This document shows, piece by piece, positions 1 through 64,000 of a stretch of 64,000 bases of DNA. The notes beneath the pieces are model-generated. The model ran no database searches, had not been told where the DNA came from, and saw only the letters and a program-made list of their open reading frames with translations. Both the position numbers and the translations under genes were made by a program. The DNA lies in the NCBI GenBank assembly GCA_020628865.1, contig JAHDEJ010000026.1, positions 1 to 64,000 on the forward strand. The letters run 5' to 3'. Position 1 is the first letter of the stretch; the number at the start of each line of letters is the position of its first letter. Source of the DNA: Acidimicrobiales bacterium. Its GTDB lineage: Bacteria > Actinomycetota > Acidimicrobiia > Acidimicrobiales > SHLQ01.

Positions 1-746
1 GTGCCCATGATTGCCCAACTGACGCCGAGGTCTTCCAGCAGTTGGTAGGGCAGCTCGGGCGATGGCCGCACGATCACGTCGAACCCGTCGAGCGTGCCCC
101 GCTCGTCGACAACCAGATCCATCGCTGCGCGAAGGGTGGCCTCGGTGACTTCGATCGGGTACAGCCCGTCGTACCGAGCGGCTCGCCGCACCGGCTTGCG
201 GGCTCCGCCGCGGGACGCGAACCACATCGGGATTCGGGGCTGCTGAACCGGCCGAGGAAGCACGGTGACCTTGTCGGCCATGAAGTGCGTTCCGTGGAAG
301 TCGACTTCTTCGCCAGACCACATCTGGACCAGCAACTCGACGCCCTCGTCGAGGCGGTCGCCTCGTTCCCGTGCGTCGACGACCTCGCCGAAGGCGCTGA
401 GCTCACGAGTTGTGTCCACGCCCAGGCCGAGCCCGAGCGTGAGCCGTCCGCCCGACAGGTGATCGAGCGTGGTGCACTCACGAGCCAGCTTGATCGGCCG
501 ACGCCTGGTGATCGGCGTGACCATCGGGCCGAGGCGGACTCGCTCCGTCGCCACCGCCATGGCGGCCATGGCCACCCACGGATCGGCCGTCTCCTGCGGA
601 TCGCCCCGGCGACGAAGCACATGGTCCCAGAGAAAGACCGCGTCCCACCCGGCCTTCTCAGCGGCGACCGAGAGTTCGACGAGCGCCGACGGGTCCGCCA
701 GTTCGCCGTAGGGCGGAATGGTGAGTGCGTGTTTCATCACACCCAT
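1..746 (-). CDS. LLM-class (luciferase-like) flavin/F420 oxidoreductase, 3'-truncated by window edge
   Basis: The frame opens at ATG 746 (MGVMKHALTIPPYGEL) or at an in-frame ATG 737 and runs off the left edge without a stop, so about 248 residues are visible. The pattern is that of luciferase-like TIM-barrel oxidoreductases: 'AAEKAGWDAVFLWDH' near residue 30, 'ERVRLGPMVTP' around 70, and 'LDHLSGGRLTLGLG' near 95. Many actinobacterial members use coenzyme F420, but nothing visible proves F420 over FMN. No clear Shine-Dalgarno precedes either ATG. It is followed upstream by a small VOC gene on the same strand (47-base gap), which may be co-transcribed. The substrate is unknown. Confidence 0.85.
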   Translation of the reverse strand, partial: MGVMKHALTIPPYGELADPSALVELSVAAEKAGWDAVFLWDHVLRRRGDPQETADPWVAMAAMAVATERVRLGPMVTPITRRRPIKLARECTTLDHLSGGRLTLGLGLGVDTTRELSAFGEVVDARERGDRLDEGVELLVQMWSGEEVDFHGTHFMADKVTVLPRPVQQPRIPMWFASRGGARKPVRRAARYDGLYPIEVTEATLRAAMDLVVDERGTLDGFDVIVRPSPELPYQLLEDLGVSWAIMG

Positions 747-793
747 TGTTGCCGGTCCGCCCGAGCCACCGCCGCCCCGTTGCCCGGCACCCT

Positions 794-1213
794 TCAGCCG
801 CCGATGCAGAACTCGTTTCCCTCGGGGTCGCGCATCACGACCCAGTAGGCGTCGGGATCGTCCGGGTTCATCGTGTGTTCCGACCCTTCCGTCGCTCCGA
901 GCCTGACGAGCCGATCGATCTCCGCCCGTCGGTCAGCCGCCGGAACCTCGATGTCGAGATGCATCCGGTTCTTCGCCGCCTTCGGCTCCGCCACTCGCTG
1001 CAAATACAGCCGCGGACCCGCGCCGTCGGGGTCGCTCAGCAGTGCGAACGAGTCGGGTTCGGGGGCGGGCAGCCCACGGGATTCGAAGAACTCGACCCAG
1101 GACACAGCTCCGTCCGGCGGCGGCTCGATCTGGTAGCCGAGCGCAGCAGCCCAGAAGGAGGCCTGTGCGTCGACGCTCAGACAGTCGAAGGTGATCTGGA
1201 ACGAGCGGCCCAT
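794..1213 (-). CDS. VOC (glyoxalase/dioxygenase-fold) family protein
   Basis: A 139-residue single-domain protein of the vicinal oxygen chelate superfamily. It opens with 'ITFDCLSVDAQASFWAAALGY', has the central 'PRLYLQRV' strand and ends with the family hallmark 'DPEGNEFCIGG'. VOC proteins bind a metal or a ligand in paired beta-alpha-beta-beta-beta units. The closing Glu of 'GNEF' is kept, and His in 'NRMHLDIEV' is a plausible metal ligand. The substrate cannot be told from sequence. A TAACCT box six bases before the ATG suggests a leaderless message. Confidence 0.85.
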   Translation of the reverse strand: MGRSFQITFDCLSVDAQASFWAAALGYQIEPPPDGAVSWVEFFESRGLPAPEPDSFALLSDPDGAGPRLYLQRVAEPKAAKNRMHLDIEVPAADRRAEIDRLVRLGATEGSEHTMNPDDPDAYWVVMRDPEGNEFCIGG

Positions 1214-1219
1214 GCGCCG

Positions 1220-1225
1220 AGGTTA
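1220..1225 (-). promoter_or_regulatory. Leaderless -10 box of the VOC gene
   Basis: TAACCT read on the minus strand, exactly six bases before the ATG, with no room for a ribosome binding site. It matches the TAnnnT-N6/7-start pattern seen at 14 genes in the window. Confidence 0.5.
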
Positions 1226-1287
1226 CTTCCAGCCAGGGCGTCGTCCCGGCCCGCAGGGCCGACGACCTGGCGTGCGATCGCCCCTGG

Positions 1288-2277
1288 CTAGGACGCTGGG
1301 CTCTCCACCTTGGCGAGCCGGTCGATGACGGCGAGCGCCTGGTCCTGCCGCTCAGCGACGAGGAGGTGGTTGGCCCGGGACTCGACGAGCTGGCCCGTCA
1401 TCTTCTTGGGCTTCGAGGTGTAGGTTCCGCCGCTGCGGTACGGGCCGCCGTTGCCATGGAGGACGTCGATGTAGCGGGCGGCGCCCTTCTCGACCGGCTG
1501 GTCCATCCCGATGTACTTGCCGACGACACCCATGACGCCGAGCATCACCTTGAATGCACCGGTGACATGGCGTGCGGCGTTGGTACCGAGGTTCGCTCCG
1601 GGCGACACGGTGTGGAAGCTGACGCTTCCGGGATGACGGCGAGCCATGGCGGCCGACCACCAGGCGGAGAACGCCTTGGTGGAGGAGTACTGGCGGTTGC
1701 CGTCGTAGTCGGGCCCGCCTTCGGCTCGGGCGAAGTTGGTCATCGCTTCCTCCGGCGTGGAGCCGAACTCGGAGGGCTCGCCGCGGACGAAGTCGTACAC
1801 GCTCATCCCCATGGCCTTGGGCAGGTCGTCGTTGGCCGCCTCGGACCCGACGAGCACGACGACACCGCCGTCATTTACGAGGCCGGCGGAGAGCAGCTCG
1901 GTGGCGATGATGTGGTGGCCGACGAGCGAGGAAGCGAAGGCCATTTCGATGCCGTCGCTGGTGCGGTGGAGATCGTTGGGGACCATGCCCGCGTTGAGCA
2001 GTACAGAGTCGAAGCCGGCGCCACGGGAGACGAGCTCGGCGGCCGCCGCCTCCGACGAGGCGATCTCGGCGACGTCGACGACGAGCGTGGAGAACGGATC
2101 CACGCCCGTGAGTGCGGCCAGTTCCGCCTTGGCCGCGTCGGCCTTCTCCTGGGTGCGACACGCGAGGACGATCGACCCGTAGCCGAGCTCGGCGAGCTGG
2201 CGGGCGGCCTCGAATCCCAGACCGGAGTTGGCCCCGGTCACCAGTGCGGTGCGGTTGTGAAAATCGGTCGTCGCCAT
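1288..2277 (-). CDS. Short-chain dehydrogenase/reductase (SDR)
   Basis: A 329-residue NAD(P)-dependent oxidoreductase. The N-terminus has the Rossmann motif 'TALVTGANSGLGFEAARQL' (TGxxxGxG, residues about 9-20), then 'LLNAGM' (the NAG-type motif), and the active-site block has 'YSSTKAFSAWW' (YxxxK). The C-terminal region is longer than in a classical 250-residue SDR and resembles the retinol-dehydrogenase/WW-oxidoreductase-like group. The start at MATTDFHN is chosen because GGGAG lies about seven bases upstream; an in-frame extension would run into the regulatory gap. It is divergent from a TetR regulator and shares its operator region, so it is the likely target of that repressor. The substrate is unknown. 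Confidence 0.9.
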   Translation of the reverse strand: MATTDFHNRTALVTGANSGLGFEAARQLAELGYGSIVLACRTQEKADAAKAELAALTGVDPFSTLVVDVAEIASSEAAAAELVSRGAGFDSVLLNAGMVPNDLHRTSDGIEMAFASSLVGHHIIATELLSAGLVNDGGVVVLVGSEAANDDLPKAMGMSVYDFVRGEPSEFGSTPEEAMTNFARAEGGPDYDGNRQYSSTKAFSAWWSAAMARRHPGSVSFHTVSPGANLGTNAARHVTGAFKVMLGVMGVVGKYIGMDQPVEKGAARYIDVLHGNGGPYRSGGTYTSKPKKMTGQLVESRANHLLVAERQDQALAVIDRLAKVESPAS

Positions 2278-2336
2278 GACGGTGCTCCCTTTTTGGAATG
2301 TGCGGTCCGGAAGAAACTGTAGCGCATGAATCCGAC

Positions 2337-2358
2337 TTCCGGAACAAAAGTTCCAGAA
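2337..2358. promoter_or_regulatory. Inverted-repeat operator between SDR and TetR genes
   Basis: TTCCGGAAC-AAAA-GTTCCAGAA: nine-base arms with one mismatch around a four-base spacer, in the 109-base divergent gap. Size and symmetry fit a TetR-dimer site. Its right half overlaps the putative -35 region of the TetR gene, so binding could repress both genes. Confidence 0.6.
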
Positions 2359-2373
2359 ATCCTCGAGCTGCGT

Positions 2374-2379
2374 TACCAT
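2374..2379 (+). promoter_or_regulatory. Leaderless -10 box of the TetR gene
   Basis: TACCAT, seven bases before the ATG. TTCCAG, 17 bases further upstream and inside the inverted repeat, could be a weak -35. Confidence 0.5.
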
Positions 2380-2386
2380 TGGGCTC

Positions 2387-2995
2387 ATGACGACCACCGA
2401 GCCCGCCTCCCCTCTTGGGCGACCGAGGGAGTTCGACACCGACGCGGTGCTGGACGTCGTCGTCGACCTCTTCTGGGAAAAGGGCTACGGAGCGACGTCC
2501 GTCGGCGACATCGTCGACCGGACCGGGCTAAGCAAGTCGAGCATCTACGGCGCCTTTGGGTCCAAGGATGCGTTGTACGAGAAGGCGCTCGACCGCTACC
2601 TCGTCGGCCACCGCAAAGCGCTCGAGGAGCGCCTGATCAACGGCTCCCGCGGACTCGACGACGTCGATCAGTTCTTCGACGGCGTCGAGGATCAGGTCCG
2701 GCACAGCCAAACCCGAGGCTGCCTCGCCGTCAACACGGCCACCGAACTGCGGACCTCAGAGCCCGTGCTCGTTCAGCTGGGCGCTCGCCACCGGGCCGCA
2801 ATGCGAGAGGCGTTCGCAGCCGCACTGACCCGGGCCGCGGATCTCGGCGAGATCGAGTCGGACCGCGTCGACGACCTGGCGAACAACCTCGTCACCACAG
2901 CGCTCGGCTTCGGTGTAATGGTCGGCGGCGGAGCGAGCCCCTCGGAAGTCCGGGCGCACCTCGCATCGGTCCGGGCGTCGCTTCGCAATCCCTAA
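2387..2995 (+). CDS. TetR/AcrR-family transcriptional regulator
   Basis: A 202-residue TetR-family repressor. After a short basic tail with 'GRPREFD', the N-terminal helix-turn-helix covers about residues 14-60: 'LDVVVDLFWEKGYGATSVGDIVDRTGLSKSSIYGAFGSKDALYEKAL' in overview, with 'TGLSKSSIYGAFGSK' as the recognition part. The C-terminal half is an all-helical ligand-binding domain with 'RGCLAVNTATEL', as in regulators controlling adjacent oxidoreductases. The gene is divergent from the SDR with a palindromic operator in between, which is the usual autoregulated arrangement. The message is likely leaderless. The ligand is unknown. Confidence 0.92.
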   Translation: MTTTEPASPLGRPREFDTDAVLDVVVDLFWEKGYGATSVGDIVDRTGLSKSSIYGAFGSKDALYEKALDRYLVGHRKALEERLINGSRGLDDVDQFFDGVEDQVRHSQTRGCLAVNTATELRTSEPVLVQLGARHRAAMREAFAAALTRAADLGEIESDRVDDLANNLVTTALGFGVMVGGGASPSEVRAHLASVRASLRNP

Positions 2996-3102
2996 CCCAA
3001 CCGAGGTTTCAAGCGGGTGGATTCGGGGCCGATCTCACCCCGATTTCCTGTCACACTCCCGCAGTAATTTTGGGTGTCCTTCCAACGTCGTGAGGACCCC
3101 AA

Positions 3103-4281
3103 ATGCACCACTGCACCGTCGACGAGATCGCTGCCCTCGGCACCGAGATCAACCGCAACCAGTACCGGATCGTGCGGCTGGCTGCGCGCTATGACCAGGA
3201 GCTCGATTGGCATCGCCAGGGCTTCAGCACGCCGGGTTTGGCCATCGCCCAGGCGCTCGACATCCACACGTCGACTGCCCGGGAGTGGATCCGGGTCGGG
3301 CATGCGCTCGATCACCTCCCACAAATCCACCGTGCCTTCCGACAGAACGAGCTCTCCTACGCCAAGACCCGCATCCTCACGCGGTGGGCCGAGCCCGACA
3401 CCGAAGACGAACTGCTCGAGATCGCGCACGAGCGCAGCGCGAACCGCCTGACGGCAGCGGTGGCCAAACACCTTGCCAAGGACGAGGACGAGGAGCAGCG
3501 TGATCAGCGCCAACACGACGAGCGCAGTGTGACCGTCCACACCGACGGCGACGGCATGGTGATCATCCGAGCTGTGCTTCCGCCGCACATCGGCAAGGTG
3601 GTCGCCGCTGCGCTCACGTCCGTGATGCAACAGGTGGCCGCCACTCCCCTCGATCCACCGATGGCGGAGACGGTAGGCGATGAACCCGACGTCCCGGGTG
3701 CGTCCGCGGACGCACCTCGGCTACGCCCGGTAGCCGAAGCAAACACACAACGCGGTCGAAATGCGTCCGCGGACGCACCGACCGAGTCGATGCGGCAACG
3801 GCTGCGGTCGCTGCAACGCTGGCAACCAACCGACGAAGAAACCCGCATCCCCTCGATGGCACAGCAGCGGGCCGACGCTTTCGCACTGTTGTTCCTCGAC
3901 GCAGGCGTGGAGATCACCACGGAAGTCGTCATTCACGTGAGAGGCGACGGCACCACGTTCGACGACGGCACGCCGGTAACGAACAACGCCGTCTGCCCAC
4001 GGCTCGACGAGTCGTTCATCCGCATGCTGATCCACGATTCGAACCGACGACCCATCGATGCCACGAACCGGCGCCGCCACCCGACGGCCCGTCAGAAACG
4101 GGTCGTGCTCGAAGCCCACAACCACGAGTGCGTGGACTGCCAGAGCACCGAGCTCCTCGAACTCGACCACAACCCGCCCTTCGACGAAACGCACCACACC
4201 GTCACCACCGAACTCGAACCCCGCTGCGCCCCGTGTCATCGCGCCCGCCACGCCAAGGACGACTTGGCCGCGGCCGCGTGA
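3103..4281 (+). CDS. 13E12/DUF222-type HNH endonuclease-like protein
   Basis: A 392-residue protein of the actinobacterial 13E12-repeat group: an N-terminal alpha-helical DUF222-like region (about 1-130), a low-complexity middle, and a C-terminal HNH nuclease domain (about 325-380). The HNH part shows 'CVDCQSTELLELDHNPP' followed by 'CAPCHRARH', giving two CxxC zinc ligand pairs, the DH of the beta-beta-alpha-metal fold and the terminal His. A good GAGGA Shine-Dalgarno precedes the ATG. The middle region contains two in-frame copies of a GC-rich palindrome, each encoding the same ASADA peptide. Such genes are multicopy in many actinobacterial genomes and may be mobile or domesticated homing-type nucleases; their biological role is not established. 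Confidence 0.88.
   Translation: MHHCTVDEIAALGTEINRNQYRIVRLAARYDQELDWHRQGFSTPGLAIAQALDIHTSTAREWIRVGHALDHLPQIHRAFRQNELSYAKTRILTRWAEPDTEDELLEIAHERSANRLTAAVAKHLAKDEDEEQRDQRQHDERSVTVHTDGDGMVIIRAVLPPHIGKVVAAALTSVMQQVAATPLDPPMAETVGDEPDVPGASADAPRLRPVAEANTQRGRNASADAPTESMRQRLRSLQRWQPTDEETRIPSMAQQRADAFALLFLDAGVEITTEVVIHVRGDGTTFDDGTPVTNNAVCPRLDESFIRMLIHDSNRRPIDATNRRRHPTARQKRVVLEAHNHECVDCQSTELLELDHNPPFDETHHTVTTELEPRCAPCHRARHAKDDLAAAA
3697..3716. repeat. Perfect 20-bp palindrome inside the HNH gene (copy 1)
   Basis: A perfect palindrome centred on CCGCGG, with the core TGCGTCCGCGGACGCA shared with copy 2. It is read as Ala-Ser-Ala-Asp-Ala in the gene's frame. Confidence 0.8.
3762..3777. repeat. Perfect 16-bp palindrome inside the HNH gene (copy 2)
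   Basis: The identical 16-base core lies 63 bases downstream of the first copy (a multiple of three), so it is again read as ASADA. Flanks differ, so the palindrome itself is what is conserved. Confidence 0.8.
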
Positions 4282-4551
4282 ATGGCAAAACTGGTGGTCT
4301 CTATCGGTGTAGTACTTGGATCATGGGAATCTCGTACGAGTCCGTTGGCGACGCCGAGCTCCGAGTGTGTGCATCGGAGGACGACAGAGAAGACCGAGGC
4401 AAGGCGAGCTCTGGTGGACGCGACCTATCAACTGCTGACGCGGTTCTTCCGCATGGGTCTGCTCGCTGAGGCAGATCTTCGAGCGAACTGCGCCCGCATC
4501 GGCACGAGCGTCGACCCGGCCGATCTCGATCGCTCGCAACGGTGCGACTGA
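4282..4551 (+). CDS. Doubtful small open frame after the HNH gene
   Basis: An 89-codon frame starts directly after the HNH stop codon. The first 40 residues look random, while the last 50 ('RRALVDATYQLLTRFFRMGLLAEADLRANC' in part) look like a helical protein. No ribosome binding site is evident and I recognise no family. A second frame with ATG 4323 overlaps it. It could be a short unannotated gene, a remnant, or non-coding. The 290 bases between the HNH gene and the zinc-ribbon gene hold nothing better. Confidence 0.2.
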   Translation: MAKLVVSIGVVLGSWESRTSPLATPSSECVHRRTTEKTEARRALVDATYQLLTRFFRMGLLAEADLRANCARIGTSVDPADLDRSQRCD

Positions 4552-4572
4552 CCCAGCGCTGCCGATCGAGAA

Positions 4573-4893
4573 TCACTGTCCAGCCGACAACAGCGACCGC
4601 AGACTTCGCCTCGCCGACCGTAGCTGTAGGGTCCTCTCGGCCGACTCGGGCACGGCCTCCCATGCAGCAATTCGGCGCTCCAGCTCGTCGATCCGGTCGG
4701 AGCGAGTCTTGTCGAGTGACTGAGCGAGGTGTGTCCACGCTTTCTTGTCATGCCGTGCCGGGACTCTGCTGGCATCACCGATGTCCTCGCAATGACGGCC
4801 GCACTCTGAACAGCGCACGTCCTCATCAGTATGAGGAAAGCGACGAACTGCGCGTCGACACCCGACGCATATCCAGTTGTGCGAGAGCGACAT
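4573..4893 (-). CDS. Small zinc-ribbon protein of unknown function
   Basis: A 106-residue protein with an N-terminal four-cysteine zinc ribbon: C9-x2-C12 ('CVGC') and C28-x2-C31 ('CSEC', followed by a further Cys35), then a charged helical C-terminus rich in Arg and Glu that may form a coiled coil. It follows the acyl-CoA dehydrogenase gene on the same strand by 16 bases, with GAGG five bases before the ATG, so it is probably co-transcribed. Zinc-ribbon proteins of this size can be nucleic-acid or protein adaptors. I do not recognise a named family. Confidence 0.65.
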   Translation of the reverse strand: MSLSHNWICVGCRRAVRRFPHTDEDVRCSECGRHCEDIGDASRVPARHDKKAWTHLAQSLDKTRSDRIDELERRIAAWEAVPESAERTLQLRSARRSLRSLLSAGQ

Positions 4894-4909
4894 CAGCCTC
4901 GTCGCAGGG

Positions 4910-6136
4910 CTACTCGATGCGCATGCCGGAGATGGCCCGGCTGATCACGAGCTGCTGGATCTGCTCGGTGCCTTCGAAGATGTCGTGGATCTTGGCGTCG
5001 CGGTGGAACCGCTCCACCGGGTACTCGCGGACGTAGCCGTAGCCGCCGAGGATCTGGATGGCTCGTTCGGTCACCCAGGTGGCGGTGCGGCCGGCCTTGA
5101 GCTTGGCCATCGAACCCTCGGCGTTCTTGAACTCGCCGTTGCGGGCGAGCCAGGCAGCGCGATGGACGAGCATGCGGGACGCATCGATCTCGGTGAGCAT
5201 GTCGGCGAGCATGAAGGCGATCGACTGGTTCTGGATGATCGGTCGACCGAACTGCACGCGCTCCTTGGCGTACTCGAGTGCGTACTCGTAGGCGGCCCGG
5301 GCGATGCCCACGGCCTGCGCACCGACGGCGGGGCGGGTGCTCTCGAACGTCTTCATCGCGCTGTTGCTGACGGCGCCGCCGCCACCTTCGCGGAGTCGAG
5401 CGTGCTTCTCGTCCATGCGCTCCTTGCCGCCGAGCAGGAAGGAACCGGGGACCTTCACGTCCTCCAGCACGACCTCGGCCGTGTGGCTGGCGCGGATGCC
5501 GTGCTTCTTGAACTTCTGACCCTGGCGGAGCGTGCCATCGAGCTTCGCTTCGACGGGAACGATGAAGCTGGCGTGGCCCTTGGTGCCGAGTCCGGGGTCG
5601 ACCACGGCGACGACCACGTGCACGTCGGCGATGCCGCCGTTCGTGATCCACGTCTTGGTTCCATTGAGCGTCCACTCGTCCTTGGCCTCGTCGTACGTGG
5701 CCTTGGTGCGGATCGCCGACACGTCGGAGCCGGCATCGGGCTCTGAGGAGCAGAAGGCGCCGAGCTTGATGTCGTCGGCGGTGCCGTACATCTGCGGCAC
5801 CCACTCCATGACCTGCTCGGGCGTTCCCGCCGCAGCAACGCCGGCAGCGGCGAGGCCGGTTCCCATGAGGGACATGGCGATTCCGGCGTCACCCCAATAG
5901 AGCTCCTCGAGCATGAGCATCGACGAAAGACCGGTCGGGTCGTTCATCATGACCTCGGCCATCATCTCCCAGCTGTAGAGACCGATCTTCGCGGCCTCTT
6001 CGATGATCGGCCACGGGGTCTCTTCCTTCTCGTCCCATTCCTCGCCGGCGGGACGCATGACGTCTCGGGCGAATCCGTGGACCCAGTCACGCAGCTGGAT
6101 CTGATCGTCGTTGAGTTTGAGAGAAAACTCGGCCAT
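4910..6136 (-). CDS. Acyl-CoA dehydrogenase
   Basis: A 408-residue FAD flavoprotein of the acyl-CoA dehydrogenase family, catalysing alpha,beta-dehydrogenation of an acyl thioester. It shows 'CSSEPDAGSDVSAI' (flavin/substrate signature near 150-165), 'WITNGG' , 'KKHGIRASHTAEVVLEDVKVP', 'RVQFGRPI', and a C-terminal 'GGYGYVREYPVERFHRDAKI' followed by 'FEGTEQIQ', whose Glu is the usual catalytic base. The start MAEFSLKL is supported by GAGGAG nine bases upstream. Two TTACC-N4-RGTAA palindromes lie 47-99 bases upstream, implying repressor control. A small zinc-ribbon gene follows. Chain-length specificity cannot be read. Confidence 0.93.
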   Translation of the reverse strand: MAEFSLKLNDDQIQLRDWVHGFARDVMRPAGEEWDEKEETPWPIIEEAAKIGLYSWEMMAEVMMNDPTGLSSMLMLEELYWGDAGIAMSLMGTGLAAAGVAAAGTPEQVMEWVPQMYGTADDIKLGAFCSSEPDAGSDVSAIRTKATYDEAKDEWTLNGTKTWITNGGIADVHVVVAVVDPGLGTKGHASFIVPVEAKLDGTLRQGQKFKKHGIRASHTAEVVLEDVKVPGSFLLGGKERMDEKHARLREGGGGAVSNSAMKTFESTRPAVGAQAVGIARAAYEYALEYAKERVQFGRPIIQNQSIAFMLADMLTEIDASRMLVHRAAWLARNGEFKNAEGSMAKLKAGRTATWVTERAIQILGGYGYVREYPVERFHRDAKIHDIFEGTEQIQQLVISRAISGMRIE

Positions 6137-6182
6137 GGGGAGATACTCCTCGTTCGGGGGAAGCATGCACGATTTGAGCGAA

Positions 6183-6200
6183 GGTTACCGGCGGGTAACC
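6183..6200. promoter_or_regulatory. Operator-like palindrome 1 (GGTTACC-N4-GGTAACC)
   Basis: A perfect seven-base inverted repeat with a GGCG spacer, 47 bases upstream of the acyl-CoA dehydrogenase ATG. It shares the pattern TTACC-N4-RGTAA with the second palindrome, as expected for two sites of one dimeric regulator (TetR/FadR-like by size). Confidence 0.6.
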
Positions 6201-6219
6201 GGCGCCTGACGAACATCAA

Positions 6220-6235
6220 GTTACCCGTGAGTAAC
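6220..6235. promoter_or_regulatory. Operator-like palindrome 2 (GTTACCCGTGAGTAAC)
   Basis: An imperfect copy of the first palindrome, 36 bases away centre to centre, keeping TTACC and AGTAA with a four-base spacer. It lies nearer to the divergent AA_synth operon and could co-regulate both transcripts. Confidence 0.55.
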
Positions 6236-6444
6236 ACAAACGTACAACCTTCCGATCGGCAAAGGCAGACGCAACCTGAACAGAACCCCTCAACCCGTAA
6301 CACAGCGTCGTGCCTGTCAGAAGCGCCCCAAGCGTGGACCACCAGGCACCGCCCCCGTTGACGCTGCTTCTCCGGGTCCCCTACCGTCGCCCTGTCCGAT
6401 GACGCTCGGCAACGACGCCGACGAGGGGGACAACGGGGGAACCG

Positions 6445-7047
6445 ATGCTCGAAGTCCGCAAGATCGTCACCACCACCGACGAGACCCACATCGAAGGTGG
6501 CAAGGCGGCCGAGACCCCGCTGCGCCTCCACGGCGTGGCTGCCGTGCTGCGCAACCCGTGGGCCGGCCAGGGCTTCGTTGATGACCTCCAACCGGTCATC
6601 TTCGCCATCGCCCCCGAGCTCGGCGAGCTACTCGTCCCCCGCCTGCTCGCCATGGCCGGGGGCGGCGACAACATTGAGGCGTACGGCAAATCCGCCGTCG
6701 TCGGTGTGAACGGCGAGATCGAACACGGATCCGGACTCACGCACACCCTGCGGTTCGGCAACATCTTCCGCAACGCCGTGGGCGGAACCTCCTACCTGTC
6801 GTTCACGAACACCCGGGGCGGCGCGGGTGCCGCAATCCAGATCCCGATGATGCACAAGCACGACGCCGGGTTCCGCTCCCACTACCTCACGCTCGACATG
6901 ACCATCGCCGATGCCCCAGGGCCCGACGAGATGATCATCGCCATCGGCGGCGCCGAGGGCGGCCGCCCCCACCACCGGATCGGCAATCGGTACTCGGACA
7001 TGGAAGCCATGGGCATCACCCAGGAAGAACAGGAAGGTCGAGCATGA
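6445..7047 (+). CDS. Amino acid synthesis (AA_synth, DUF1185) family protein
   Basis: A 200-residue protein of the AA_synth family (PF06684). Typical features are 'VRKIVTTTDETHIEGG' at the start, 'AAVLRNPWAGQGFVDDL' near 35-50, 'YGKSAVVGVNGEIEHGSGLTH' near 90-110 and 'GGAEGGRPHHRIGNRYSD' near the C-terminus. Despite the family name its reaction is not established. It is the first gene of a tight operon: its stop overlaps the start of the aldehyde dehydrogenase (ATGA), and an acyl-CoA dehydrogenase follows. That context suggests a catabolic step on an acid or aldehyde rather than amino acid synthesis. Confidence 0.88.
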   Translation: MLEVRKIVTTTDETHIEGGKAAETPLRLHGVAAVLRNPWAGQGFVDDLQPVIFAIAPELGELLVPRLLAMAGGGDNIEAYGKSAVVGVNGEIEHGSGLTHTLRFGNIFRNAVGGTSYLSFTNTRGGAGAAIQIPMMHKHDAGFRSHYLTLDMTIADAPGPDEMIIAIGGAEGGRPHHRIGNRYSDMEAMGITQEEQEGRA

Positions 7048-8519
7048 CCCACTTTCAGCTCTACATCGACGGCGAGTTCTGCGATGCCTCCGACGGCGGA
7101 ACGCTCGAATCCATCAACCCTGCGGACAACACCGCCTGGGCCACCAGCGCCGCCGCAACCGAAGCCGACGTCGACCGTGCCGTGCGGGCCGCCCACCACG
7201 CCATGTACGAAGGCGAATGGTCGAAGCTGACAGCGACCCAGCGCGGCGCCTACCTCCACAAGCTGGCCGACGCCGTTGCGGAAGCTGCGCCACGCCTCGG
7301 CGAGATCGAAACGAAGGACAGCGGCAAGCTCGCGGCCGAAACCCGCATGCAGTCCGCCTACGTCGCCGATTACTACCGCTACTTCGCCGGGATGGCCGAC
7401 AAGATCCACGGCCGCACCCTGCCGATCGATAAGCCCGACATGCACGTGTTCACCACACCCGAACCGATCGGCGTCGTCGGAGCGATCGTGCCGTGGAACG
7501 CCGAGATGTTCCTCACCGCCACCAAGGTCGGCCCAGCTCTCGCCGCCGGCTGCGCCGTGGTGATCAAAGCCTCGGAACATGCTCCGGGCCCACTCCTCGA
7601 ATTCGCCAAGGTCGTCCACGAAGTCGGCTTCCCGCCCGGCGTCATCAACCTCATCACCGGCTTCGGCGAACCAGCGGGCCGGGCACTCACCAGCCATCCG
7701 CTCGTCGCCCGCGTCGCCTTCACCGGTGGCCTCGACGCCGCCCGCCACGTCGTCCGCAACACGGCCGAGAACTTCGCCCACGTGTCCCTCGAGCTCGGCG
7801 GCAAGTCCCCCATCCTCGTCTTCGAAGACGCCGACCTCGAAGGCGCGGTGAACGGCGCGATCGCCGGCAACTTCGGCGCCACCGGGCAGAGCTGCGTCGC
7901 CGGCACCCGGGTCTTCGTGCAACGCAGCATCCACGACGAGTTCCTGGCCAAGCTCGTCGAACGAGCCGAAGCGATCCGCATCGGCGATCCGCTCGACGAC
8001 GACACCCAGATCGGCCCGCTCGCCACCGTGGGCCAACGCGAGAACATCGAGCGAGTCGTCGCCGAATCCATCGAACAGGGCGCCACGCTGCACACCGGAG
8101 GCAAGCGCCCCGAAGGGTTCGAGCACGGCAACTACTACGCCCCCACCATCCTCGGCTGCCCGGATCAGACGATCACGTCCACCCGGGTCGAGCTGTTCGG
8201 TCCGGTGATGTCGCTCATCATCTTCGACACCGAAGAGGAAGCCATCGAGATGGCCAACGACACCGCGTTCGGGCTCGGCTCCGGCGTGTTCACCGAGAAC
8301 CTCGCCCGCGCCCACCGCGTGTCGGCCGCCATCCGATCAGGCATCGTCTGGGTCAACACCTACCGAGCGATCTCCCCCATCTCGCCATTCGGCGGGTTCG
8401 GCAACTCGGGCTACGGACGCGAAGCCGGCATCGACGCCGTCGAGGACTACCTGCGCACCAAGGCCGTGTGGATCAACACCTCATCCGTTCCCATGGCCAA
8501 TCCATTCGTGATCAGATAG
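7044..8519 (+). CDS. Aldehyde dehydrogenase family protein
   Basis: A 491-residue NAD(P)-dependent aldehyde dehydrogenase of normal family length. The substrate/cofactor block 'GAIVPWNAEMFLTATKVGPALAAGC' sits near 145-170, the general base is Glu250 in 'LELGGKSP', the catalytic nucleophile is Cys284 in 'GQSCVAGTR', and 'FGPVMS' plus the C-terminal 'GGFGNSGYGREAG' complete the pattern. It is translationally coupled to the upstream AA_synth gene by ATGA and followed five bases later by an acyl-CoA dehydrogenase. The aldehyde is unknown; it probably oxidises a product of, or feeds, the neighbouring flavoenzyme. Confidence 0.95.
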   Translation: MTHFQLYIDGEFCDASDGGTLESINPADNTAWATSAAATEADVDRAVRAAHHAMYEGEWSKLTATQRGAYLHKLADAVAEAAPRLGEIETKDSGKLAAETRMQSAYVADYYRYFAGMADKIHGRTLPIDKPDMHVFTTPEPIGVVGAIVPWNAEMFLTATKVGPALAAGCAVVIKASEHAPGPLLEFAKVVHEVGFPPGVINLITGFGEPAGRALTSHPLVARVAFTGGLDAARHVVRNTAENFAHVSLELGGKSPILVFEDADLEGAVNGAIAGNFGATGQSCVAGTRVFVQRSIHDEFLAKLVERAEAIRIGDPLDDDTQIGPLATVGQRENIERVVAESIEQGATLHTGGKRPEGFEHGNYYAPTILGCPDQTITSTRVELFGPVMSLIIFDTEEEAIEMANDTAFGLGSGVFTENLARAHRVSAAIRSGIVWVNTYRAISPISPFGGFGNSGYGREAGIDAVEDYLRTKAVWINTSSVPMANPFVIR

Positions 8520-8524
8520 AGGCC

Positions 8525-9673
8525 ATGACCACCGCCTCCAGCCCCTTCTACACCGACGACCACGAGGCCTTTCGCCAGGTCATCAAGGACTTCACCGAGA
8601 AGGACGTCACCCCACACATCCCCGAGTGGGAGGACGCCGGCGAGATCCCGCTGGAGATGTACGCCAAGGCCGGAGCGATCGGCGTGTTCGGCGACGGCTT
8701 CGAAGCCGAATACGGCGGACACGGACAACGAGACGCCATCCTGCGGATGGTCATGTTCGAAGAGCTCTGCCAGGCCGGCTCCGGCGGCTTCATCGCTGCG
8801 CTCCTCACCAACTACATCGGCCTGTCCCCCATCGGGAAGTTCGGCGACGCCGCCCTCAAGGCCCGAGTCATCGGCCCGTGCATGGAAGGTGCAGCCATCT
8901 GTGCCCTGGCGATCACCGAGCCGTCCGGCGGGTCCGACGTCGCCCGAGTCACCACCACCGCCCGGCGAGACGGCGACCACTACGTCGTGAACGGATCGAA
9001 AACCTTCATCACCTCCGGCATGCGGGCCAACCACTTCACCACCGCCGTACGCACCGGCGGCGACGGACCGGCCGGCCTGTCCATGCTCGTCATCGACGCC
9101 GACCTCCCCGGCGTGTCCCGCACCAAGCTCGACAAGATGGGCTGGCTCTGTTCCGACACTGCGACCATCTACTTCGACGACGTGCGCGTCCCGGCCGAGA
9201 ACCTCCTCGGCGAAGAGGGCGCCGGCTTCTCGATGATCGTCAACAACTTCAACGCCGAACGCATCGACATGGCTGCGCAGTCCATCGCATTCAGCCGGGT
9301 GTGCTTCGACGAGGCACTCGCATGGGCCCGGGAGCGCCACACGTTCGGCAAGCCCATGTCCACTAGCCAGGTGATCCGCCACAAACTCGTGGAGATGGAC
9401 CGCAACATCCGCGCCAATCACGCCTGGTGCGAGCTGCTCGCCTGGCGCATCAACCAGGGCGACAACCCGGTCGCCGAGATCGCCGAACTCAAGGTCGCTG
9501 CCACGACCTGCTTCGAGTTCTGCGCCCGCGAGGCCGCGCAGATCCTCGGCGGAGCCAGCTACCTGCGCGGCAGTGTCGTCGAGCGTCTCTACCGCGAGGT
9601 ACGGGTGCAGGCGATCGGTGGCGGAAGCGAAGAGATCATGCGTGACCTCGCCGCCAACCAGCTCGGCATCTGA
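8525..9673 (+). CDS. Acyl-CoA dehydrogenase, third gene of AA_synth operon
   Basis: A 382-residue acyl-CoA dehydrogenase starting at MTTASSPFYTDDHEAFR. It has 'AITEPSGGSDVARVTTTA' (flavin motif), 'NGSKTFITSG', 'MGWLCSDTATIYFDDVRVPAENLLGEEGAGF', 'RHTFGKPM' and the C-terminal 'GGASYLRGSVVERLYREVRVQAIGGGSEEI' region (quoted in overview). The final motif is IGGGSEEI rather than EGT, as in FadE-type enzymes whose base is placed elsewhere. The frame extends upstream through the aldehyde dehydrogenase, but the ATG five bases after that gene's stop, with AGAGG just before, is the sensible start. It is not closely similar to the dehydrogenases at 4.9 and 51.5 kb. Confidence 0.93.
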   Translation: MTTASSPFYTDDHEAFRQVIKDFTEKDVTPHIPEWEDAGEIPLEMYAKAGAIGVFGDGFEAEYGGHGQRDAILRMVMFEELCQAGSGGFIAALLTNYIGLSPIGKFGDAALKARVIGPCMEGAAICALAITEPSGGSDVARVTTTARRDGDHYVVNGSKTFITSGMRANHFTTAVRTGGDGPAGLSMLVIDADLPGVSRTKLDKMGWLCSDTATIYFDDVRVPAENLLGEEGAGFSMIVNNFNAERIDMAAQSIAFSRVCFDEALAWARERHTFGKPMSTSQVIRHKLVEMDRNIRANHAWCELLAWRINQGDNPVAEIAELKVAATTCFEFCAREAAQILGGASYLRGSVVERLYREVRVQAIGGGSEEIMRDLAANQLGI

Positions 9674-9685
9674 GCCTGCCGCGCC

Positions 9686-10312
9686 TCAGTCGGCGATCGC
9701 CCAGCGAACCGAAACACTCGCCGACGTCTCCAACTCGCCCGCCTCGATCGGCATGTCCATCTCCGCGCTGGACGCCATGGCCCGCATCATCCTCGGCGGA
9801 CCACCGTGTGCCGGTCCCCCTTCGACGATGGACTGCACGGAACCAAGCGACACACCGGCCAGTTCCGCCAGGTGCTGCGCCTTGCGCTGCGCATCGGCAA
9901 AGGCGAGCGCCCGCGCCTCGTCGGCACCCGCATCCGGATCCTCGGTGCCGAAGGTCAGCCCGTGCATCTCCAGGCCGTCGCCCACGATCTGGAAGATCTC
10001 GTTGACGATCGCCGGCGCGGCGACAAGGTCGCGGATCGTGGCCCGCAAACCCGTGTTCAGATAGTGGGTCGTCTGCCGCACCTGCGAGTCGAACGACGTA
10101 TGCACGTTCAGCCGGTCGGTCTGCACGTCGGTCCGGTCCACCCCGGCCGCCAGCAGATGATCCCGAGCTCCGGCAAGTTTCGCGCCCGCCCCCGAGCGGA
10201 TCGTCTCGAGATCGGAACCGGCCATCGACACGCCGATCGACAACGTCGCAATGTCCGGTTCGACCGTCACCCGCCCGACTCCGGTGACCGAAATTCCCTG
10301 CTGCTCGTCCAT
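9686..10312 (-). CDS. SIMPL domain (DUF541) protein
   Basis: A 208-residue protein covered by one SIMPL domain: 'ISVTGVGRVTVEPDIATLSIGVSM' at the N-terminus, 'LNVHTSFDSQ', 'LRATIRDLVAAPAIVNEIFQ' and the 'EARALAFADAQRKAQHLAELAGVSLG' helix (quoted in part). Homologues form oligomeric beta-rich assemblies, often periplasmic or secreted; this one has no signal peptide. Function is unknown for most members. The start MDEQQG is preceded by TACCGT six bases upstream, giving a leaderless message. It is divergent from the histidine kinase. Confidence 0.85.
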   Translation of the reverse strand: MDEQQGISVTGVGRVTVEPDIATLSIGVSMAGSDLETIRSGAGAKLAGARDHLLAAGVDRTDVQTDRLNVHTSFDSQVRQTTHYLNTGLRATIRDLVAAPAIVNEIFQIVGDGLEMHGLTFGTEDPDAGADEARALAFADAQRKAQHLAELAGVSLGSVQSIVEGGPAHGGPPRMMRAMASSAEMDMPIEAGELETSASVSVRWAIAD

Positions 10313-10318
10313 GCGCCG

Positions 10319-10324
10319 ACGGTA
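10319..10324 (-). promoter_or_regulatory. Leaderless -10 box of the SIMPL gene
   Basis: TACCGT on the minus strand, six bases before the ATG of the SIMPL gene. Confidence 0.5.
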
Positions 10325-10416
10325 GCGTCCCGCAGGCGGCAACGATGTGCGGGTTCGCCCCCAGGAGGATCGGACGGATCAACCTCCGGGCGGATGACCG
10401 CTGCGACCGGGTCATC

Positions 10417-10422
10417 TACCGT
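10417..10422 (+). promoter_or_regulatory. Leaderless -10 box of the histidine kinase gene
   Basis: TACCGT, seven bases before ATG 10430. An in-frame GTG at 10421 overlaps the box, which argues for ATG 10430 as the start. Confidence 0.5.
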
Positions 10423-10429
10423 GAAAACC

Positions 10430-11569
10430 ATGATGGATCTCCCGGGAAAACTCTCGGTACTCGAAGAACGAGCGCTGCGAATTGCGGGCGCCACACTCGC
10501 CACGCTGGCGGCGATCGGCGCCTTCGCCACCCGCGAAGACGACGTCGTCAGTTGGATCTTTCTCGGCCCGACGATCGGGTTGTTCTGGCTGTGGGCACTC
10601 GCCAACGGGCCGAGCCGACCGCTCCACGTCATGGGCCTCTGGGTTCCGCTGATCCTCGAACTGATCGAAAGTGACGATGAGGTCTCCATGTTCATCGCCA
10701 TCGTCACGGCGACGGCGCTCAGCGGGCTCGAGCCCAACCGCACCTACGTCCGGGTGTCGCTCATCCTCTACGTGTTCCTGGTCGGGACGCTTGGCGTCAC
10801 CGAAGCGATCTCCAACTTCGGCTGGCCGAACTGGTTGTTCGGCTTTCTGTTTGCGTGGGGTGCCGGCGAGCTGATGTGGCGGCTCCGCGAAGCCGTGGGC
10901 GAGCTCCACCACACCCGATCGTTGATCGCGGACCAGGCCACACTCAACGAGCGGCGCCGCATCGCACGTGACGTGCACGATCTCGTGGGCCACTCGCTGA
11001 CCGTCGTCATGCTGCACGTGACCGGCGCCCGCCACCTCGTCCACAAAGACCCCGACGAAGCCGAGAAGGCGCTGATCCAGGCCGAAGAAGCCGGTCGGCA
11101 AAGCCTCGCCGAGATCCGCCGCACCGTCGGGCTGCTGCGGGACGAGAACGAGGACGCAATCGAGATCCTGCCCGCATCCGACCTGTTCGACATCCCCAAC
11201 CTCGTCGACGACTTCATCCTGGCCGGCGTCGATGTGGACGTCGACCTGCGCGGTCGCATCGAGCTCGTCGATCCCGCCGTCGGCCTTGCCGGCTACCGAA
11301 TCACCCAGGAAGCGTTGACCAACGTGTCCCGCCACGCCGTTGGCGGCAGCGCCTCGGTCACCGTCGTCGTCGATGACGGCCAATGCGAAATCGCCGTACT
11401 CAGCACCGGAGGCGTCTCGAGCGATATGACCTCGGGCGCCGGGATGGGGCTGACCTCGATGCGGGAGCGGGCCCGGTCCGTCGGCGGGTCGCTCATCGCC
11501 GGTCCGGACGGCGACGGTTGGCGGGTCGAGGCCAGCCTCCCGGTGACCGCCTCCAACTCGGTGCGCTAA
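10430..11569 (+). CDS. Sensor histidine kinase, NarL/DesK type (HisKA_3)
   Basis: A 379-residue membrane sensor kinase. The first 150 residues contain about four to five hydrophobic segments, with little extracytoplasmic sequence, so it likely senses within the membrane. The dimerisation/phosphoacceptor helix holds His183 in 'RRRIARDVHDLVGHSL', the H-box of the HisKA_3 class. The HATPase_c region follows with 'YRITQEALTNVSRHA' (N-box) and 'GMGLTSMRERARSVGGSL' (G-box). The partner response regulator begins nine bases downstream. This resembles DesK/LiaS-type membrane or envelope stress systems; the signal is unknown. No ABC transporter target lies beside it. Confidence 0.93.
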   Translation: MMDLPGKLSVLEERALRIAGATLATLAAIGAFATREDDVVSWIFLGPTIGLFWLWALANGPSRPLHVMGLWVPLILELIESDDEVSMFIAIVTATALSGLEPNRTYVRVSLILYVFLVGTLGVTEAISNFGWPNWLFGFLFAWGAGELMWRLREAVGELHHTRSLIADQATLNERRRIARDVHDLVGHSLTVVMLHVTGARHLVHKDPDEAEKALIQAEEAGRQSLAEIRRTVGLLRDENEDAIEILPASDLFDIPNLVDDFILAGVDVDVDLRGRIELVDPAVGLAGYRITQEALTNVSRHAVGGSASVTVVVDDGQCEIAVLSTGGVSSDMTSGAGMGLTSMRERARSVGGSLIAGPDGDGWRVEASLPVTASNSVR

Positions 11570-11578
11570 GAAGGCTCC

Positions 11579-12235
11579 GTGCATCGCATCCTTCTCGTCG
11601 ACGATCAGGAACTCATCCGCGACGGCCTTCGGCGCATCCTCTCGAGCGAGGACGACCTCACCGTGGCCGCCGAGGCCGGCGACGGGCAGGAAGCCCTCGA
11701 CCTGCTCGAGGCCGGCGAACTCGACATCGTGATCATGGACATTCGCATGCGCGGCATGGACGGCATCGAAGCCACGACCCGAATCCGCAACCAGGACGGC
11801 CCGCCGGTGCTCGTGCTCACCACGTTCGACGACGACGAGATCCTCTGGGGCGCCATCGACGCGGGCGCTGCCGGCTTCATCCTCAAGGAAGCCCCGGCCC
11901 AGGACCTGATCCGGGCGACCCGCACCGTGGCGTCCGGCGGGTCGTGGTTGGACCCGATCGTCACCCCACGCGTCCTCGCCCACCACCGCTCCCATGTCCT
12001 GCCGATCGCACGGCGGGCAGAGTTCGCGCACCAGCTTTCCGACCGGGAGAACGAGGTGCTCCAGGCAATGGCCCGCGGGCTGACGAACGGCGAGATCGCC
12101 GAAGAGCTCATCGTCGGACTGGCGACCGTGAAGAGCCATGTGGGTTCGATCTTCACGAAGCTCGACGTGCGGGATCGGGCCGGCGCAATCGTGTACGCGT
12201 ATCAGCACGGGCTCGTCGACCCGGACCAGCTGTAG
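11579..12235 (+). CDS. LuxR/NarL-family response regulator
   Basis: A 218-residue response regulator with a GTG start and AAGAAGG just upstream. The receiver domain (1-115) has the acidic pair in 'LLVDDQ', phospho-acceptor Asp54 in 'IVIMDIRMRGMDG', Thr in 'LVLTTFDDD' and Lys in 'GFILKEA'. The C-terminal LuxR-type helix-turn-helix (about 150-212) has 'LSDRENEVLQAMARGLTNGEIAEEL' in overview and 'VKSHVGSIFTKLDVRDRA'. It is the cognate partner of the kinase nine bases upstream. Its stop is one base from the convergent molybdenum hydroxylase stop. Confidence 0.95.
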   Translation: MHRILLVDDQELIRDGLRRILSSEDDLTVAAEAGDGQEALDLLEAGELDIVIMDIRMRGMDGIEATTRIRNQDGPPVLVLTTFDDDEILWGAIDAGAAGFILKEAPAQDLIRATRTVASGGSWLDPIVTPRVLAHHRSHVLPIARRAEFAHQLSDRENEVLQAMARGLTNGEIAEELIVGLATVKSHVGSIFTKLDVRDRAGAIVYAYQHGLVDPDQL

Positions 12236-12236
12236 C

Positions 12237-14576
12237 TCAGGTTGGCCGGCTCGCCTCGACGATCGCACGCCAGACCACATCCGGCGTACAGGGAATGGGA
12301 AGGTCATCGATCCCGAGGTGCGCCAACGCGTCCACCACGGCGTTGTGCGTTGCGCCCATGGCTCCGATGATGCCGGATTCTCCGACACCCTTGACGCCGA
12401 GCACGTTGAATGACGTCGGAGTCGCCGACGGGGCAAGCGTGAACTGGGGGAACTGATCGACGGACGCGGCTGCGTAGGTGACGAAGTTCGTGGTCAGCGG
12501 GTTGGCGTCCTCGTCGTAGCGCATCTCCTCCCCCAGCACCTGAGCCACGCCAGATGCGATGCCGCCGTGCAACTGGCCCTCGACGATCATCGGATTGACC
12601 CGCACCCCGCAGTCGTCGACGCCGTAGTAGTCCCGAAGGGTCACGCCGCCCGTGCGCACATCGACTTCGACAACAGCCACGTGCGCACCGGATGGGAAGC
12701 TGTTGTTGTCGCCGACGTCGTGCACCTCACCACAGATCAGCTCCTCCGTGCGGGCCGGATCCGCCGCCACCTCGGCCGCAATCGCTTCCCAGCCCACCGC
12801 AACGGCCGGCACGCCGGCCACGTGGAAGCGGGCGACTCCCTGCTCGATCGAACAGGCGATGTCCTCCACCGCCGCCTCGAGCTGCGCCGCCGCGATTGCC
12901 CGAGCCCGGTCCACCAACTCGGTCGAGGCCGTGTGGATGGCCACGCCCGCGGTCTGCATGCTCCGGGATCCCACGGCGCCGACGCCCGTCGGTGTGTCGT
13001 CGGTCGAGCCTTCACTCACCCGGATCCGTTCGATCGGGATGCCGAGCACATCCGCCGCGATCTGCGCCCAGGTGGCGTCGTGCCCGTGGCCCTGACTCGT
13101 CGTTCCCGTGTACACGGTTGCGGAGCCGTCCGGCTCGATCTCCACCCGGGCCTCTTCGCTGCCGCCGCCCACCGTCATGTGGTGGTAGCTCGAGATGCCG
13201 ATGCCGAGCTGCACGGCTGTACCTTCCGCCCGTCGCTCCGCCTGCTCGGCTCGCAGTGCTCGGTAGTCGGCCAGGTCGAGTGCTCGATCGAGATCGCCGG
13301 GATAGTCGGCCTCGTCGTAGACCACGCCGGTCGCCGCCGTGAACGGCATCTGCTCCGGGCGCACGAGATTCCGACGCCGGACCTCAGCCGGGTCCATCCC
13401 CACCGATGCCGCGAAACGGTCCACCGCTCGCTCCAGCGCAGCGAGGTACGGGCCGCGCCCGGCCCCTCGAAACGCCGACACCTGCGGAGCGTTGGTGACC
13501 ACAGAAACGGACGAGAACTCGACATGGGCGATGTCGTACGGCCCGGATGCGCCATGCGAGTTGAAGCGACTCGGAAGGTTCGCCCCGACGCCGGGGTAGG
13601 CACCAGAGTCCTTCAGGACCTCGCCCCGCAGCGCCGTGATCCGACCATCGGCGGAGCCGGCAAGCCGCAGTGTGATCTGTTCTCCACGACCCTGCGTCGC
13701 CCCTTGGAAGTACTCGGACCGCGTCTGCACCCACCGAACCGGCGCACCCACAGCGCGGGCGATCATCGGCAGCGCCCGTTCAGACGCACTCCGACTGACC
13801 TTGCCACCGAAACCGCCACCCACGGCCGGGGTGTGGACCTGGATGAGATCCGGATCCATCTGGTACAGCTCGGCGAGATCGTCCCGGAAACCGTGCGGCC
13901 GCTGCGTCGACGCCTGCACGTGAAGTTCGAGTCCATCCCACCAGGTGATCTGCCCGTACGGCTCGATCGGCGCCGGAAGCTGACGGGGGTTCCAGACCGT
14001 CGTGTCGACCACCACGTCCGCGTCGAACATCGCCGGCTCGTGTTCACCATCGTGCACGAGCACCACGTTCGTGCCACCACCCGCACCAGGTGCACCGCCG
14101 CGGACCCGTGCGCCCTCGCCCACATCGAACAGCAGGGTCGAATCGGATCGGGCTTCCTCCACGTCGATCACCGCCGGCAACGGATCCCAGTCCACCTCCA
14201 CCAGCTCGACCGCGTCCACCGCCGCCGCCAACGAATCGGCGACCACGGCAGCGACCGGCTCGCCGGCGAATCGCACCTTGCCTTCACCAAGGATCGGCTG
14301 GGCGAAGACCGGCGGAAACCAGTCGGGGAAGACCGAACCCGCCGGAAACACGTCGTGATCCGCCGGAGTCAACACGGCCCGAACGCCCGGCGCCTCGGAC
14401 GCCAATTCGGTGTCGATACCCAGAATCCGCGCATGACCGAACGGCGACCGGACGAACACCACGTCGAGCAGATCCGGGAACTCCGCCGCCGGCAGATCCG
14501 CCAGGTAGCGGGAGGCGCCGCGCAAAAAGCGTTCATCCTCCGGACGGCGCATCGATCGACCCACGTAACCGTTCAT
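12237..14576 (-). CDS. Xanthine dehydrogenase/CoxL-family molybdopterin-binding subunit
   Basis: A 779-residue large subunit of the molybdenum hydroxylase family (aldehyde oxidase/xanthine dehydrogenase, CO dehydrogenase CoxL). It has the N-terminal a/b hammerhead region ('RRPEDERFLRGASRYLADL'), molybdopterin-binding 'GGGFGGKVSRSASE', 'FRGAGRGP' in the active-site loop where form I CO dehydrogenases carry a Cys-containing AYxCSFR loop, and the C-terminal 'GVGESG' whose Glu is the catalytic base. The missing Cys loop argues against aerobic CO oxidation. No FAD or 2Fe-2S subunit gene is adjacent, so partners must be elsewhere or the protein works alone. A leaderless TACGCT box precedes the ATG chosen. 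Confidence 0.92.
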   Translation of the reverse strand: MNGYVGRSMRRPEDERFLRGASRYLADLPAAEFPDLLDVVFVRSPFGHARILGIDTELASEAPGVRAVLTPADHDVFPAGSVFPDWFPPVFAQPILGEGKVRFAGEPVAAVVADSLAAAVDAVELVEVDWDPLPAVIDVEEARSDSTLLFDVGEGARVRGGAPGAGGGTNVVLVHDGEHEPAMFDADVVVDTTVWNPRQLPAPIEPYGQITWWDGLELHVQASTQRPHGFRDDLAELYQMDPDLIQVHTPAVGGGFGGKVSRSASERALPMIARAVGAPVRWVQTRSEYFQGATQGRGEQITLRLAGSADGRITALRGEVLKDSGAYPGVGANLPSRFNSHGASGPYDIAHVEFSSVSVVTNAPQVSAFRGAGRGPYLAALERAVDRFAASVGMDPAEVRRRNLVRPEQMPFTAATGVVYDEADYPGDLDRALDLADYRALRAEQAERRAEGTAVQLGIGISSYHHMTVGGGSEEARVEIEPDGSATVYTGTTSQGHGHDATWAQIAADVLGIPIERIRVSEGSTDDTPTGVGAVGSRSMQTAGVAIHTASTELVDRARAIAAAQLEAAVEDIACSIEQGVARFHVAGVPAVAVGWEAIAAEVAADPARTEELICGEVHDVGDNNSFPSGAHVAVVEVDVRTGGVTLRDYYGVDDCGVRVNPMIVEGQLHGGIASGVAQVLGEEMRYDEDANPLTTNFVTYAAASVDQFPQFTLAPSATPTSFNVLGVKGVGESGIIGAMGATHNAVVDALAHLGIDDLPIPCTPDVVWRAIVEASRPT

Positions 14577-14582
14577 CGCGGC

Positions 14583-14588
14583 AGCGTA
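14583..14588 (-). promoter_or_regulatory. Leaderless -10 box of the molybdenum hydroxylase gene
   Basis: TACGCT on the minus strand, six bases before the ATG of the molybdopterin-binding subunit. Confidence 0.5.
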
Positions 14589-14747
14589 GACGATGCATCG
14601 AACGAGGAATATTCCCGCTCGCGCTGTGGCCTTCGACCGTGCCAAACGCCACCGGAGGCGCCCGTCACAATCGCTACGGTCGGGGCGTGCACCGTCCGTA
14701 GTCTCAAAGAGAGGACTTCCCCCCACCCCTCACGAAAGCGACCCACA

Positions 14748-15164
14748 ATGTTCTCGCTCCTGCACCGCAACAAGCCCGCCTTCATCCAGCCCCGCATCGC
14801 CGAAGCGCTGCTCGGCACCTTCTCCGAATACGAGCTGGGCGTCCTCAGCCGCCTCGGAACCGTCATCGAACTCGACGAAGGCGCCGTGCTCGCGACCGAA
14901 GGTCGCATCGGCCAGGAAGCCGTCATCGTTCTCGATGGCACCGCCGCCGTGAGCCGTGGTGACGACGTCATCGCCACCGTCGGCGTCGGCACCATCCTCG
15001 GCGAGATGGCCCTCCTCAACGGCGAGCCCCGCTCCGCCAGCCTCGTCGCCACCGAGCCCCTCACCGTCATCGCCATGAACCGCCGCGAGTTCAACACGCT
15101 CCTCGAGCAGTGCCCGCGGCTCGACAAGATGGTCCGCGCCCTCGCCGAGAGCCGCGCCGCCTGA
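14748..15164 (+). CDS. Stand-alone cyclic-nucleotide-binding (cNMP) domain protein
   Basis: A 138-residue protein consisting of a Crp-like beta-roll. 'TVIELDEGAVLATEGRIGQEAVIVLDGTAAVSRGDDVIATVG' is the typical beta stretch (paraphrased), and the phosphate-binding cassette is 'ILGEMALLNGEPRSASLVA', which keeps the Glu, Arg and Ser of nucleotide-binding members. There is no DNA-binding helix-turn-helix, so it is not a transcription factor itself; it may gate a partner or only bind a ligand. A TAGTCT box about 43 bases upstream could be the promoter. Actinobacterial genomes often encode several such small domains. Confidence 0.88.
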   Translation: MFSLLHRNKPAFIQPRIAEALLGTFSEYELGVLSRLGTVIELDEGAVLATEGRIGQEAVIVLDGTAAVSRGDDVIATVGVGTILGEMALLNGEPRSASLVATEPLTVIAMNRREFNTLLEQCPRLDKMVRALAESRAA

Positions 15165-15286
15165 TCGACGGCATCGCCGTCCACAACTCGGAGTCTGGGC
15201 GGGGCGACATTCCCCTGGTCGCCCCGCCGATTCCACCCCCTTCGCAACCACCGCCGCCCAGCCCGGCGCCGGTATCGTTCGATGCA

Positions 15287-18200
15287 ATGTCGAACGCACT
15301 CCCCGACCTCCCGAAGGCCTACGTCCCGGTCGACGCCGAGCAGGCGGTCACCGAACGCTGGGACGCAGCCAACGCCTTCCACGCCGAGCCCGGACCCGGT
15401 GACGCCTACAGCGTCGTCATCCCGCCGCCCAACGTCACCGCGGCACTCCACCTGGGTCACGCCCTCAACAACACGCTGCAGGACGTGTTGGTGCGCTACC
15501 ACCGCATGCGCGGCGACCGCACGATGTGGATGCCCGGCACCGACCACGCCGGAATCGCCACCCAGACCGTCGTCGAGAAGCGCCTGCTGAACGACGGCAT
15601 CAGCCGCCTCGACATCGGCCGCGAAGCCTTCATCGAGAAGACGCAGGAGTGGAAGGACGAGTACGAAGCCGTCATCCTCTCCCAGCTCAAGGCCATGGGC
15701 GCCAGCTGCGACTACGACCGCACCCGCTTCACCATGGACGACGTGTGCGCCACCGCGGTCCGCCACGCGTTCTACATCCTCTTCCGAGACGGACTGATCT
15801 ACCGGGGCAAGCGCCTCGTCAACTGGGATCCCGTCACCCGCACGGCCCTCGCCGACGACGAGGTCGAGATGGAAGACGTCGACGGCAACATGTGGTACCT
15901 CCAGTACCCGCTGACCGACGGCTCCGGCCACATCACCGTCGCCACCACCCGTCCGGAGACGATGTTCGGTGACACCGCCGTCGCCGTGAACCCCAACGAC
16001 CCGCGGGCCGAGGCGCTGCGCGGCAAGACCATCACGTTGCCGATCGTCGGCCGCGTCATCCCCATCGTCGAGGACGACTACGTCGTCATGCCCGACCCCG
16101 AGGGCGACGCCAAGGCCCGCATGGCCACCGGCTTCCTCAAGGTCACGCCGGCCCACGACCCGAACGACTGGGAGATTGGGCTTCGCCACGACCTGCCCGT
16201 CATCAACGTCATGGCGGCCGACGCAGCCATCTCCGATCAGTACGGGTGGGACGACGCCGGCGCAGACGCCCAGCCGTTCCTCGGCCTCAGCCGCGAAGAC
16301 GCACGCACGGCTGTCGTCGACTGGTTCCGAGACAACGGCCTTCTCGAAGACGTCAAGGACCATCCCCACTCGGTCGGCCACAGCTACCGCAGCCACGTGC
16401 CGATCGAGCCATGGCTGTCCGACCAGTGGTACGTCGCCGCGTCGGACGACCGGCTGCGCGGGTCGGCTCTGCGAGCGCAGGACCCGTCGCAGGTCACCGA
16501 CCTCGACCCCGACCTCACCGCCGGCGACGCCCCCGGCGACGGCGGCCTCGTCTTCGCCCCACCCCGCTACGCCAAGACCTTCCAGCAATGGCACGAGGGC
16601 ATCCGAGACTGGTGCATCAGCCGCCAGCTGTGGTGGGGCCATCAGATCCCGGTCTGGAGTCGCGCCACCGATCGCGAAGACGCAATCGCCACGACCGGCG
16701 AGAGCAGCTGGGAGCCGGGCCAAACCCGGTCGATCGAGTCCGCGCTCACCGCCAAGGGCGCCGTCGAATCCATCCGCTGCATCACCGAGGACGAGTTCAT
16801 CCGCGAAGCCTGCATCCCGCCGAACGGCACGTTGCAGCGCCTCCCGGGCGCCGACGGGACGACCGACGAGGAACTCGCCGCCCTCTACGAAGCCGAAGGT
16901 TACGAACGCGACCCCGACGTCCTCGACACGTGGTTCTCGTCGGCACTGTGGCCCATGTCCACCATGGGCTGGCCGTTCGCCGAGGACTTCCCGAACGACA
17001 TCCCCGAGGGCCAGGCCCTGCTCGACACGTTCAACCCGACGTCGCTGCTGTCGACGGCCCGGGAGATCATCACCCTGTGGGTCAGCCGCATGGTGATGTT
17101 CAACCGGTACTTCCTCGACGGCCAACTCCCCTTCACCAACGTCTTCATCCATGCGATGGTCCAGGACGGCCACGGCCAGAAGATGTCGAAGAGCCTCGGC
17201 AACGGCGTCGACCCGCGCGACATCATCTACAGCCACGGCGCCGACGCCATGCGGTTCGTCCTCGTGCAGATGACGACCGACACGCAGGACGTTCGCATGC
17301 CGGTCGACATGGTCTGCCCGCACACCGGTGAAGCCTTCACGCCGAAGTTCATCACCACCTCCGCCGGACACACCGTCGCTGCGCCCGAACAGACCAGCCC
17401 GTCCGGCGACGGCAAGATGGTCAGCGCCTACGGTGTCGCCGCCGGCGTCGCCCAGGCGACGGACGACATGCCGCTCGCTCGCAACACATCGTCGAAGTTC
17501 GACGTCGGCCGCAACTTCTCCAACAAGCTCTGGAACGCCGTTCGATTCGCGCTCGGGCGCATCGACGCCACCGCAACGCTCGACGCACCCATCGACCCGG
17601 CCTCCACGCACTTCGCCGACCGCGTCATCCTCGCCAAGCTGCAGGAGACGACCCGCAAACTCGAAGCCGCCGTGGAGGGCTACCAGTTCAACGTCTACGC
17701 CGACACGCTGTACGACTTCATCTGGCACGACGTCTGCGACCGCTACCTCGAGGCGGTCAAGCCAAGCATCGACGACAGCCCGGCGCAGCAAGCCGTCCTC
17801 GGTGCAGTCCTCGACGCATCGCTTCGGCTCATGCATCCGGTCTGCCCGTTCATCACCGAGTCCCTGCACCCGCACGTCCAACAAGCCCAGATCGGAGCGA
17901 TTGCCGGCCTCGACCTCCCGGCCGCCGACCTGCTGGCGACAGCGCAGTGGCCAGCCGTGGCCGACTCGCTCGCCGACCCGGCGCTCGTCGCCGACTACGA
18001 GCGTGCGCTCGCGCTGGTCACCCAGATCCGTACGCTCCGGTCCAGCCAGCAGGTCCCGCCGAAGAAGCGGATCACCCTGCACGGCCCAACGCCGGTCCTC
18101 GAGCTCATCGCGACTGCCGGCGGTCTCGTCGAGACCCTGGCCGGCCTCGAAGCAACCGTCGAGCTCGGCGAGGAGCGGCCCGCCGTGGCCTCCCCACTCG

Positions 18201-18445
18201 CCTTCGAAGGTTCCCAAGTCTATCTCTCCGGCCTGGTCGACGCGGTGGACCTCGACGCCGAGCGGGCGCGCATCACGAAGACCATCGAGCAGAAGTCGAA
18301 GCAGGTCGCCGGATTCGAAGGAAGGCTCTCGAACGAGGGCTACGTGAACAACGCGAAGCCCGAGCTCGTGCAGGAGACGCGGGACATGCTCGAGGTCGCC
18401 AAGGCCGACCTCGCCGCAGCGCAGGCGGCACTGGACGCACTCTGA
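15287..18445 (+). CDS. valS: Valyl-tRNA synthetase
   Basis: A 1,052-residue class Ia aminoacyl-tRNA synthetase that charges tRNA-Val. The HIGH motif is H55-L-G-H58 in 'NVTAALHLGHALNN', the KMSKS loop starts at Lys632 in 'GQKMSKSLGNGVDPRD', and the CP1 editing domain shows 'TTRPETMFGDTAVAVNP'. The C-terminal tRNA-binding arm is a coiled coil rich in Lys, Glu and Ala. It is longer than the common 880-950 residues: extra sequence lies around residues 390-540 and again after KMSKS (about 665-720), the latter with 'VCPHTGEAF'. ATG 15287 is chosen because the N-terminus then matches the family. Its stop overlaps the next gene. Confidence 0.97.
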   Translation: MSNALPDLPKAYVPVDAEQAVTERWDAANAFHAEPGPGDAYSVVIPPPNVTAALHLGHALNNTLQDVLVRYHRMRGDRTMWMPGTDHAGIATQTVVEKRLLNDGISRLDIGREAFIEKTQEWKDEYEAVILSQLKAMGASCDYDRTRFTMDDVCATAVRHAFYILFRDGLIYRGKRLVNWDPVTRTALADDEVEMEDVDGNMWYLQYPLTDGSGHITVATTRPETMFGDTAVAVNPNDPRAEALRGKTITLPIVGRVIPIVEDDYVVMPDPEGDAKARMATGFLKVTPAHDPNDWEIGLRHDLPVINVMAADAAISDQYGWDDAGADAQPFLGLSREDARTAVVDWFRDNGLLEDVKDHPHSVGHSYRSHVPIEPWLSDQWYVAASDDRLRGSALRAQDPSQVTDLDPDLTAGDAPGDGGLVFAPPRYAKTFQQWHEGIRDWCISRQLWWGHQIPVWSRATDREDAIATTGESSWEPGQTRSIESALTAKGAVESIRCITEDEFIREACIPPNGTLQRLPGADGTTDEELAALYEAEGYERDPDVLDTWFSSALWPMSTMGWPFAEDFPNDIPEGQALLDTFNPTSLLSTAREIITLWVSRMVMFNRYFLDGQLPFTNVFIHAMVQDGHGQKMSKSLGNGVDPRDIIYSHGADAMRFVLVQMTTDTQDVRMPVDMVCPHTGEAFTPKFITTSAGHTVAAPEQTSPSGDGKMVSAYGVAAGVAQATDDMPLARNTSSKFDVGRNFSNKLWNAVRFALGRIDATATLDAPIDPASTHFADRVILAKLQETTRKLEAAVEGYQFNVYADTLYDFIWHDVCDRYLEAVKPSIDDSPAQQAVLGAVLDASLRLMHPVCPFITESLHPHVQQAQIGAIAGLDLPAADLLATAQWPAVADSLADPALVADYERALALVTQIRTLRSSQQVPPKKRITLHGPTPVLELIATAGGLVETLAGLEATVELGEERPAVASPLAFEGSQVYLSGLVDAVDLDAERARITKTIEQKSKQVAGFEGRLSNEGYVNNAKPELVQETRDMLEVAKADLAAAQAALDAL

Positions 18446-19293
18446 TGCACCTGCGCATCGGGGGTGTGCCCGAGCATTTCAACCTGCCGTGGCGGCTCGC
18501 CATCGAGGAGGGCGCCTTCACCCAGCTCGGAATCGAGCTCGAGTGGATCGACGTGCCCGGCGGTACCGGCGCCATCATGAGCGGCCTCGCCGACGGAGCG
18601 TTCGATCTCGCCACCCCACTCACCGAGGGCGCAATCACGTCGATCGCCGCCGGCAACCCGAGCCGCCTGGTCCGGGTGTGGGTCGAGTCGCCGCTGCTCT
18701 GGGGCGTCCATGTGGCGGCGTCGTCCACCGCACAAGCGCTCGCCGACGTCGAGGGACAACGATTCGCCATCTCCCGGTTCGGTTCCGGCTCCGAGCTGAT
18801 GAGTCGGGTGATGGCCGATGATCTCGGTTGGGTCGTGACGGACGATCAATGGGTCCCCGTCGGTGGACTCGACGGAGCCTTGGCTGCGCTGCCCGATGGT
18901 GATGCCGACATCTTCCTGTGGAACAAGTCGATGACACAGCCCCACGTGGACGACGGAACGTTCCGACGGATCGAGGTGATCGGTACGCCGTGGCCGAGCT
19001 TCTCGGTCGTCGCCACCGATTCGATCCTCGACGCCGAGGCGGCGCTGGTCGACGTGGTCGCCGAGACGGCCGCCCATCGGGCCGCTGCGTTGCACGCAGA
19101 CTCGTCGGCAGCCCTTTTGGTCGCCGATCGCTACGGGCTGAAGGTGGCCGACGCAGAGGAATGGCTCGGCCATGTCCGCTGGGGCGCACCCGGCGATCCG
19201 ATCGATCCCGCGATGCTGACCGACGTCATCGGTCGCATGCGTTCGGTCGGCCGCATCACCGGCCCCGTCGACGCCACCACCCTCCTCGCCTGA
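18445..19293 (+). CDS. Cytosolic periplasmic-binding-protein-like protein (NMT1/THI5-like)
   Basis: A 282-residue protein with the fold pattern of substrate-binding proteins: 'HLRIGGVPEHFNLPWRLAIEEGAF' start, 'GTGAIMSGLADGAFDLATPLTEGAI', 'SRFGSGSELMSRVMADDLGW' and a second lobe (motifs quoted in part). Unlike transporter components it has no signal peptide or lipobox, so it should act in the cytoplasm. It overlaps the valS stop codon (TGATG), implying translational coupling. No transporter genes accompany it. Possible roles are a small-molecule-binding enzyme or sensor; the ligand is unknown. Confidence 0.8.
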   Translation: MHLRIGGVPEHFNLPWRLAIEEGAFTQLGIELEWIDVPGGTGAIMSGLADGAFDLATPLTEGAITSIAAGNPSRLVRVWVESPLLWGVHVAASSTAQALADVEGQRFAISRFGSGSELMSRVMADDLGWVVTDDQWVPVGGLDGALAALPDGDADIFLWNKSMTQPHVDDGTFRRIEVIGTPWPSFSVVATDSILDAEAALVDVVAETAAHRAAALHADSSAALLVADRYGLKVADAEEWLGHVRWGAPGDPIDPAMLTDVIGRMRSVGRITGPVDATTLLA

Positions 19294-19365
19294 CCCAAGA
19301 GCGACCACCACTCCTCGCACCCCACGACCCATCACCGCAACGGGTCAGCCCCCCACGGAGCATCA

Positions 19366-19403
19366 GGGCTCTGACCCTTGGAGCGCTCTAGGGGTCAGAG
19401 CCC
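19366..19403. repeat. 38-base hairpin with 12-bp perfect stem
   Basis: GGGCTCTGACCC and GGGTCAGAGCCC flank a 14-base loop that itself holds the palindrome GAGCGCTC. It lies 73 bases after the binding-protein-like gene and 47 before the regulator. There is no T-tract, so it may be a REP-type element rather than a simple terminator. Confidence 0.65.
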
Positions 19404-19449
19404 GAAAGAAAAACTTGCTGGAGCGAGGGTTTTCGCGGGAATATCTGGC

Positions 19450-19845
19450 ATGAGCGACTATCGGATGGGTGAAGCGGCGCGGCTGCTGGGCGTGAGCACC
19501 GACACGATCCGACGGTGGGCCGACGAAGGCCGCCTCTCGACGACCCGCACCGAAGGCAACCACCGACTGGTCGACGGCGCCGACCTCGCCCGCGTCGCCG
19601 TCGAACGAGCCGAGTCCGCGTTCGACGATGGCGACAGCGTGCGCCCGCTCTCGGCGAGGAACCGTTTCGAAGGGCTCGTCACCAAGGTCGTCGCTGACAA
19701 GGTCATGGCACAGGTCGAACTCCAGAGCGGCCTCAACCGAATCGTCGCCCTCATCAGCGCCGAAGCCGTGAACGACCTCGGCCTCGCTCCCGGCGTTCGG
19801 GCGGTCGCCACCGTCAAGGCCACCAACGTCATCATCGAAACCTGA
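19450..19845 (+). CDS. MerR/excisionase-type HTH protein with molybdate-binding TOBE domain
   Basis: A 131-residue regulator-like protein. Residues 1-50 form a MerR/excisionase helix-turn-helix: 'YRMGEAARLLGVSTDTIRRWADEGRLSTTRTEGNHR' in overview. After a short linker, residues 65-131 are a TOBE (Mop) domain, 'LSARNRFEGLVTKVV' to 'VRAVATVKATNVIIET', which binds oxyanions such as molybdate. It lies two bases upstream of modA, so it very likely senses molybdate and controls this operon, in the role of ModE though with a different DNA-binding module. The ATG at 19450 is the natural start. Confidence 0.9.
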   Translation: MSDYRMGEAARLLGVSTDTIRRWADEGRLSTTRTEGNHRLVDGADLARVAVERAESAFDDGDSVRPLSARNRFEGLVTKVVADKVMAQVELQSGLNRIVALISAEAVNDLGLAPGVRAVATVKATNVIIET

Positions 19846-19847
19846 CC

Positions 19848-20615
19848 ATGCAGCAGGGGTCGCGCAGCTCCGCCGCCGCAACGAGGCCTGGCACCTTTTG
19901 GGCCAAATGGTGCCAGGCACCATTGTTGGTCCTTGCGGCGCTTGTGCTGGGTGCGTGCGGAGACGGACGGGACGAGGTCACGATCTCGGCCGCGTCATCG
20001 CTCACCGAAGTCGCCGAAGCCCTCGAGATCGAACTCGAACGTCAACACCCGAACATCGACATCCAGCTCAACCTCGGCGGCACCAGCGGGCTCGTCTCGC
20101 AGATTCGCAGCGGCGCACCCGTCGACCTGCTCCTCGCCGCCGACCACCTCGCGCTCGCTGCCGACGATCCACTTGCGCTCGAAACCGCCCCGCTCGCCAC
20201 CAACGAACTCGTCATCGTCACCCCGCCAGATCGCTCCCTCTCCCGCAACGACCTCTCGGACGAAGCGCTCCGCATCGTCGCATGCGACCCGAACGTCCCC
20301 TGCGGACGCCTCGCCGAGCAACTACTGGCCGACCTTGCCGCAGCGTCGCTCATCGTCGAGCCGGACAGCCTCGAGCCCAACGTGCGACTCGTCCGGCAAC
20401 GTGTGCTCTCCGGCGAAGCCGACGTGGGCTTCGTCTATCTCACCGACGCCGTCGGCGGTGAGCTCCGCATACTCGATCTCGACACCACCTATCGCAACAC
20501 GGTCACCGCCGTTCGCGTCACGGACTCCGACGCCACGCAGGCCATCATGACCACCATCCTCGACGGCACCACCGTCCTCGAGATCGCAACGACGCTGGGC
20601 TTCGGAACGCCATGA
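19848..20615 (+). CDS. modA: Molybdate ABC transporter substrate-binding lipoprotein ModA
   Basis: A 255-residue periplasmic-binding protein for molybdate/tungstate. The N-terminal export signal has a hydrophobic core and lipobox 'LGAC' with Cys37, so it is a membrane-anchored lipoprotein. Mature features include 'ISAASSLTEVAEALE', 'NLGGTSGLVSQIRSGAPVDLLLAAD' (quoted in overview) and 'GEADVGFVYLTDA', as in ModA. The ATG lies two bases after the TOBE-regulator stop. Oddly, residues 14-24 of the signal peptide n-region are encoded by a 33-base palindromic element. modB overlaps the stop by ATGA. Confidence 0.93.
   Translation: MQQGSRSSAAATRPGTFWAKWCQAPLLVLAALVLGACGDGRDEVTISAASSLTEVAEALEIELERQHPNIDIQLNLGGTSGLVSQIRSGAPVDLLLAADHLALAADDPLALETAPLATNELVIVTPPDRSLSRNDLSDEALRIVACDPNVPCGRLAEQLLADLAAASLIVEPDSLEPNVRLVRQRVLSGEADVGFVYLTDAVGGELRILDLDTTYRNTVTAVRVTDSDATQAIMTTILDGTTVLEIATTLGFGTP
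19884..19916. repeat. Palindromic element inside the modA signal-peptide region
   Basis: GCCTGGCACC and GGTGCCAGGC enclose an inner TTTGG-G-CCAAA palindrome, so 30 of 33 bases pair in one long hairpin. The right arm continues into GGTGCCaGGCACC, an alternative hairpin. It looks like a REP-type mobile palindrome that landed in-frame within coding sequence. Confidence 0.7.
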
Positions 20616-21391
20616 GCAACCTGACCGGAGCGGGCCGAGCCCTCGCCACACTTGCGTTCGCTCTCCTCCTGCTTCCGTTCGCTGCGCTGCTTTCCGAGAC
20701 GCCGTGGTCGGAGCTCGGTTCGATCCTCGCCAGCGACGCCGTCATCAACGCACTGCGGGTCACGGCGATCGTCGTGCCCGCTGCCACGGCGATCGTCTTC
20801 CTCGTCGGCACACCACTCGCCTGGGTGCTTGCCCGCACCACCGGCCCACTCGCGACCGCGTTGCGAATTCTCGTCCTGGTCCCCGTGGTCCTGCCTCCCG
20901 TCGTCTCCGGCCTGCTGTTGCTTTCGGCGTTCGGTCGCCGAGGCCTCCTGGGACCGATCCTCGAGTCGGTTGGGATCGTCCTTCCGTTCACGATCGGGGC
21001 GACGATCCTCGCCGCCGTGTTCGTCGCACTCCCCTTCTACGTCCTGGCCGCAGAGAGCGGGTTCCGCGACCTCTCCGCCACGATGCTCGATGCCGCTCGC
21101 ACGCTGGGCACACCGCTCGACCGACTCCTCGACCGGGTCGGCCTCCGCAACGCCCGAGGCGCGGTGGCGGCCGGACTCGCCCTCGCCGCAGCGAGAGCGC
21201 TGGGAGAGTTCGGCGCAACGATCACGTTCGCGGGCAACGTCGAAGGAGCGACTCGAACGCTACCACTGGCCACGTTCAGCGCCCTCGAACAGGACCCCGA
21301 CGTCGCCCGGGTGATCGGGCTCCTGCTCGTCCTCATCTCGATCGGTGTGATCGTGCTGCTTCGCAACAGCCTCGTTCGCCGACCGCGATGA
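20612..21391 (+). CDS. modB: Molybdate ABC transporter permease ModB
   Basis: A 259-residue integral membrane permease with about six hydrophobic segments. The cytoplasmic EAA loop that contacts the ATPase reads 'LAAARALGEFGATITFAGN', the usual ModB/CysT-type sequence. It overlaps modA by ATGA. The next gene is a convergent peptidase, so the ATPase ModC is not encoded here; the transporter needs an ATPase from another locus or a shared one. Confidence 0.94.
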   Translation: MSNLTGAGRALATLAFALLLLPFAALLSETPWSELGSILASDAVINALRVTAIVVPAATAIVFLVGTPLAWVLARTTGPLATALRILVLVPVVLPPVVSGLLLLSAFGRRGLLGPILESVGIVLPFTIGATILAAVFVALPFYVLAAESGFRDLSATMLDAARTLGTPLDRLLDRVGLRNARGAVAAGLALAAARALGEFGATITFAGNVEGATRTLPLATFSALEQDPDVARVIGLLLVLISIGVIVLLRNSLVRRPR

Positions 21392-21412
21392 CGCGCCCAA
21401 AGGCCCCGATCG

Positions 21413-23476
21413 TCAGCTGAGCGCGTCGAGGAGGAAGTCCCGCTGCAGATGCAGGAGGTTCTCTGCCACCTGCTCCTGCGGAGTCATGTGGGTGACGCCG
21501 GAAAGCGGCAGGACCGTGTGCGGGCGACCCGCTTCCAACAATGCCCGAGACAGCACCAGCGTGTGCGCGGCAACGACGTTGTCGTCGGCCAATCCGTGAA
21601 TCAGCATCAACGGCCGATCCAGCCCGGACGCATCCGGGAGCAGACTGCTCCGGTCGTAGTGCTCCGGATGCTCACCCGGATGCCCCAGGTAGCGCTCGGT
21701 GTAGTGCGTGTCGTAGAGACGCCATTCGGTCACCGGCGCACCGGCCACCGCCGCATGGAAGACATCCGGACGCCGGAGAACGGCGAGCGCTGCCAGGTAG
21801 CCGCCGAACGACCAGCCGCGAATGCCGACCCGTTCCAGGTCCAGCTCGGGACGTTGCGCTCCGAGCGCCTGCAGTGCGTCGATCTGGTCATCGAGGACGG
21901 GCTGGGCGAGATCGCCCCACACCTCGCGCTCGAAGGCCGGACCGCGGCCCGGCGTCCCCCGGCCGTCGGCGACGACAACGGCAAAGCCCTGCTCAGCGAA
22001 CCACTGCGACGTCGCATACCCATTGCGCACCCGGAGCACGCGCTGCGCATGCGGCCCGCCGTAGGGGTCCATGAGAATCGGCAGTGGCGAACCGTCGTGA
22101 CCATCCGGCAGGAGCAGGGCGAGTTCGATCGAACGGCCGCCGACCACGGCGAACGTCGGGGTGCAGGGAAACCCGGGCTCATCTGCGCGCGAACCGATCG
22201 GCGTGAGGGTGCCGTCGTTCCATCGAACCTCGTACGTGGTGGCGCCTTCAGCGGATGCGGAGGCGACCACGAAGGTTCCGCCGGCCCAACTCGCCGTGCT
22301 GTAGCCGTCCGTCGGTGTGAGGTCCGACGTCGACCCATCGACGCCGACACGAACGACCACCGAGTTCTTCGGTTCCGTCGCCGCAGTGACGAGAACGTCA
22401 TCCCCGTCGACCCCGATCACGGCACGAACCTGCAGGCCATCGCCGGTCAGCGGCACGCCCCCGACGGCCAATCGCCGTGCCGCCCCGGCATCGGTCACCG
22501 TGACGAGCTCGCCATCGCGCCACGTGGGCGTACCGGGGATCAATTCGACCCAATGCTCGTCGCTGTCTCGCAGCAGCTCGGTGACTGCGCCGGTCTCCGG
22601 GTCGACCGACAGGATCGCTGTGGACCGCTGATCACGCGGCTGCACGATGCAGACCAGCCCGGCGGATGTCCATTGCACGTCGGCGAGGTACTCGAACTCG
22701 TCGCCGGCCCAGTCGATCTGCTGAACCGGCCCCGCCTCGGCGTCGACCAACCAGAGTTCGACCGCAGCATTCGGCGTACCGGCTCCCGGGTAGCGAATCG
22801 ACCGCGGCGCCGCAGCCGGATCATCGGGCGACGCAATCCACCACTCGTCGATTCCGCCCACGTCCACCCGAGCCGCGACGAAACGGCCACCGGCGGGATC
22901 CCACCAGAACCCCCGGCTTCGTCCCATCTCCTCCGCGGCGACGAACTCGGCCGAGCCCCAGGAGACCATCGGATCATCGTCACCGACGACCACGCGGTCC
23001 TGCTCACCGTCGGTCAGCCGCAGCTCCCGGCCGGACACGTACGCCACCCGATCGGTGCCGGGCTCCGGTTGCGGGTCGAAGACCACATCAGCCGTCGCGA
23101 GCACATCGACGCCGCCGTCGTCGACGTTCACTCGGTGGAGCGCACCACCGAGCACGAAGAAGGCCCGAGCACCTCCCTGATCTGTCGTGTACGAGACCAC
23201 GCCGGAGGCCTGTTCACGGGCGCGCTCCCGGCGCGCCCGCTCGGCGTCGGTCAACTCGCCGGTCTCCGCAGGAGCGGCGTCGAACAACATCCGGGGATTG
23301 GCAGCGCCGCGCTCGACGCACCACAACGAGTTGACCGGGTCGCTCCCGCCGGACGACTGCAGAAACAGCACCATTTCGCCATCTGCAGCGACGGTGAACG
23401 ACCGGGGCGCACCGAGTGTGAATCGCCGGGTGGCGGCGTGGCGACGAGGGAACGAAGAGATTGCGGCAACTGTCAC
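21413..23476 (-). CDS. S9-family (dipeptidyl-peptidase IV-like) serine peptidase
   Basis: A 687-residue prolyl oligopeptidase-family enzyme. The N-terminal 400 residues form a beta-propeller like DPP-IV. The C-terminal alpha/beta-hydrolase domain has Ser556 in 'GIRGWSFGGYLAAL', an acid at about Asp631 in 'HGLADDNVV', and His663 in 'SGVTHMTP'. It likely cleaves N-terminal dipeptides from short peptides. There is no clear signal peptide, so a cytoplasmic location is inferred. The start is GTG. It converges with modB and is divergent from the next small gene. Confidence 0.93.
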   Translation of the reverse strand: MTVAAISSFPRRHAATRRFTLGAPRSFTVAADGEMVLFLQSSGGSDPVNSLWCVERGAANPRMLFDAAPAETGELTDAERARRERAREQASGVVSYTTDQGGARAFFVLGGALHRVNVDDGGVDVLATADVVFDPQPEPGTDRVAYVSGRELRLTDGEQDRVVVGDDDPMVSWGSAEFVAAEEMGRSRGFWWDPAGGRFVAARVDVGGIDEWWIASPDDPAAAPRSIRYPGAGTPNAAVELWLVDAEAGPVQQIDWAGDEFEYLADVQWTSAGLVCIVQPRDQRSTAILSVDPETGAVTELLRDSDEHWVELIPGTPTWRDGELVTVTDAGAARRLAVGGVPLTGDGLQVRAVIGVDGDDVLVTAATEPKNSVVVRVGVDGSTSDLTPTDGYSTASWAGGTFVVASASAEGATTYEVRWNDGTLTPIGSRADEPGFPCTPTFAVVGGRSIELALLLPDGHDGSPLPILMDPYGGPHAQRVLRVRNGYATSQWFAEQGFAVVVADGRGTPGRGPAFEREVWGDLAQPVLDDQIDALQALGAQRPELDLERVGIRGWSFGGYLAALAVLRRPDVFHAAVAGAPVTEWRLYDTHYTERYLGHPGEHPEHYDRSSLLPDASGLDRPLMLIHGLADDNVVAAHTLVLSRALLEAGRPHTVLPLSGVTHMTPQEQVAENLLHLQRDFLLDALS

Positions 23477-23503
23477 GCATTCATATTGGCCTGAGCGTTG
23501 CGA

Positions 23504-23923
23504 ATGACCGATGATGATGGGGTGAGCACCGAAATTCCTGTCGATGACGAAACCCGAGCAGCGCTCCTGTTGTTCAACGAGCGCCTCGAAGAGACCGCAG
23601 CGGCCGATCGCGCGGCCAAGCGCGTCGCCAAGGCGGAGCGGGCCAAGGACGAGGCGGCGGCCCGAGTCCGCAAGATGCAGGAGTCGGGATCGGCCGAAGA
23701 GAAGACCGAGGCCGAGGCGGCGTACAAGGCGGCCGTTGCCGAGTTCAACCGAATCTCGGAGAACCCCGACGCCGACGAACCGAAGAAGCCGGCCGCCGCC
23801 GACGAAACGGCAGAAGAGGTCGCTGAGGACGCTCCCGTGGAAGAAGCCGCTGAACCGGAGCCGGCGGAGACCTCCGCCGACGAGGAACCTGCGCCGGCGT
23901 CAGCCGCGGCAGAGTCCGAATAG
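23504..23923 (+). CDS. Small acidic coiled-coil protein of unknown function
   Basis: A 139-residue protein: a charged helical region (about 20-80) of Ala, Lys, Arg and Glu likely to form a coiled coil, then a strongly acidic, Ala/Pro/Glu-rich disordered tail. Starts at ATG 23504 or at GTG six codons later are both possible. The composition is biased but the reading frame is clean. I recognise no family. It is divergent from the S9 peptidase. Confidence 0.6.
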   Translation: MTDDDGVSTEIPVDDETRAALLLFNERLEETAAADRAAKRVAKAERAKDEAAARVRKMQESGSAEEKTEAEAAYKAAVAEFNRISENPDADEPKKPAAADETAEEVAEDAPVEEAAEPEPAETSADEEPAPASAAAESE

Positions 23924-23976
23924 CCTGCGGCGGAGGGAGCCCGGCCGGGCCCCGTGCGCCACCAACAGAGCCGAGC

Positions 23977-24630
23977 TCAGATCTTCTTCACGACGTACGT
24001 GTCGGCGAAGCGGTCCATCACGGTGCGATGCTCCGCGTCGGAGAACAGGAAGACCAGCGACACGACGCCGATGAGCAGGAACACGCCCGGGATGATCACG
24101 CCGATCGCAACGACGGGAATCAGCCCGAACACCCAGCTCACGATGTGATTGAGTGTGCGGCGGACGGCCAGGCCGAGACCGAGCGGCTGTGATCCTTCAC
24201 GGCTGACGATTCGAAGCCCGAGCATGAGTTTGCCGGCGGTGCCGGACAGGTAGGCGTTCATCAGCACGATGTACGCCGTCGTGATGAATCCTCCGAGCGC
24301 CGCCAACGCGAAGGTGCCACCACTCAGCGACCCATCGGGCTCGAGGCCGCCCCCGTCGATTGCGGACACCGCAAAGGCGATACCGAACGGAATCGACACG
24401 ATCACCAGCAGGACGAAGTCGATGACCCACGCGGCGATGCGAAGCCACGGATCGGCCAGCTCCCGGCCATTGGCGAGCGTGCCGGCGCCGGGAGCGACGT
24501 AACCAGCCTGCTGCTGTGCCCCCTGTGTCTGTGGGCCGCCGACCCACTTCGTGCCGTCCCACCATCGGACCGTCCCGGGAGGGTCACCCTGAGCCGGGTA
24601 CCAACCGGGAGGCTGCTGTCCATCCTGCAT
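23977..24630 (-). CDS. RDD-family membrane protein with N-terminal DUF2510 domain
   Basis: A 217-residue membrane protein. The first 40 residues are a DUF2510-type motif, 'PPGWYPAQGDPPGTVRWWDG', common in Actinobacteria. An RDD domain follows: 'RIAAWVIDFVLL' with its Arg and Asp, 'GTAGKLMLGLRIVS' and about three to four transmembrane segments. The start at MQDGQQPP is chosen over an in-frame GTG four codons upstream because GGAGAG sits five bases before it. RDD proteins have been linked to ion transport in some organisms; the role here is unknown. Confidence 0.88.
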   Translation of the reverse strand: MQDGQQPPGWYPAQGDPPGTVRWWDGTKWVGGPQTQGAQQQAGYVAPGAGTLANGRELADPWLRIAAWVIDFVLLVIVSIPFGIAFAVSAIDGGGLEPDGSLSGGTFALAALGGFITTAYIVLMNAYLSGTAGKLMLGLRIVSREGSQPLGLGLAVRRTLNHIVSWVFGLIPVVAIGVIIPGVFLLIGVVSLVFLFSDAEHRTVMDRFADTYVVKKI

Positions 24631-24724
24631 TCGTCTCTCCACCTGGGCCGCCCTGCAGCCCGTCGTTTCATCGACAGGACCCTATGCGAAATCGGACCAC
24701 TGCGTCAGGAAGGTGCGCTCCAGC

Positions 24725-24730
24725 TACCGT
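24725..24730 (+). promoter_or_regulatory. Leaderless -10 box of the PAC2-family gene
   Basis: TACCGT, six bases before the GTG chosen as start. It helps to reject an in-frame codon further upstream. Confidence 0.45.
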
Positions 24731-24736
24731 TGGGGT

Positions 24737-25591
24737 GTGGCATCGACCCCGTACGTCCTCCACGACCTCCCCGAGCTCGACCGGCCCGTGTTCGTCATGG
24801 CCTTGAAGGGCCTCTTCGACATGGGCGAGGCTGCCACCGGGGCCGTGAACTGGTTGTCGATGACCCATGCCGGCCACCCGGCCGCCTCCATCGATCCTGA
24901 AACACTCTTCGACTTCCAGGAAACCCGACCGGAAGTCCGCTTCGGAGCGGACGGCGCCCGGGAGATCATCTGGCCGTCGAACAACGCCGTCTGGGCCCGC
25001 ACACCAGAGGGCTGTCGTGACCTCGTGTTGCTGAGCGGCGTCGAACCAAACCTCCGTTGGCGGTCGTTCGGCGAGACGCTTTCGGAGATCATCGATCGCA
25101 CCGGCTGCGAACTGGTGGTGACCCTCGGGTCGACGCTCGCGATGGCACCGCATACTCGGGCGTTCCCGGTGAAGTCCTCAACGGTCGACACCGAACTTGC
25201 CGCTCGCCTCGGCGTCGCCCAACCGACCTACGAGGGCCCCACCGGTCTCATCGGCTCGCTCCACCAGCAGCTCGCGGGCGGCCCACCGATGTTGTCGCTG
25301 CGAGTGAGCGTGCCGCACTACGTTCCGGGTGCGCCCTCGCCGAAGGCCACCGCTGCCCTCCTGTACCAACTCGAGCGGCTCACCGGCGTCCCCACCGAGC
25401 ACACGGCGATGGCCGATGAGATCCGTGACTGGGAGCGCCGGGTACACCAGGCGCTCGCCGACGACGAAGAGGTTCGGAGCTACGTCGAGCAGCTCGAAGC
25501 CGACGCCGACGCGCAGCCAGTCGTCGACCTCGCAACCGACGATCTCGACGAGGAAATCGAGGCGTTTCTTCGCGAGCGAAACGACGACTGA
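24737..25591 (+). CDS. PAC2-family (proteasome assembly chaperone-like) protein
   Basis: A 284-residue PAC2-family protein. Signature stretches are 'RPVFVMALKGLFDMGEAATGAVNWL' (overview), 'VLLSGVEPNLRW', 'VVTLGSTLAMAPHTR' and 'PTYEGPTGLIGSLHQ', then 'LRVSVPHYVPGAPSPKATAALL'. The last 60 residues are an acidic helical tail. Actinobacterial genomes with proteasomes usually encode such proteins; whether they act in proteasome assembly in bacteria is not settled. No proteasome gene is in this window. GTG 24737 is preferred because a TACCGT box lies six bases before it. Confidence 0.88.
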   Translation: MASTPYVLHDLPELDRPVFVMALKGLFDMGEAATGAVNWLSMTHAGHPAASIDPETLFDFQETRPEVRFGADGAREIIWPSNNAVWARTPEGCRDLVLLSGVEPNLRWRSFGETLSEIIDRTGCELVVTLGSTLAMAPHTRAFPVKSSTVDTELAARLGVAQPTYEGPTGLIGSLHQQLAGGPPMLSLRVSVPHYVPGAPSPKATAALLYQLERLTGVPTEHTAMADEIRDWERRVHQALADDEEVRSYVEQLEADADAQPVVDLATDDLDEEIEAFLRERNDD

Positions 25592-25654
25592 GATCACCCG
25601 GGCCAAACGGACCGATTCACTCAGGTAGAGGCGACATCGGACCGTAGTTTCGGC

Positions 25655-26362
25655 GTGCCCACCTCGACCCGCTCCGAACGCCGCGCAGAGCTCAACGCGC
25701 TCCGGCCGCTCGCCGTCGTCTGGGCAGCCGGCCTCGTAGTCCTCGTCACGACGCTCGGCACGACGGACTTCGACGACAAGGACGTACTCCTCGACCCGGC
25801 CCATCTTGCCGGACTCCCCTGGTACACGGGTCTCATCTCCAACCTCGGAGTCCTCGGCTGGACGCTGGCGGCGGTCGCCGCAGCCGGAGCCGCGCACATC
25901 GCCCACCTCGGCGGACGGCCGCGTGCCGGCCACTTCCTCAAGCAGGCGGCCGCACTCGGCACCCTGCTCGCGCTCGACGATCTCCTCCTTCTGCACTCCT
26001 CGGTGTTCCCGAAGCTGTTCGGTGTCTCGAAGACGATGGTCCTCGCCGTCTACGCCGTACTCGGCCTCGCCTGGGCGATCAGCAACCGTCGGGAGATCAT
26101 CCGCACACGTTGGGGGCTGCTCGGCGCCGCCGGCGTGGCGATGGGCGGCTCGATCGTGATCGATCAGCTCTTTGCCTCTGCGTCGTGGTCGCTGGTCGCC
26201 GAGGACGGCGCCAAGTTCATGGGTGTCCTTGCGTGGGCCACCTACTTCAGTCTGACGGCTCGGGACATTGCGTCCTCCGTGGTTCGCGAGCTCCGCGAAC
26301 GCAGTGTCGATGCGTCCACCGCGTCGACGCTCAGCTGGATCGAAGAACTCGTCGAGAACTGA
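25655..26362 (+). CDS. Multi-spanning membrane protein of unknown function
   Basis: A 235-residue protein with about five to six hydrophobic segments (near 18-35, 65-85, 105-125, 130-150, 160-180 and 190-205), starting at a GTG four bases after a TAGTTT box. The C-terminal 35 residues are soluble and helical. I recognise no family. It is followed 37 bases later by a metallophosphoesterase with its own membrane segments, and the two may be co-transcribed. Confidence 0.7.
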   Translation: MPTSTRSERRAELNALRPLAVVWAAGLVVLVTTLGTTDFDDKDVLLDPAHLAGLPWYTGLISNLGVLGWTLAAVAAAGAAHIAHLGGRPRAGHFLKQAAALGTLLALDDLLLLHSSVFPKLFGVSKTMVLAVYAVLGLAWAISNRREIIRTRWGLLGAAGVAMGGSIVIDQLFASASWSLVAEDGAKFMGVLAWATYFSLTARDIASSVVRELRERSVDASTASTLSWIEELVEN

Positions 26363-26399
26363 CTACCTCGATCCCTCCGGATCTGCGAGCATCTGGACT

Positions 26400-27539
26400 G
26401 TGGACCTGAGCACCATCCTTCTCCTGTGTGCGATCACCGCAGGTTTGTTCGCCGGGTTCGCGGCGAGGTTTCGCAGCTGGGGCACGGGGCTTGCCGACCT
26501 GGCCACGGGGCTGATCGCGGCAGCGCTCGTGACGACGCTGAGCATCGTGGTCCTCGTCCTCACGGTCGACCTGAATCTGTTCGGCATCATTCACCTCGTC
26601 TATCTCCTGATCGTGGTGGCCTTCCCGATTGCGACGGCGATCATCGTGATCCCGCATCTGCTCGACGCCGAATTTCGAACGCCGATCATGGCGTGGCTGT
26701 TGCTCTTCGGATCGGTCGCAGCGATCCTCGGCGGCCTGTGGGCAACCCATGTGGAGCCGTTCCGGCTCCAGGAGGACCGGGTCGGGCTCGGTGCGCAGGG
26801 TGCCGAGGAGACGCTTCTCCTCGGGGTGGTCGCCGACCTTCAGACCGGGTCGATCGGCGACTACGAACGCGAGGTGGCCGCCCGGCTCATCGAGGCCGAT
26901 CCCGACATGATCGTCCTGCCGGGCGACCTCTTCGAGTTCGACGACCCGTTGGACTTCGACGAGCGGGCGCCGGAGTTCATCGGTTGGCTCCGTCAGCTCA
27001 CCGACGCCGTCGACGCCGTGGTGCTCGTGGGTGGCGACCACGACACTCCGGAAGGCGTGGAGGCCATCGCCGAGGCGGCCGGCGCCGTCCACTTGCAGGA
27101 TGAACTGGTGCGTCTTCCCGTCGGCGATCAGATCGTCGACGTCGTCGGGCTCATCGCACGTGACGGAGCCGAGCGAGGGGCGATCGGGGCCGACATCCAT
27201 CGCGAGATGCGGGACACACTCACGGAGGACGACCTGGTCATCCTGCTCACGCATGCGCCGGACCCGGTGCTCAACCTGGAACCGACCTCACCGGTCGACC
27301 TGGTCGTGGCCGGACACACGCATGGCGGACAGGTCTCGCTTCCGTTCACCGGGCCGCTGCTCACGTTCAGTTCGGTCCCGGACGAGATCGCCGCCGGGGG
27401 CCTGTTCTCGTACGAGGGGCACCCGATCTATGTGTCGACCGGCGTCGGTCTGCTCCGAGGGCAGGCTCCACAGCTCCGGTTCGGTGTTCCACCGTCGATC
27501 GGGCTGATCACCATCACCCCGCCGGTGGTCGACGGCTGA
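26400..27539 (+). CDS. Membrane-anchored metallophosphoesterase with altered metal motifs
   Basis: A 379-residue protein: four hydrophobic segments in the first 120 residues, then a calcineurin-like phosphoesterase domain of the YkuE/YaeI type. Motifs run 'GVVADLQTG' (family DxH, here D-L-Q), 'MIVLPGDLFE' (GDxx[DE]), 'VGGDHDTP' (family GNH[DE], here G-D-H-D), 'ILLTHAPDP' and 'VVAGHTHGGQVSLP'. Thus a usual His ligand is Gln and the bridging Asn is Asp, which may change the metal or lower activity. The start is GTG 26400. Its stop is one base from the convergent reductase stop. The substrate may be a lipid phosphate, inferred from homologues only. Confidence 0.88.
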   Translation: MDLSTILLLCAITAGLFAGFAARFRSWGTGLADLATGLIAAALVTTLSIVVLVLTVDLNLFGIIHLVYLLIVVAFPIATAIIVIPHLLDAEFRTPIMAWLLLFGSVAAILGGLWATHVEPFRLQEDRVGLGAQGAEETLLLGVVADLQTGSIGDYEREVAARLIEADPDMIVLPGDLFEFDDPLDFDERAPEFIGWLRQLTDAVDAVVLVGGDHDTPEGVEAIAEAAGAVHLQDELVRLPVGDQIVDVVGLIARDGAERGAIGADIHREMRDTLTEDDLVILLTHAPDPVLNLEPTSPVDLVVAGHTHGGQVSLPFTGPLLTFSSVPDEIAAGGLFSYEGHPIYVSTGVGLLRGQAPQLRFGVPPSIGLITITPPVVDG

Positions 27540-27540
27540 C

Positions 27541-28530
<990 letters not shown>

Positions 28531-28549
28531 GGTGTGCTCCTGATGTGGG

Positions 28550-29242
28550 TCAGTCGTCCCGAGGGCTGAGCGGAGGTGCCACTGCAGCCGGGACCGGGGT
28601 TGGGCGAAGAACAGACAGATTCTGGTAGACGAGGAAGCCGATGACGAGCGGGGCGAAGAATGACCCGGTCCAGCGCCAGAGTGCGATCGCTGCGATGGTA
28701 CCCACGACCGCCGAGATCATCGCCGCCCGCCGTTGCCGTTGCCGCCGATCGCCGGGCAGGAGTTCGGCCATGATGTGACCACCGTCGAGCGGCACGATCG
28801 GGAAGAGGTTGAAGATGCTCCACCCGATGGTCGTGAACAGCCCGATTCGGAACAGATAGTCCGTGAACGAGGTGCTCTCGACGACGCCGGCGCTCTGCAC
28901 AGCGAGGACGATGGCCCCCAGCGCGAATCCGGCGGCCGGTCCCGCCGCGGTGACCAGGATCGATTGCATGCGAGAGGGCACCGAAGCTGGGCGGTACCTG
29001 GTGTTCCCACCCCAGCCTTCCAGCGAGATGATCGGGGTGAAGGTGGAACCTTGCGCCCGCGCCACGAACGCGTGGCCGAGTTCGTGGACGAGAATGGCGA
29101 CGAATGCAATGACGACGAAGGCGGCCACTCGCTGCACGTCGGTGTTGCCGTTGTAACCGAGAAACGCAACGAGCAGCAGGAACGATCCGTGCACGGACAC
29201 GGGAAATCCGAACAGTCGAAACGAGAAGAGTCCTCCACCCAT
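28550..29242 (-). CDS. Site-2 protease family (M50) membrane metallopeptidase
   Basis: A 230-residue intramembrane zinc peptidase. The active site is His53-Glu54-x-x-His57 in '[16 protein letters not shown]', and the third ligand lies in '[12 protein letters not shown]'. About six transmembrane segments are seen; there is no PDZ or CBS domain, so it is a minimal member. The start [15 protein letters not shown] is the family-typical N-terminus and has a TAGGCT box seven bases before it. It probably cleaves membrane-bound regulators or clears signal-peptide remnants; the target is unknown. Confidence 0.92.
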
Positions 29243-29249
29243 GCGGCGC

Positions 29250-29255
29250 AGCCTA
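29250..29255 (-). promoter_or_regulatory. Leaderless -10 box of the site-2 protease gene
   Basis: TAGGCT on the minus strand, seven bases before the ATG. Confidence 0.5.
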
Positions 29256-29267
29256 TCTTCCCCCGTG

Positions 29268-30104
29268 TCACTGCCGTGAGGCCCACTCCTCGATTGCCCG
29301 ACGGTTCCGCAGGCGGTACGGGCCGCTGATCGCCATCCGTCGTCCCGTCCGCCGGATCCACACCGACTTCTCTTCTGGGCTGTGCCGCGACCATGTTCCA
29401 CCGCCGTCATACCGATAGAACGTCACCTCGTCGGTCAGGCGGGTGATGCCGAAGCGCTCGTAGCAGTAACAGATCATCGGCAGGTCCAGAAAACCGACCT
29501 TCCACCAGAATGCCCGTCGTCCGAAACTCCAGTACGGCATCATGAACGAGGAGATCAGCACGGTCGTCCCATGGGTGAATGGATTCTGCACCTCGGGTAC
29601 CAGGTTCAACTTCCGGAGACCGTGAGCCTCCGTGTCGAGGGAGGTGGCGCAGGCTCTTCCGGTGGCACGAACCTCGTTCAGCTGCGCCTGGAGCTTCGTT
29701 CGGGTCTCCCATCGGTCGTCGCAGTTGAGAAACGCCACTGTTTCGCCGCGAATCCGGGCGTAGGCGTGCATGAAGTTCGACCGAGCGGTTCGACGCCCGT
29801 CGATCTCGAGATTGGGAAGCGGGTTCGGGACAACCTCGACGGTCAACCAGTACGGGGCGTCGCCGGCCAGGGCTTCGGCCATCGCGAGCGTCGCGTCCGG
29901 GCAGGGGTCGACCCCGATGATCAGCTGCGCCCGAAGCTCCGGTTCGACCTCTTGCGAATAGATCGACTGGACGGCCGACTCGAGCGTCCCTTCGGCGTTG
30001 TAGGCCGTCATCAGGATGGAGACGTCGTACTTCGGCGATCGGCCGTCCCAGAAACGAACCGAGCGGCGGGCCGTTCGCATCGCCCGTGCCGGGCCATCGC
30101 TCAT
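29268..30104 (-). CDS. Family 2 glycosyltransferase
   Basis: A 278-residue GT-A glycosyltransferase. 'YDVSILMTAYNAEGTLESAVQSI' (overview) is the nucleotide-sugar-binding start, 'RARIRGETVAFLNCDDRWE' type sequence carries the DxD-like motif 'NCDD', and the rest fits GT2 enzymes that act on surface polysaccharides. The ATG overlaps the WbqC stop (ATGA), so it is the last gene of a six-gene operon. The acceptor and sugar are unknown; the operon suggests addition of an amino or acylamino sugar to a surface glycan. Confidence 0.9.
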   Translation of the reverse strand: MSDGPARAMRTARRSVRFWDGRSPKYDVSILMTAYNAEGTLESAVQSIYSQEVEPELRAQLIIGVDPCPDATLAMAEALAGDAPYWLTVEVVPNPLPNLEIDGRRTARSNFMHAYARIRGETVAFLNCDDRWETRTKLQAQLNEVRATGRACATSLDTEAHGLRKLNLVPEVQNPFTHGTTVLISSFMMPYWSFGRRAFWWKVGFLDLPMICYCYERFGITRLTDEVTFYRYDGGGTWSRHSPEEKSVWIRRTGRRMAISGPYRLRNRRAIEEWASRQ

Positions 30105-30835
30105 CCGAGATTCTCCGCTCGATGGACCGGGCGGCTGGCAAGATGCTCCCGAATCTCGTCGGCGGTGAGCCACATCATGCAGTCGAGGATCGATGCGTTC
30201 GGACGGAACTCGAGGTTCCCGGTGTCGTAGGTCAGCTGTGGCATGCCAGTGAACTCGAGCTCGATCCCGCGCGAACGCCAGTCCTCGGCTCGGAAGAGAC
30301 CCACACCCCCGGGCGGGTTCAGGTACGACTCGGCACCGAGCTGATCGGCGATCTCCAGCGCCCAGGCACCGGCGTGGTCGACTGCGGAGAAGTCGAGGTC
30401 GAGCGATGAACAGATCTCTGGGGCGAACGGGATCCCAAGGTGTCGGCACGTCTCGTCCAGGCAGACCACGTTGAGATCACGGAGAAGCAGGCTCCCCTGC
30501 TCTCGGAATCGGGAGAAGGCACGTTCGACGAGATCTCGCACCACGCCGTAGTGCGGGGCTCGGCCGTCGTAGACCTTCAGCTGGCGAAGGATCTTGGTCG
30601 CTGCGAATTCGAACTCTGCGACCTGGGTCTCGGTCAGCGAATCCGCCGTCGACCGGACCACGGCCACCGACACGTATTGGTGCCCCTTGTTGGGTTCCAG
30701 AATCACGTTGCGACTCATCCACGTCTTCCGGGTGAACTTGACCACGTCGAAGACGACCCAACGGTCGGACTTGATGATGAGATCGAAATACCCGGCGTAG
30801 GGAAAGAAGTAGGGCTGCATGATTCCGAGACGCAT
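30101..30835 (-). CDS. WbqC-family protein
   Basis: A 244-residue member of the WbqC family, recognised by 'MRLGIMQPYFFPYAGYFDLI' at the N-terminus, 'VVKFTRKTWMSRNVIL', 'SSLDLDF' and 'LGAESYLNPPGGVGLF'. Family members are encoded in polysaccharide clusters next to DegT-type aminotransferases and are thought to take part in modifying amino sugars; the chemistry is not firmly established. It is coupled to the GT2 gene by ATGA and follows an aminotransferase gene by three bases. Confidence 0.9.
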   Translation of the reverse strand: MRLGIMQPYFFPYAGYFDLIIKSDRWVVFDVVKFTRKTWMSRNVILEPNKGHQYVSVAVVRSTADSLTETQVAEFEFAATKILRQLKVYDGRAPHYGVVRDLVERAFSRFREQGSLLLRDLNVVCLDETCRHLGIPFAPEICSSLDLDFSAVDHAGAWALEIADQLGAESYLNPPGGVGLFRAEDWRSRGIELEFTGMPQLTYDTGNLEFRPNASILDCMMWLTADEIREHLASRPVHRAENLG

Positions 30836-30838
30836 CGG

Positions 30839-31972
30839 TCATGCCTTCCGACGGGTCGCAACCGCTTCGATGCTCCGGCACACCCGATCGATGTCGTCGT
30901 TGGCGATCATCTCGCCCGACGGAAGCTGCAACACGCGGTTGCACAGCCCGTCGGTCACCGGCACGTTCCAGTCCTGTTCGTTGTAGGGCGGCGCCTCGTG
31001 CATCCCGGGGTAGAAGTACCGGCGGGCGATGATCCCGTCGTTGTGCAAGTGCTGCATCAACTCGGCCTGCGAGATGGGGAAACGCTCCTCGACCTCCATC
31101 ACGACGTACTGGTGGTTGGAGACGAGTGTGTCAGCGTGGTCGACGAAGCGGATACCGGGCATCCCGTCGAGTCGGTCTCGGTAGTGCGCATACCGTCGTG
31201 CATTCGCTTCGAGGACGGACTCCAGCGCATCGAGCCCGAGCAGCCCCATCGCCGCCTGTGCCTCCGACATCTTGGCGTTGATCCGCAGCGGGACGTCGAC
31301 GTCGTCGGGCCGATCGTGGAAGTTGGCGGCGGTGCGAACGGCGGCGGCGAATGCGTCGTCGTTCGTCGTCAGGCAGCCGCCCTCGGCGCAGTTCAGCACC
31401 TTCGTTGCATGAAAGGAGAACACCTCGAACAGTCCGCCACCACCCGCCAGCCGATCGCCTTCGCCTGCGCCCAACGCGTGCGCCGCGTCGAACATCAGGG
31501 CCGCATCGAGTTCGTTGGCCAACGCGGCGAAGCCCTTCTCCTCCTCGCCGGTGAACCGACCCCACATCCGGACCGGCGCGATCGCGGCGACCCGGGAAGA
31601 CGTGCTGGCCATCGCGGCGCGAGCCGTGTCTGGAGTCATCGAGTGCCATTGCGGGCTCACGTCGGCCAGCACGGGATTGAGCCCGGCAAAGCTCAGCGCC
31701 TGGACCGTGGCCGGGAACGTGAACGCTGGGGTGATCACGTCACCCGTCAATCCGGCGGCAGACGCCCCCACCATCAGCGCAACGGTCCCGTTGGTCATGC
31801 AGATGACGTGTGCGACTCCCAGGCGGTCGGCCAACCGCCGCTCGAATTCTGCGACGAGCGGACCATGGTTCGTGTAAAACCTGCGCTCGAAGATCGTGCG
31901 GAACTCGCGGCGCGCTGCGTCCCGGTCCGGGGTGTTCAACTGACCGACGTACAACGGTGAAGGATCGTTCAT
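30839..31972 (-). CDS. DegT/DnrJ/EryC1/StrS sugar aminotransferase (1)
   Basis: A 377-residue PLP-dependent aminotransferase that would make an amino sugar from a nucleotide ketosugar. The PLP lysine lies in 'FSFHATKVLNCAEGG', preceded by 'ALMFDAAHALGAG' with the Asp that binds the pyridine nitrogen; 'TNGTVALMVGASAAGL' and 'ITPAFTFPATVQAL' are the cofactor-binding N-terminal motifs. It is coupled by ATGA to a second, clearly different DegT-type gene upstream. No nucleotidyltransferase or dehydratase is in the window, so the sugar precursor is made elsewhere. Confidence 0.92.
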   Translation of the reverse strand: MNDPSPLYVGQLNTPDRDAARREFRTIFERRFYTNHGPLVAEFERRLADRLGVAHVICMTNGTVALMVGASAAGLTGDVITPAFTFPATVQALSFAGLNPVLADVSPQWHSMTPDTARAAMASTSSRVAAIAPVRMWGRFTGEEEKGFAALANELDAALMFDAAHALGAGEGDRLAGGGGLFEVFSFHATKVLNCAEGGCLTTNDDAFAAAVRTAANFHDRPDDVDVPLRINAKMSEAQAAMGLLGLDALESVLEANARRYAHYRDRLDGMPGIRFVDHADTLVSNHQYVVMEVEERFPISQAELMQHLHNDGIIARRYFYPGMHEAPPYNEQDWNVPVTDGLCNRVLQLPSGEMIANDDIDRVCRSIEAVATRRKA

Positions 31973-33171
31973 CCTGCAGCCACCGCCCTCGACGCTTCTC
32001 CCGCCCGGCGATCCAGTTCCAGGACCAGATGCGCAATCGACGTGGCATCGGCGCTGCTGACGAACGCGCCGGTCGGCAGTTGCGCGAATCGAGTCGCCAG
32101 CCGGTCCGATACGGGGAGCTCGGCCCCGGCAGCGGCCGGTGGGCAGTTCTTCGAACGATGCAGCGGCGGGTCGAAATAGGGTCGGGCGTGCGCTCCGTCT
32201 GCCTGCAGGACACGGAGGAACCCGTCCCGACCAAGCTCATGATCATCGTCGACTTCGAGGAGGACCATTTCGTCGTTCGGCACCATTCCGGCCTCGGGCT
32301 CGACAATGCGGACCCCGGCATCGTCGCCGATGACCGCCCGATAGGCAGCGATGATCTCCCGATTGTGTGCGAGCGCCCGGTCGATCTCTTCGAGGCTCGT
32401 CAAGGCCATCGCCGCATGAATCTCGTTGAGCTTGCCGTTCATTCCGAGATGCAGGATCTGGGGCGACGCAGTGTCGTAGCCGAAGTTCCTGATGTTTCGC
32501 ATGGCCTCGGCAAGCACACGGTCGTTCGTGGTGACGTAGCCGCCCTCGAAGCCATTGACCAGCTTCGTGGCATGAAGGGAGAAGACCTCAGCGACTCCGT
32601 GTCGACCGAACGGCGCCCCATTCCACTCGGCCGCGATTGCGTACACACTGTCGTGGATGAGCGGCACTCCCAGTTCCCCGGCCAACCGATCGAGTCCGTC
32701 GAGGTCGGAGGGGCCGTTCACGTTGTTCACCGACAAGATCGCGGCGACGTCGCCCCGGTCCGCATGCGGTGCAGCCGTTTCCGCGGTGAGGCCGTGGGTG
32801 GCTTCGTCAACGTCGCAGAAACGCGGCATCTTTCCGGCCCACTGAACGAAGTGGGGCAACCCTCGATAGGAAAAGGACGGCAGCAGGATGTCTCCCGCAT
32901 CGGGTCGGGCGAGGTGTCGCATCAGCGCGATGAGGGCGAAGCACGCGTTCCCGAAGGTGACGACATGGTCGACCTGGTGCCATGCCGCCAGCCGGTCCTC
33001 GAGCTCCTCCTGAAGGGGTCCGCCGTTCGAGTACCGGCGTCCGTCGAGAACGCGATCCAACCGCCCGATGAACGCGTCGACATCCGGCGTGTGGATCTGT
33101 CCGGTCGGGCGGGGCCGGTCGAACATCGGCGCGCCCCCGGTCAGGGCAATCTCGCGTCCGTCGATCTTCAT
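31969..33171 (-). CDS. DegT/DnrJ/EryC1/StrS aminotransferase (2)
   Basis: A 400-residue second PLP aminotransferase. The lysine is in 'FSLHATKLVNGFEGGYVTT'; 'VPLIHDSVYAIAAEWNG' has the Asp-Ser in place of the usual Asp-Ala, and 'ILLPSFSYRGLPHFVQW' and 'GNACFALIALMRHL' are N-terminal motifs. Sequence outside the active site differs from the adjacent paralogue, so a tandem duplication is unlikely; the two may act on different sugars or form a heteromer. Both ends of the gene overlap neighbours by ATGA. Confidence 0.92.
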   Translation of the reverse strand: MKIDGREIALTGGAPMFDRPRPTGQIHTPDVDAFIGRLDRVLDGRRYSNGGPLQEELEDRLAAWHQVDHVVTFGNACFALIALMRHLARPDAGDILLPSFSYRGLPHFVQWAGKMPRFCDVDEATHGLTAETAAPHADRGDVAAILSVNNVNGPSDLDGLDRLAGELGVPLIHDSVYAIAAEWNGAPFGRHGVAEVFSLHATKLVNGFEGGYVTTNDRVLAEAMRNIRNFGYDTASPQILHLGMNGKLNEIHAAMALTSLEEIDRALAHNREIIAAYRAVIGDDAGVRIVEPEAGMVPNDEMVLLEVDDDHELGRDGFLRVLQADGAHARPYFDPPLHRSKNCPPAAAGAELPVSDRLATRFAQLPTGAFVSSADATSIAHLVLELDRRAGEASRAVAAG

Positions 33172-34004
33172 GCCGTCGCCTCACGCGGCTCGGCGGCGGT
33201 CAGGAACCGAGCGAGCGGGCTTTCTGCAAGCTCGCGCCGAATGGCCGCTGCGGCCCCGGCCGGCAGGCGGTCGTGCCCGGACCGTGGCCGGTTCGGGTCG
33301 CGATACACGCTCCTCGGGTGATCGTTGTGCGCTGTTCGACTCTCGTCGAGGAACGCTTCCACCTGCGGGTCGGGAGCGAGGCCGGCCCAGTCGAAGCAGC
33401 CTGCGAGCGCCGTCGCCGGGTCGGCGTCGAGATCGGCATACGACACCAATCGGACGGCCTCCGGGAACCGGTCGGCGAGATCGAGGTGAAGCTCTGCCAC
33501 GCGCTTCCAGTCGTCGAACCCCCAATACTCGTCGTCCGATGTCTTGCGACAGGCCCCCGAGCGCCACTCGGTTGCGGGATCAGCTTCCGCCGGAAATTCC
33601 GTGGGGTTCGCGAGCCATGACCCGATCGTCTCGATCGGGTCACGCACGAGAAGCAACAGTCGCATCGCCACACCGCGCTCGATCGCCGAGCCGAGCAGGT
33701 GGTGCCGTCGATTGCTCTTCATCACCAGGAGATGCGGATCGGCATTTCCATGTTCGAAGGTGGGGACGAGCCCTTCCTCCTTCGGCCGTTGCTGATCCAT
33801 GTACGGGTCCGGTGTCGTTCGAACGTCGTCGAACAGGTGGCGCCAGTCGTCGGGCGAGGACGATGCGTCGACGGCGCCCGAAAAGGCGTAGGAGAACAGC
33901 GGGTCGTACTTGAGGAGCACGTCAGGATGGGCGCCGAACATCTGCGCAAGCCAGGTCGTCCCGGACCTCGGCATGCCCACGATCCAGATGGGGTCGGACA
34001 TCAT
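33168..34004 (-). CDS. Sulfotransferase (PAPS-dependent)
   Basis: A 278-residue sulfotransferase. The 5'-phosphosulfate-binding loop is 'GMPRSGTTWLAQMFGAHPD' at about residues 10-28, and the 3'-phosphate region is near 'LLLVRDPIETIGSWLANP'. The ATG at 34004 overlaps the methyltransferase stop (ATGA); a second ATG directly follows. It would transfer sulfate from PAPS to a glycan hydroxyl or amine. It differs from the sulfotransferase-like protein encoded on the other strand at 34.8 kb. Confidence 0.9.
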   Translation of the reverse strand: MMSDPIWIVGMPRSGTTWLAQMFGAHPDVLLKYDPLFSYAFSGAVDASSSPDDWRHLFDDVRTTPDPYMDQQRPKEEGLVPTFEHGNADPHLLVMKSNRRHHLLGSAIERGVAMRLLLLVRDPIETIGSWLANPTEFPAEADPATEWRSGACRKTSDDEYWGFDDWKRVAELHLDLADRFPEAVRLVSYADLDADPATALAGCFDWAGLAPDPQVEAFLDESRTAHNDHPRSVYRDPNRPRSGHDRLPAGAAAAIRRELAESPLARFLTAAEPREATA

Positions 34005-34696
34005 GTGCCGCCGGGCGTCAGGACCGCATCGAATCGGTAATGGCTGGCGGTGAACGACTCGGGCATCCTCACGATGTCGATCTTCCATCCGGCTGACTCG
34101 GCCATCGCAACGAAGTCCCCGGCACTCCACCAGTAGCCAATCGGCGACGCTGGATCGTCCTCGATGCCGGCCACGTAGGCATCCGGGTCGAAGAAGTCAT
34201 GCAGCCGGTCACGGTCGGCGACGTTGCCGATGACGAAGCGTTCGACCGATGGAAAACGCGAACGCACCGCCGCCAGCAGGCGCGGCGTGCGATCCGGGGG
34301 GATGAAGTTGATCGAGCCGTACAACAGTGCCTTCGTCGGCGTGTGGTCGACCGTGGCGGACTCGGCCCACTCGACGACGTCTGCCAGCAGGTACTCGATT
34401 CGGTCCGAGGCAAAGTGGGTTTGTGCGACCCGGATCAGCGTCGGCGCAACATCGACCGCCGTGCCGACGGCTTCCGGTCCGAAGACGCGGGTCGTCAAGG
34501 CGCCATTGCCGCAGCAGAGGTCGATGAACGGGTCGTCCGAGCCGAGCGCGAGAAGGTCTCGGCACTGCTCCACGATCATCTGGATCTGCTGCTCGGGAAA
34601 GGGCTCCCCGTGCTTCGTCCGGCGAACCTGTCCCCAGAAGTCCCGCTCGTGGGCTTCCCTGGCGTGCGCTTCGTAGACGGCAGCGGGGTCGTTCAT
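34001..34696 (-). CDS. Class I SAM-dependent methyltransferase
   Basis: A 231-residue methyltransferase with SAM motif I 'DPFIDLCCGNGALTTRVFG' near residue 55, an acidic residue at the end of strand 2 ('GTAVDVAPTLIRVAQTHF') and 'IEYLLADVVEW'. It resembles methyltransferases of polysaccharide clusters. It is the first gene of the glycan operon. A TACCGT box lies 11 bases before the ATG MNDPAAVY, suggesting a very short leader. It is divergent from the sulfotransferase-like gene, with only 57 bases between. Confidence 0.85.
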   Translation of the reverse strand: MNDPAAVYEAHAREAHERDFWGQVRRTKHGEPFPEQQIQMIVEQCRDLLALGSDDPFIDLCCGNGALTTRVFGPEAVGTAVDVAPTLIRVAQTHFASDRIEYLLADVVEWAESATVDHTPTKALLYGSINFIPPDRTPRLLAAVRSRFPSVERFVIGNVADRDRLHDFFDPDAYVAGIEDDPASPIGYWWSAGDFVAMAESAGWKIDIVRMPESFTASHYRFDAVLTPGGT

Positions 34697-34753
34697 AGCT
34701 GGGTGCCACGGTAGACGAACTGGGGCGGGACCGGCACTACAGTTCGGTATCAC

Positions 34754-35734
34754 ATGTCGACCTCAACGCTTTTCGTGCATGTGGGTGCGCCGAAGACCGG
34801 CTCGACGGCGCTCCAACGGCAGGCGACCGATGCACGCGAAGCCCTCGCCACCGCCGGCCTGCTCTACCCGGCCGCACATGCGCGTGGATTCGGTCACCAC
34901 GATCTTGCGTTCCTGGTGCACGGCGAGTTCCCCACCTGGGCAAAACCGGCCGACATCACGCTCGATACGGTCCTCACCGACCTTCGATCCGAGACGAAGG
35001 ACCATGCGGGGGACGTGCTGTTGAGCAGCGAGAACTTCTTCCTGTTCTCCCATCCCGAGCGCCTGCACCGTGCGCTCGAGGAAGCCGGCCTGCTTCAGGG
35101 CCGCCGGATCGAAGTGATCGTCTATCTTCGCCGCCAGGATGACCTGGCCGAATCCTGGTGGAACCAGTTGGTGAAGGCCCAGGGCTTCGCCGGTCCGTTG
35201 CAGGATGTGCTCGACGACCCACCCGCCTTCTTCGATTTCGCCCCGCGTCTCGACGAGTGGGCCGACGTGTTCGGCGACGATGCGCTTCGTGTCGGCGACT
35301 ACGACGCCCTGCCCGGCGATGCGGCCGGGCTCACGCAGGACTTCTGGGCCGCCGTCGGGCGGCCCGAGCTCGCTGGGCAGGTCGACATGCAGCGCGGTGA
35401 GCAGCGGGTCAACACTCGGCTTTCCCACGAGGCGCTCGAGCTGCAGCTCATCATCAATCGGCTCCCGCTCACCGTCGTCGAGAAGCGGGCGTTGCATCAG
35501 GAGCTCCAGAAACTCCCGAGCGAGTCGGACGGGCGCCTCCTCGACCTCGACCGCCGAGTCGAGTTCCTCAGCAGGTACCAGGCCGGCAATGACCGAGTCG
35601 CCGCCCGCCACTTCGGGCGAACAACACTCTTTGCGGATCCGAACCCGGACGACGAAGTTGCCGCCCCTCGGGAACCGCTCACACGCGATCGAGCCGTGGC
35701 GCTGATGGCGGACGCCGTCCTCAGGCAACGCTGA
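34754..35734 (+). CDS. Sulfotransferase-like protein
   Basis: A 326-residue protein with a P-loop-like PAPS motif at the N-terminus, 'LFVHVGAPKTGSTALQRQ', followed by 'LLSSENFFLFSHPERL' and 'IEVIVYLRRQDDLAESWWNQLVK' (overview), typical of sulfotransferase-like proteins of surface-polysaccharide loci. The second motif has Arg-Arg-Gln-Asp where canonical enzymes have Arg-(Asp/Glu)-Pro. It is divergent from the glycan operon and probably belongs to the same pathway. A TACAGT box lies ten bases before the ATG. Confidence 0.82.
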   Translation: MSTSTLFVHVGAPKTGSTALQRQATDAREALATAGLLYPAAHARGFGHHDLAFLVHGEFPTWAKPADITLDTVLTDLRSETKDHAGDVLLSSENFFLFSHPERLHRALEEAGLLQGRRIEVIVYLRRQDDLAESWWNQLVKAQGFAGPLQDVLDDPPAFFDFAPRLDEWADVFGDDALRVGDYDALPGDAAGLTQDFWAAVGRPELAGQVDMQRGEQRVNTRLSHEALELQLIINRLPLTVVEKRALHQELQKLPSESDGRLLDLDRRVEFLSRYQAGNDRVAARHFGRTTLFADPNPDDEVAAPREPLTRDRAVALMADAVLRQR

Positions 35735-35753
35735 GCTGACGCCGGCGAGCGGT

Positions 35754-36608
35754 TCAGCCCACCCCGAGTCGGTCCCGCTCGTCGCTGGTGAGACAGGTGC
35801 GAATCTGCTGGTTGATTCTGGCGATCTCGTCCGGGTCGCCGGACAGGTCGGCTTCGATGGTGACGCGAACGAACTCGCGGTCGGCGTAGAGCGAGTCGAT
35901 GCAGTCGATGCTCGGAACGGAAAGTTCCCCTGCGATCTGGCCGGACAGGGCACGACCGACGGACACGCAGCCGGAGAACAGGTCCAGATACAGGTTCTGC
36001 ACGTCGACGTCGACGGCGAGAAAGTCGAACGGATCTTCATCGAAGAGCGCCGCCCAGAACGGCAGGTAGGCGTCGTCGCCACGAAGCGTGGATGCCACAC
36101 AGGCGGCCTCGCCCGCGGGGAGATCCGCTCCGCCCGCCGAGAGCAGACCGGACGCGAAGGCATCGACTGCTGCCGGAGATGCACACGACTTCACTCCATC
36201 CACCAGCGCCGGAAGACGCTCTGCGCCGCCGTCGATCGCGTCGGTGACCGCATCGTCGGCACACTCCTGCTCATCGAGGGTCAGCACCAGGCCGGTCGCA
36301 CCGAGCTCCGTGTAGACATCGGCGTTCTCCGAGTCGGGGTTCACGACGATCGTGGTGGCGGTCGCCGTCTCGTCGGTCGTGGTTGCGGCATCCGTGTCGG
36401 GGGCAACGGTGGTCGTTGCCGTGTCGTCGGTCTCCAACTCGCCGTCCTCGGCATCGTCAGCGTCGGTCTCTTCAGCGTCGGGAACCGACGACGTGGTGGT
36501 CGACGGATCGTCGGTCAGCTCCGGGCCGGGATCGACGGTGCTCTCGCCCCGCCCACACGCAGCACACAGAAGGACGAGCGTGAACAGAACGGTGGCGCGG
36601 CGAACCAT
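35754..36608 (-). CDS. Putative lipoprotein with Thr/Asp-rich linker
   Basis: A 284-residue exported protein. The signal peptide ends with lipobox 'LLCAAC' (Cys18). Residues 20-95 are a disordered Asp/Glu/Thr-rich linker. The globular part (95-284) has six cysteines that could form disulfides and a repeated 'VTDAIDGGAERLPALVDGV'-like helical pattern. I recognise no named family, though Cys-paired helical domains of this kind are common in Acidimicrobiia lipoproteins. A TAGCGT box six bases before the ATG implies leaderless transcription. Confidence 0.75.
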   Translation of the reverse strand: MVRRATVLFTLVLLCAACGRGESTVDPGPELTDDPSTTTSSVPDAEETDADDAEDGELETDDTATTTVAPDTDAATTTDETATATTIVVNPDSENADVYTELGATGLVLTLDEQECADDAVTDAIDGGAERLPALVDGVKSCASPAAVDAFASGLLSAGGADLPAGEAACVASTLRGDDAYLPFWAALFDEDPFDFLAVDVDVQNLYLDLFSGCVSVGRALSGQIAGELSVPSIDCIDSLYADREFVRVTIEADLSGDPDEIARINQQIRTCLTSDERDRLGVG

Positions 36609-36614
36609 GACTCC

Positions 36615-36620
36615 ACGCTA
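36615..36620 (-). promoter_or_regulatory. Leaderless -10 box of the lipoprotein gene
   Basis: TAGCGT on the minus strand, six bases before the ATG. Confidence 0.5.
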
Positions 36621-36684
36621 GAGGTTCGTCGGCCGCCGACCGGGTCGCCTCCGAACTGACGAATCAACAGGGAGACGCGACACT

Positions 36685-37716
36685 GTGGAGATGCTCGAAC
36701 CGGGATCGAACCACCTGCGCGCCCGGTCGCTCCGATTCGCCCTGCTGGCGTTCGCACTCCTGCTCGCGTCCTGTGCGTCCTCGCCGAACGACGCAAGTCC
36801 GGACACCTCCGTTCCCGCACGACCGGGCGGGCGGGTGGCGGGCGAACCCGCCGACGACCGGGCTCGCACGGCGATGGAACCATCCGAAACGCCACAAGCA
36901 GCCGTGCTCCACATCCTCGGCACGCTCTCGCTGCTGCCGGAGAGTCCGGCGGCGATACCGCAGCAGGTCACCCCGCTCCAGACCGATCTTGCGTCCGTCG
37001 TGTCACTCGGCTGCACGCCCGGAGATGACGGCTGCGAAGTCGAACGGGTGGAGCTCCTCGAGTCCGCCAACCTCGAGGTCGTGAACCTGGCAACGGCCGC
37101 AGCGGGAACGGCGGAGGGCGCCACGCTGAATTCGACCGTCTCAACCCTCGGCGAGGCAGGAATCGGGGTGATCGGCTGGGGCGCCAACCTCGAGGAGGCC
37201 GTCCTTCCGCTCCAGATTCGGACGGGTGGCCAGACGATCGCGCTGCATGCGATCTCGCTTGCGGAGGACGGAGCCGACCGCACCGCCCACGCGACAGAGG
37301 ACGCCGCCGGTATTGCGGGGCCCGACGCCTTCGTGGCGCTGCTGCAGGCGTTGATGGACAGCGAGACCGCCGGTCACCGCGTCGTGGTCGCCGTCGATTG
37401 GGGCGACGCCGAGCGCCGTTCGCCGGACAAGGACACCGTCGATCTGGCCACGGCGCTCGTGCGGGCGGGAGCGGATGCCGTCGTCGGTTCGGGTTCCGAG
37501 TTTCTGAATCGGCTCGAGGTGATCGAGGGCGCTCCGGTGGCGTTCGATCTGGGTCAGGCCGCCACAGAAACCGATGATGCCCTCCGCCGTGACACCGCCG
37601 TGTTGCGGCTCGTGTTCGGGCAGACTGCCGCAGAGACCTGCCTGCTTCCTGCAACCGCGAACGCATCCGGCCCGGTACTCGACGACGGGCTCGACGAGGA
37701 CCCCTGCGACTCCTGA
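36685..37716 (+). CDS. Lipoprotein with degenerate CapA-like domain
   Basis: A 343-residue exported protein, with lipobox 'LLASC' near residue 30 after a GTG start (an ATG two codons later is an alternative; GGGAGA lies upstream). The body resembles the CapA/PgsA poly-gamma-glutamate group: 'NLEVVNLATAAAG', 'LNSTVSTLGEAGIGVIGWGANLEEA' and 'HRVVVAVDWGDAE' (overview). The metal-binding GD and GNHE-type residues of active members are not apparent ('LGTLSL' stands where GD is expected), so it may be catalytically inactive. Function unknown. Confidence 0.65.
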   Translation: MEMLEPGSNHLRARSLRFALLAFALLLASCASSPNDASPDTSVPARPGGRVAGEPADDRARTAMEPSETPQAAVLHILGTLSLLPESPAAIPQQVTPLQTDLASVVSLGCTPGDDGCEVERVELLESANLEVVNLATAAAGTAEGATLNSTVSTLGEAGIGVIGWGANLEEAVLPLQIRTGGQTIALHAISLAEDGADRTAHATEDAAGIAGPDAFVALLQALMDSETAGHRVVVAVDWGDAERRSPDKDTVDLATALVRAGADAVVGSGSEFLNRLEVIEGAPVAFDLGQAATETDDALRRDTAVLRLVFGQTAAETCLLPATANASGPVLDDGLDEDPCDS

Positions 37717-37734
37717 CACCGCCCGCCCGACGGG

Positions 37735-38346
37735 CTAGAGCAGCGAGCGCTCGGTGAGCTGGTGGCGAAGACGCTCGGGCGTGTCGAAGAGCAGCGCATC
37801 GAAACCGAGCGAGAGCGCAGCGGCGATGTTGGCGCCGGAGTCGTCGATGAAGACGGCCTGCTCGGGCTCGAACCCGTGCCGCTCGCACAGGATGTCGAAG
37901 ATCTTCGCGTCAGGCTTGATCACGCCCTCGCGGCCGGAGATGACCTTCCCGTCGAACAGCGCAAGGAAGTCGTAGTCGCCCTCGATCATGGCGAAGGTCT
38001 CGGCGCTCCAGTTGCTCAATGCGAACAGCGGGACCCCATTTTCCTTGAGCTCTCTGAGGATCTCGACCGAACCGTCGATGGGGCCGCCGAGCGTTTCCTT
38101 CCAGCGGGTTCCGAAGGCCTGCATTGCCTCGCGATGCTCGGGCCAGGCGTTCGACTGCCGTTCGACGACCTCGGCGAGCGGGACGCCCCGGTCAAGGTCC
38201 TTGTTCGCTTCCATGCTGTAGACGTTCTCGAGGAAGAACTCCAACGTCTCGGGATCCTCGATGAGCTGCGAGAACAGCAGCCTGCGGTCCCAGGTGATGA
38301 GCACATTTCCGAGGTCGAACACGACGACCTTGCCTGAGAGAGCCAT
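37735..38346 (-). CDS. HAD-superfamily hydrolase, YihX/epoxide-hydrolase-N-like
   Basis: A 203-residue HAD phosphatase. Motif I is 'VVVFDLGNVLITWD', in which the second Asp of DxD is Gly as in YihX-type enzymes; motif II is 'LFALSNWS', motif III Lys in 'GVIKPDAKIFDIL', and motif IV 'AVFIDDSGANIAAA'. A helical cap follows motif I. It should hydrolyse a small phosphorylated metabolite. The ATG has a TACCTT box six bases upstream. Confidence 0.92.
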   Translation of the reverse strand: MALSGKVVVFDLGNVLITWDRRLLFSQLIEDPETLEFFLENVYSMEANKDLDRGVPLAEVVERQSNAWPEHREAMQAFGTRWKETLGGPIDGSVEILRELKENGVPLFALSNWSAETFAMIEGDYDFLALFDGKVISGREGVIKPDAKIFDILCERHGFEPEQAVFIDDSGANIAAALSLGFDALLFDTPERLRHQLTERSLL

Positions 38347-38352
38347 CTGCCG

Positions 38353-38358
38353 AAGGTA
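38353..38358 (-). promoter_or_regulatory. Leaderless -10 box of the HAD hydrolase gene
   Basis: TACCTT on the minus strand, six bases before the ATG. Confidence 0.5.
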
Positions 38359-38387
38359 GCAGCCGTCGCTCGCCGGAGACGAGGCGG

Positions 38388-39080
38388 TCAGTCCCGTATG
38401 CCGTCCGTGTTCGCGCCGATCCGTTGCACGAACGCGGCCACCTCGTCCTCGTCGAGCGGCTGGTCGTAGTCGAAGTCGTCCCGGGCCAATTCGTGGATCT
38501 CGCGATCGATGGCGACCACGTCGTCGTAGGCGGGGTTCGGCCAGACCTCCTTGCCGTCGCCCAGTACTCGCGCCTGCACGATGCGGGTTCGCTCGTGCCC
38601 GGGAATCATCCGTAGGTGATGGGGCACCATGTCGAGGTCGGAGTCGGCCGTCGCCATGATGACCGTGTCGATGTCCGCTCGGGCACACATCGTCAACGCA
38701 TCGAGGGCAAGCCAGACGTCGACCCCCTTCTCGCCGCCCTTGTTGCGGGACTTCACCCGAGCCTTCGTGACCTCGTTCTTGTGGTCCCGGGGATCGCCGA
38801 GGTCCCGGTCGCGGATCTGCCACTCCCACCGGTACTTCAACACCTTTTCGAGCACGACCACATCGGTTGCCGCCATCAGATCGTGGCGGCGCCGCTCCGG
38901 CTCCCAGCGATCACGGTCGATGTCCGGGTCCGGGATGCCGGTGGCGTAGCGCACCTCGACGAGTTCGTTGCGCCCGGCGAGCGCCCTCGCCAACAACAGC
39001 GGGTGCATGTTTCCCTGGCCGAACGCGTAGCGCGCCCCGATCGTGACGTTCTGGCCATCGATGAACACGCCGACTCGCAT
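38388..39080 (-). CDS. NYN-domain (LabA/DUF88-like, PIN-like) protein
   Basis: A 230-residue NYN-domain protein of the PIN-like nuclease fold. 'MRVGVFIDGQNVTIGARYAFG' holds the first catalytic Asp and Asn; 'KGGEKGVDVWLALDAL' and 'VIMATADSDLDMVPHHLR' carry the remaining acidic residues of the putative metal site. All expected acids are kept, so RNase activity is plausible. It is divergent from dapD with a short shared promoter region containing two facing leaderless -10 boxes. Confidence 0.88.
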   Translation of the reverse strand: MRVGVFIDGQNVTIGARYAFGQGNMHPLLLARALAGRNELVEVRYATGIPDPDIDRDRWEPERRRHDLMAATDVVVLEKVLKYRWEWQIRDRDLGDPRDHKNEVTKARVKSRNKGGEKGVDVWLALDALTMCARADIDTVIMATADSDLDMVPHHLRMIPGHERTRIVQARVLGDGKEVWPNPAYDDVVAIDREIHELARDDFDYDQPLDEDEVAAFVQRIGANTDGIRD

Positions 39081-39087
39081 GGCGCAC

Positions 39088-39093
39088 ACGCTA
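39088..39093 (-). promoter_or_regulatory. Leaderless -10 box of the NYN gene
   Basis: TAGCGT on the minus strand, seven bases before the ATG. Confidence 0.5.
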
Positions 39094-39135
39094 GAACGTG
39101 CCGGTTCAGCGTTGGGTGAGGCAGCCTCTCGCGGA

Positions 39136-39141
39136 TAGGTT
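39136..39141 (+). promoter_or_regulatory. Leaderless -10 box of dapD
   Basis: TAGGTT, seven bases before the ATG of dapD. Confidence 0.5.
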
Positions 39142-39148
39142 CGCCGCC

Positions 39149-40276
39149 ATGAGCTTCTCCACCTTGGACGACCTGCACGCCGCCCGCGACGAGATCGCTG
39201 CGAGCATCGACGGTTTCGAACCACCCGCTGCCTACGCGGTCGGCATCGCCACGCTGGGCCCGTCCGGCGCAGTGCTCGACGTCAGCTATCCCGCCGTCAA
39301 CCTCGGCTTCGGTTATCCGGGCGCCGTCCTCTCCAAGGTCATCGGCCACGTGAATGGAACCGTGGCACACGAGATCACCCCGGACCAGCTTTCGACCGTG
39401 ATCGACGAGCTCGCCCCGGCCGAAGCCGTCGACGTCCCGCATCCGAACCTCGCCTCCTGGCGGGCGCTCCTCCAGCTGGCCAGCGTTCCCACACTCTCGG
39501 GCACCCGTCAGTTGTTCGCCACCTTCATCGGCGACCTCGATGACGACCCCACCGGACCGGCCGACGCCTACCTTCGGCTCCACCTGCTCTCCAACCGCCT
39601 CGTCCAGCCGCACGGCATCAGCATGAACGGCGTGTTCGGAAAGCTCACGAACGTCGTATGGACGAACCTGGGCCCGTTCGAGGTGGACGGGTTCGACCAG
39701 AAGCGGGCCGAACTCCGGGCCGCCGGCCACGACGTCAGCGTGCACCTCGTCGACAAGTTCCCACGGATGCTCGACTACGTCATCCCGTCCGGGGTTCGCA
39801 TCGCCGATGCCAACCGGGTGCGCATGGGCGCACACCTCGCCGAAGGCACCACCGTCATGCACGAGGGCTTCTGCAACTTCAACGCCGGCACGTTGGGCGC
39901 ATCGATGGTCGAAGGCCGCATCTCGGCCGGTGTCGTCGTTGGAGACGGCTCCGACGTCGGCGGCGGCGCCTCGATCATGGGCACCCTCTCCGGCGGCGGC
40001 AGCCAGACGATCAGCGTGGGCAAGAACTGTCTGCTCGGAGCGAACAGCGGCCTGGGCATCAGCCTCGGCGACGACTGCATCGTGGAAGCCGGCCTCTACC
40101 TGACCGCCGGCACGCGGGTCGCCATGCCAGATGGCACCGTGGCGAAGGCCGTCGACCTCTCGGGCGCTGATGGACTCCTGTTCCGCCGCAACTCCACCAC
40201 CGGCGCGGTCGAGGCGATCGCTCGAACGAAAGCCGCCAGCTGGCAGGGCCTCAACGAGGACCTCCACAAGAACTGA
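39149..40276 (+). CDS. dapD: 2,3,4,5-tetrahydropyridine-2,6-dicarboxylate N-succinyltransferase
   Basis: A 375-residue DapD of the actinobacterial type, catalysing succinylation of tetrahydrodipicolinate in the lysine/diaminopimelate pathway. The C-terminal left-handed beta-helix has the diagnostic '[20 protein letters not shown]', '[21 protein letters not shown]' (overview) and '[23 protein letters not shown]', close to the mycobacterial enzyme. The N-terminal globular region is longer than in the roughly 317-residue mycobacterial protein. It stands alone rather than with other dap genes. The start MSFSTLDD follows a TAGGTT leaderless box. Confidence 0.96.
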
Positions 40277-40358
40277 CGGCCGGCCCGCAGCGGCCTCGCC
40301 CCTGGGCTACCTTGTGCCGGTCGAACGGACCGGCAGAAGGATCATTCAGGGGGACGAC

Positions 40359-41324
40359 ATGCTGCGAGACGGATATCTGACGAGCGACCTGCGAGCTGCC
40401 GGCGAACAAGCCGCCCAGCTGGAGGCGGATGGCTTCGACGGCGCGTTCACCGCCGAAACGTCTCACGACCCCTTTCTGCCCATCGTTGCGGCCGCAGCCA
40501 CCACCGAACGGATGCAGCTCGGCACCGGCATTGCGGTTGCCTTCGCCCGCAACCCCATGACGACGGCCAACACGGCCCGCGACCTCAATGAGTTCTCGGA
40601 GGGTCGCTTCATCCTCGGGTTGGGCAGCCAGATCAAGCCCCACATCACGAAACGCTTCTCCATGCCGTGGTCGGCGCCCGCTGCACGGATGAAGGAGTTC
40701 ATCGAAGCGATGCACGCGATCTGGACCACCTGGGACACCGGCGAACCCCTCCGTCACAAGGGCGAGCACTACACCCACACGCTGATGACCGAGTTCTTCG
40801 ACCCGGGCCCAGCGAAGCACGGGCGACCGGATGTCTACCTCGCTGCCGTCGGCCCGATGATGTTGAAGGTCTGCGCCGAGGTGTCCGACGGTTGGCTCGT
40901 CCATCCGTTCATCACGCCGGGGTACATGGAGGACGAAGCGCTCCCCACCCTGCACGCGGCAATCGATGCAGCCGGCCGGCAGCGCGGCGACGTCAGCGTG
41001 TCCCTCCCGGTCTTCGTGGTCTCGGGGGACACGGAAGCGGAGGTCGCGAAGCGAGATGCAACGATCCGCCAACAGATCGGCTTCTACGGGTCGACCCCGG
41101 CCTACGCCAAGGTGCTCGAGCATCACGGATGGGGCGACGCCCACACCGAACTCAACAGCCTCACGAAGCAGGGCCGTTGGGGCGAGCTCGCGTCGGTGGT
41201 CGACGACGAGATCCTGCGGACGTTCGCCGTGGTGGCCGAACCGGACGATGTCCCCGCCGAGATCGACCGTCGCTACGGCCACCTGGCCGATCGCATCAGC
41301 GTATACGCAGACACGCCCGGCTGA
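40359..41324 (+). CDS. LLM-class F420-dependent oxidoreductase
   Basis: A 321-residue luciferase-like oxidoreductase. 'AAQLEADGFDGAFTAETSHDPFLP', 'LGTGIAVAFARNPMTTANTARDLNEFSEGRFILGLGSQIKPHITKRF' (overview) and 'YLAAVGPMMLKVCAEVSDGWLVHPF' fit the actinobacterial F420-dependent subgroup. A strong GGGGGA ribosome binding site lies before ATG 40359. Its stop is one base from the stop of the convergent peptide synthetase, so it is probably not part of that operon, though a role in tailoring cannot be excluded. The substrate is unknown. Confidence 0.9.
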   Translation: MLRDGYLTSDLRAAGEQAAQLEADGFDGAFTAETSHDPFLPIVAAAATTERMQLGTGIAVAFARNPMTTANTARDLNEFSEGRFILGLGSQIKPHITKRFSMPWSAPAARMKEFIEAMHAIWTTWDTGEPLRHKGEHYTHTLMTEFFDPGPAKHGRPDVYLAAVGPMMLKVCAEVSDGWLVHPFITPGYMEDEALPTLHAAIDAAGRQRGDVSVSLPVFVVSGDTEAEVAKRDATIRQQIGFYGSTPAYAKVLEHHGWGDAHTELNSLTKQGRWGELASVVDDEILRTFAVVAEPDDVPAEIDRRYGHLADRISVYADTPG

Positions 41325-41325
41325 C

Positions 41326-44300
41326 TCAGTTGGCCAGCCGCTCCATGATGGAGGCCACGAGCTCGTCGACCCCGTGGGGACCCACGATGCAGGTCTCCTC
41401 CGGTTGGTAGTGCGACCCTTCGATGGTCACGACGTCCAGCTCGCCGATCGGTTCCTGCAACGCCGTCCATGGCTCGACCGTCAGTGCGGTTCCGGTTTCG
41501 CTCGCGGCGATGTAGAGGATCGGCACATCGAGGGGCTGCGGGCGATAGCCGGCGGCCGCTCGGCGGATGACCGGGCCGAGATGTCGTTCCGCATCGGCCA
41601 TGTCGGGCGTCGCGCCCTTGTCGCGTGACGTGCGATAGCGACGACGGGCGAGACCGAACTCGGCGCGCTCCCGCAAACGGCCGAATCCCTCGTCGAGGAC
41701 GCCTCGTACACCCTGTTCTTCGAACAGGTCCGCATACTTCTCCATCGGGGTCCGGGTCTCGTCGGTGCTCATGCCCGCCATGAGCGTGTCGATCAGGCAG
41801 ACCAGCTCGACCTCGTCGCCCCGCTCCTGCAGGAGTCGGGCGATCTCCCAGGCGAGCAGGCCGCCGGTGGACCAGCCGACGAGCCGGTAGGGCCCCTCGG
41901 TCATCGTGCTGTCGATGGCGTCGAGCATGGCCGCCGCCTGCGCATCGATGCCTTCGACGGTTGCGCTTCGAGCGTCGGCACCGGGAAGACGGATGCCGAC
42001 GACCGGGATCGATCGATTGAGGGTCCGGACGAGCGGCGCGTACCGCAGCAGGTTTCCGCCGCCAGGCGGCAACATGATGAGCGGCGGCTCGTCGCCGGCG
42101 GACCGGAGCCACTCGACGAGACCGGCGTTCTCATGAGATGCCGGTTGGCGATCGGCAGCGACGATCGGTTCGACCGCCGCGGATGGCTCGTCGGACGGTG
42201 CCGGAGCTTCCTCGTCAGCGTCCTCGGCATCCGGCCGGCGACGGCGAGTCCAACGGCTCAGCGCACCGCCTGCGTCGGGCGATGCATCGGCGTCGTCAAC
42301 CACAACCTCGGGTGCAGACTCCTCAGGCGCAGGCGCAGCGATCTCAGCCGTCACCTCGGCCTCTTCGGCGGGGGCCGGGTCGGAGATCGCCGGGACAGCG
42401 GCGGGCGAGGCATCGTTCGAGCCGGAGGCCGGACGGAGTCGATCGGCGATCTCCGACGGCGTCGGTGCGTCGATCAACTCACCGATGGCGATCCGTCGCC
42501 CGAACGCGGTCTCGAGCAGCCCGACCAATTCGACCGCTCGAAGCGAGTCGCCGCCCATGTCGAAGAAGTCGTCATGCTCGGCCACCGGTCGTCCGTCGAA
42601 GCTCTGCGACCACAACGCAATGACCCGACGGAGCGTCGCATCGATCTCCGGCTCGACTGCGGGCTCAGCGACATCAGTATCCGATTCGACGTCGACGCCC
42701 TGTTGCGCTGCGGCGGGGATCGGCGGCGGCGTCACCAGCGCCGAGAGGGCCGAGCGATCGACCTTCCCGTTGCGCGTTCGGGGAAGCTGCTCGACGACCG
42801 AAACCGACGATGGCACGTGTGTGGGCGGAAGAAGTTCGGCAACGAGTCGCCGGAGGGCTTCGCCGTCCGCATCGTCCGCCTCGACCCAGCCCCGGAGTCG
42901 CCCATCGACGACGCCGACGGCTGCTGCGGCAACACCGGGCACCCGCAACAGCGTGTGTTCGACCTCGCCGGGTTCGATCCGGACGCCGCCGACCGACAAC
43001 TGATCGTCGATTCGTCCGAGGAATTCCAACACGCCATCGGCACGTTCCACGACCCGATCTCCGGTGCGGTAGGCGTGTTCGCCGTCGATGTCCGTGAATC
43101 CACCGGAGTCGACGTCGCCGAGGTAGCCGGACGACACCGTCGGGCCCAGCAGGATGAGTTCACCAGGCACGTTGGCCGGCACCTGCGTACCGTCTTCGGC
43201 CTCGATGCGGACTCGGACGCCGGGAATCGGCGCTCCGATCGGCACGGTGCCGGACGGCGAATCGTCGCAGCGATGAGCGGTCGCCCAGACGGTCGCCTCG
43301 GTCGGGCCGTACTCGTTCACGAGAGCAACGCCGGACGTGAGCTCGTGGTGACGACGGACGAGGTCGGGCGGGCACGCTTCCCCCGCCACGATGATCGTTT
43401 CGAGCGCCGGCAGCGCATCGCCGTGCCGCTGCAGCATGGCCCCGTACAAGGAGGGAACACACAGGGTGTGGGACGGCCTGGCGTCGGCGATCAGATGGAG
43501 CAGCGCGTCCACGTCGTGCACTTCGGCTTCGGTCGGCACCACCAGTTCGCCGCCGTCGGCGAGCGTCCAGAAGATGCCGGCGACCGACGAGTCGAATCCG
43601 GCGCTCGAGACGAGCAGATAGCTTCGGACCTCGTCGGCGTACCACTGCCGTCGGGCAGCGAGCGATGAGGCCAGGTTCGCGTGGGAGATGGACACGCCCT
43701 TCGGCCGTCCGGTGGATCCCGAGGTGAAGATGACGTACGCCTCGTCGTCGACGCTCGTGGGATGCGGACGGGCGGGCGGCAGAACGGCAGGATCGACCGC
43801 ATCCACGTCGACCCGGACCACATCATGCAGACCCTCGTGACCCGTCGAATCGGTCACGACAGCGGAGACGGCCGCACCGGCCATCAGCTCGGCAACCCGA
43901 GCCGGCGGCTGGCTCACGTCGACCGGCACGTACGAGGCACCGAGCATCCAGATGGCACGGATCGCCACCACAAGTTCCGTGGACCGAGCGAGCACGACAC
44001 CAACCCGATCTCCCGGCATCACACCCACGGCCCGGAGCCGGCCGGCGAGCGCTCCCGCTGCCTCGGCCACCTCGGCATGCGTTCGGCTGCGTTCACCGCA
44101 ACGAACGGCGGCTCGGTCCGCCGACGCCTGAGCGGCTGCGTCCAACAGCTGCGGAACGAGGACGGGCTCGCGGACGAGTTCGACCGTTGGCCGGACGCCG
44201 ACACGCGCAACGGAGGCCACGGAGTCGGCCGGCCGTTCGACGGCTGCGCCGAGCGCGACTGCGAACGCATCGAGCATCTCGGTTGCGGCGGCACGACCAA

Positions 44301-47300
44301 TCGTCTCGCCCCGGTACTCGCAACCGAGCTCCACGAGCTGTCCGCGGATCTGCACGAAGAAGGTCGCATCGTTCACCGATGCGCCGGAGGCGAGCGTGGC
44401 GTGATGGACGACCTCGCCGTCCAAGGCCGCGGGGGCGACGTCCTCGAAGGCGAGCATGATCCCGGCGCCAGGCTCGGAAACGCCGCGCGCACGGGCGGCC
44501 GCCACGAGGTCGGCGAAGGGGACGGTGCGTCGCTCGAGCGCCAACGCAAGCGAATCATGGACCTGCTCCGACAGGGCCATCAGCGATGACGCCGGATCGA
44601 CGTCGACGAGCATCGGCAGCGGGTTGACGAAGTAGCCGACCAGATCGGAGACCGAAGGATGATCGCGTACGGATCCGGCGATCGAGACCTCGAAGCGACG
44701 GTCGTCGTGCCACGGAGCCATCGCTGCGGAAAGCGCCGTGAGCAGCGTGGTGAACGTTGTGGTGTCGGCGGCGGCACGCAAACGGTCGGCGGTCACCGGC
44801 GCGACGGCGTCGATGAAGCCGTCGGGTTCGCCACCGGGCGGCAGCACCTGGACGCGGCCGGGTTCGGGGTCCCCGGGCTGCAGCCACATGTCGTCGAGCG
44901 AGGGTCGGTTCGCCCGCATCCACGCGCCGTGTTCCGCATAGCTGACCGGCAGGTGCGGAAGCTGGCCACCCCGGTAGGCCACATCGATCTGCTCCCAGAG
45001 CGAGTCCAGCGAGCTCGCGTCGCTGACGATGTGGTGCGCACGGATGAGCACGGCGCTCAGACCGCGGTCCGGTTCCCAGTCGGAAGCGAGATGGTGCACC
45101 GTCATCAACGGTCCATTGATGAGGTCGAACTGTTGGCGGTTCAGCTGATCGGCGAGCTGACGCAACGACGCGTGCTCGCTCGACGCCTCGCCGATACGGC
45201 ATGCCACGTCGATGGGGAGTTCCGACCGGTGCGAGCCGTACGAGGTACGCAGGGTGGGCTGGTGCTGGACAACGGCACGAACAGCGGCGTCGAACCGCTC
45301 ACGGTCGTAGCCCCCGGGGAGGTAGTAGAGCCGAGCGACGTTGTAGCGAAGGTCGGCCGGGTTCAACCGCCACTCGTAGAGCATCGAGGCTTCGCCGGGG
45401 CTGAGCGGACGCTCGCCGTCCAACGTCGGGATCTCCAATTCGGCGGCGGGTGCGGAATCCGGGTCCGCGGCGAGGGCCTCGACCGCCGAGGCCAGGTCCG
45501 CGACCGTTCGATGGGTGAAGGCCAACGACTCGTTCACCTTCACGCCGCACACCTGGCTCACCCGAACGATCATCTCCAGCGCGTGCAGCGACGTGCCACC
45601 GAGGGCGAAGAAGTCGTCGTTTGCGCCGACGGCGCCAAGACCGAGCACACCGGCCCAGACCGAAGCGATCTGCTGTTCGGTCGTGGTTTCCGGCAGACGG
45701 CCGGATGCCGCCGCGGAAACCGACCGACGCGAGGCCGGCGCAGGCAACGCCCCGGTGTCGACCTTGCCGTTGACGGTCAGCGGCACTTCATCGATGAGTT
45801 CGATCGCCTGCGGGTGCGCGTGTGCGGGGAGGAGGCGAACCAGTTCCGCCCGAACCTCGTCGATGTTCGGTTCGGCGCCAGCCTCTGCGGTGACCCAGAG
45901 GGTCAGCACTTCCGGCGGCTTCGGTTCGTACCCGACCTCCGCGAGCATCTCCGTGATCGAGGCGAGCTCCTGCTCGTCCATCGGATCGTCGAGTTCGAAC
46001 ATCGCTTCGTCTCGGGTCTTGTGCCCGAGACGCACATCCCAGCTGTACGGCAGGGCGTAGTTGTGGTGGGCCTGCTCAATCTTGTGCACGTAGATTCCGG
46101 CGGCGTTGATGAGACAGTTGGTCGAGCGGCCGGTGTCGTCGGGCCGTTCCCATGTGCCCGAGGACTCGAGCACCCGGTACATCTCCGAGAGCTCGACATC
46201 GACGTAGCGGTAGAAGTCGATGAAGGAGACACGATCGAAGATCTCGCCGTCCTGCAGGAAGTCGACGTCCATGTTCTCCGACACGGCGTCCGGGGTGCGG
46301 TGATAGATGCGCCGGGCTTCCGTGACCGCCACGTCGATCGAGTTCGGGTCGAACCGGTCGGTCTCGAACAGGCCGGGAACGAGACGTGTTTCGAAGAACT
46401 GGCCACGCGAGAGGCCGGTGACGATTGCCGGGATACCGAGGCGGTCGGCGCGCTCGAGTGCGATCGTGTAGATCGCCTTGTAACAGCCGTTGCACACGTT
46501 CGAGAACCGCTCGAGGCTGTCGCGGAAGATCTCGTTCATTGCCTCGACGGTGACGAACTCGTGGTCGACACCGAGCGCGGCGGTGGCTCGACGGACGTTG
46601 TCCTTTGCGCCGTCGGAGATGAATCCGTTGTCCAAGGTGATGGCGAGCACCCGGGCACCCATCTCGACCAGACGGTAGAGCGCGTACGTGGAGTCCTTGC
46701 CGCCGGAGAGCAGGTGGAGAACGTCGTAGTCGCCGGTGGAACGGGCGTTGGCCGCACGCAGTTCGCGATGGAGGTCGTCCTCGCTGCGGAACCACGCCGC
46801 TGCCTGCGGAGCCACGACGTCGTACTCATGACAACTGGTGCACACACCATCGGCGTCGACGACGATGCCCGGAACGTCGGAACCGAGTCCGCACCGAACG
46901 CAGTGGTCGATGCGTTGGTTCCGGTCCGGCATCCACAGGCCGGCGACGGCAGCGTCGATGCCGGGGATGGAACGGGCGGCGGCTTCGATCTCGCCCGGTT
47001 CGAGGCGGACGCCACGCACCTTGATCTGGTGGTCGACACGGCCGAGATACACCATGCGTTCCGAGTCGAGCATGCGGACGCGATCGCCGGTCCGGTAGAC
47101 GATGTCGTGGTTTCCGGTCGCCGGACGGCTGCCGAACTTCTCCGCGTTCAGGTCGTCGCGTCCGAGGTAGCCGGCGGTCATTCCCGGACGGCTGATGTAG
47201 AGCTCACCCTCAGCGCCCAGCGGCACGGGATGTCCGGCGTCGTCGAGGATGTGCAGTGCGACGCCGGGAGCGTTGTGGCCGATCGGCACCTCCGGCCCAC

Positions 47301-49494
47301 CATCGTGTTCCGGCGAGTAGCGGTGCAGCATGCAACCCACGACCGCTTCCGTCGGACCGTACTCGTTCCAGATCGCCGTGTCGGAACCGCAGGACAGCAG
47401 GATGCGGTCCGCCAGCTCCGTCATGAACGCTTCGCCACCAACGATGAGGCCACGCAACGGATGGGACGGCTCGATCATGCGGACGAGGAGTTCGAGGTGG
47501 GACGGCGTCGCCTTCATCAGCGTCACCACGTTGTCTTCGACAATCTCGCGCAGTGCAGGCAGACCGCCGTCGGGGTGCACCGTCATCGCGCCGCCGGAGA
47601 TGAAGGGCAGGAAGAGCGTGGTGATCGTGAGATCGAAGCTGAGCGACGTGTAGAGCGGCATCGTCGGGGCGGTGTCGCCGACGTAGGACGCGAGCGCAAA
47701 GCCGAGGTACTCGCGCAGCCCGCCGTGTGTGATCGGAACACCCTTTGGCAGACCGGTCGAACCCGACGTGTAGATCACGTATGCGAGATCGTCGCTGTCG
47801 ACGGGGCGCAGGTCGACGCCGTCGACGGCGTCCAGCGCGTCCAGGTCGGCGAGTGAGGTCAGGGTGATCGCCGCACGCGAGTCTTCGCGGATGTGATCGC
47901 GTCGTACCTCGGGGTACGTGGGGTCGATCGGCACGAACGCCGCGCCGGCGCGGAGAACACCGTGGATGGCGACGACGGCGTCGGTCGAGATCGGGATTTC
48001 GATGCCGACGCGTGCGCCGGGGCCGATGCCGGCTGAGCGGAGGCGGTCGGCGACGGCCTCGATGCGTTCATCGAGTTCCCTGCCCGACACGGCGACGCCG
48101 CGCTCGGTGAGAACGACTCGGTCGCCGGCCACGGCGAGAAACTCGGCCACGAGGTGGGGAGCGGCCGCAGGGAGCGGCTGGCCAGGGGCCGGGTGGGTGA
48201 AGGACGCAACGTCCTCCACGTCCTCGTCGGTGGCCAGACCGAAGCCGTCGAGCCTGGCGTCCGGGTTGTCCAACATGGCGTCGAGGACGGCGCCGAAGTG
48301 TGCGCCGGCACGTTCCCGGTGGATGGGTCCGGCGATGGCGTGGTTGAGGTCGAGGCCGAGCTGCAGTTCGCCGCTGCCGTCGTAGTCGAGCGCCTGCACA
48401 CGCAGGCGGTGATGCGAGTCGATGTGGCCGGGGTGAATCCAGGTGGTGGTCGTCGGCATGTCGCCGAACGAACCGAATGTGGCCGACACGTTGTTGAGCA
48501 CGACATCGAAGTTCTGCCGCGGACTCGTTCCCGGCTGGGCGTGACGGAGCATCTCGAAGACGGCGGCCGACGTCCGTTCCTGAAGTCGGGCGAAGGTGTC
48601 GTCCCGCTCGATCTCGATCGTCACCGGGAAGAGTTCGACGAGCGGCCCGATGGCCGTCTTCGAGCGCCGCGATGTCCGGTGGTGGATCGGCATGCCGATC
48701 GTGACGCGGTCCGATCCGTTCAGCCGGTGCAGGTAGCAGGCGATGACGGTGGCGAGCGCAACGGACTGGGAAAGGTCTTCGCTGAGCAGCCGAAATCGAT
48801 CGGCGAGGAGCGCGTCGAAGCGGGACTGCCGATGTCCGTGCAGCGGGACGTTGACACGATCGGCGAGGGTCGTGGCCTCGGCCTCGGGCTGATAGAAGCC
48901 GGTCGGTTCAACGACCGCCGTCTGTTCTGCCCAGTGGGCGGCGGCCTTCTGCCAGCGCTTCGTCTCTTGCGTTGCGTCGAGTTCGGCCGTCAGCTCTTCG
49001 AAGGACATGCCGGGCGTGTAGCTGCCGAGATAGGCGGCGGCCACGCTCTGGAAGATGAGGGCGGAGCTGGCGGCATCGGTGGCGATGTGGTGCACGTTGA
49101 ACCACCAGGACCACCGACCGGAACCGTGCTGGAGAAGCACGGAGTCGTAGACGGATTCGGCCGGGTCGAGCGGCGTCGCAATCCGGTCCCGGACCCACGC
49201 TTCGGTCTCGTCCGCATCGAGTTCGAGCACTGCGGTGGTCGAGGTGGCCGTGGCGGCAACCGACGGATGTGGCACGCCATCGACTTCACGAATCCGCATT
49301 CGGAGCGCATCGCTGGAGCGGACGACCTCGTCGACCGCAGCGACGAACCGTTCCGGGTCGATGTCGCCCGTGAATCGGGAGAGGTTCGCCATGTTCGCCA
49401 GCGGCACATCCGGGTGCAGACGCTGCGACGTCCAGATCAGTTCCTGGGCAGCTGTCAGCGTGCGTCGCGGATGGAGATGGACCGATTGCGACAT
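41326..49494 (-). CDS. Nonribosomal peptide synthetase C-A(ATP-PPase)-T-C-A-T-TE
   Basis: A 2,722-residue dimodular synthetase. Order: C1 (about 8-440, HHxxxDA at H135); A1 (455-840, 'TSGSTGLPKG' at 576, 'NEYGPTE' near 709); an inserted zinc-ribbon and PP-loop ATP-pyrophosphatase domain (about 855-1190, SGGKDS 930-935); the A1 tail with catalytic Lys1244 in 'NGKVD'; T1 (Ser1302); C2 (HHIVSDA at H1487); A2 ('TSGSTGRPKG' at 1924, Lys2244); T2 (Ser2317); a disordered Pro/Ala/Glu linker (about 2400-2500); and a type I thioesterase with Ser2542 in 'GWSTGG', Asp in 'CLIDT' and His in 'GSHY'. All catalytic motifs are intact. Pocket residues read about DLTKIGEVGK for A1 (asparagine-like) and DSALIAEVWK for A2 (no confident match). 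C1 at the N-terminus implies an upstream donor, presumably the adjacent carrier protein. The ATG is one base after the carrier-protein stop. Confidence 0.95.
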   Translation of the reverse strand: MSQSVHLHPRRTLTAAQELIWTSQRLHPDVPLANMANLSRFTGDIDPERFVAAVDEVVRSSDALRMRIREVDGVPHPSVAATATSTTAVLELDADETEAWVRDRIATPLDPAESVYDSVLLQHGSGRWSWWFNVHHIATDAASSALIFQSVAAAYLGSYTPGMSFEELTAELDATQETKRWQKAAAHWAEQTAVVEPTGFYQPEAEATTLADRVNVPLHGHRQSRFDALLADRFRLLSEDLSQSVALATVIACYLHRLNGSDRVTIGMPIHHRTSRRSKTAIGPLVELFPVTIEIERDDTFARLQERTSAAVFEMLRHAQPGTSPRQNFDVVLNNVSATFGSFGDMPTTTTWIHPGHIDSHHRLRVQALDYDGSGELQLGLDLNHAIAGPIHRERAGAHFGAVLDAMLDNPDARLDGFGLATDEDVEDVASFTHPAPGQPLPAAAPHLVAEFLAVAGDRVVLTERGVAVSGRELDERIEAVADRLRSAGIGPGARVGIEIPISTDAVVAIHGVLRAGAAFVPIDPTYPEVRRDHIREDSRAAITLTSLADLDALDAVDGVDLRPVDSDDLAYVIYTSGSTGLPKGVPITHGGLREYLGFALASYVGDTAPTMPLYTSLSFDLTITTLFLPFISGGAMTVHPDGGLPALREIVEDNVVTLMKATPSHLELLVRMIEPSHPLRGLIVGGEAFMTELADRILLSCGSDTAIWNEYGPTEAVVGCMLHRYSPEHDGGPEVPIGHNAPGVALHILDDAGHPVPLGAEGELYISRPGMTAGYLGRDDLNAEKFGSRPATGNHDIVYRTGDRVRMLDSERMVYLGRVDHQIKVRGVRLEPGEIEAAARSIPGIDAAVAGLWMPDRNQRIDHCVRCGLGSDVPGIVVDADGVCTSCHEYDVVAPQAAAWFRSEDDLHRELRAANARSTGDYDVLHLLSGGKDSTYALYRLVEMGARVLAITLDNGFISDGAKDNVRRATAALGVDHEFVTVEAMNEIFRDSLERFSNVCNGCYKAIYTIALERADRLGIPAIVTGLSRGQFFETRLVPGLFETDRFDPNSIDVAVTEARRIYHRTPDAVSENMDVDFLQDGEIFDRVSFIDFYRYVDVELSEMYRVLESSGTWERPDDTGRSTNCLINAAGIYVHKIEQAHHNYALPYSWDVRLGHKTRDEAMFELDDPMDEQELASITEMLAEVGYEPKPPEVLTLWVTAEAGAEPNIDEVRAELVRLLPAHAHPQAIELIDEVPLTVNGKVDTGALPAPASRRSVSAAASGRLPETTTEQQIASVWAGVLGLGAVGANDDFFALGGTSLHALEMIVRVSQVCGVKVNESLAFTHRTVADLASAVEALAADPDSAPAAELEIPTLDGERPLSPGEASMLYEWRLNPADLRYNVARLYYLPGGYDRERFDAAVRAVVQHQPTLRTSYGSHRSELPIDVACRIGEASSEHASLRQLADQLNRQQFDLINGPLMTVHHLASDWEPDRGLSAVLIRAHHIVSDASSLDSLWEQIDVAYRGGQLPHLPVSYAEHGAWMRANRPSLDDMWLQPGDPEPGRVQVLPPGGEPDGFIDAVAPVTADRLRAAADTTTFTTLLTALSAAMAPWHDDRRFEVSIAGSVRDHPSVSDLVGYFVNPLPMLVDVDPASSLMALSEQVHDSLALALERRTVPFADLVAAARARGVSEPGAGIMLAFEDVAPAALDGEVVHHATLASGASVNDATFFVQIRGQLVELGCEYRGETIGRAAATEMLDAFAVALGAAVERPADSVASVARVGVRPTVELVREPVLVPQLLDAAAQASADRAAVRCGERSRTHAEVAEAAGALAGRLRAVGVMPGDRVGVVLARSTELVVAIRAIWMLGASYVPVDVSQPPARVAELMAGAAVSAVVTDSTGHEGLHDVVRVDVDAVDPAVLPPARPHPTSVDDEAYVIFTSGSTGRPKGVSISHANLASSLAARRQWYADEVRSYLLVSSAGFDSSVAGIFWTLADGGELVVPTEAEVHDVDALLHLIADARPSHTLCVPSLYGAMLQRHGDALPALETIIVAGEACPPDLVRRHHELTSGVALVNEYGPTEATVWATAHRCDDSPSGTVPIGAPIPGVRVRIEAEDGTQVPANVPGELILLGPTVSSGYLGDVDSGGFTDIDGEHAYRTGDRVVERADGVLEFLGRIDDQLSVGGVRIEPGEVEHTLLRVPGVAAAAVGVVDGRLRGWVEADDADGEALRRLVAELLPPTHVPSSVSVVEQLPRTRNGKVDRSALSALVTPPPIPAAAQQGVDVESDTDVAEPAVEPEIDATLRRVIALWSQSFDGRPVAEHDDFFDMGGDSLRAVELVGLLETAFGRRIAIGELIDAPTPSEIADRLRPASGSNDASPAAVPAISDPAPAEEAEVTAEIAAPAPEESAPEVVVDDADASPDAGGALSRWTRRRRPDAEDADEEAPAPSDEPSAAVEPIVAADRQPASHENAGLVEWLRSAGDEPPLIMLPPGGGNLLRYAPLVRTLNRSIPVVGIRLPGADARSATVEGIDAQAAAMLDAIDSTMTEGPYRLVGWSTGGLLAWEIARLLQERGDEVELVCLIDTLMAGMSTDETRTPMEKYADLFEEQGVRGVLDEGFGRLRERAEFGLARRRYRTSRDKGATPDMADAERHLGPVIRRAAAGYRPQPLDVPILYIAASETGTALTVEPWTALQEPIGELDVVTIEGSHYQPEETCIVGPHGVDELVASIMERLAN
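45925..46932 (-). other. ATP-pyrophosphatase (PP-loop) domain inserted in adenylation domain 1
   Basis: Residues about 855-1190 of the synthetase. It opens with a zinc ribbon, C865-x2-C868 ('CVRC') and C885-x2-C888 ('CTSC'), then 'DVLHLLSGGKDSTYALYRL' with the N-type PP-loop, 'LAITLDNGFISDGA', a third pair C1001-x2-C1004 ('CNGC'), 'IPAIVTGLSRGQFFETRL' and 'STNCLIN'. The layout matches N-acetyl-sugar amidotransferase (WbpG/PseA)-type and TtcA-like alpha-hydrolases, which adenylate a substrate oxygen before an amide or sulfur transfer. It sits between the A8 region ('YLGRVDHQIKVRG') and the A10 Lys, where other synthetases carry methyltransferase inserts. Confidence 0.9.
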
Positions 49495-49495
49495 C

Positions 49496-49744
49496 TCAGG
49501 CCGCGTTTCGGCCGGAGAGGTACTCCACGATCCGGTCGACCGTCTGGAAGTTCTCGAGGGTCACATCGCCCGGAGGCACGTCCACCTCCAGCTCGTCCTC
49601 GATCCACTGCGTGATCCGGATGACCCCGAGGCTGTCCACCAGCCCGCTCAACAACAGGTCCGTATCGGAGGCGACCTCGCCGTCCATCACCGCAACCTCG
49701 TCGCGGATGAAAGTGATCAGTTCTTGGGTCTTCATTTCGTTCAT
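49496..49744 (-). CDS. Stand-alone acyl/peptidyl carrier protein
   Basis: An 82-residue carrier protein. 'LLLSGLVDSLGVIRITQWIEDEL' contains Ser38 in the DSL motif that receives phosphopantetheine. The ATG overlaps the stop of the upstream adenylation gene (ATGA), and the synthetase starts one base after its own stop. It most likely carries the starter residue activated by the free-standing adenylation enzyme and passes it to C1. No phosphopantetheinyl transferase is in the window. Confidence 0.94.
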   Translation of the reverse strand: MNEMKTQELITFIRDEVAVMDGEVASDTDLLLSGLVDSLGVIRITQWIEDELEVDVPPGDVTLENFQTVDRIVEYLSGRNAA

Positions 49745-51297
49745 CGCTCCGTCTCCACGCTCGCGAGAACTTCTTCGCGGAGCGCACCACGATCCAGTTT
49801 GCCACTACCAGTGAATTTCTTGCCACTCATCGTGGCGATATGAGTCGGAAGGGCATAGGCCGGAAGCACGGCTCGGGCCGCTGTCCGGAAGCCATCGAGA
49901 TCAAAGCCCTCGCCCGCAAACACCCCGACCACCACCGAGTCCTCACCCGCCGACCGACGATCCACCGCCGCGATCACGTGCTCCACACCGTCGAGTGCCT
50001 CCAACTCTGCTTCGAGACCCTCCAGCTCGATGCGATGACCCCGCACCTTCACCTGATGGTCGACCCGACCGAGGAACCACCAGACACCGGCCGCGTCGAC
50101 CCGACCGAGGTCACCGGTCCGGTACCACCGGCGACCCTCGAACTCGACGAGACGCTCCGCATTCGTCTCCGGCATCCCGTGGTAGCCCTCCATGACCGTC
50201 GGCCCCGACACCCAGATCTCCCCTTCGGTCCGCTCCCCTTCCGGCGATGGTGTGCCGGCGTCGGGCGCACCCAGACGCATCGTCGCCGACGGTGTTGCCA
50301 CGCCGATCGGGATCACCTCGCCCGGCAACGGAGCCACCACGAGGTGGTGAAAGCTGCACTGGTTGCACTCGGCCGGACCATAGATGTTCGCCATCGTCGC
50401 ATTCGGGGCGTGCGCCAGCATTTCTGCGATCACCCACGGCGGAGGAACCTCGCCGCCGAACTTCACCCAGCGCAGCGCCGAGAGATCGCGATTCTCGAGA
50501 TCTCCCCGAACCACGAGCTGTTGCAGCAGAAACGGCACGCCGTACCAGACCGTGATGGCCTCGGCCGCCAACCGCTCCGAAAAGCTGGCTGGCATGCGCT
50601 GATGCGGTTCGGGCATCGTCACGACCGCAGACCCCGCCAACGGCGCCGACCACAACGCAAAGGTCGACTGGTCGAAATGGTTGGGGGCCGTGTCGGCAAC
50701 ACGATCCGCCGGGCCCAATCCGTAGAGCTCGGCCGATTCCGTCGCATACGCCATGCCGCTCGCATGGGTGTGGACGATTCCCTTGGGCTCGCCCGTCGAG
50801 CCCGAGGTCGTGATGATGTACGCCGGGTCATCCTGCTCGACATCCACCGGATCGACCGGGAACAGGTTGGCCACGTCCGCGGTCGTCAGCGTTCGCAGTC
50901 CGTCGACCGCCGTGGTCACACCCACGACCGCATCGATCACCCCGGCCGCGCCCAGCTCGGTGATCGTCGAGCGACGCGGCTCATGGCTCAGCACGACCCG
51001 GATTCCCATCGAGGAGCAGATTCGTTCGAGCCGGGCCACGGGCGCACCCGGATCCAGCGGCACGGCGACCGCACCGATCCGAACGACGGCGTGCATCGCA
51101 AGCCATCCGTCGTCCGACTTGTGGAGGTGGACGCCGACACGGTCGCCGGGCTCGACCCCCAGCTCCTGCAGCGCAGCTGCGAGCTGCCCGACCCGGAGGT
51201 CGGCCTCGGCCCAGGTCCACGTCCGGCCGATGCCCACGAGCCCGACGACGTCCGGGCTGGCCGACGCCTGGCGTCGAAGAATGTGGGAAAGGCTCAT
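49741..51297 (-). CDS. Free-standing amino-acid adenylation enzyme
   Basis: A 518-residue AMP-forming enzyme. 'TTSGSTGEPKGIVHTHA' (A3, residues 164-), 'NIYGPAECNQC' (A5), 'YRTGDLG' (A7), 'FLGRVDHQVKVRGHRIE' (A8) and 'GSGKLDRGAL' with the catalytic Lys (A10) are complete. Asp in 'HFDQSTF' sits at the alpha-amino-contact position, suggesting an amino acid substrate; my reading of the pocket, about DQFYKGIQC, matches nothing I know. The start MSLSHILRR has GGAG upstream. It should load the adjacent carrier protein. The head-to-head acyl-CoA dehydrogenase invites comparison with PltF/PltL/PltE. Confidence 0.92.
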   Translation of the reverse strand: MSLSHILRRQASASPDVVGLVGIGRTWTWAEADLRVGQLAAALQELGVEPGDRVGVHLHKSDDGWLAMHAVVRIGAVAVPLDPGAPVARLERICSSMGIRVVLSHEPRRSTITELGAAGVIDAVVGVTTAVDGLRTLTTADVANLFPVDPVDVEQDDPAYIITTSGSTGEPKGIVHTHASGMAYATESAELYGLGPADRVADTAPNHFDQSTFALWSAPLAGSAVVTMPEPHQRMPASFSERLAAEAITVWYGVPFLLQQLVVRGDLENRDLSALRWVKFGGEVPPPWVIAEMLAHAPNATMANIYGPAECNQCSFHHLVVAPLPGEVIPIGVATPSATMRLGAPDAGTPSPEGERTEGEIWVSGPTVMEGYHGMPETNAERLVEFEGRRWYRTGDLGRVDAAGVWWFLGRVDHQVKVRGHRIELEGLEAELEALDGVEHVIAAVDRRSAGEDSVVVGVFAGEGFDLDGFRTAARAVLPAYALPTHIATMSGKKFTGSGKLDRGALREEVLASVETER

Positions 51298-51459
51298 CGG
51301 TTGAACTCCATGCCAGATTCGCGCATCCGCACGTCGCCTTCGTGGCGAAGAAGCGGACATGAGGGTGCAGTGGCGAGGGTGTGAAATTGCATATCTGACC
51401 GTGTGTGGTACTCGTGGCTCGTCGGGCGTCGTGCCCGCACGTTGGAAGGTACGTTGCGA

Positions 51460-52698
51460 ATGAGCGTTTCAGATGCGACAAATGCATCACCGGTGTCCAC
51501 TGGCGACGCCGAGCCGCCGCGCTTGCTGTCCGGCGCCGAATCGATCCTGGAAGCGCTGATCGACGTCGACCATCCCCGGAAGGTCGCAGCATCCCGATGG
51601 GCGGCGGAACATCTCACCGACCCGTCCCTTGCGGAGCGGGACCACAGCTGCACGTTCTGGGCCGAGGGCTGGAAGCGGCTCGCCGATCGCGGCATGTTCG
51701 GACTGCTCGCCGACGAGCGCCACGGTGGCCAGAACCTCGAACTGTGTGCCGCCCTCCTCACGATCGAAGGACTCGGCCACGGTTGCCGTGACGAGGGCCT
51801 GATTTTCGCCATGAGCTCCCAGGTGCTGACCATGCAGCTCACGCTCCAACGATTCGGATCAAAGGATCAGCAGGATCGGTGGATGCCGCACCTCCTGAGC
51901 GGCGATGCGTTCGGCGCCTTCGCAATGACCGAACCCAACTCGGGATCCGACGCATACTCCCTTTCCACCACCGCGGAGCGCACCTCCGAGGGCTACGTCC
52001 TGAATGGCGAGAAGGCGTGGATCACAATGGCCCCGCTCGCCGACGTGTTCGTCGTGTTCGCAACGGTCAACCCGGACGTCGGCCGGTGGGGCATCACCTC
52101 GTTCCTCGTCCCCGGCGACACCCCAGGCCTGATCGTCGGCCCGAACATGCCCAAGTCCGGCATGCGGACGACGCCGTTCGCCAACGTTCGCTTCGAGAAC
52201 TGCGCGATCCCCGAATCGGCCCGCATCGGGGCCGAAGGCGCCGGCGCAAGCATGTTCTCCTCCGCCATGGAGGCCGAGCGCGGTTTCCTTCTCGCCAGCG
52301 GTGTCGGCGCACTCCAACGAGTGCTCGAAGACACGGTCGAGTTCGCCAGCTCTCGCGAACAGTTCGGTCAGGCGATCGGTGCCTTCCAGGGCGTGTCGCA
52401 CCCCATCGCCGAGATCAAACTCGCCCATGAATCCGCCCGGCTGCTGCTCTACAAAGCCGCAGCGCTCCAACAACGCGGCGACGCCTCCATGATGGCGGCG
52501 GCGCTCGCAAAACTCGGTGCTTCCGAGGCCGTACTCAGCGGTTCCCTGACCTCACTCGAGGTGCATGGAGCCCGCGGCTACGTCACCGAATACGAAGTCG
52601 AGCGCGAAGTCCGCAACGCGCTCGGCGGCGTGATCTATGGCGGCTCGTCCGCCATCCAGAAAAACATCATCGCCCGACTCCTCGGGCTCCCCGGCTGA
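51460..52698 (+). CDS. Acyl-CoA dehydrogenase-family enzyme of the peptide locus
   Basis: A 412-residue flavoprotein of the acyl-CoA dehydrogenase family. 'AFAMTEPNSGSDAYSLSTTAE', 'LNGEKAWITMAPLADVFVVFA', 'REQFGQAIGAFQGVSHPIAEIK' and 'VHGARGYVTEYEVEREVRNALGG' are typical. In the C-terminal motif the usual EGT/GGTxEIQ reads 'IYGGSSAIQKNIIA', so no Glu is present there. Its head-to-head placement with the adenylation gene (162-base gap) suggests it oxidises the carrier-bound starter, as PltE oxidises prolyl-S-PCP. The start at MSVSDAT is supported by GGAAGG; an in-frame GTG lies 57 bases upstream. Confidence 0.9.
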   Translation: MSVSDATNASPVSTGDAEPPRLLSGAESILEALIDVDHPRKVAASRWAAEHLTDPSLAERDHSCTFWAEGWKRLADRGMFGLLADERHGGQNLELCAALLTIEGLGHGCRDEGLIFAMSSQVLTMQLTLQRFGSKDQQDRWMPHLLSGDAFGAFAMTEPNSGSDAYSLSTTAERTSEGYVLNGEKAWITMAPLADVFVVFATVNPDVGRWGITSFLVPGDTPGLIVGPNMPKSGMRTTPFANVRFENCAIPESARIGAEGAGASMFSSAMEAERGFLLASGVGALQRVLEDTVEFASSREQFGQAIGAFQGVSHPIAEIKLAHESARLLLYKAAALQQRGDASMMAAALAKLGASEAVLSGSLTSLEVHGARGYVTEYEVEREVRNALGGVIYGGSSAIQKNIIARLLGLPG

Positions 52699-52703
52699 AA
52701 GTG

Positions 52704-54083
52704 ATGCAAACCGTGAATACAGACCCCCGCCAAGAAGCCAAGAAGGTGCGCCGGATACGGCTGCTCCTCGTGGCAACGCTCATCCCACTGTTTGGATGGG
52801 CGTTCACCAGCGCCGCCTCGGCCCACGACGGCACGAGCAGCGTGATCTTCCTCGACATCTACCCGGATGGAACGGTCGAGGGGCAGGTCGAGCATCCCTA
52901 TGCGCTCCTCAACGAGGAGTTCGGCTTCGAACTCGACCCGGACACCTCGACCGAAGATGACGTCGCCGCCACGAACATCATCATGAAGGACTTCAACACC
53001 CAGAGCCTCATGATCGAGATGGACGGCGAACTGTGGCCCATCACCTTCACGGACACCGAGGTCGTCCCCACGGAGAACACCACCTACGCGGGCTACAACT
53101 TCGTCGTCGACCGAGTCTTCGATGAAGCGCCCCGAATCTTCGACGTGACCTACTCGGGCATCTTCGACACCCGGGCCGGCCACAGCGGTTTCGTCACGAT
53201 CCGCACCGACCCGGTGACCGGCACGTTCCTCAACGAGGCCGACTTCCAGCCGGACCTCATGTCGTCGAACGATCCGACCACCAGCGTCAACCTGGACGAC
53301 CCCAACACGATGGCCGCCCTTCGAGGCACGATCTGGCTCGGTATGGAGCACATCTTCATCGGCACGGACCACATCCTGTTCGTGCTCGTGCTCCTGCTCC
53401 CCGCCGTGATGCTCTTCTCGCTCGCCGGCGGCTGGAAGCCCGTACCCGACTTCAAGTCCGGCCTCTGGCGGGTCCTGAAGATCGCCACGATGTTCACGAT
53501 CGCCCACTCCATCACGCTCACGCTTGGCGGCCTGGAGATCATCGAGCTACCCGGGAAGTTCGTCGAGACGGTGATTGCGCTGTCGATCATCGCGGCGGCG
53601 TTCCACAACCTGAAACCGATCTTCGCCAACCAGGAGCACATGATCGCCTTCGCCTTCGGCATCTTCCATGGCTTCGGATTCGCCGGCCTGCTCTCCGACC
53701 TCGGCGTCGGTCGCGGTCAGCGTCTGCTGTCGCTCTTCGGCTTCAACCTCGGCGTCGAGATCGGTCAGGCGTTCATCATCCTGCTCCTGTTCCCGGCCCT
53801 GTACCTGCTGCGCCGCACCGTCTACTACCCGATGATCATCAAGGTCGGCTCGATGCTGCTCGCACTCGTCGCCGCCATCTGGGCGATCGAGCGCATCTTC
53901 GAGACGTCGCTGGGCATCGACGACATCCTCGAGAAGTTCACCCGGGCTCCACGCGTCTTCGTGCTGATCGCGATCGTCACGGCAATCGCCGCCGCGGTCC
54001 GTCAGGTCGAGGACACTCGAGGCCAACTGATCTCCGTCGAGGACGGCGCATCAGACGACCAGGAGTTCGCCGGAATCCGCTGA
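52704..54083 (+). CDS. HupE/UreJ-family membrane protein
   Basis: A 459-residue exported membrane protein. A signal-like segment ends at 'ASAHDG', a roughly 170-residue extracytoplasmic domain follows, then a HupE/UreJ-type region with 'GMEHIFIGTDHILFVLVLLLP', 'FTIAHSITLTLGG', 'GIFHGFGFAGLL' and 'FNLGVEIGQAF', whose His and Asp residues could bind metal. About seven transmembrane segments are present. HupE and UreJ are linked to nickel or cobalt entry; this long form occurs without hydrogenase or urease genes here. It starts five bases after the dehydrogenase stop, so the two are likely co-transcribed. Confidence 0.88.
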   Translation: MQTVNTDPRQEAKKVRRIRLLLVATLIPLFGWAFTSAASAHDGTSSVIFLDIYPDGTVEGQVEHPYALLNEEFGFELDPDTSTEDDVAATNIIMKDFNTQSLMIEMDGELWPITFTDTEVVPTENTTYAGYNFVVDRVFDEAPRIFDVTYSGIFDTRAGHSGFVTIRTDPVTGTFLNEADFQPDLMSSNDPTTSVNLDDPNTMAALRGTIWLGMEHIFIGTDHILFVLVLLLPAVMLFSLAGGWKPVPDFKSGLWRVLKIATMFTIAHSITLTLGGLEIIELPGKFVETVIALSIIAAAFHNLKPIFANQEHMIAFAFGIFHGFGFAGLLSDLGVGRGQRLLSLFGFNLGVEIGQAFIILLLFPALYLLRRTVYYPMIIKVGSMLLALVAAIWAIERIFETSLGIDDILEKFTRAPRVFVLIAIVTAIAAAVRQVEDTRGQLISVEDGASDDQEFAGIR

Positions 54084-54093
54084 TTCATTCGTT

Positions 54094-54123
54094 CGGGGTC
54101 GGGCTTGCCGGAGCCCGGCCCCG
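54094..54123. terminator. Bidirectional hairpin terminator between convergent genes
   Basis: CGGGGTCGGGCT pairs with AGCCCGGCCCCG over 12 base pairs (one G-T) around a six-base loop, between the convergent HupE-like and SRPBCC genes. There is no T-tract. Confidence 0.6.
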
Positions 54124-54134
54124 ATCGTTCGCGT

Positions 54135-54623
54135 TCAGCGACGTTCGACCATCCGGCGGATGCCTTCGAGCGTCTTGACCATGTTCTCCTGGAAGATCAT
54201 CAGGCGCTTCTCGATGATCTTCTCTTCGGAGTCGGGGTGGCGTTCGATCGCTGCGGTCAGCCCCGAGGGCGCCGTGCCCACGACCACGGTGTAATGCACC
54301 TCGGTACCGTCGGGAACCGAACGCTGCGTAAAGGTCCACGTGGCCACGGGATCATCGGCGTCGCCGACCGTCCATCCGAAGGACCGATCGGTGTCGAGCG
54401 TGGTGATCGTCGATGTGCTTTCCCATTCGCGCTCACCCATGCGCTGAACGCCGACGAACGACGCTCCGAGCGTGCCGGGACGGCCACCGACCCAGCGGCA
54501 GGACTGGAACTCGGTACCGAAGCCAGCGAGCGTTTCGAGGCTCGAAAGGACGGCGAACACCTCATCCGGTGCGGCTTCCATGGTGGTTTCGACGGTGACC
54601 GACGGTTGATCGCTGAGGCGCAT
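54135..54623 (-). CDS. SRPBCC-family (START-like) protein
   Basis: A 162-residue SRPBCC/polyketide-cyclase-like protein: 'VTVETTMEAAPDEVFAVLSSLETLAGF' opening (overview), 'CRWVGGRPGTLGASFVG', 'ATWTFTQRSVPDGTEVHYTVVVG' and a long C-terminal helix. The fold has a hydrophobic ligand pocket. The ligand is unknown. A TAGCTT box lies six bases before the ATG. Confidence 0.88.
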   Translation of the reverse strand: MRLSDQPSVTVETTMEAAPDEVFAVLSSLETLAGFGTEFQSCRWVGGRPGTLGASFVGVQRMGEREWESTSTITTLDTDRSFGWTVGDADDPVATWTFTQRSVPDGTEVHYTVVVGTAPSGLTAAIERHPDSEEKIIEKRLMIFQENMVKTLEGIRRMVERR

Positions 54624-54629
54624 CCGCCC

Positions 54630-54635
54630 AAGCTA
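54630..54635 (-). promoter_or_regulatory. Leaderless -10 box of the SRPBCC gene
   Basis: TAGCTT on the minus strand, six bases before the ATG. Confidence 0.5.
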
Positions 54636-54652
54636 GCGACCGCGGGCCGGCA

Positions 54653-55255
54653 TCAGTCCCTCAGGACACGTCCGGAGAGGAATGCGGCCTGTTCGGCGGC
54701 GCAGGCGGCGTGCACGAAGCAGGTCTCGTCGTGGTCGTTCGTGAGCCCCTCCGACTGCATGAAGGCATAGGCCGTCGTCGGGCCGAAGAACTTCCAACCG
54801 CGACGTTTCAACTCCTTGGCGAGGGCAGTGGATCGCTGGGTGATCGCCGGGATTCCACCCTCGTCGGTGCGTTCGGGCTCGGGAACGGCCCACGACCAGA
54901 TCCAGTCGACGAGTGAGCCCTCTTCGTCGATCAGTTCTCGGGCCCGCTGGGCGTTGTTGATGGTCGCTTCGATCTTGCCGCGGTGCCGGATGATGCCGGC
55001 GTCGTCGAGCAGTCGTTCCACGTCGGTTTCGCTGTAGGCGGCCACGGTGTCGATGTCGAAGCCGCTGAAGACCTCACGAAAGCGATCCCGTTTCCGCAGG
55101 ATGGTGAGCCAGGACAGGCCGGACTGAAACCCTTCGAGGCAGATCTTCTCGAACAGTCGATGCGCATCGGTCGTGGGGCGGCCCCACTCCCGGTCGTGGT
55201 ACGCAAGGTAGTCCTCGTGGCCGGTCGGCCATCCACATCGGGTCACGTCCTCCAT
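54653..55255 (-). CDS. tag: DNA-3-methyladenine glycosylase I
   Basis: A 200-residue base-excision repair enzyme that removes 3-methyladenine. The zinc-binding N-terminus reads 'RCGWPTGHEDYLAYHDREWG' with the conserved Cys and His; 'LFEKICLEGFQSGLSWLTIL' carries the catalytic Glu region, and the C-terminal 'GWKFFGPTTAYAFMQSEGLTNDH' and Cys/His pair ('ETCFVH') are typical of Tag. A TAGGTT box seven bases before the ATG suggests leaderless transcription. Confidence 0.96.
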   Translation of the reverse strand: MEDVTRCGWPTGHEDYLAYHDREWGRPTTDAHRLFEKICLEGFQSGLSWLTILRKRDRFREVFSGFDIDTVAAYSETDVERLLDDAGIIRHRGKIEATINNAQRARELIDEEGSLVDWIWSWAVPEPERTDEGGIPAITQRSTALAKELKRRGWKFFGPTTAYAFMQSEGLTNDHDETCFVHAACAAEQAAFLSGRVLRD

Positions 55256-55262
55256 GCCCCGA

Positions 55263-55268
55263 AACCTA
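55263..55268 (-). promoter_or_regulatory. Leaderless -10 box of tag
   Basis: TAGGTT on the minus strand, seven bases before the ATG. Confidence 0.5.
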
Positions 55269-55316
55269 CCCGATCACCACAAAACGCAGACAACCACCCT
55301 CCGCGGCCACGCGGCT

Positions 55317-55341
55317 ACACGTGGGGGCAGCCCCCAAGTGT
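55317..55341. terminator. Hairpin upstream of tag, possible terminator
   Basis: TGGGGGC-A-GCCCCCA with outer ACAC/GTGT pairing around one mismatch. It lies just past the stop of the small gene read toward tag, so it may end that transcript. A single-base loop means the inner pairs must open. Confidence 0.45.
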
Positions 55342-55401
55342 GAGGGAGTGCGCGCTGAGGGTGTTCGCCCGGGCGTGAGGGAGTGCGCGCTGGGGGTGTT
55401 C
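55340..55401. repeat. 27-base direct repeat, two copies with 35-base period
   Basis: GTGAGGGAGTGCGCGCTG followed by RGGGTGTTC occurs twice with one difference. The second copy ends at the stop codon of the small gene on the minus strand. Purpose unknown. Confidence 0.8.
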
Positions 55402-55657
55402 AGCAGACGGGATCGAGGGGATCGTCGTCGAAGAGATCGTCGAGCCAGTTGAGGCCGGCGGCCGGGTGATAGCGGTACCGACGACGACGCAGACGTTCCG
55501 TGTCGAGGTCGACAACATTGGTTTCCTCGAGCGGCGCAACCTCATGCTCGTCGAGTTCATCGACGAGATCGGGTCCCGCAGGGACGAGGTGCAGATGACG
55601 TGCCATACCGAGTTCATCGGCACGTTGGGTCAGATTCTGAAGCCAACCGACACGCAC
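55400..55657 (-). CDS. Small hypothetical protein
   Basis: An 85-residue frame beginning with GTG; an ATG at 55606 (MARHLHLVPAGPDLVDE) would give 68 residues and looks like a more natural start. The C-terminus is acidic and aromatic, 'LNWLDDLFDDDPLDPVC', after an Arg-rich stretch. No family recognised. It lies 16 bases after the secreted metallopeptidase-like gene and may be co-transcribed. Confidence 0.5.
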   Translation of the reverse strand: MRVGWLQNLTQRADELGMARHLHLVPAGPDLVDELDEHEVAPLEETNVVDLDTERLRRRRYRYHPAAGLNWLDDLFDDDPLDPVC

Positions 55658-55673
55658 GGCGATGTCGATTGTG

Positions 55674-56447
55674 TTACGAGGCCAGCTCTTTCAAGAGCGC
55701 CAGATCGTCCGTGTCCGGCTGGCCGGCCAACGTCGACTGTGTCTGCACACCCGTCTCCCACACGGCGAACGCTTCTGCGAAGTCCCCTGCGCCGGTGGCA
55801 AAGTCCGGCGCCGATTCGTTGGGCCACCAGGTGGTGGAGGCCGCCAACCCCCGCTGCGCCAACCACCGGTCCCGATCGTCCGGCGAGTTCAGTTCAACAT
55901 CGATGACGTGACCGAGCTCGTGGGCCAGCACGCGGTGCAGAGACGCCGCCGTGTCAGAATCGCGAACGAAGATCTCGATGCGGTGCTCGGCCGGATAGGT
56001 CAGCGCTCGCAGGCCGGCCCGTGGTCCCAGGAACTCGATCCGCAAATCGGGAAACGCCGCCTGCCAGTCGTATTGCACACGGGCCAGAGCCTGCTCCTCG
56101 ATCGACAACGGAAGCGTCGACGTCGTGGTCGGTGCCACCGTCGACGAAGCGCTGGTCGGCGCTGCCGCAACCGATGTCGCTGTCGAAACGATCGTGGTCG
56201 GAGGTGCCGCCGACGTGCTGGGCACGGTCGACGACGCCGCGTCGTCCGCCTCTGCGACGACCATCTCGTCCGCCACGGCTGCGCCGAGGAGATTCAGCGG
56301 GAGATCGCCAACCGGCGCTTCCTCGACCGCTCCGGCCACCTCGACCCGGACGTCATCGACGACGTCCGAGGCTCCTGCGATCGGGTCCACCAGCGCGACG
56401 ATGCCCAGCGCGCATGCCAGCCCGATCGCACCTCGACGTCCCCTCAC
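55674..56447 (-). CDS. Secreted HEXXH metallopeptidase-like protein
   Basis: A 257-residue exported protein from GTG 56447 (an in-frame TTG precedes it). A signal peptide is followed by a Thr/Ser/Ala-rich linker (about 60-115) and a small domain with 'VLAHELGHVIDVELN', a zinc-binding HEXXH helix, then 'GAGDFAEAFAVWETG' that could supply the third ligand. The arrangement resembles short bacterial zincin domains of unknown specificity. It is probably anchored or released at the cell surface. Confidence 0.75.
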   Translation of the reverse strand: MRGRRGAIGLACALGIVALVDPIAGASDVVDDVRVEVAGAVEEAPVGDLPLNLLGAAVADEMVVAEADDAASSTVPSTSAAPPTTIVSTATSVAAAPTSASSTVAPTTTSTLPLSIEEQALARVQYDWQAAFPDLRIEFLGPRAGLRALTYPAEHRIEIFVRDSDTAASLHRVLAHELGHVIDVELNSPDDRDRWLAQRGLAASTTWWPNESAPDFATGAGDFAEAFAVWETGVQTQSTLAGQPDTDDLALLKELAS

Positions 56448-56539
56448 CAACCCCTGTGTAGAACACGGCGATCAGTGACGCAAAACGAGAACGACCCGAC
56501 GCTCCGTGACGGAAGCGCCGGGTCGAAATCGTTGAAATC

Positions 56540-56896
56540 TCAGGCGAGGAAGTCGGCGATGCGATCCTTCGGCCGACCGATGATGGCCTTCTTGCCACGC
56601 ACCACGATCGGCCGCTGCAGCAGGGCCTTCTGCTCGCTCAACAGGTCGATCACCGCCTCGGGATTGCCGACGTAATCGTCCGCATTCAGCTCGAGCTTCT
56701 TGAACTTCGAGTCCTTGCGGACCAGGTCCTCAACGGGATCCTCGAGACCGGCGACGATCTTCTCCAGCGCCGCCCGATCCGGCGGCTCCTTCATGTACAG
56801 CACGACATCGTGGTCCACGCCCAGATCCTCGGCGACCGCCAAGGCATTTTTGGACGAACCTCAATGCGGGTTGTGATAGATCGTGACGTCAGCCAT
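56540..56896 (-). CDS. ArsC-family (arsenate reductase-like) selenoprotein, Sec at codon 12
   Basis: Read through one in-frame TGA, this is a 118-residue ArsC-family protein: 'MADVTIYHNPH' then Sec12 then 'GSSKNALAVAEDLGV'. The TGA is exactly where ArsC proteins have the catalytic Cys12. The three Arg residues of the ArsC active site are kept: Arg60 ('DLVRKD'), Arg95 ('QRPIVV') and Arg108 ('IIGRP'). AGGAG lies upstream of the ATG with normal spacing. A 7-bp hairpin with a GGTC loop starts 16 bases after the TGA, as for a bacterial SECIS. A conventional call would start at codon 19 (TTG) and lose the active site. No SelA/B/C gene is in the window. Arsenate reduction, or another thiol-redox role, is inferred. 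Confidence 0.88.
56827..56844 (-). promoter_or_regulatory. Bacterial SECIS-like hairpin of the ArsC selenoprotein
   Basis: CCTTGGC-GGTC-GCCGAGG in the mRNA: seven pairs (one G-U), a four-base loop beginning with GG, and 23 bases from the UGA to the loop. Size, spacing and loop guanines fit the consensus for SelB-recognised elements. Confidence 0.75.
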
Positions 56897-56931
56897 CGGG
56901 AGGTCTCCTCGGGTTGATGGACGGTTGGGGA

Positions 56932-57312
<381 letters not shown>

Positions 57313-58128
57313 CTACTCATCGACGGCCTCTTGTACGGACGCCGTTGCGCGGGCCGCAGCACGGCGTGCGTTCGACATGGCATCGCCGTCGGCCGCATCC
57401 GGGCCGAGGCTCTCTCCGTCGAGCGCCATCCAGAGCACGGCACCGACCGCGCCGCCGATGAGGGGGAAGAGGATGAAGGCCCAGAGTTGGCTGAGCGAGT
57501 CGCCGCCGGCGAACAACGCCATGCCGAGGGAGCGAACCGGGTTGACCGAGGTGTTGTCGACGGGGATCGTCACGAGGTGGATCAGTGCGAGCACGATGCC
57601 GACGTGCAGGCCGACGGCGCCCTTCGAGGCGTAGTCCTTGTTCGTCGTGCTGAGCACGGTGAAGACCAGCAGCGCGGTGAAGATGATCTCGACCATGACC
57701 ATCGGGCCGAAGCCCATGAATTCATCGGTCCAGCGGTTCGTGGCGAAGTTGGCGCCGGTCGCGCCTTCCACCCACCCGCGGCCGAGTGCCGACTCTGCGC
57801 TGGCGCTGCTGGCGATGATCCAGATGGTCAGCGCCCCGAGAATGGCTCCGACGAGCTGGCCGATGAGGTACGAGGGCACGAGCCGCCCCTCGACGTTTCT
57901 GGTGAGCACCATGCCGAGCGTCACCGCCGGGTTCACATGGCCGCCCGAGATCGGCCCAACCGAGTAGGCGATCACCATCAGCGAGAAGCCGAATCCCAAC
58001 GCAACCGCCAGCACTCCGGCGTCGCCGAACGTGCCGGGGATCGCTGCGAGCACGGCGAGGCCGGGGCCGCCGAGCATCAGGATGTAGGTCCCGAGGAGTT
58101 CGGCCAACAGAATTCTTGAGGCGCGCAT
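57313..58128 (-). CDS. Aquaporin/MIP-family channel
   Basis: A 271-residue major intrinsic protein. The first pore motif is 'SGGHVNPAVTLG' (NPA); the second is 'DNTSVNPVRSLG', NPV in place of NPA, followed by the selectivity-filter Arg. Six membrane segments and two half-helices are visible, and the C-terminus is a soluble Ala-rich tail. The filter Arg and residues around it resemble AqpZ-type water channels. The start MRASRILLAELLGTY is preceded by TATGCT six bases upstream. Confidence 0.93.
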   Translation of the reverse strand: MRASRILLAELLGTYILMLGGPGLAVLAAIPGTFGDAGVLAVALGFGFSLMVIAYSVGPISGGHVNPAVTLGMVLTRNVEGRLVPSYLIGQLVGAILGALTIWIIASSASAESALGRGWVEGATGANFATNRWTDEFMGFGPMVMVEIIFTALLVFTVLSTTNKDYASKGAVGLHVGIVLALIHLVTIPVDNTSVNPVRSLGMALFAGGDSLSQLWAFILFPLIGGAVGAVLWMALDGESLGPDAADGDAMSNARRAAARATASVQEAVDE

Positions 58129-58134
58129 CCGGGC

Positions 58135-58140
58135 AGCATA
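58135..58140 (-). promoter_or_regulatory. Leaderless -10 box of the aquaporin gene
   Basis: TATGCT on the minus strand, six bases before the ATG. Confidence 0.5.
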
Positions 58141-58187
58141 AGGGGCGGTGCCCCAAAGTGTGGATTCCAGCCGTGCAGGCGGGAAGG

Positions 58188-59240
58188 TCAGCCCTGGTGA
58201 TCGCTGCGGAAACGCTGCAGCGCCGAGCAATCGAACGACCCGACACCCGAGATGGACTCGGCCGGCCAGTCCACCCGGATCTCGACCACACCGGTCGTCG
58301 GCACCGGATGGGCCCAGTAGTCGATGGAGAGCACGTGCTGGTCGGGAATCCGGCGGTCGTTGGTCGCGATGCGCTCATCGCGCTGCCCGAGTTGGATCAT
58401 GCGCGGCGTCGGAGGCGGCAGTTGGGTGAACCGTGAATCGATGCGTCGATTGTCCATCGCCGTGCCGTCGGGAAGGATCACCTGGACGAGGAAGAAGTCG
58501 GGACCGTCCGAGTATCGGGCGCCTTCACCCGGAACCAGGGACTCCGTGGGCTCGAAGGTGGGCGGCAGCACCCAGTCGCGAAGCGACGAAACGGAAAGGC
58601 CGAAACCGAAGCCCTGGCCGTCAGTGTGGACCTCGGTCAGTTCGACGACGGCAGAGTCGCTCTGCGCGATGTTCGATGCGCCGTTGGTTCCGCTTCGTGG
58701 CAGCGAGCGAAGCCGACTGTTCGGGTTCGGACCCCACCACGACTGATGGTTGACCTGGCGCCGGTCCAGGGTGGCGATCAGTTCGTCCACTTCCTGTTTG
58801 CTCAGGTGACGAATGCCGTAGCCGACGAGGCGGCGGATCTCGTCCGGGTTGACGCCCAGGTCGCGTACGACCCGGCAGGCGCCGGAATGATCATCGAGCA
58901 GGAGACCGTGGAGGAGTTCGAACGGCCCGGTCGGACCCTTCCCATCGAGCCGCGGTGTGGCGAGCGCTTCACGGGCACGGGTGGACAATGTGGGCGGACC
59001 GGAAACGGTGGTCCCATCACGCTCGCGGTCCTCGAGAATCCGCTCCACCGCACGATCGACTCGGAGCACGTTGAGCGCAAACAGGTCGGCCAGTTCGACC
59101 AGGTCGCCGCGGGCGGTCGCAACCAGCCCGTACAACAGGTATTCGGTACCGCAGTGACCGTCGCCGTTGGCCAGCGCAGCGTGTTGAGCGACATCGAGTG
59201 CGAGCTGTGTCGCCTCGTCGAGATTGAACTGTTCCTGCAT
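58188..59240 (-). CDS. Clp N-terminal-domain protein without ATPase domain
   Basis: A 350-residue protein. Residues 1-165 contain a double Clp_N repeat: 'LDVAQHAALANGDGHCGTEYLLYGLV' and 'STRAREALATPRLDGKGPTGPFELLHGLLLD' (overview). The C-terminal half (about 200-350) is a beta-rich domain with 'PDFFLVQVILPDGT' and 'VVEIRVDWPAESISGVG' of no family I know. There is no AAA+ module, so it is not a chaperone itself; such proteins may act as adaptors or sense substrates. A TACCGT box lies eight bases before the ATG. Confidence 0.8.
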   Translation of the reverse strand: MQEQFNLDEATQLALDVAQHAALANGDGHCGTEYLLYGLVATARGDLVELADLFALNVLRVDRAVERILEDRERDGTTVSGPPTLSTRAREALATPRLDGKGPTGPFELLHGLLLDDHSGACRVVRDLGVNPDEIRRLVGYGIRHLSKQEVDELIATLDRRQVNHQSWWGPNPNSRLRSLPRSGTNGASNIAQSDSAVVELTEVHTDGQGFGFGLSVSSLRDWVLPPTFEPTESLVPGEGARYSDGPDFFLVQVILPDGTAMDNRRIDSRFTQLPPPTPRMIQLGQRDERIATNDRRIPDQHVLSIDYWAHPVPTTGVVEIRVDWPAESISGVGSFDCSALQRFRSDHQG

Positions 59241-59488
59241 CAAGGGCAACGGTAGAACCCGCGTTCTGGGGCGGGAAGCGAATACGACCGATTCGGGACC
59301 GTCTACCCAGCAGGTGGAGCCCAACGGCCCAGAACGGTCGTCATGAGATGGGTCCGTTGGTGCCTTGTGGTTCGGCGCAGCGTCGAATCGTTCGAATTTT
59401 CGGCCTCGTCGGGGCGGCGGGGTCCACCGTCAGCGGGGACGTCCGTCCTAGCGTCGATGTCGAGTCGATTGGTCCGGAGGTTGCCGAT

Positions 59489-60337
59489 ATGGCGCATGCG
59501 CAACGTCATGAACCCCAACACGCCGCACCGCAGACGCGCACGCCCCGCCCCCGCCCGCAGCGGGACGAGGAGCGGTACGTCTCGAGCCGGGATGCCGTAC
59601 ACATCGAGCCGTCGTGGACCGATCCCCGGTTCCTCATCCCGCTCGCCTTGTTCCTCCTTGCCGTCTTCGTGATCGGCCTTGCGTTCCGGGCCAACTCGGT
59701 CGAGTCGACGGCCAACCCGACGCCCGAGGTCCCCGACGTCGTCACCGATGTCATCGCAGCGCAGACACGCGCCGGCTTCGGCAACGTGAACGTTCGCAGC
59801 GAGAACGGGCTCATCATCCTCGAGGGCCAGGCGCAGACCAGCTCGGACGCCGCCGCGATCGGTGCGGTTGCCCGGTCGGTCGAAGGTGTCGGTTCCGTGG
59901 ACAATCGTCTCGTGATCGTCGGCGGAGCGATCGAGCTGCCGACGCCTGCTGCGACCGAAGCGGTCGCAACGCCGGCCGCCACCCCGGGACTCCAGGACCA
60001 GCTCGCCGGGACGGGCCGCATCACCTTCGAGACGGCCAGTTCCGCCTTGACGCCGGAAGGTTCTGCCGCCGTGGACGCCGCCGCTGCGCTCCTCACGCAG
60101 AATCCGGGCGTGCGAATAGAAGTGCACGGGCACACCGATTCGGATGGCGAATCCGTCTTCAACCAGCAGCTCAGCCAGGAGCGAGCGGAGGCAGTTGTCG
60201 AAGCACTTCGGGTCCGGGGCGTCGATCCCGGACGTCTCACCGCCATCGGCTTCGGTGAGTCGAATCCGCTGGAACCGAACATCACCGAAGAAGGCCGAGC
60301 GGTCAACCGCCGCATCGAATTCGTCGTCGTCCCGTAG
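59489..60337 (+). CDS. Membrane-anchored BON + OmpA-domain protein
   Basis: A 282-residue envelope protein. A basic N-terminal tail leads to a single transmembrane helix (about 52-72, 'FLIPLALFLLAVFVIGLAF'). A BON-type region follows ('NVRSENGLIILEGQAQTSSDAAAIG'-like) and then an OmpA_C peptidoglycan-binding domain with 'VHGHTDSDGESVFNQQLSQERAEAV' (overview) and 'GFGESNPLEPNITEEGRAVNRRIEF'. GGAGG eight bases upstream supports the start MAHAQRHE. It resembles the mycobacterial OmpATb/ArfA layout. It should tether the membrane to the wall. Confidence 0.92.
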   Translation: MAHAQRHEPQHAAPQTRTPRPRPQRDEERYVSSRDAVHIEPSWTDPRFLIPLALFLLAVFVIGLAFRANSVESTANPTPEVPDVVTDVIAAQTRAGFGNVNVRSENGLIILEGQAQTSSDAAAIGAVARSVEGVGSVDNRLVIVGGAIELPTPAATEAVATPAATPGLQDQLAGTGRITFETASSALTPEGSAAVDAAAALLTQNPGVRIEVHGHTDSDGESVFNQQLSQERAEAVVEALRVRGVDPGRLTAIGFGESNPLEPNITEEGRAVNRRIEFVVVP

Positions 60338-60486
60338 TCGGCCGTCACCCCGTCGAGGGTCGAATTTCGTCCGACGCCAGTGCGTTTTCATTTGCATGGG
60401 TGAGACGACCTGCAACAAACTCGCCGTGTCGTGCGTCATGCACGTGTACGCACCCCCGGGGTGCAGGGCGACAACAGGAGGACCCC

Positions 60487-62130
60487 ATGGCAGACGAAGG
60501 CCAGGCGGGTCGTGACGCAGCGGAGCAGGCTGCAACGACCGCATCACAGGGTGCAGCAGGCGCGCGGGGCGCTGCAACAGCTACGGCAGAACGGGTAGGG
60601 ACCCGGTCCAGTAGCGCGCAAGGCGAGGCCACGTGGTCGAAGGCCTATCTCGTCGGCACGTCCGATGGGAAGATGCCCACACCGTGGTTCCGCAAGTGGG
60701 GTTGGTGGATGATTCCCCTTCTGATCGCCGCACTGATCGGCGGAGTCATCTGGGCGATCGATCATGTCGAACACGACATCGAAGACGCGGCGCCGCGCAT
60801 TCTTCGTGAGGCCGGCGTCGATCCGTCCGGCATGGAGTTCGACGCCGAGTGGCGCAATGTCGAAGTCTCCGGGGTGCTCCCCGCAGGCGTCACCGCCGAG
60901 CAGGTCGAGACCATCCTCGAGGACGGCCTCGGTCCGCAGGAGGACGCAGACATCCGGGACGCCACCGTGCTCGCCGAAGCCGCCGCACCGGCGCCGCGCG
61001 GCGAAATCGCGGTCACTGCGGAATCCGACGGCGAACAGATCGTCCTGCGGGGCAACGTTCCTTCCCAAGCCCATGCCGATGCGCTGGTCGAGGCCGCTGA
61101 AGAGTCCGGACTTCCGGTCGTCAACGAACTCACGATCAGCGGGCTGGAACCGTCTGCCGCCGATGCAGACGGCCAGATCGCCCGCATGGCGGCAGTGCTT
61201 CCCGCATTGGGTGCCGGTGTGCTCGGCGCCGACCTGCTGTTGAGCGACACCGACTTCTCCGGGTCGATCGACGCCGCAGACGCCGCCACCGCAGCGACAC
61301 TCGGCGGCCTCGCCGGGGCCGGCGTTGCCGTGACGGCACCCGATCCGCTGGGCAACCTCGACGTCTCTGCCAACTACGACGGCTCGACCATCGTGCTCGA
61401 CGGCGATGTCCTGACCGACGCCCACGCCGCCGAGCTCGAAGCGGCGGCCGCAAGTGTCGTGGGCGAAGGCAACGTGATCAACAACCTGAACGTGCTCGGC
61501 CTCGACGAAGCGGTTGAAGGTTCGGATGCCAAGGTGACGGCCCTTGCCGCCAGCCTTTCCGCCTTCGGGGGCCTCGAATCCGGCGACGCATCGATGAACG
61601 ACACCGACCTCACGGTCAACGGCGTGGCGCTCGACGATGCGGCCAAGGGCACGATCGACGCTGCCGTCGCCGGCGCCGCCGACGCCGGCCTGCGACCGGG
61701 TGGCGACCTCACCGTCGTCGAGGCGCCGGAAGGACCTTCGCTCCAGGAAGAGATCGACCTCCTGCAGGCCGAACTCGATTCGCTGCAGGATGAGATTCGG
61801 GAGAACGTGGTCTTCGCCACCGACTCGGCCGAGCTCACCGACCTGGCAAAGGGCACCCTCGACAAGGTGGTCGCAGCCATGGACCGGTACCAGCGGCCCG
61901 TGGTCGAGACCGGTGGCCACACGGACTCGCAAGCGAGCGACGAGTACAACCTCGACCTGTCACAGCGCCGGTCCGACTCGGTGGTCGCCTACCTGATCGA
62001 ACAGGGCATCGACGAAGGTCGCCTGCGGGCCGTCGGCTATGGCGAGTCGCAGCCGATCGCCGACAACACCACCGAAGAGGGCCGGCTGCAGAACCGCCGG
62101 GTCGAATTCACGGCCCGAGAGAGCTTCTGA
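60487..62130 (+). CDS. OmpATb/ArfA-like multi-BON OmpA-domain protein
   Basis: A 547-residue paralogue-like envelope protein. After a 70-residue disordered, Ala-rich cytoplasmic tail, one transmembrane helix ('WWMIPLLIAALIGGVIWAI') is followed by several BON-like repeats (about 175-450, each with a 'G..IVLRG.V' or 'IVLDGDV' strand and an Asn-Asn/‘VNEL’ turn), a short coiled coil, and a C-terminal OmpA_C domain with 'TGGHTDSQASDEYNLDLSQRRSDSVV' (overview) and 'GYGESQPIADNTTEEGRLQNRRVEF'. AGGAGG precedes the ATG. It likely acts with the preceding gene at the cell wall. Confidence 0.92.
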   Translation: MADEGQAGRDAAEQAATTASQGAAGARGAATATAERVGTRSSSAQGEATWSKAYLVGTSDGKMPTPWFRKWGWWMIPLLIAALIGGVIWAIDHVEHDIEDAAPRILREAGVDPSGMEFDAEWRNVEVSGVLPAGVTAEQVETILEDGLGPQEDADIRDATVLAEAAAPAPRGEIAVTAESDGEQIVLRGNVPSQAHADALVEAAEESGLPVVNELTISGLEPSAADADGQIARMAAVLPALGAGVLGADLLLSDTDFSGSIDAADAATAATLGGLAGAGVAVTAPDPLGNLDVSANYDGSTIVLDGDVLTDAHAAELEAAAASVVGEGNVINNLNVLGLDEAVEGSDAKVTALAASLSAFGGLESGDASMNDTDLTVNGVALDDAAKGTIDAAVAGAADAGLRPGGDLTVVEAPEGPSLQEEIDLLQAELDSLQDEIRENVVFATDSAELTDLAKGTLDKVVAAMDRYQRPVVETGGHTDSQASDEYNLDLSQRRSDSVVAYLIEQGIDEGRLRAVGYGESQPIADNTTEEGRLQNRRVEFTARESF

Positions 62131-62197
62131 ACATGACGCTCTCCCATCCCATCAAGAACGAAACAACGAACGCATCACACAAGGAGACCCACGCATC

Positions 62198-64000
62198 ATG
62201 AGCTGGCTACTACTCGAATTCCTCCTCCCCCTACTGCTCGCCTTCCTCCTCGGCCTGCTGGTCGGCTGGCTGTTCTGGCGCTGGCGTCGCCGGACCATCG
62301 CGTCCAGCGAGTGGAACACGCACCTCTCGGCCACCCGAGCGGCGGAAGCCGAGCTGGTGTCCGTCCGCGCGGCCCACGATGAGGTCGTGAACGAGCGGAC
62401 GGCCATCTCCGGCCGACTCGCTTCGCTCACGGCGGACTACGACGGCGCCCGCAGCGAGCTCGATGCGTCGCTCGACGCCAACGCACGCCTCGATGCCGAA
62501 CTGCAGGCGGCCACCGGCCGGATCAACTCGCTCAACGCCGACCTGGACGGCGCCAACGCCCGGGTGTCCGGTCTCGAAGCCGATCTCGGTTCGGCCCAGA
62601 CGAGCATCGCCGGCTTTGCGTCGCTCGAAGGCGAGACGAAGCAGGTCCGGGCGGACCTGGCTGCAGCGACCGACCGAAACGCGAGTCTCGATGCAAGCCT
62701 CGCCGCAGCTCGGGCAGACTTGGATGCAGCCAACGGCCGCGGCGCCCAGCTCGAAGGCGAACTCGATTCGGTGCGGGCCGACCTCGATGCGGCGCATGGG
62801 CGCATCTCGGGTCTCGAGGTCGATCTCGGAAACGCGAACGCCCGAATGGGTGACCTCGAAGCCGACGTTTCGACGAAGGCCGCGCTGATCGGCGACCTCG
62901 AGACCACGTCTGGCCGCTCCGCCGAACTCGAGGCATCCCTCGCCTCGGTGCGGGCCGAGCTCGACGGCTCGCAGGCCCGCATCGCCGACCTCGATGCCCA
63001 GGTCGGCTCCTCGACCGCTGAGCTCGAGGGTGCACGGGCCCGCATTGCGGATCTCGAAGGCGAACTCGGTGGTGCGCAGTCGCAGCTGGTCGGGTTCGCG
63101 AACCTCGAGGCAGACGCCGGGCAGGTCAAGGCAGACCTCGACGGTGCGAATGTCCGCATCGGCGAACTCGAAGGCCAGCTGGCCACGATGGGGGCGCTGC
63201 AAGGCGACCTCGACGGCGCCAACGCACGTCTGACCGTTCTCGAGGGCGAGCTGGAGGCCGCCGGTTCGCTCCGGGGCGATCTGGATGGCGCCAACGCACG
63301 AGTGGTCGAGCTGGAGGCACAGCTTGGTGACCTTGGTGGCGTCCGAGCAGACCTGGACGGCGCGCACGCCCGCATCGCCGAGCTGGAAGGCCAGCTGGGC
63401 GAGATGGGCGGCCTGCGAGGCGACCTCGACGGCGCCCACGCCCGCATCGCCGACCTCGAAGCCCAACTGGGCGACGCCAACATGCGAGTCTCCGGATTCG
63501 CCGACCTCGAAGCCGACGCCGGCCGAGTCCGCTCGGACCTCGACGGCGCCAACGCCCGCATCGGCGAACTCGAAGGCCAGCTGGGCGAGATGGGCGGCCT
63601 GCGAGGCGACCTCGACGGCGCCCACGCCCGCATCGCCGACCTCGAAGCCCAACTGGGCGACGCCAACATGCGAGTCTCCGGATTCGCCGACCTCGAAGCC
63701 GACGCCGGCCGAGTCCGCTCGGACCTCGACGGCGCCAACGCCCGCATCGGCGAACTCGAAGCGCAGCTCGGCGACATGGGCGCCCTGCAAGGCGACCTCG
63801 ACGGCGCACGCGGCCGAATCGGCGAACTCGAAGGCGAACTCGCCGCCTTGGCCTCACTCCGAGGCGACCTCGACGGCGCCAACGCCCGCATCGGCGAACT
63901 CGAAGGCCAGCTCGGCCACATGGGAGCTCTGCAGGGTGACCTCGACGGCGCACGCGGCCGAATCGGCGACCTGGAAGCGCAGCTCGGCGACATGGGCGCC
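62198..64000 (+). CDS. Membrane-anchored long coiled-coil repeat protein, truncated by window edge
   Basis: The frame opens at ATG 62198 (GGAG upstream) and stays open to the edge: at least 601 residues. Residues 1-30 are one transmembrane helix ('FLLPLLLAFLLGLLVGWLFW') ending in 'RWRRR', so the rest is probably cytoplasmic. Everything after is coiled coil built from units such as 'LDGANARIGELEGQLG', with Leu/Ile/Val at regular spacing and Gly-containing breaks. Units of 24 and 38 residues alternate, and a 62-residue super-repeat is duplicated nearly exactly at the DNA level. It follows two OmpA proteins by 67 bases, so an envelope-scaffold role is inferred. The C-terminus is not visible. Confidence 0.85.
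   Translation, partial: MSWLLLEFLLPLLLAFLLGLLVGWLFWRWRRRTIASSEWNTHLSATRAAEAELVSVRAAHDEVVNERTAISGRLASLTADYDGARSELDASLDANARLDAELQAATGRINSLNADLDGANARVSGLEADLGSAQTSIAGFASLEGETKQVRADLAAATDRNASLDASLAAARADLDAANGRGAQLEGELDSVRADLDAAHGRISGLEVDLGNANARMGDLEADVSTKAALIGDLETTSGRSAELEASLASVRAELDGSQARIADLDAQVGSSTAELEGARARIADLEGELGGAQSQLVGFANLEADAGQVKADLDGANVRIGELEGQLATMGALQGDLDGANARLTVLEGELEAAGSLRGDLDGANARVVELEAQLGDLGGVRADLDGAHARIAELEGQLGEMGGLRGDLDGAHARIADLEAQLGDANMRVSGFADLEADAGRVRSDLDGANARIGELEGQLGEMGGLRGDLDGAHARIADLEAQLGDANMRVSGFADLEADAGRVRSDLDGANARIGELEAQLGDMGALQGDLDGARGRIGELEGELAALASLRGDLDGANARIGELEGQLGHMGALQGDLDGARGRIGDLEAQLGDMGA
63386..63761 (+). repeat. Tandem duplication, two 186-bp units
   Basis: Bases 63386-63575 are identical to 63572-63761 (offset 186 bases, 62 codons). 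Identity at silent positions points to a recent duplication or gene conversion within the coiled-coil gene. Neighbouring units are similar but diverged. Confidence 0.9.

What the first reader, a model, noticed from the sequence alone, without database searches (positions are those of the whole stretch)
45925..46932. PP-loop ATP-pyrophosphatase domain embedded inside an NRPS adenylation domain
Seen: between the A8 region and the A10 lysine (Lys1244) of the first adenylation domain there are about 335 residues with a two-CxxC zinc ribbon (C865/868, C885/888), SGGKDS at 930-935 and a further CxxC at 1001/1004. Frame and motifs on both sides are intact, so it is a true in-frame insertion. Known: this position tolerates inserts, usually methyltransferases; N-type ATP-PPases activate carboxyl, carbonyl or amide oxygen for amination, thiolation or nitrile formation (Asn synthetase, N-acetyl-sugar amidotransferases, TtcA, QueC, YcfA-type thioamide enzymes). 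Inference: the residue on T1 is amidated, thioamidated or converted to a nitrile or amidine while bound. I know of no described synthetase with this architecture, but could not search.
Basis: partly seen in the sequence, partly recalled or inferred. Interest (0 to 1): 0.93.

Follow-up and report, generated by a model that had tools for sequence, protein, structure and literature searches.

The report
Amide-dehydratase domain inside asparagine-loading synthetase domain
A peptide-making enzyme carries, inside the part that picks asparagine, an extra ATP-using domain that probably turns the asparagine side chain into a nitrile; the layout is known from the antibiotics albicidin and cystobactamid, but here it sits in a gene cluster shared by many bacterial phyla whose product is unknown and looks like a metal scavenger.

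Summary
The 2722-residue NRPS (C-A1[insert]-T-C-A2-T-TE, minus strand) has an in-frame insert of about 330 residues between core motifs A8 and A9 of A1. It is not an assembly chimera: the same interrupted A domain occurs in 30 of 397 genomes of the order and in at least 79 of the 80 best relatives from a dozen or so bacterial phyla.

The architecture is already described. Cystobactamid CysH and albicidin AlbIV carry such a domain ('AMDH', amide dehydratase/aminomutase) inside an Asn-activating A domain, and it makes beta-cyano-alanine or isoasparagine on the carrier protein. All relatives here keep the Asn code (DLTKxGEVGK). Nitrile formation is therefore the best explanation, and thioamidation (CtaC-like) the main rival.

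Two points appear to add to the papers read here. The invariant CxxC...C triad matches the [4Fe-4S] site of TtuA/NcsA and CtaC, which could explain why CysH is brown. Most copies lie in one conserved cluster: probable pyrrole starter, Asn*, His, plus HupE/UreJ, and in Bacteroidota a TonB receptor and a His-rich protein: an orphan, metallophore-like family.

The parts
41326..49494 (-). NRPS, 2722 aa: C1-A1[AMDH-like insert]-T1-C2-A2-T2-TE
   Evidence: ORF, Pfam domains
47044..48192 (-). A1 core subdomain, aa 435-817; specificity code DLTKIGEVGK read as Asn
   Evidence: manual reading of the motifs; code conserved in relatives; DLTKIGEVGK listed for Asn/cyano-alanine in PMC12283262
46912..47043 (-). 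A1 C-terminal subdomain, first half, with A8 GRVDHQIKVRGVRLEPGEIE (aa 818-861)
   Evidence: A8 conserved; strand 412-420 of the model before the insert
45922..46911 (-). Insert, aa 862-1191: Zn-ribbon-like CxxC/CxxC, PP-loop SGGKDS, CxxC...C; AANH fold; AMDH-like domain
   Evidence: AlphaFold pLDDT 91.8; fold neighbours
46690..46707 (-). PP-loop SGGKDS (aa 930-935)
   Evidence: invariant in 50 relatives
46483..46494 (-). CNGC (aa 1001-1004), first two cysteines of the putative [4Fe-4S] triad
   Evidence: invariant in 50 relatives; aligned with the CYNC of [4Fe-4S] LarE 8cnz; absent from three WbuX proteins
46114..46116 (-). C1127, third cysteine of the putative triad (STNCLIN)
   Evidence: invariant; absent from WbuX; spacing matches CtaC C284
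45709..45921 (-). A1 C-terminal subdomain, second half, with A9 and A10 (K1244)
   Evidence: K invariant
45484..45675 (-). T1 carrier domain (aa 1274-1337)
   Evidence: Pfam PF00550
42745..44142 (-). A2, code DSALIAEVWK read as His
   Evidence: DSALIAEVWK assigned to His in PMC12283262
49496..49744 (-). Stand-alone carrier protein, 82 aa
   Evidence: PF00550 E=4e-9
49741..51360 (-). Stand-alone adenylation enzyme, probably prolyl-AMP ligase
   Evidence: PF00501; context with prolyl-PCP dehydrogenase; code not a standard Pro code
51403..52698 (+). Acyl-CoA-dehydrogenase-type L-prolyl-PCP dehydrogenase homologue (pyrrole formation)
   Evidence: NF045652 E=9e-105, NF053553 E=3e-102, both below the equivalog cut-offs
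52701..54083 (+). HupE/UreJ_2 membrane protein; predicted mature N-terminus is His after ASA
   Evidence: PF13795 E=3e-42; in 27 of 33 fully flanked relatives; only copy in this genome

Best explanation
The insert is an AMDH-type domain of the CysH/AlbIV kind: an ATP-pyrophosphatase (AANH) nested between A8 and A9 of an Asn-activating A domain. A1 adenylates Asn and loads it on T1. The insert then uses a second ATP to adenylate the side-chain amide oxygen, and loss of AMP and a proton gives the nitrile, beta-cyano-L-alanine, still bound to T1. An aminomutase outcome (isoasparagine) is possible, but in CysH it is favoured by a beta-hydroxylase that is not seen next to this NRPS. A [4Fe-4S] cluster held by C1001, C1004 and C1127 probably serves as a Lewis acid or substrate anchor. 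The assembly line would then make pyrrole-2-carbonyl - (cyano-Ala) - His and release it through the TE. Shown here: architecture, intact motifs, Asn and His codes, seven invariant cysteines, neighbourhood. Inferred: reaction, cluster, pyrrole starter, order of steps.
For: Insert is in frame between A8 and A9 with all A motifs kept. At least 79 of the 80 nearest relatives show A7 or A8 motifs directly upstream of the insert, and the Asn code residues are conserved across phyla. CysH has the same layout, a 38 kDa domain and Asn specificity, and its deletion abolishes dehydration and isomerisation; in vitro T-bound Asn loses 18 Da only if the domain is present (PMC7966384). AlbIV has a 342-residue AANH insertion, its code DLTKIGEVGK also fits cyano-alanine, and the product contains beta-cyano-alanine (PMC12283262; PMC8949500). 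The PP-loop is invariant. The fold is AANH, closest to 8wex and then to [4Fe-4S] NcsA/TtuA.
Against: CysH and AlbIV sequences could not be fetched, so identity to them was not measured. The cysteine triad is otherwise known from thiolating enzymes, including a carrier-protein-dependent thioamide synthetase (CtaC), which points the other way. CysH and AlbIV are stand-alone A-T modules; this one sits in cis in a full C-A-T-C-A-T-TE line, so the outcome may differ.
Confidence: 0.68

Rival explanations
1. The insert is a cis-acting thioamide synthetase of the CtaC kind: it adenylates an amide oxygen (Asn side chain, or the pyrrole-Asn amide on T1) and replaces it with sulfur bound to a [4Fe-4S] cluster.
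For: CtaC is an Fe-S AANH enzyme acting on carrier-bound substrates, with PP-loop D77/S78 and cysteines C154, C157, C284 (PMC6772006). Here the same order is D934/S935, C1001, C1004, C1127, with similar spacing (66 and 123 against 76 and 127 residues). Fold neighbours include TtuA, NcsA and LarE. A thioamide would suit a metal chelator.
Against: CysH, which shares the architecture and Asn specificity, dehydrates or isomerises Asn and was not reported to thiolate it (PMC7966384). No sulfur-mobilising gene was found among the neighbours tested. The Asn code is conserved in all phyla, as expected if the Asn side chain is the substrate.
Confidence: 0.13
2. The insert works mainly as an asparaginyl aminomutase, giving isoasparagine on T1, as CysH does after hydroxylation.
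For: CysH AMDH isomerises T-bound (hydroxy-)Asn, with all carbon and nitrogen atoms kept (PMC7966384).
Against: In CysH this is favoured by the hydroxylase CysJ; no such gene was found among the neighbours tested. Without CysJ, dehydration rises.
Confidence: 0.12
3. The insert is an amidotransferase like N-acetyl sugar amidotransferase and makes an amidine from Asn with ammonia.
For: Best curated profile is TIGR03573 over nearly its full length; best fold match is 8wex, Z 20.1.
Against: Score is half the family cut-off. Three genuine family members lack C1001, C1004 and C1127 and travel with HisH or HisF partners, which are missing next to this NRPS.
Confidence: 0.04
4. The insert has lost catalysis and is structural only, or is an assembly artefact.
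For: None found.
Against: PP-loop and seven cysteines invariant over 50 relatives from many phyla; same fusion in independent genomes.
Confidence: 0.03

Closest known systems
AMDH domain of CysH (cystobactamid) and the AANH-like insertion of AlbIV (albicidin)
   Same: AANH domain of about 340 aa with SGGKD nested in an Asn-activating A domain followed by T; modifies the Asn side chain on the carrier (PMC7966384, PMC12283262, PMC8949500)
   Different: CysH and AlbIV are stand-alone A-T modules that feed another line in trans. Here the module is in cis: C-A-AMDH-T, then a His module and TE, with a probable pyrrole starter and a HupE/UreJ neighbour. Sequence identity to CysH/AlbIV not measured.
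CtaC, thioamide synthetase of closthioamide (PMC6772006)
   Same: PP-loop followed by CxxC and a distant Cys at nearly the same spacing; acts on carrier-bound substrates
   Different: Free-standing enzyme; makes thioamides on the beta-alanine backbone; found mostly in anaerobes
TtuA/NcsA [4Fe-4S] tRNA thiolases and [4Fe-4S] LarE
   Same: Fold (Z 11 to 12) and three-cysteine pattern after the PP-loop
   Different: Act on tRNA or cofactor, not on carrier-bound amino acids; sulfur insertion
N-acetyl sugar amidotransferase WbuX/WbpG (TIGR03573; 8wex)
   Same: Best profile and best fold match, similar N-terminal ribbon and PP-loop
   Different: Lacks the three later cysteines; works with HisH/HisF; sugar substrate

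Membership tests
AMDH-interrupted Asn adenylation domains (CysH/AlbIV) | In-frame AANH insertion between A8 and A9/A10 of an intact A domain followed by T | tested here: met
AMDH-interrupted Asn adenylation domains (CysH/AlbIV) | Asn specificity code | tested here: met
   DLTK(I/V)GEVGK, conserved across phyla; code assignment from PMC12283262
AMDH-interrupted Asn adenylation domains (CysH/AlbIV) | SGGKD motif and domain size near 38 kDa / 342 aa | tested here: met
   SGGKDS invariant; insert about 330 aa
AMDH-interrupted Asn adenylation domains (CysH/AlbIV) | Direct sequence similarity to CysH or AlbIV AMDH | not tested
AMDH-interrupted Asn adenylation domains (CysH/AlbIV) | Dehydratase or aminomutase activity on T-bound Asn | not testable with these tools
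   needs a biochemical assay
N-acetyl sugar amidotransferase (TIGR03573) | Score above the curated cut-off | tested here: not met
   101.8 against 203.2 bits
N-acetyl sugar amidotransferase (TIGR03573) | HisH/HisF-type partner genes nearby | tested here: not met
   present beside the plasmid-borne members examined, absent among tested neighbours here
CtaC-type thioamide synthetase | PP-loop plus CxxC...C Fe-S triad with matching spacing | tested here: met
   invariant C1001, C1004, C1127; CtaC positions from PMC6772006
CtaC-type thioamide synthetase | Sequence similarity to CtaC and sulfur insertion on carrier-bound amides | not tested
Metallophore gene cluster | Biosynthesis genes linked to metal uptake genes | tested here: inconclusive
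   HupE_UreJ_2 in 27/33 fully flanked loci; TonB receptor and His-rich protein in Bacteroidota; metal and role unknown

The most novel reading that the evidence does not exclude
AMDH domains are [4Fe-4S] AANH enzymes, and the pan-phylum cluster (pyrrole - modified Asn - His, with HupE/UreJ and, in Bacteroidota, a TonB receptor and a His-rich protein) makes a widespread, undescribed metallophore whose metal-binding or tuning group is made by this domain.
Probability: 0.4. Interest if true: 0.8.

Novelty: new member of a known kind. Interest (0 to 1): 0.52.

Why it matters
The mechanism of AMDH domains was left open in 2021: the enzyme is brown, but no cluster motif was recognised. The invariant CxxC...C triad gives a concrete, mutable hypothesis. 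The authors also could not link any homologue to a product. The shared neighbourhood suggests that many homologues belong to one conserved pathway with a predictable skeleton and mass, possibly a metal scavenger used by marine and soil bacteria of many phyla. Nitrile-forming modules are also sought for NRPS engineering.

Tried and rejected
Assembly chimera or frameshift: rejected by conservation. Plain sugar-amidotransferase domain: rejected by score and missing triad. Thioamide as first choice: considered from CtaC spacing, then demoted after reading the CysH experiments. Fetching CysH or AlbIV through genome searches of Myxococcota gave only a related stand-alone module (L112/L136) and free-standing enzymes. 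Literature searches for NRPS plus PP-loop plus thioamide, or sugar amidotransferase plus nonribosomal, returned nothing. Standard Pro code for the stand-alone A enzyme: not found, so the pyrrole starter rests on the dehydrogenase and context.

Full report
What is there. The ORF at 41326-49494 (minus) encodes 2722 residues with two condensation, two adenylation, two carrier domains and a thioesterase. The insert runs from about residue 862 to 1191 (46911-45922). Taken alone it matches N-acetyl sugar amidotransferase TIGR03573 (E=5e-29, 101.8 bits, cut-off 203.2) and weakly ThiI/QueC PP-loop models. An AlphaFold model of the insert from 50 relatives has mean pLDDT 91.8. Its closest solved folds are the sugar amidotransferase 8wex (Z 20.1), then the [4Fe-4S] tRNA thiolases NcsA and TtuA (Z about 12), LarE, NAD synthetases and others of the superfamily. 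In a model of the whole A1 plus insert (pLDDT 89, pTM 0.68) the insert sits between two adjacent strands of the A subdomain, between A8 and A9.

It is real and old. A search of 397 genomes of the order found 30 with the same interrupted region. These come from Acidimicrobiia, Rhodobacteraceae, Verrucomicrobia, Cyanobacteria, Bacteroidota, Gammaproteobacteria, Betaproteobacteria, Acidobacteriota, Gemmatimonadota, Chloroflexota, Myxococcota and others. In 79 of the 80 the A7 or A8 motif lies directly upstream in the same frame; the remaining one is cut by the contig end. Over 41 of these A domains the motifs A3, A5, A7, A8 and the A10 lysine are kept, and so are code residues D, L, T, K, E, V, G.

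Substrate. The code reads DLTKIGEVGK. The regex script misread one letter for the window (one search prints M in place of K); read by eye and in alignment A6 the residue is the invariant K227. PMC12283262 lists DLTKIGEVGK for Asn and for beta-cyano-alanine, and DSALIAEVWK, the code of A2 here, for His. Both codes are conserved in the relatives.

Cysteines. Seven are invariant in 50 relatives: C865, C868, C885, C888 (a zinc-ribbon-like pair of pairs), and C1001, C1004, C1127. Three sugar amidotransferases aligned with the insert have none of the last three. CtaC has D77/S78 and C154, C157, C284, described as the [4Fe-4S] motif of TtcA/TtuA (PMC6772006). Spacings are 76 and 127 residues there, 66 and 123 here. 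Two free-standing homologues in other genomes also carry all seven cysteines (L142, L143).

What is already known. CysH of cystobactamid biosynthesis holds a 38 kDa domain, named AMDH, inside an Asn-activating A domain. It shares 69% identity with the insertion in AlbIV of albicidin. In vitro, T-bound Asn loses 18 Da only when the domain is present; in vivo, deleting it removes all isoasparagine and cyano-alanine products. The authors found numerous homologues, all inside Asn-specific A domains, none linked to a known metabolite. They noted that CysH is dark brown but did not recognise a cluster motif (PMC7966384). PMC8949500 and PMC12283262 repeat the AlbIV case.

Mechanism proposed. A1 loads Asn on T1 (sequence-based). 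The PP-loop adenylates the side-chain amide oxygen and AMP is lost to give the nitrile (by analogy with CysH/AlbIV and with the two-step reaction proposed for other ATP-dependent nitrile synthetases, PMC13060819). The role of the putative cluster is inference: its open iron could polarise the amide or hold the leaving oxygen. Thioamidation cannot be excluded without an assay.

Neighbourhood. Next to the NRPS lie a carrier protein, a stand-alone A enzyme, a prolyl-PCP dehydrogenase homologue and a HupE/UreJ_2 membrane protein. Of 33 relatives with full 10 kb flanks, 27 have HupE/UreJ_2, 23 the A enzyme, 23 the dehydrogenase, 19 a second NRPS, 12 an ornithine cyclodeaminase family gene, and 7 a TonB receptor. 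Most readable second-NRPS codes are of the His type. HupE/UreJ_2 is single copy in this genome, so chance proximity within 10 kb either side is of the order of 0.4%. In at least one further case HupE lies just outside the 10 kb flank on the same contig (L104/L131). Bacteroidota loci add a small His-rich protein between NRPS and TonB receptor. A pyrrole-Asn*-His chelator with dedicated uptake is a plausible reading, not a shown one.

Scores. As a finding, it is a confirmed member of a described NRPS class, so novelty is 'new member of a known kind'. Interest is kept in the middle because of the cysteine triad and the pan-phylum orphan cluster.

Noticed in passing
window 52701-54083 and loci L033-L114: HupE/UreJ_2 protein in 27 of 33 fully flanked AMDH-NRPS loci; in most of them the sequence after the signal-peptide-like stretch begins with His (AxA then H), reminiscent of N-terminal copper ligands.
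   Followed up: partly
L109:11462-11956, L111, L101, L096, L110, L113: In Bacteroidota a roughly 150-residue His-rich protein without Pfam match sits between the AMDH-NRPS and a TonB receptor.
   Followed up: partly
L032:13062-17112 (Streptomyces sp. NBC_01216 plasmid): A 39%-identical homologue of the insert is not inside an A domain but N-terminal to a condensation-like domain, next to asnB and an A-T protein: a split variant.
   Followed up: partly
L142:2280-3311 and L143:7117-8202: Free-standing 344 and 362 aa homologues with all seven cysteines; L143 lies beside an asparagine-synthetase-like gene and an NRPS-like ORF.
   Followed up: partly
L033 and L034 (Roseovarius pelagicus and Pseudohalocynthiibacter plasmids): The cluster is shared with identical protein accessions between plasmids of two genera, one typed conjugative, embedded in an exopolysaccharide locus: recent horizontal transfer.
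   Followed up: no
window 28550-37716: Polysaccharide-like region (glycosyltransferase, DegT aminotransferase, PGA_cap) upstream of the NRPS cluster.
   Followed up: no
window 49741-51360: The stand-alone A enzyme has a code of the type D(I/M/Q)F-x-LGVQC, conserved across relatives but unlike a standard proline code.
   Followed up: no

What the first reader, a model, noticed from the sequence alone, without database searches (positions are those of the whole stretch)
46932..47790. The adenylation domain with the ATP-PPase insert has an asparagine-like pocket
Seen: aligning A1 by eye to GrsA gives D-L-T-K-I-G-E-V-G plus the A10 Lys, from 'FDLTIT', 'LMKATP', 'LIVGGE', 'NEYGPTE' and 'EAVVG'. Known: the published asparagine code is DLTKLGEVGK and aspartate is DLTKVGHIGK. 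Inference: A1 takes Asn (or Asp), whose side-chain amide or acid is exactly what an ATP-PPase would act on: Asp to Asn, Asn to thioasparagine, or Asn to beta-cyanoalanine. The pairing makes a cis-acting side-chain chemistry plausible.
Basis: partly seen in the sequence, partly recalled or inferred. Interest (0 to 1): 0.75.

Follow-up and report, generated by a model that had tools for sequence, protein, structure and literature searches.

The report
Asparagine-to-nitrile domain inside an NRPS
A bacterial peptide-making enzyme has a pocket for asparagine with a second catalytic domain spliced into it that probably turns the asparagine side chain into a nitrile, as in the antibiotics albicidin and cystobactamid; the pairing is already published, but the gene cluster around it seems uncharacterised and its possible metal centre can be tested.

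Summary
A1 of the 2722-aa NRPS (C-A1[insert]-T-C-A2-T-TE) aligns to GrsA as DLTKIGEVG plus the A10 Lys. Of 98 rows with a whole pocket (window and relatives), 97 read DL[TS]K[IV]GE[VI]G, although A1 cores from different phyla are only about 42% identical. Position 322 is always Glu (Asn-like), never His (Asp-like).

The pairing is not new. AlbIV (albicidin) and CysH (cystobactamid) carry this kind of insert; CysH was shown in print to turn bound Asn into beta-cyanoalanine or isoasparagine, and its homologues were reported as all lying in Asn-coded A domains. CysH-like inserts from two cystobactamid-like clusters are 47-48% identical to this one and branch among its relatives. I read it as an AMDH domain making beta-cyanoalanine in cis, here in a chain-elongating module rather than a stand-alone one.

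Two things go further. Seven cysteines are invariant in 103 of 103 inserts; three fit the CxxC...C ligand pattern of [4Fe-4S] PP-loop enzymes, which could explain the brown colour of CysH. And the cluster (prolyl-type starter genes, HupE, this NRPS) recurs across many phyla, product unknown.

The parts
41326..49494 (-). NRPS, 2722 aa, C-A1[insert]-T-C-A2-T-TE
   Evidence: ORF; Pfam; motif positions
48205..49461 (-). C1 condensation domain (aa 12-430), HHIATD motif
   Evidence: Pfam PF00668
46990..48132 (-). A1 core with pocket DLTKIGEVG (aa 455-835)
45910..46917 (-). Insert, AMDH-type PP-loop (alpha-ANH) domain, aa 860-1195: ribbon cysteines, SGGKDS (46690-46707), VCNGCYK (46477-46497), STNCLIN with the third Cys (46105-46125)
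   Evidence: TIGR03573 102 bits; alignment; model; folds; tree
45760..45909 (-). Rest of the A1 C-terminal subdomain with A10 motif LTVNGKVD, Lys1244
45484..45675 (-). T1 carrier domain (FALGGTSL)
   Evidence: Pfam PF00550
44185..45342 (-). C2 condensation domain (approximate limits)
   Evidence: Pfam
42739..44142 (-). A2, pocket DSACIAEVW, substrate not assigned
42427..42627 (-). T2 carrier domain (FDMGGDSL)
   Evidence: Pfam
41329..42084 (-). TE thioesterase domain
   Evidence: Pfam PF00975
49502..49744 (-). Stand-alone carrier protein (PCP), 81 aa
49741..51360 (-). Stand-alone adenylation enzyme; an L-proline--PCP ligase (6o6e) is its best solved relative outside multidomain NRPSs
51403..52698 (+). 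Acyl-CoA-dehydrogenase-like enzyme closest to prolyl-carrier-protein dehydrogenases (4irn; RedW/PigA models)
52701..54083 (+). HupE/UreJ_2 membrane protein, conserved neighbour

Best explanation
A1 selects L-Asn and loads it on T1. The insert, in the A8-A9 loop, is an AMDH-type PP-loop domain. It binds the side-chain carboxamide of T1-bound Asn, activates its oxygen with ATP (inferred: adenylation, PPi leaving), and the activated amide loses AMP to give the nitrile, so beta-cyanoalanyl-T1 is made in cis. A starter, probably pyrrole-2-carbonyl or dehydroprolyl made on the stand-alone carrier protein by the prolyl-type ligase and dehydrogenase, is joined by C1; module 2 adds one more residue and the TE releases the product. 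Shown here: pocket code, homology, conservation, cluster. Shown by others for CysH: Asn loading and dehydration. Inferred: everything specific to this protein, including the adenylate, the starter and the order of steps.
For: Pocket DLTKIGEVG in place, and 97 of 98 complete rows keep the Asn-type code, the last being DMTKIGEVA. A10 Lys and carrier Ser invariant in 60 of 60 aligned modules. Two unnamed Myxococcota hold A-insert-T modules, one of them (L128) scanned and found among a cystobactamid-like gene set (TauD, chorismate-binding/GATase, O-methyltransferase, TE, A-T-C-A-T-TE); both carry the same code and an insert 47-48% identical over 330 aa; they branch inside a 95-row clade, support 100/99, that leaves out four stand-alone relatives. 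CysH turned bound Asn into a product 18 Da lighter only when AMDH was present, and AMDH homologues were reported as all inserted in Asn-coded A domains (PMC7966384). ATP-PPi exchange with Alb04 preferred Asn (PMC8949500 passages). No TauD-type hydroxylase among the 20 neighbouring ORFs scanned; in CysH lack of hydroxylation favours dehydration. Solved neighbours in fold include an N-acetyl sugar amidotransferase (8wex, Z 20.7) and nitrile synthetase ArtA (9lei, Z 10.7).
Against: No activity was measured for this protein or any close relative. Identity to the CysH-like inserts is under 50%. The sequence cannot separate beta-cyanoalanine from isoasparagine or another fate. The true CysH and AlbIV sequences were not obtained; the CysH-like ones are identified by context. 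Fold and 3-Cys motif are shared with sulfur transferases, so the fold does not exclude thioamide chemistry.
Confidence: 0.65

Rival explanations
1. The insert acts mainly as the asparaginyl aminomutase: bound Asn becomes isoasparagine, so the chain continues with the rearranged residue.
For: AMDH of CysH makes both products (PMC7966384).
Against: In CysH isomerisation is efficient mainly after hydroxylation by CysJ; no TauD-type gene among 20 neighbouring ORFs scanned. The same paper says that no albicidin with isoasparagine is known.
Confidence: 0.15
2. The insert makes thioasparagine: a [4Fe-4S]-bound sulfide attacks the activated amide.
For: The CxxC...C pattern and the fold are those of TtuA/NcsA/LarE sulfur transferases.
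Against: CysH dehydrates Asn in vitro, and its relatives here have the same cysteines. No sulfur-carrier gene was seen among the 20 ORFs scanned.
Confidence: 0.08
3. The insert makes an amidine from the Asn amide with ammonia, like the N-acetyl sugar amidotransferases.
For: Best family (TIGR03573, 102 bits) and best fold (8wex, Z 20.7).
Against: Half the family's cut-off of 203 bits. No glutamine amidotransferase partner among the scanned neighbours. The sugar-locus WbuX of L029 lacks the equivalents of Cys142 and Cys268. CysH makes a nitrile.
Confidence: 0.05
4. The code is inherited and the insert is structural or inactive; plain Asn is incorporated.
For: Code conservation alone can come from common descent of one module.
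Against: SGGKDS, seven cysteines and in all 60 columns of the insert are invariant in 70 aligned inserts that are 51-77% identical to the window's, which an inactive domain would hardly keep.
Confidence: 0.05

Closest known systems
CysH AMDH domain, cystobactamid (PMC7966384; abstract, passages and part 2 of section 7 read)
   Same: PP-loop domain with SGGKD inserted in an Asn-specific A domain; Asn on the carrier turned into beta-cyanoalanine or isoasparagine; CysH-like relatives here share code and all seven cysteines.
   Different: CysH is a stand-alone A-AMDH-T module whose product is shuttled by CysB and hydroxylated by CysJ. Here the module has its own C domain, sits in a two-module line, and its neighbours are prolyl-type starter genes and HupE. 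Insert identity to the CysH-like proteins 47-48%.
AlbIV/Alb04, albicidin (PMC8949500 and PMC12283262, passages)
   Same: 342-aa alpha-ANH insert; A domain prefers Asn; code DLTKIGEVGK linked to cyanoalanine.
   Different: Stand-alone A-T module acting in trans for an inactive A domain; sequence not obtained here, so identity not measured.
N-acetyl sugar amidotransferase WbuX/TIGR03573, 8wex
   Same: Whole-length fold, PP-loop and, in the one WbuX aligned, the four-Cys ribbon.
   Different: Free enzyme of sugar loci; the insert scores under the family cut-off; the WbuX of locus L029 lacks the Cys142 and Cys268 equivalents.
NcsA, TtuA and LarE of T. maritima and M. maripaludis, [4Fe-4S] PP-loop enzymes (PMC10067955, PMC9283937, passages)
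   Same: PP-loop, then CxxC, then a third Cys; further metal-binding cysteines in NcsA/TtuA.
   Different: They transfer sulfur to tRNA or to a nucleotide cofactor; the sequence alignment to the insert covers the PP-loop and CxxC but not the third Cys.

Membership tests
AMDH domain (CysH/AlbIV type) | Inserted in an A domain with an Asn-type code | tested here: met
   Code DLTKIGEVG, insert between A8 and A9 strands
AMDH domain (CysH/AlbIV type) | SGGKD ATP-binding motif and full-length homology to CysH AMDH | tested here: met
   47-48% over 330 aa to two CysH-like proteins; same clade. CysH itself was not obtained, the stand-ins are identified by cluster context
AMDH domain (CysH/AlbIV type) | Asn dehydration or aminomutation on the carrier | not testable with these tools
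   needs protein MS
AMDH domain (CysH/AlbIV type) | Stand-alone A-AMDH-T module (feature of the two characterised examples) | tested here: not met
   Here C-A-insert-T in a two-module line; a difference of architecture, not of the domain
N-acetyl sugar amidotransferase TIGR03573 | Score above the curated cut-off | tested here: not met
   102 of 203.2 bits
Tri-Cys [4Fe-4S] PP-loop enzymes (TtuA/NcsA/LarE type) | CxxC plus a distant Cys after the PP-loop, conserved | tested here: met
   C142, C145, C268 in 103 of 103 inserts; PP-loop to CxxC 71 residues, 75 in the genome's own NcsA-like protein
Tri-Cys [4Fe-4S] PP-loop enzymes (TtuA/NcsA/LarE type) | Third Cys in the equivalent structural place | tested here: inconclusive
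   Fold alignments reach past it (NcsA 44..300, LarE 44..270) but give no residue pairs; profile alignments stop before it
Tri-Cys [4Fe-4S] PP-loop enzymes (TtuA/NcsA/LarE type) | Bound cluster | not testable with these tools
   Dark brown colour reported for CysH only

The most novel reading that the evidence does not exclude
The AMDH domain is a [4Fe-4S] enzyme: Cys142, Cys145 and Cys268 of the insert hold a cluster with one open iron, as in NcsA/TtuA, next to the ATP site, and this cluster takes part in making the nitrile (for example by holding the amide or the leaving group). This would account for the brown CysH that was left unexplained, and it would be a nitrile-forming [4Fe-4S] PP-loop enzyme built into an NRPS. 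In the window it works in line, within a widespread uncharacterised gene cluster whose predicted product joins a pyrrole- or dehydroproline-type starter to cyanoalanine.
Probability: 0.5. Interest if true: 0.68.

Novelty: new member of a known kind. Interest (0 to 1): 0.42.

Why it matters
It ties a guess about a pocket to a published enzyme class, shows in-line modules of that class in at least 14 phyla beside the two characterised stand-alone ones, and gives a concrete test (three cysteines) for a cofactor that the discoverers saw as a colour but could not assign. The conserved cluster is a target for finding nitrile-bearing peptides.

Tried and rejected
Paper searches that found nothing useful: ATP pyrophosphatase with thioamide and adenylation domain; interrupted adenylation domain with amidotransferase; nitrile synthetase with asparagine; adenine nucleotide alpha hydrolase with NRPS (one unrelated paper); the literal code DLTKLGEVGK. 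The last search, for cyanoalanine, pyrrole-2-carboxyl, nonribosomal peptide and HupE, at least two of four, listed 10 of 109 papers; none of those listed describes such a product in title or start of abstract, and in two of the three I opened cyanoalanine stands only in the reference list. I ran no dedicated search for an iron-sulfur cluster in AMDH, so I do not claim that it is unpublished.

Considered and rejected: Asp activation (no His at 322); amidotransferase membership (below cut-off). The Streptomyces homologue on plasmid record NZ_CP108680.1 (L031) is a partial exception: it is a free domain fused to a C-like domain, not inside an A domain, and the A domain beside it reads, by eye only, DARHASLMT, not Asn-like, with asnB next door. 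It limits the rule to inserts that sit in an A domain. A2's code (DSACIAEVW) could not be assigned to an amino acid. hhalign of the insert profile with the genome's NcsA-like protein paired only the PP-loop part and, separately, the ribbon. The first code table was off by one residue and was replaced. A crude pattern found A10 in 93 of 100; the alignment of 60 modules shows the Lys in all. Stand-alone relative L125 gave no ORF with SGGKDS and was dropped; L131 was fetched and not used.

Full report
The gene. The finding lies in one long minus-strand ORF, window 41326-49494, 2722 aa. Pfam gives two condensation, two AMP-binding, two carrier and one thioesterase domain; motif positions give C1-A1[insert]-T1-C2-A2-T2-TE. 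The insert alone matches TIGR03573 (N-acetyl sugar amidotransferase) nearly end to end at 102 bits, under the curated 203, with weaker LarE and QueC matches.

The pocket. I placed A1 on GrsA by alignment rather than by eye. The pocket reads DLTKIGEVG, with Lys1244 of LTVNGKVD as the tenth residue.

Is it chance or family? A search of 297 genomes of the same order found 20 whole NRPS-borne inserts, the window's own included, and one partial one (221-766 bits); the next match is at 61 bits. In those 80 the insert follows the A1 core directly wherever the upstream part is on the contig. The table of codes has 101 rows: the window, 19 loci, two plasmid loci and 79 of the 80 (L074 has no A1 on its contig). 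Three rows are cut off. Of 98 complete, 97 read DL[TS]K[IV]GE[VI]G and one (L081) DMTKIGEVA. About ten rows are second copies of the same contig reached by two tools, so distinct loci are nearer 88. A1 cores of 15 representatives share a median of 42% identity. Seven of eight pocket columns measured are 98-100% conserved, against a median of 48%. The tree labels put these loci in 14 phyla. Common descent explains part of this, since the module is clearly one family; but a pocket so constant at 42% identity means that its substrate is under strong selection.

What is already known. [quoted passage not shown] PMC8949500 (passages) reports that the Alb04 A domain prefers Asn in ATP-PPi exchange. 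PMC7966384 (abstract, passages and part 2 of section 7) is the central paper: the CysH insert, named AMDH, dehydrates carrier-bound Asn to beta-cyanoalanine in vitro or gives isoasparagine, and its homologues were all in A domains predicted for Asn.

Is this insert an AMDH? Two unnamed Myxococcota genomes hold a 1004/1036-aa A-insert-T protein. In one of them (L128) Pfam finds beside it a TauD oxygenase, an A-T-C-A-T-TE NRPS, an O-methyltransferase, a thioesterase and a chorismate-binding/GATase fusion, which is the make-up expected of a cystobactamid cluster (expectation partly recalled); L129 shows the same order by eye. Their inserts are 47-48% identical to the window's over 330 aa, have the same code and cysteines, and fall inside a clade of 95 rows, support 100/99, made of the A-domain-borne inserts and the free Streptomyces domain L031, apart from four stand-alone relatives (long branches are a caution there). 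I file the window's insert as an AMDH-type domain by homology; activity is untested.

Fold and cysteines. The model of the insert has mean pLDDT 90.7, that of A1-insert-T 90.2; there the insert sits between two strands of the small A subdomain, between A8 and A9. Foldseek and VIA-align put the amidotransferase 8wex first (Z 20.7, 309 residues), then TtuA, NcsA, [4Fe-4S] LarE and NAD synthetases (Z about 11-12) and nitrile synthetase ArtA (Z 10.7). All seven cysteines of the insert are present in 103 of 103 inserts: four in an N-terminal ribbon, then C142-x2-C145 and C268. K147 is invariant in the 70 aligned inserts. NcsA holds a [4Fe-4S] with Cys142, Cys145 and Cys233 (PMC10067955 passages); T. 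maritima LarE uses a CxxC-C set and is brownish (PMC9283937 passages). The profile aligns both CxxC cysteines with the [4Fe-4S] LarE of M. maripaludis, 8cnz. CysH was dark brown, and its authors set aside a radical mechanism because they saw no CxxCxxxC motif. A non-radical 3-Cys cluster was not discussed in what I read. Against over-reading: the third Cys was not matched residue by residue, and the six stand-alone relatives aligned also keep all seven cysteines, so the set is not special to AMDH; the sugar-locus WbuX of L029 lacks at least two of the three.

Mechanism. PP-loop enzymes adenylate carbonyl oxygens, and the amidotransferases of this fold activate an amide and add ammonia (recalled superfamily knowledge). 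A nitrile needs only loss of AMP from the activated primary amide. I therefore prefer adenylation to the phosphorylation proposed for albicidin (as told in PMC7966384 and PMC8949500). No TauD-type hydroxylase is among the 20 neighbouring ORFs scanned, and in CysH the lack of hydroxylation favours dehydration, so beta-cyanoalanine is the likelier product.

The cluster. Upstream of the NRPS lie a carrier protein and an adenylation enzyme, and divergent from them a dehydrogenase closest to prolyl-carrier-protein dehydrogenases (4irn, 327 bits) and a HupE/UreJ_2 protein. In 32 loci with full flanks: adenylation enzyme 23, dehydrogenase 25, HupE 26, carrier protein 28; adenylation enzyme, dehydrogenase and HupE together 20, none of these three 2 (bit-score thresholds mine). 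The 32 are those of the 80 loci long enough, not a random sample. Prolyl specificity rests on the kinship of the ligase and dehydrogenase; pocket codes of 51 such ligases vary. The product is unknown to me.

Verdict. Observation confirmed, interpretation supported, kind already known. What remains of interest is the in-line architecture, the breadth of the cluster, and the testable metal centre.

Noticed in passing
window 52701-54083: A HupE/UreJ_2 membrane protein lies by this NRPS in 26 of 32 full-flank loci across phyla; its role (metal uptake, export, other) is unknown.
   Followed up: partly
window 42739-44142: The A2 pocket is also very constant: DS[AV]xIAEVW in 16 of 19 two-module loci, V or M for I in the other three; I could not assign an amino acid.
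   Followed up: partly
L031 18062-22112 (plasmid NZ_CP108680.1, Streptomyces): A 39-41% identical PP-loop domain stands free of any A domain, fused to a C-like domain, next to asnB, an A-T protein with a non-Asn code and an amino acid racemase.
   Followed up: partly
L119, L120, L123, L124, L126, L127: Stand-alone WbuX-like PP-loop proteins that keep all seven cysteines: possible unrecognised [4Fe-4S] enzymes.
   Followed up: no
L077, L079, L095 (Microvirga), L080 (Gemmatimonadetes): ORFs of about 1000 aa with A1 and insert but no C domain found, the CysH/AlbIV architecture, in other phyla.
   Followed up: no
L029 13404-14516: In the Roseovarius and Pseudohalocynthiibacter plasmid copies a methyltransferase gene sits between the ligase and the dehydrogenase; none was seen there in the window.
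   Followed up: no
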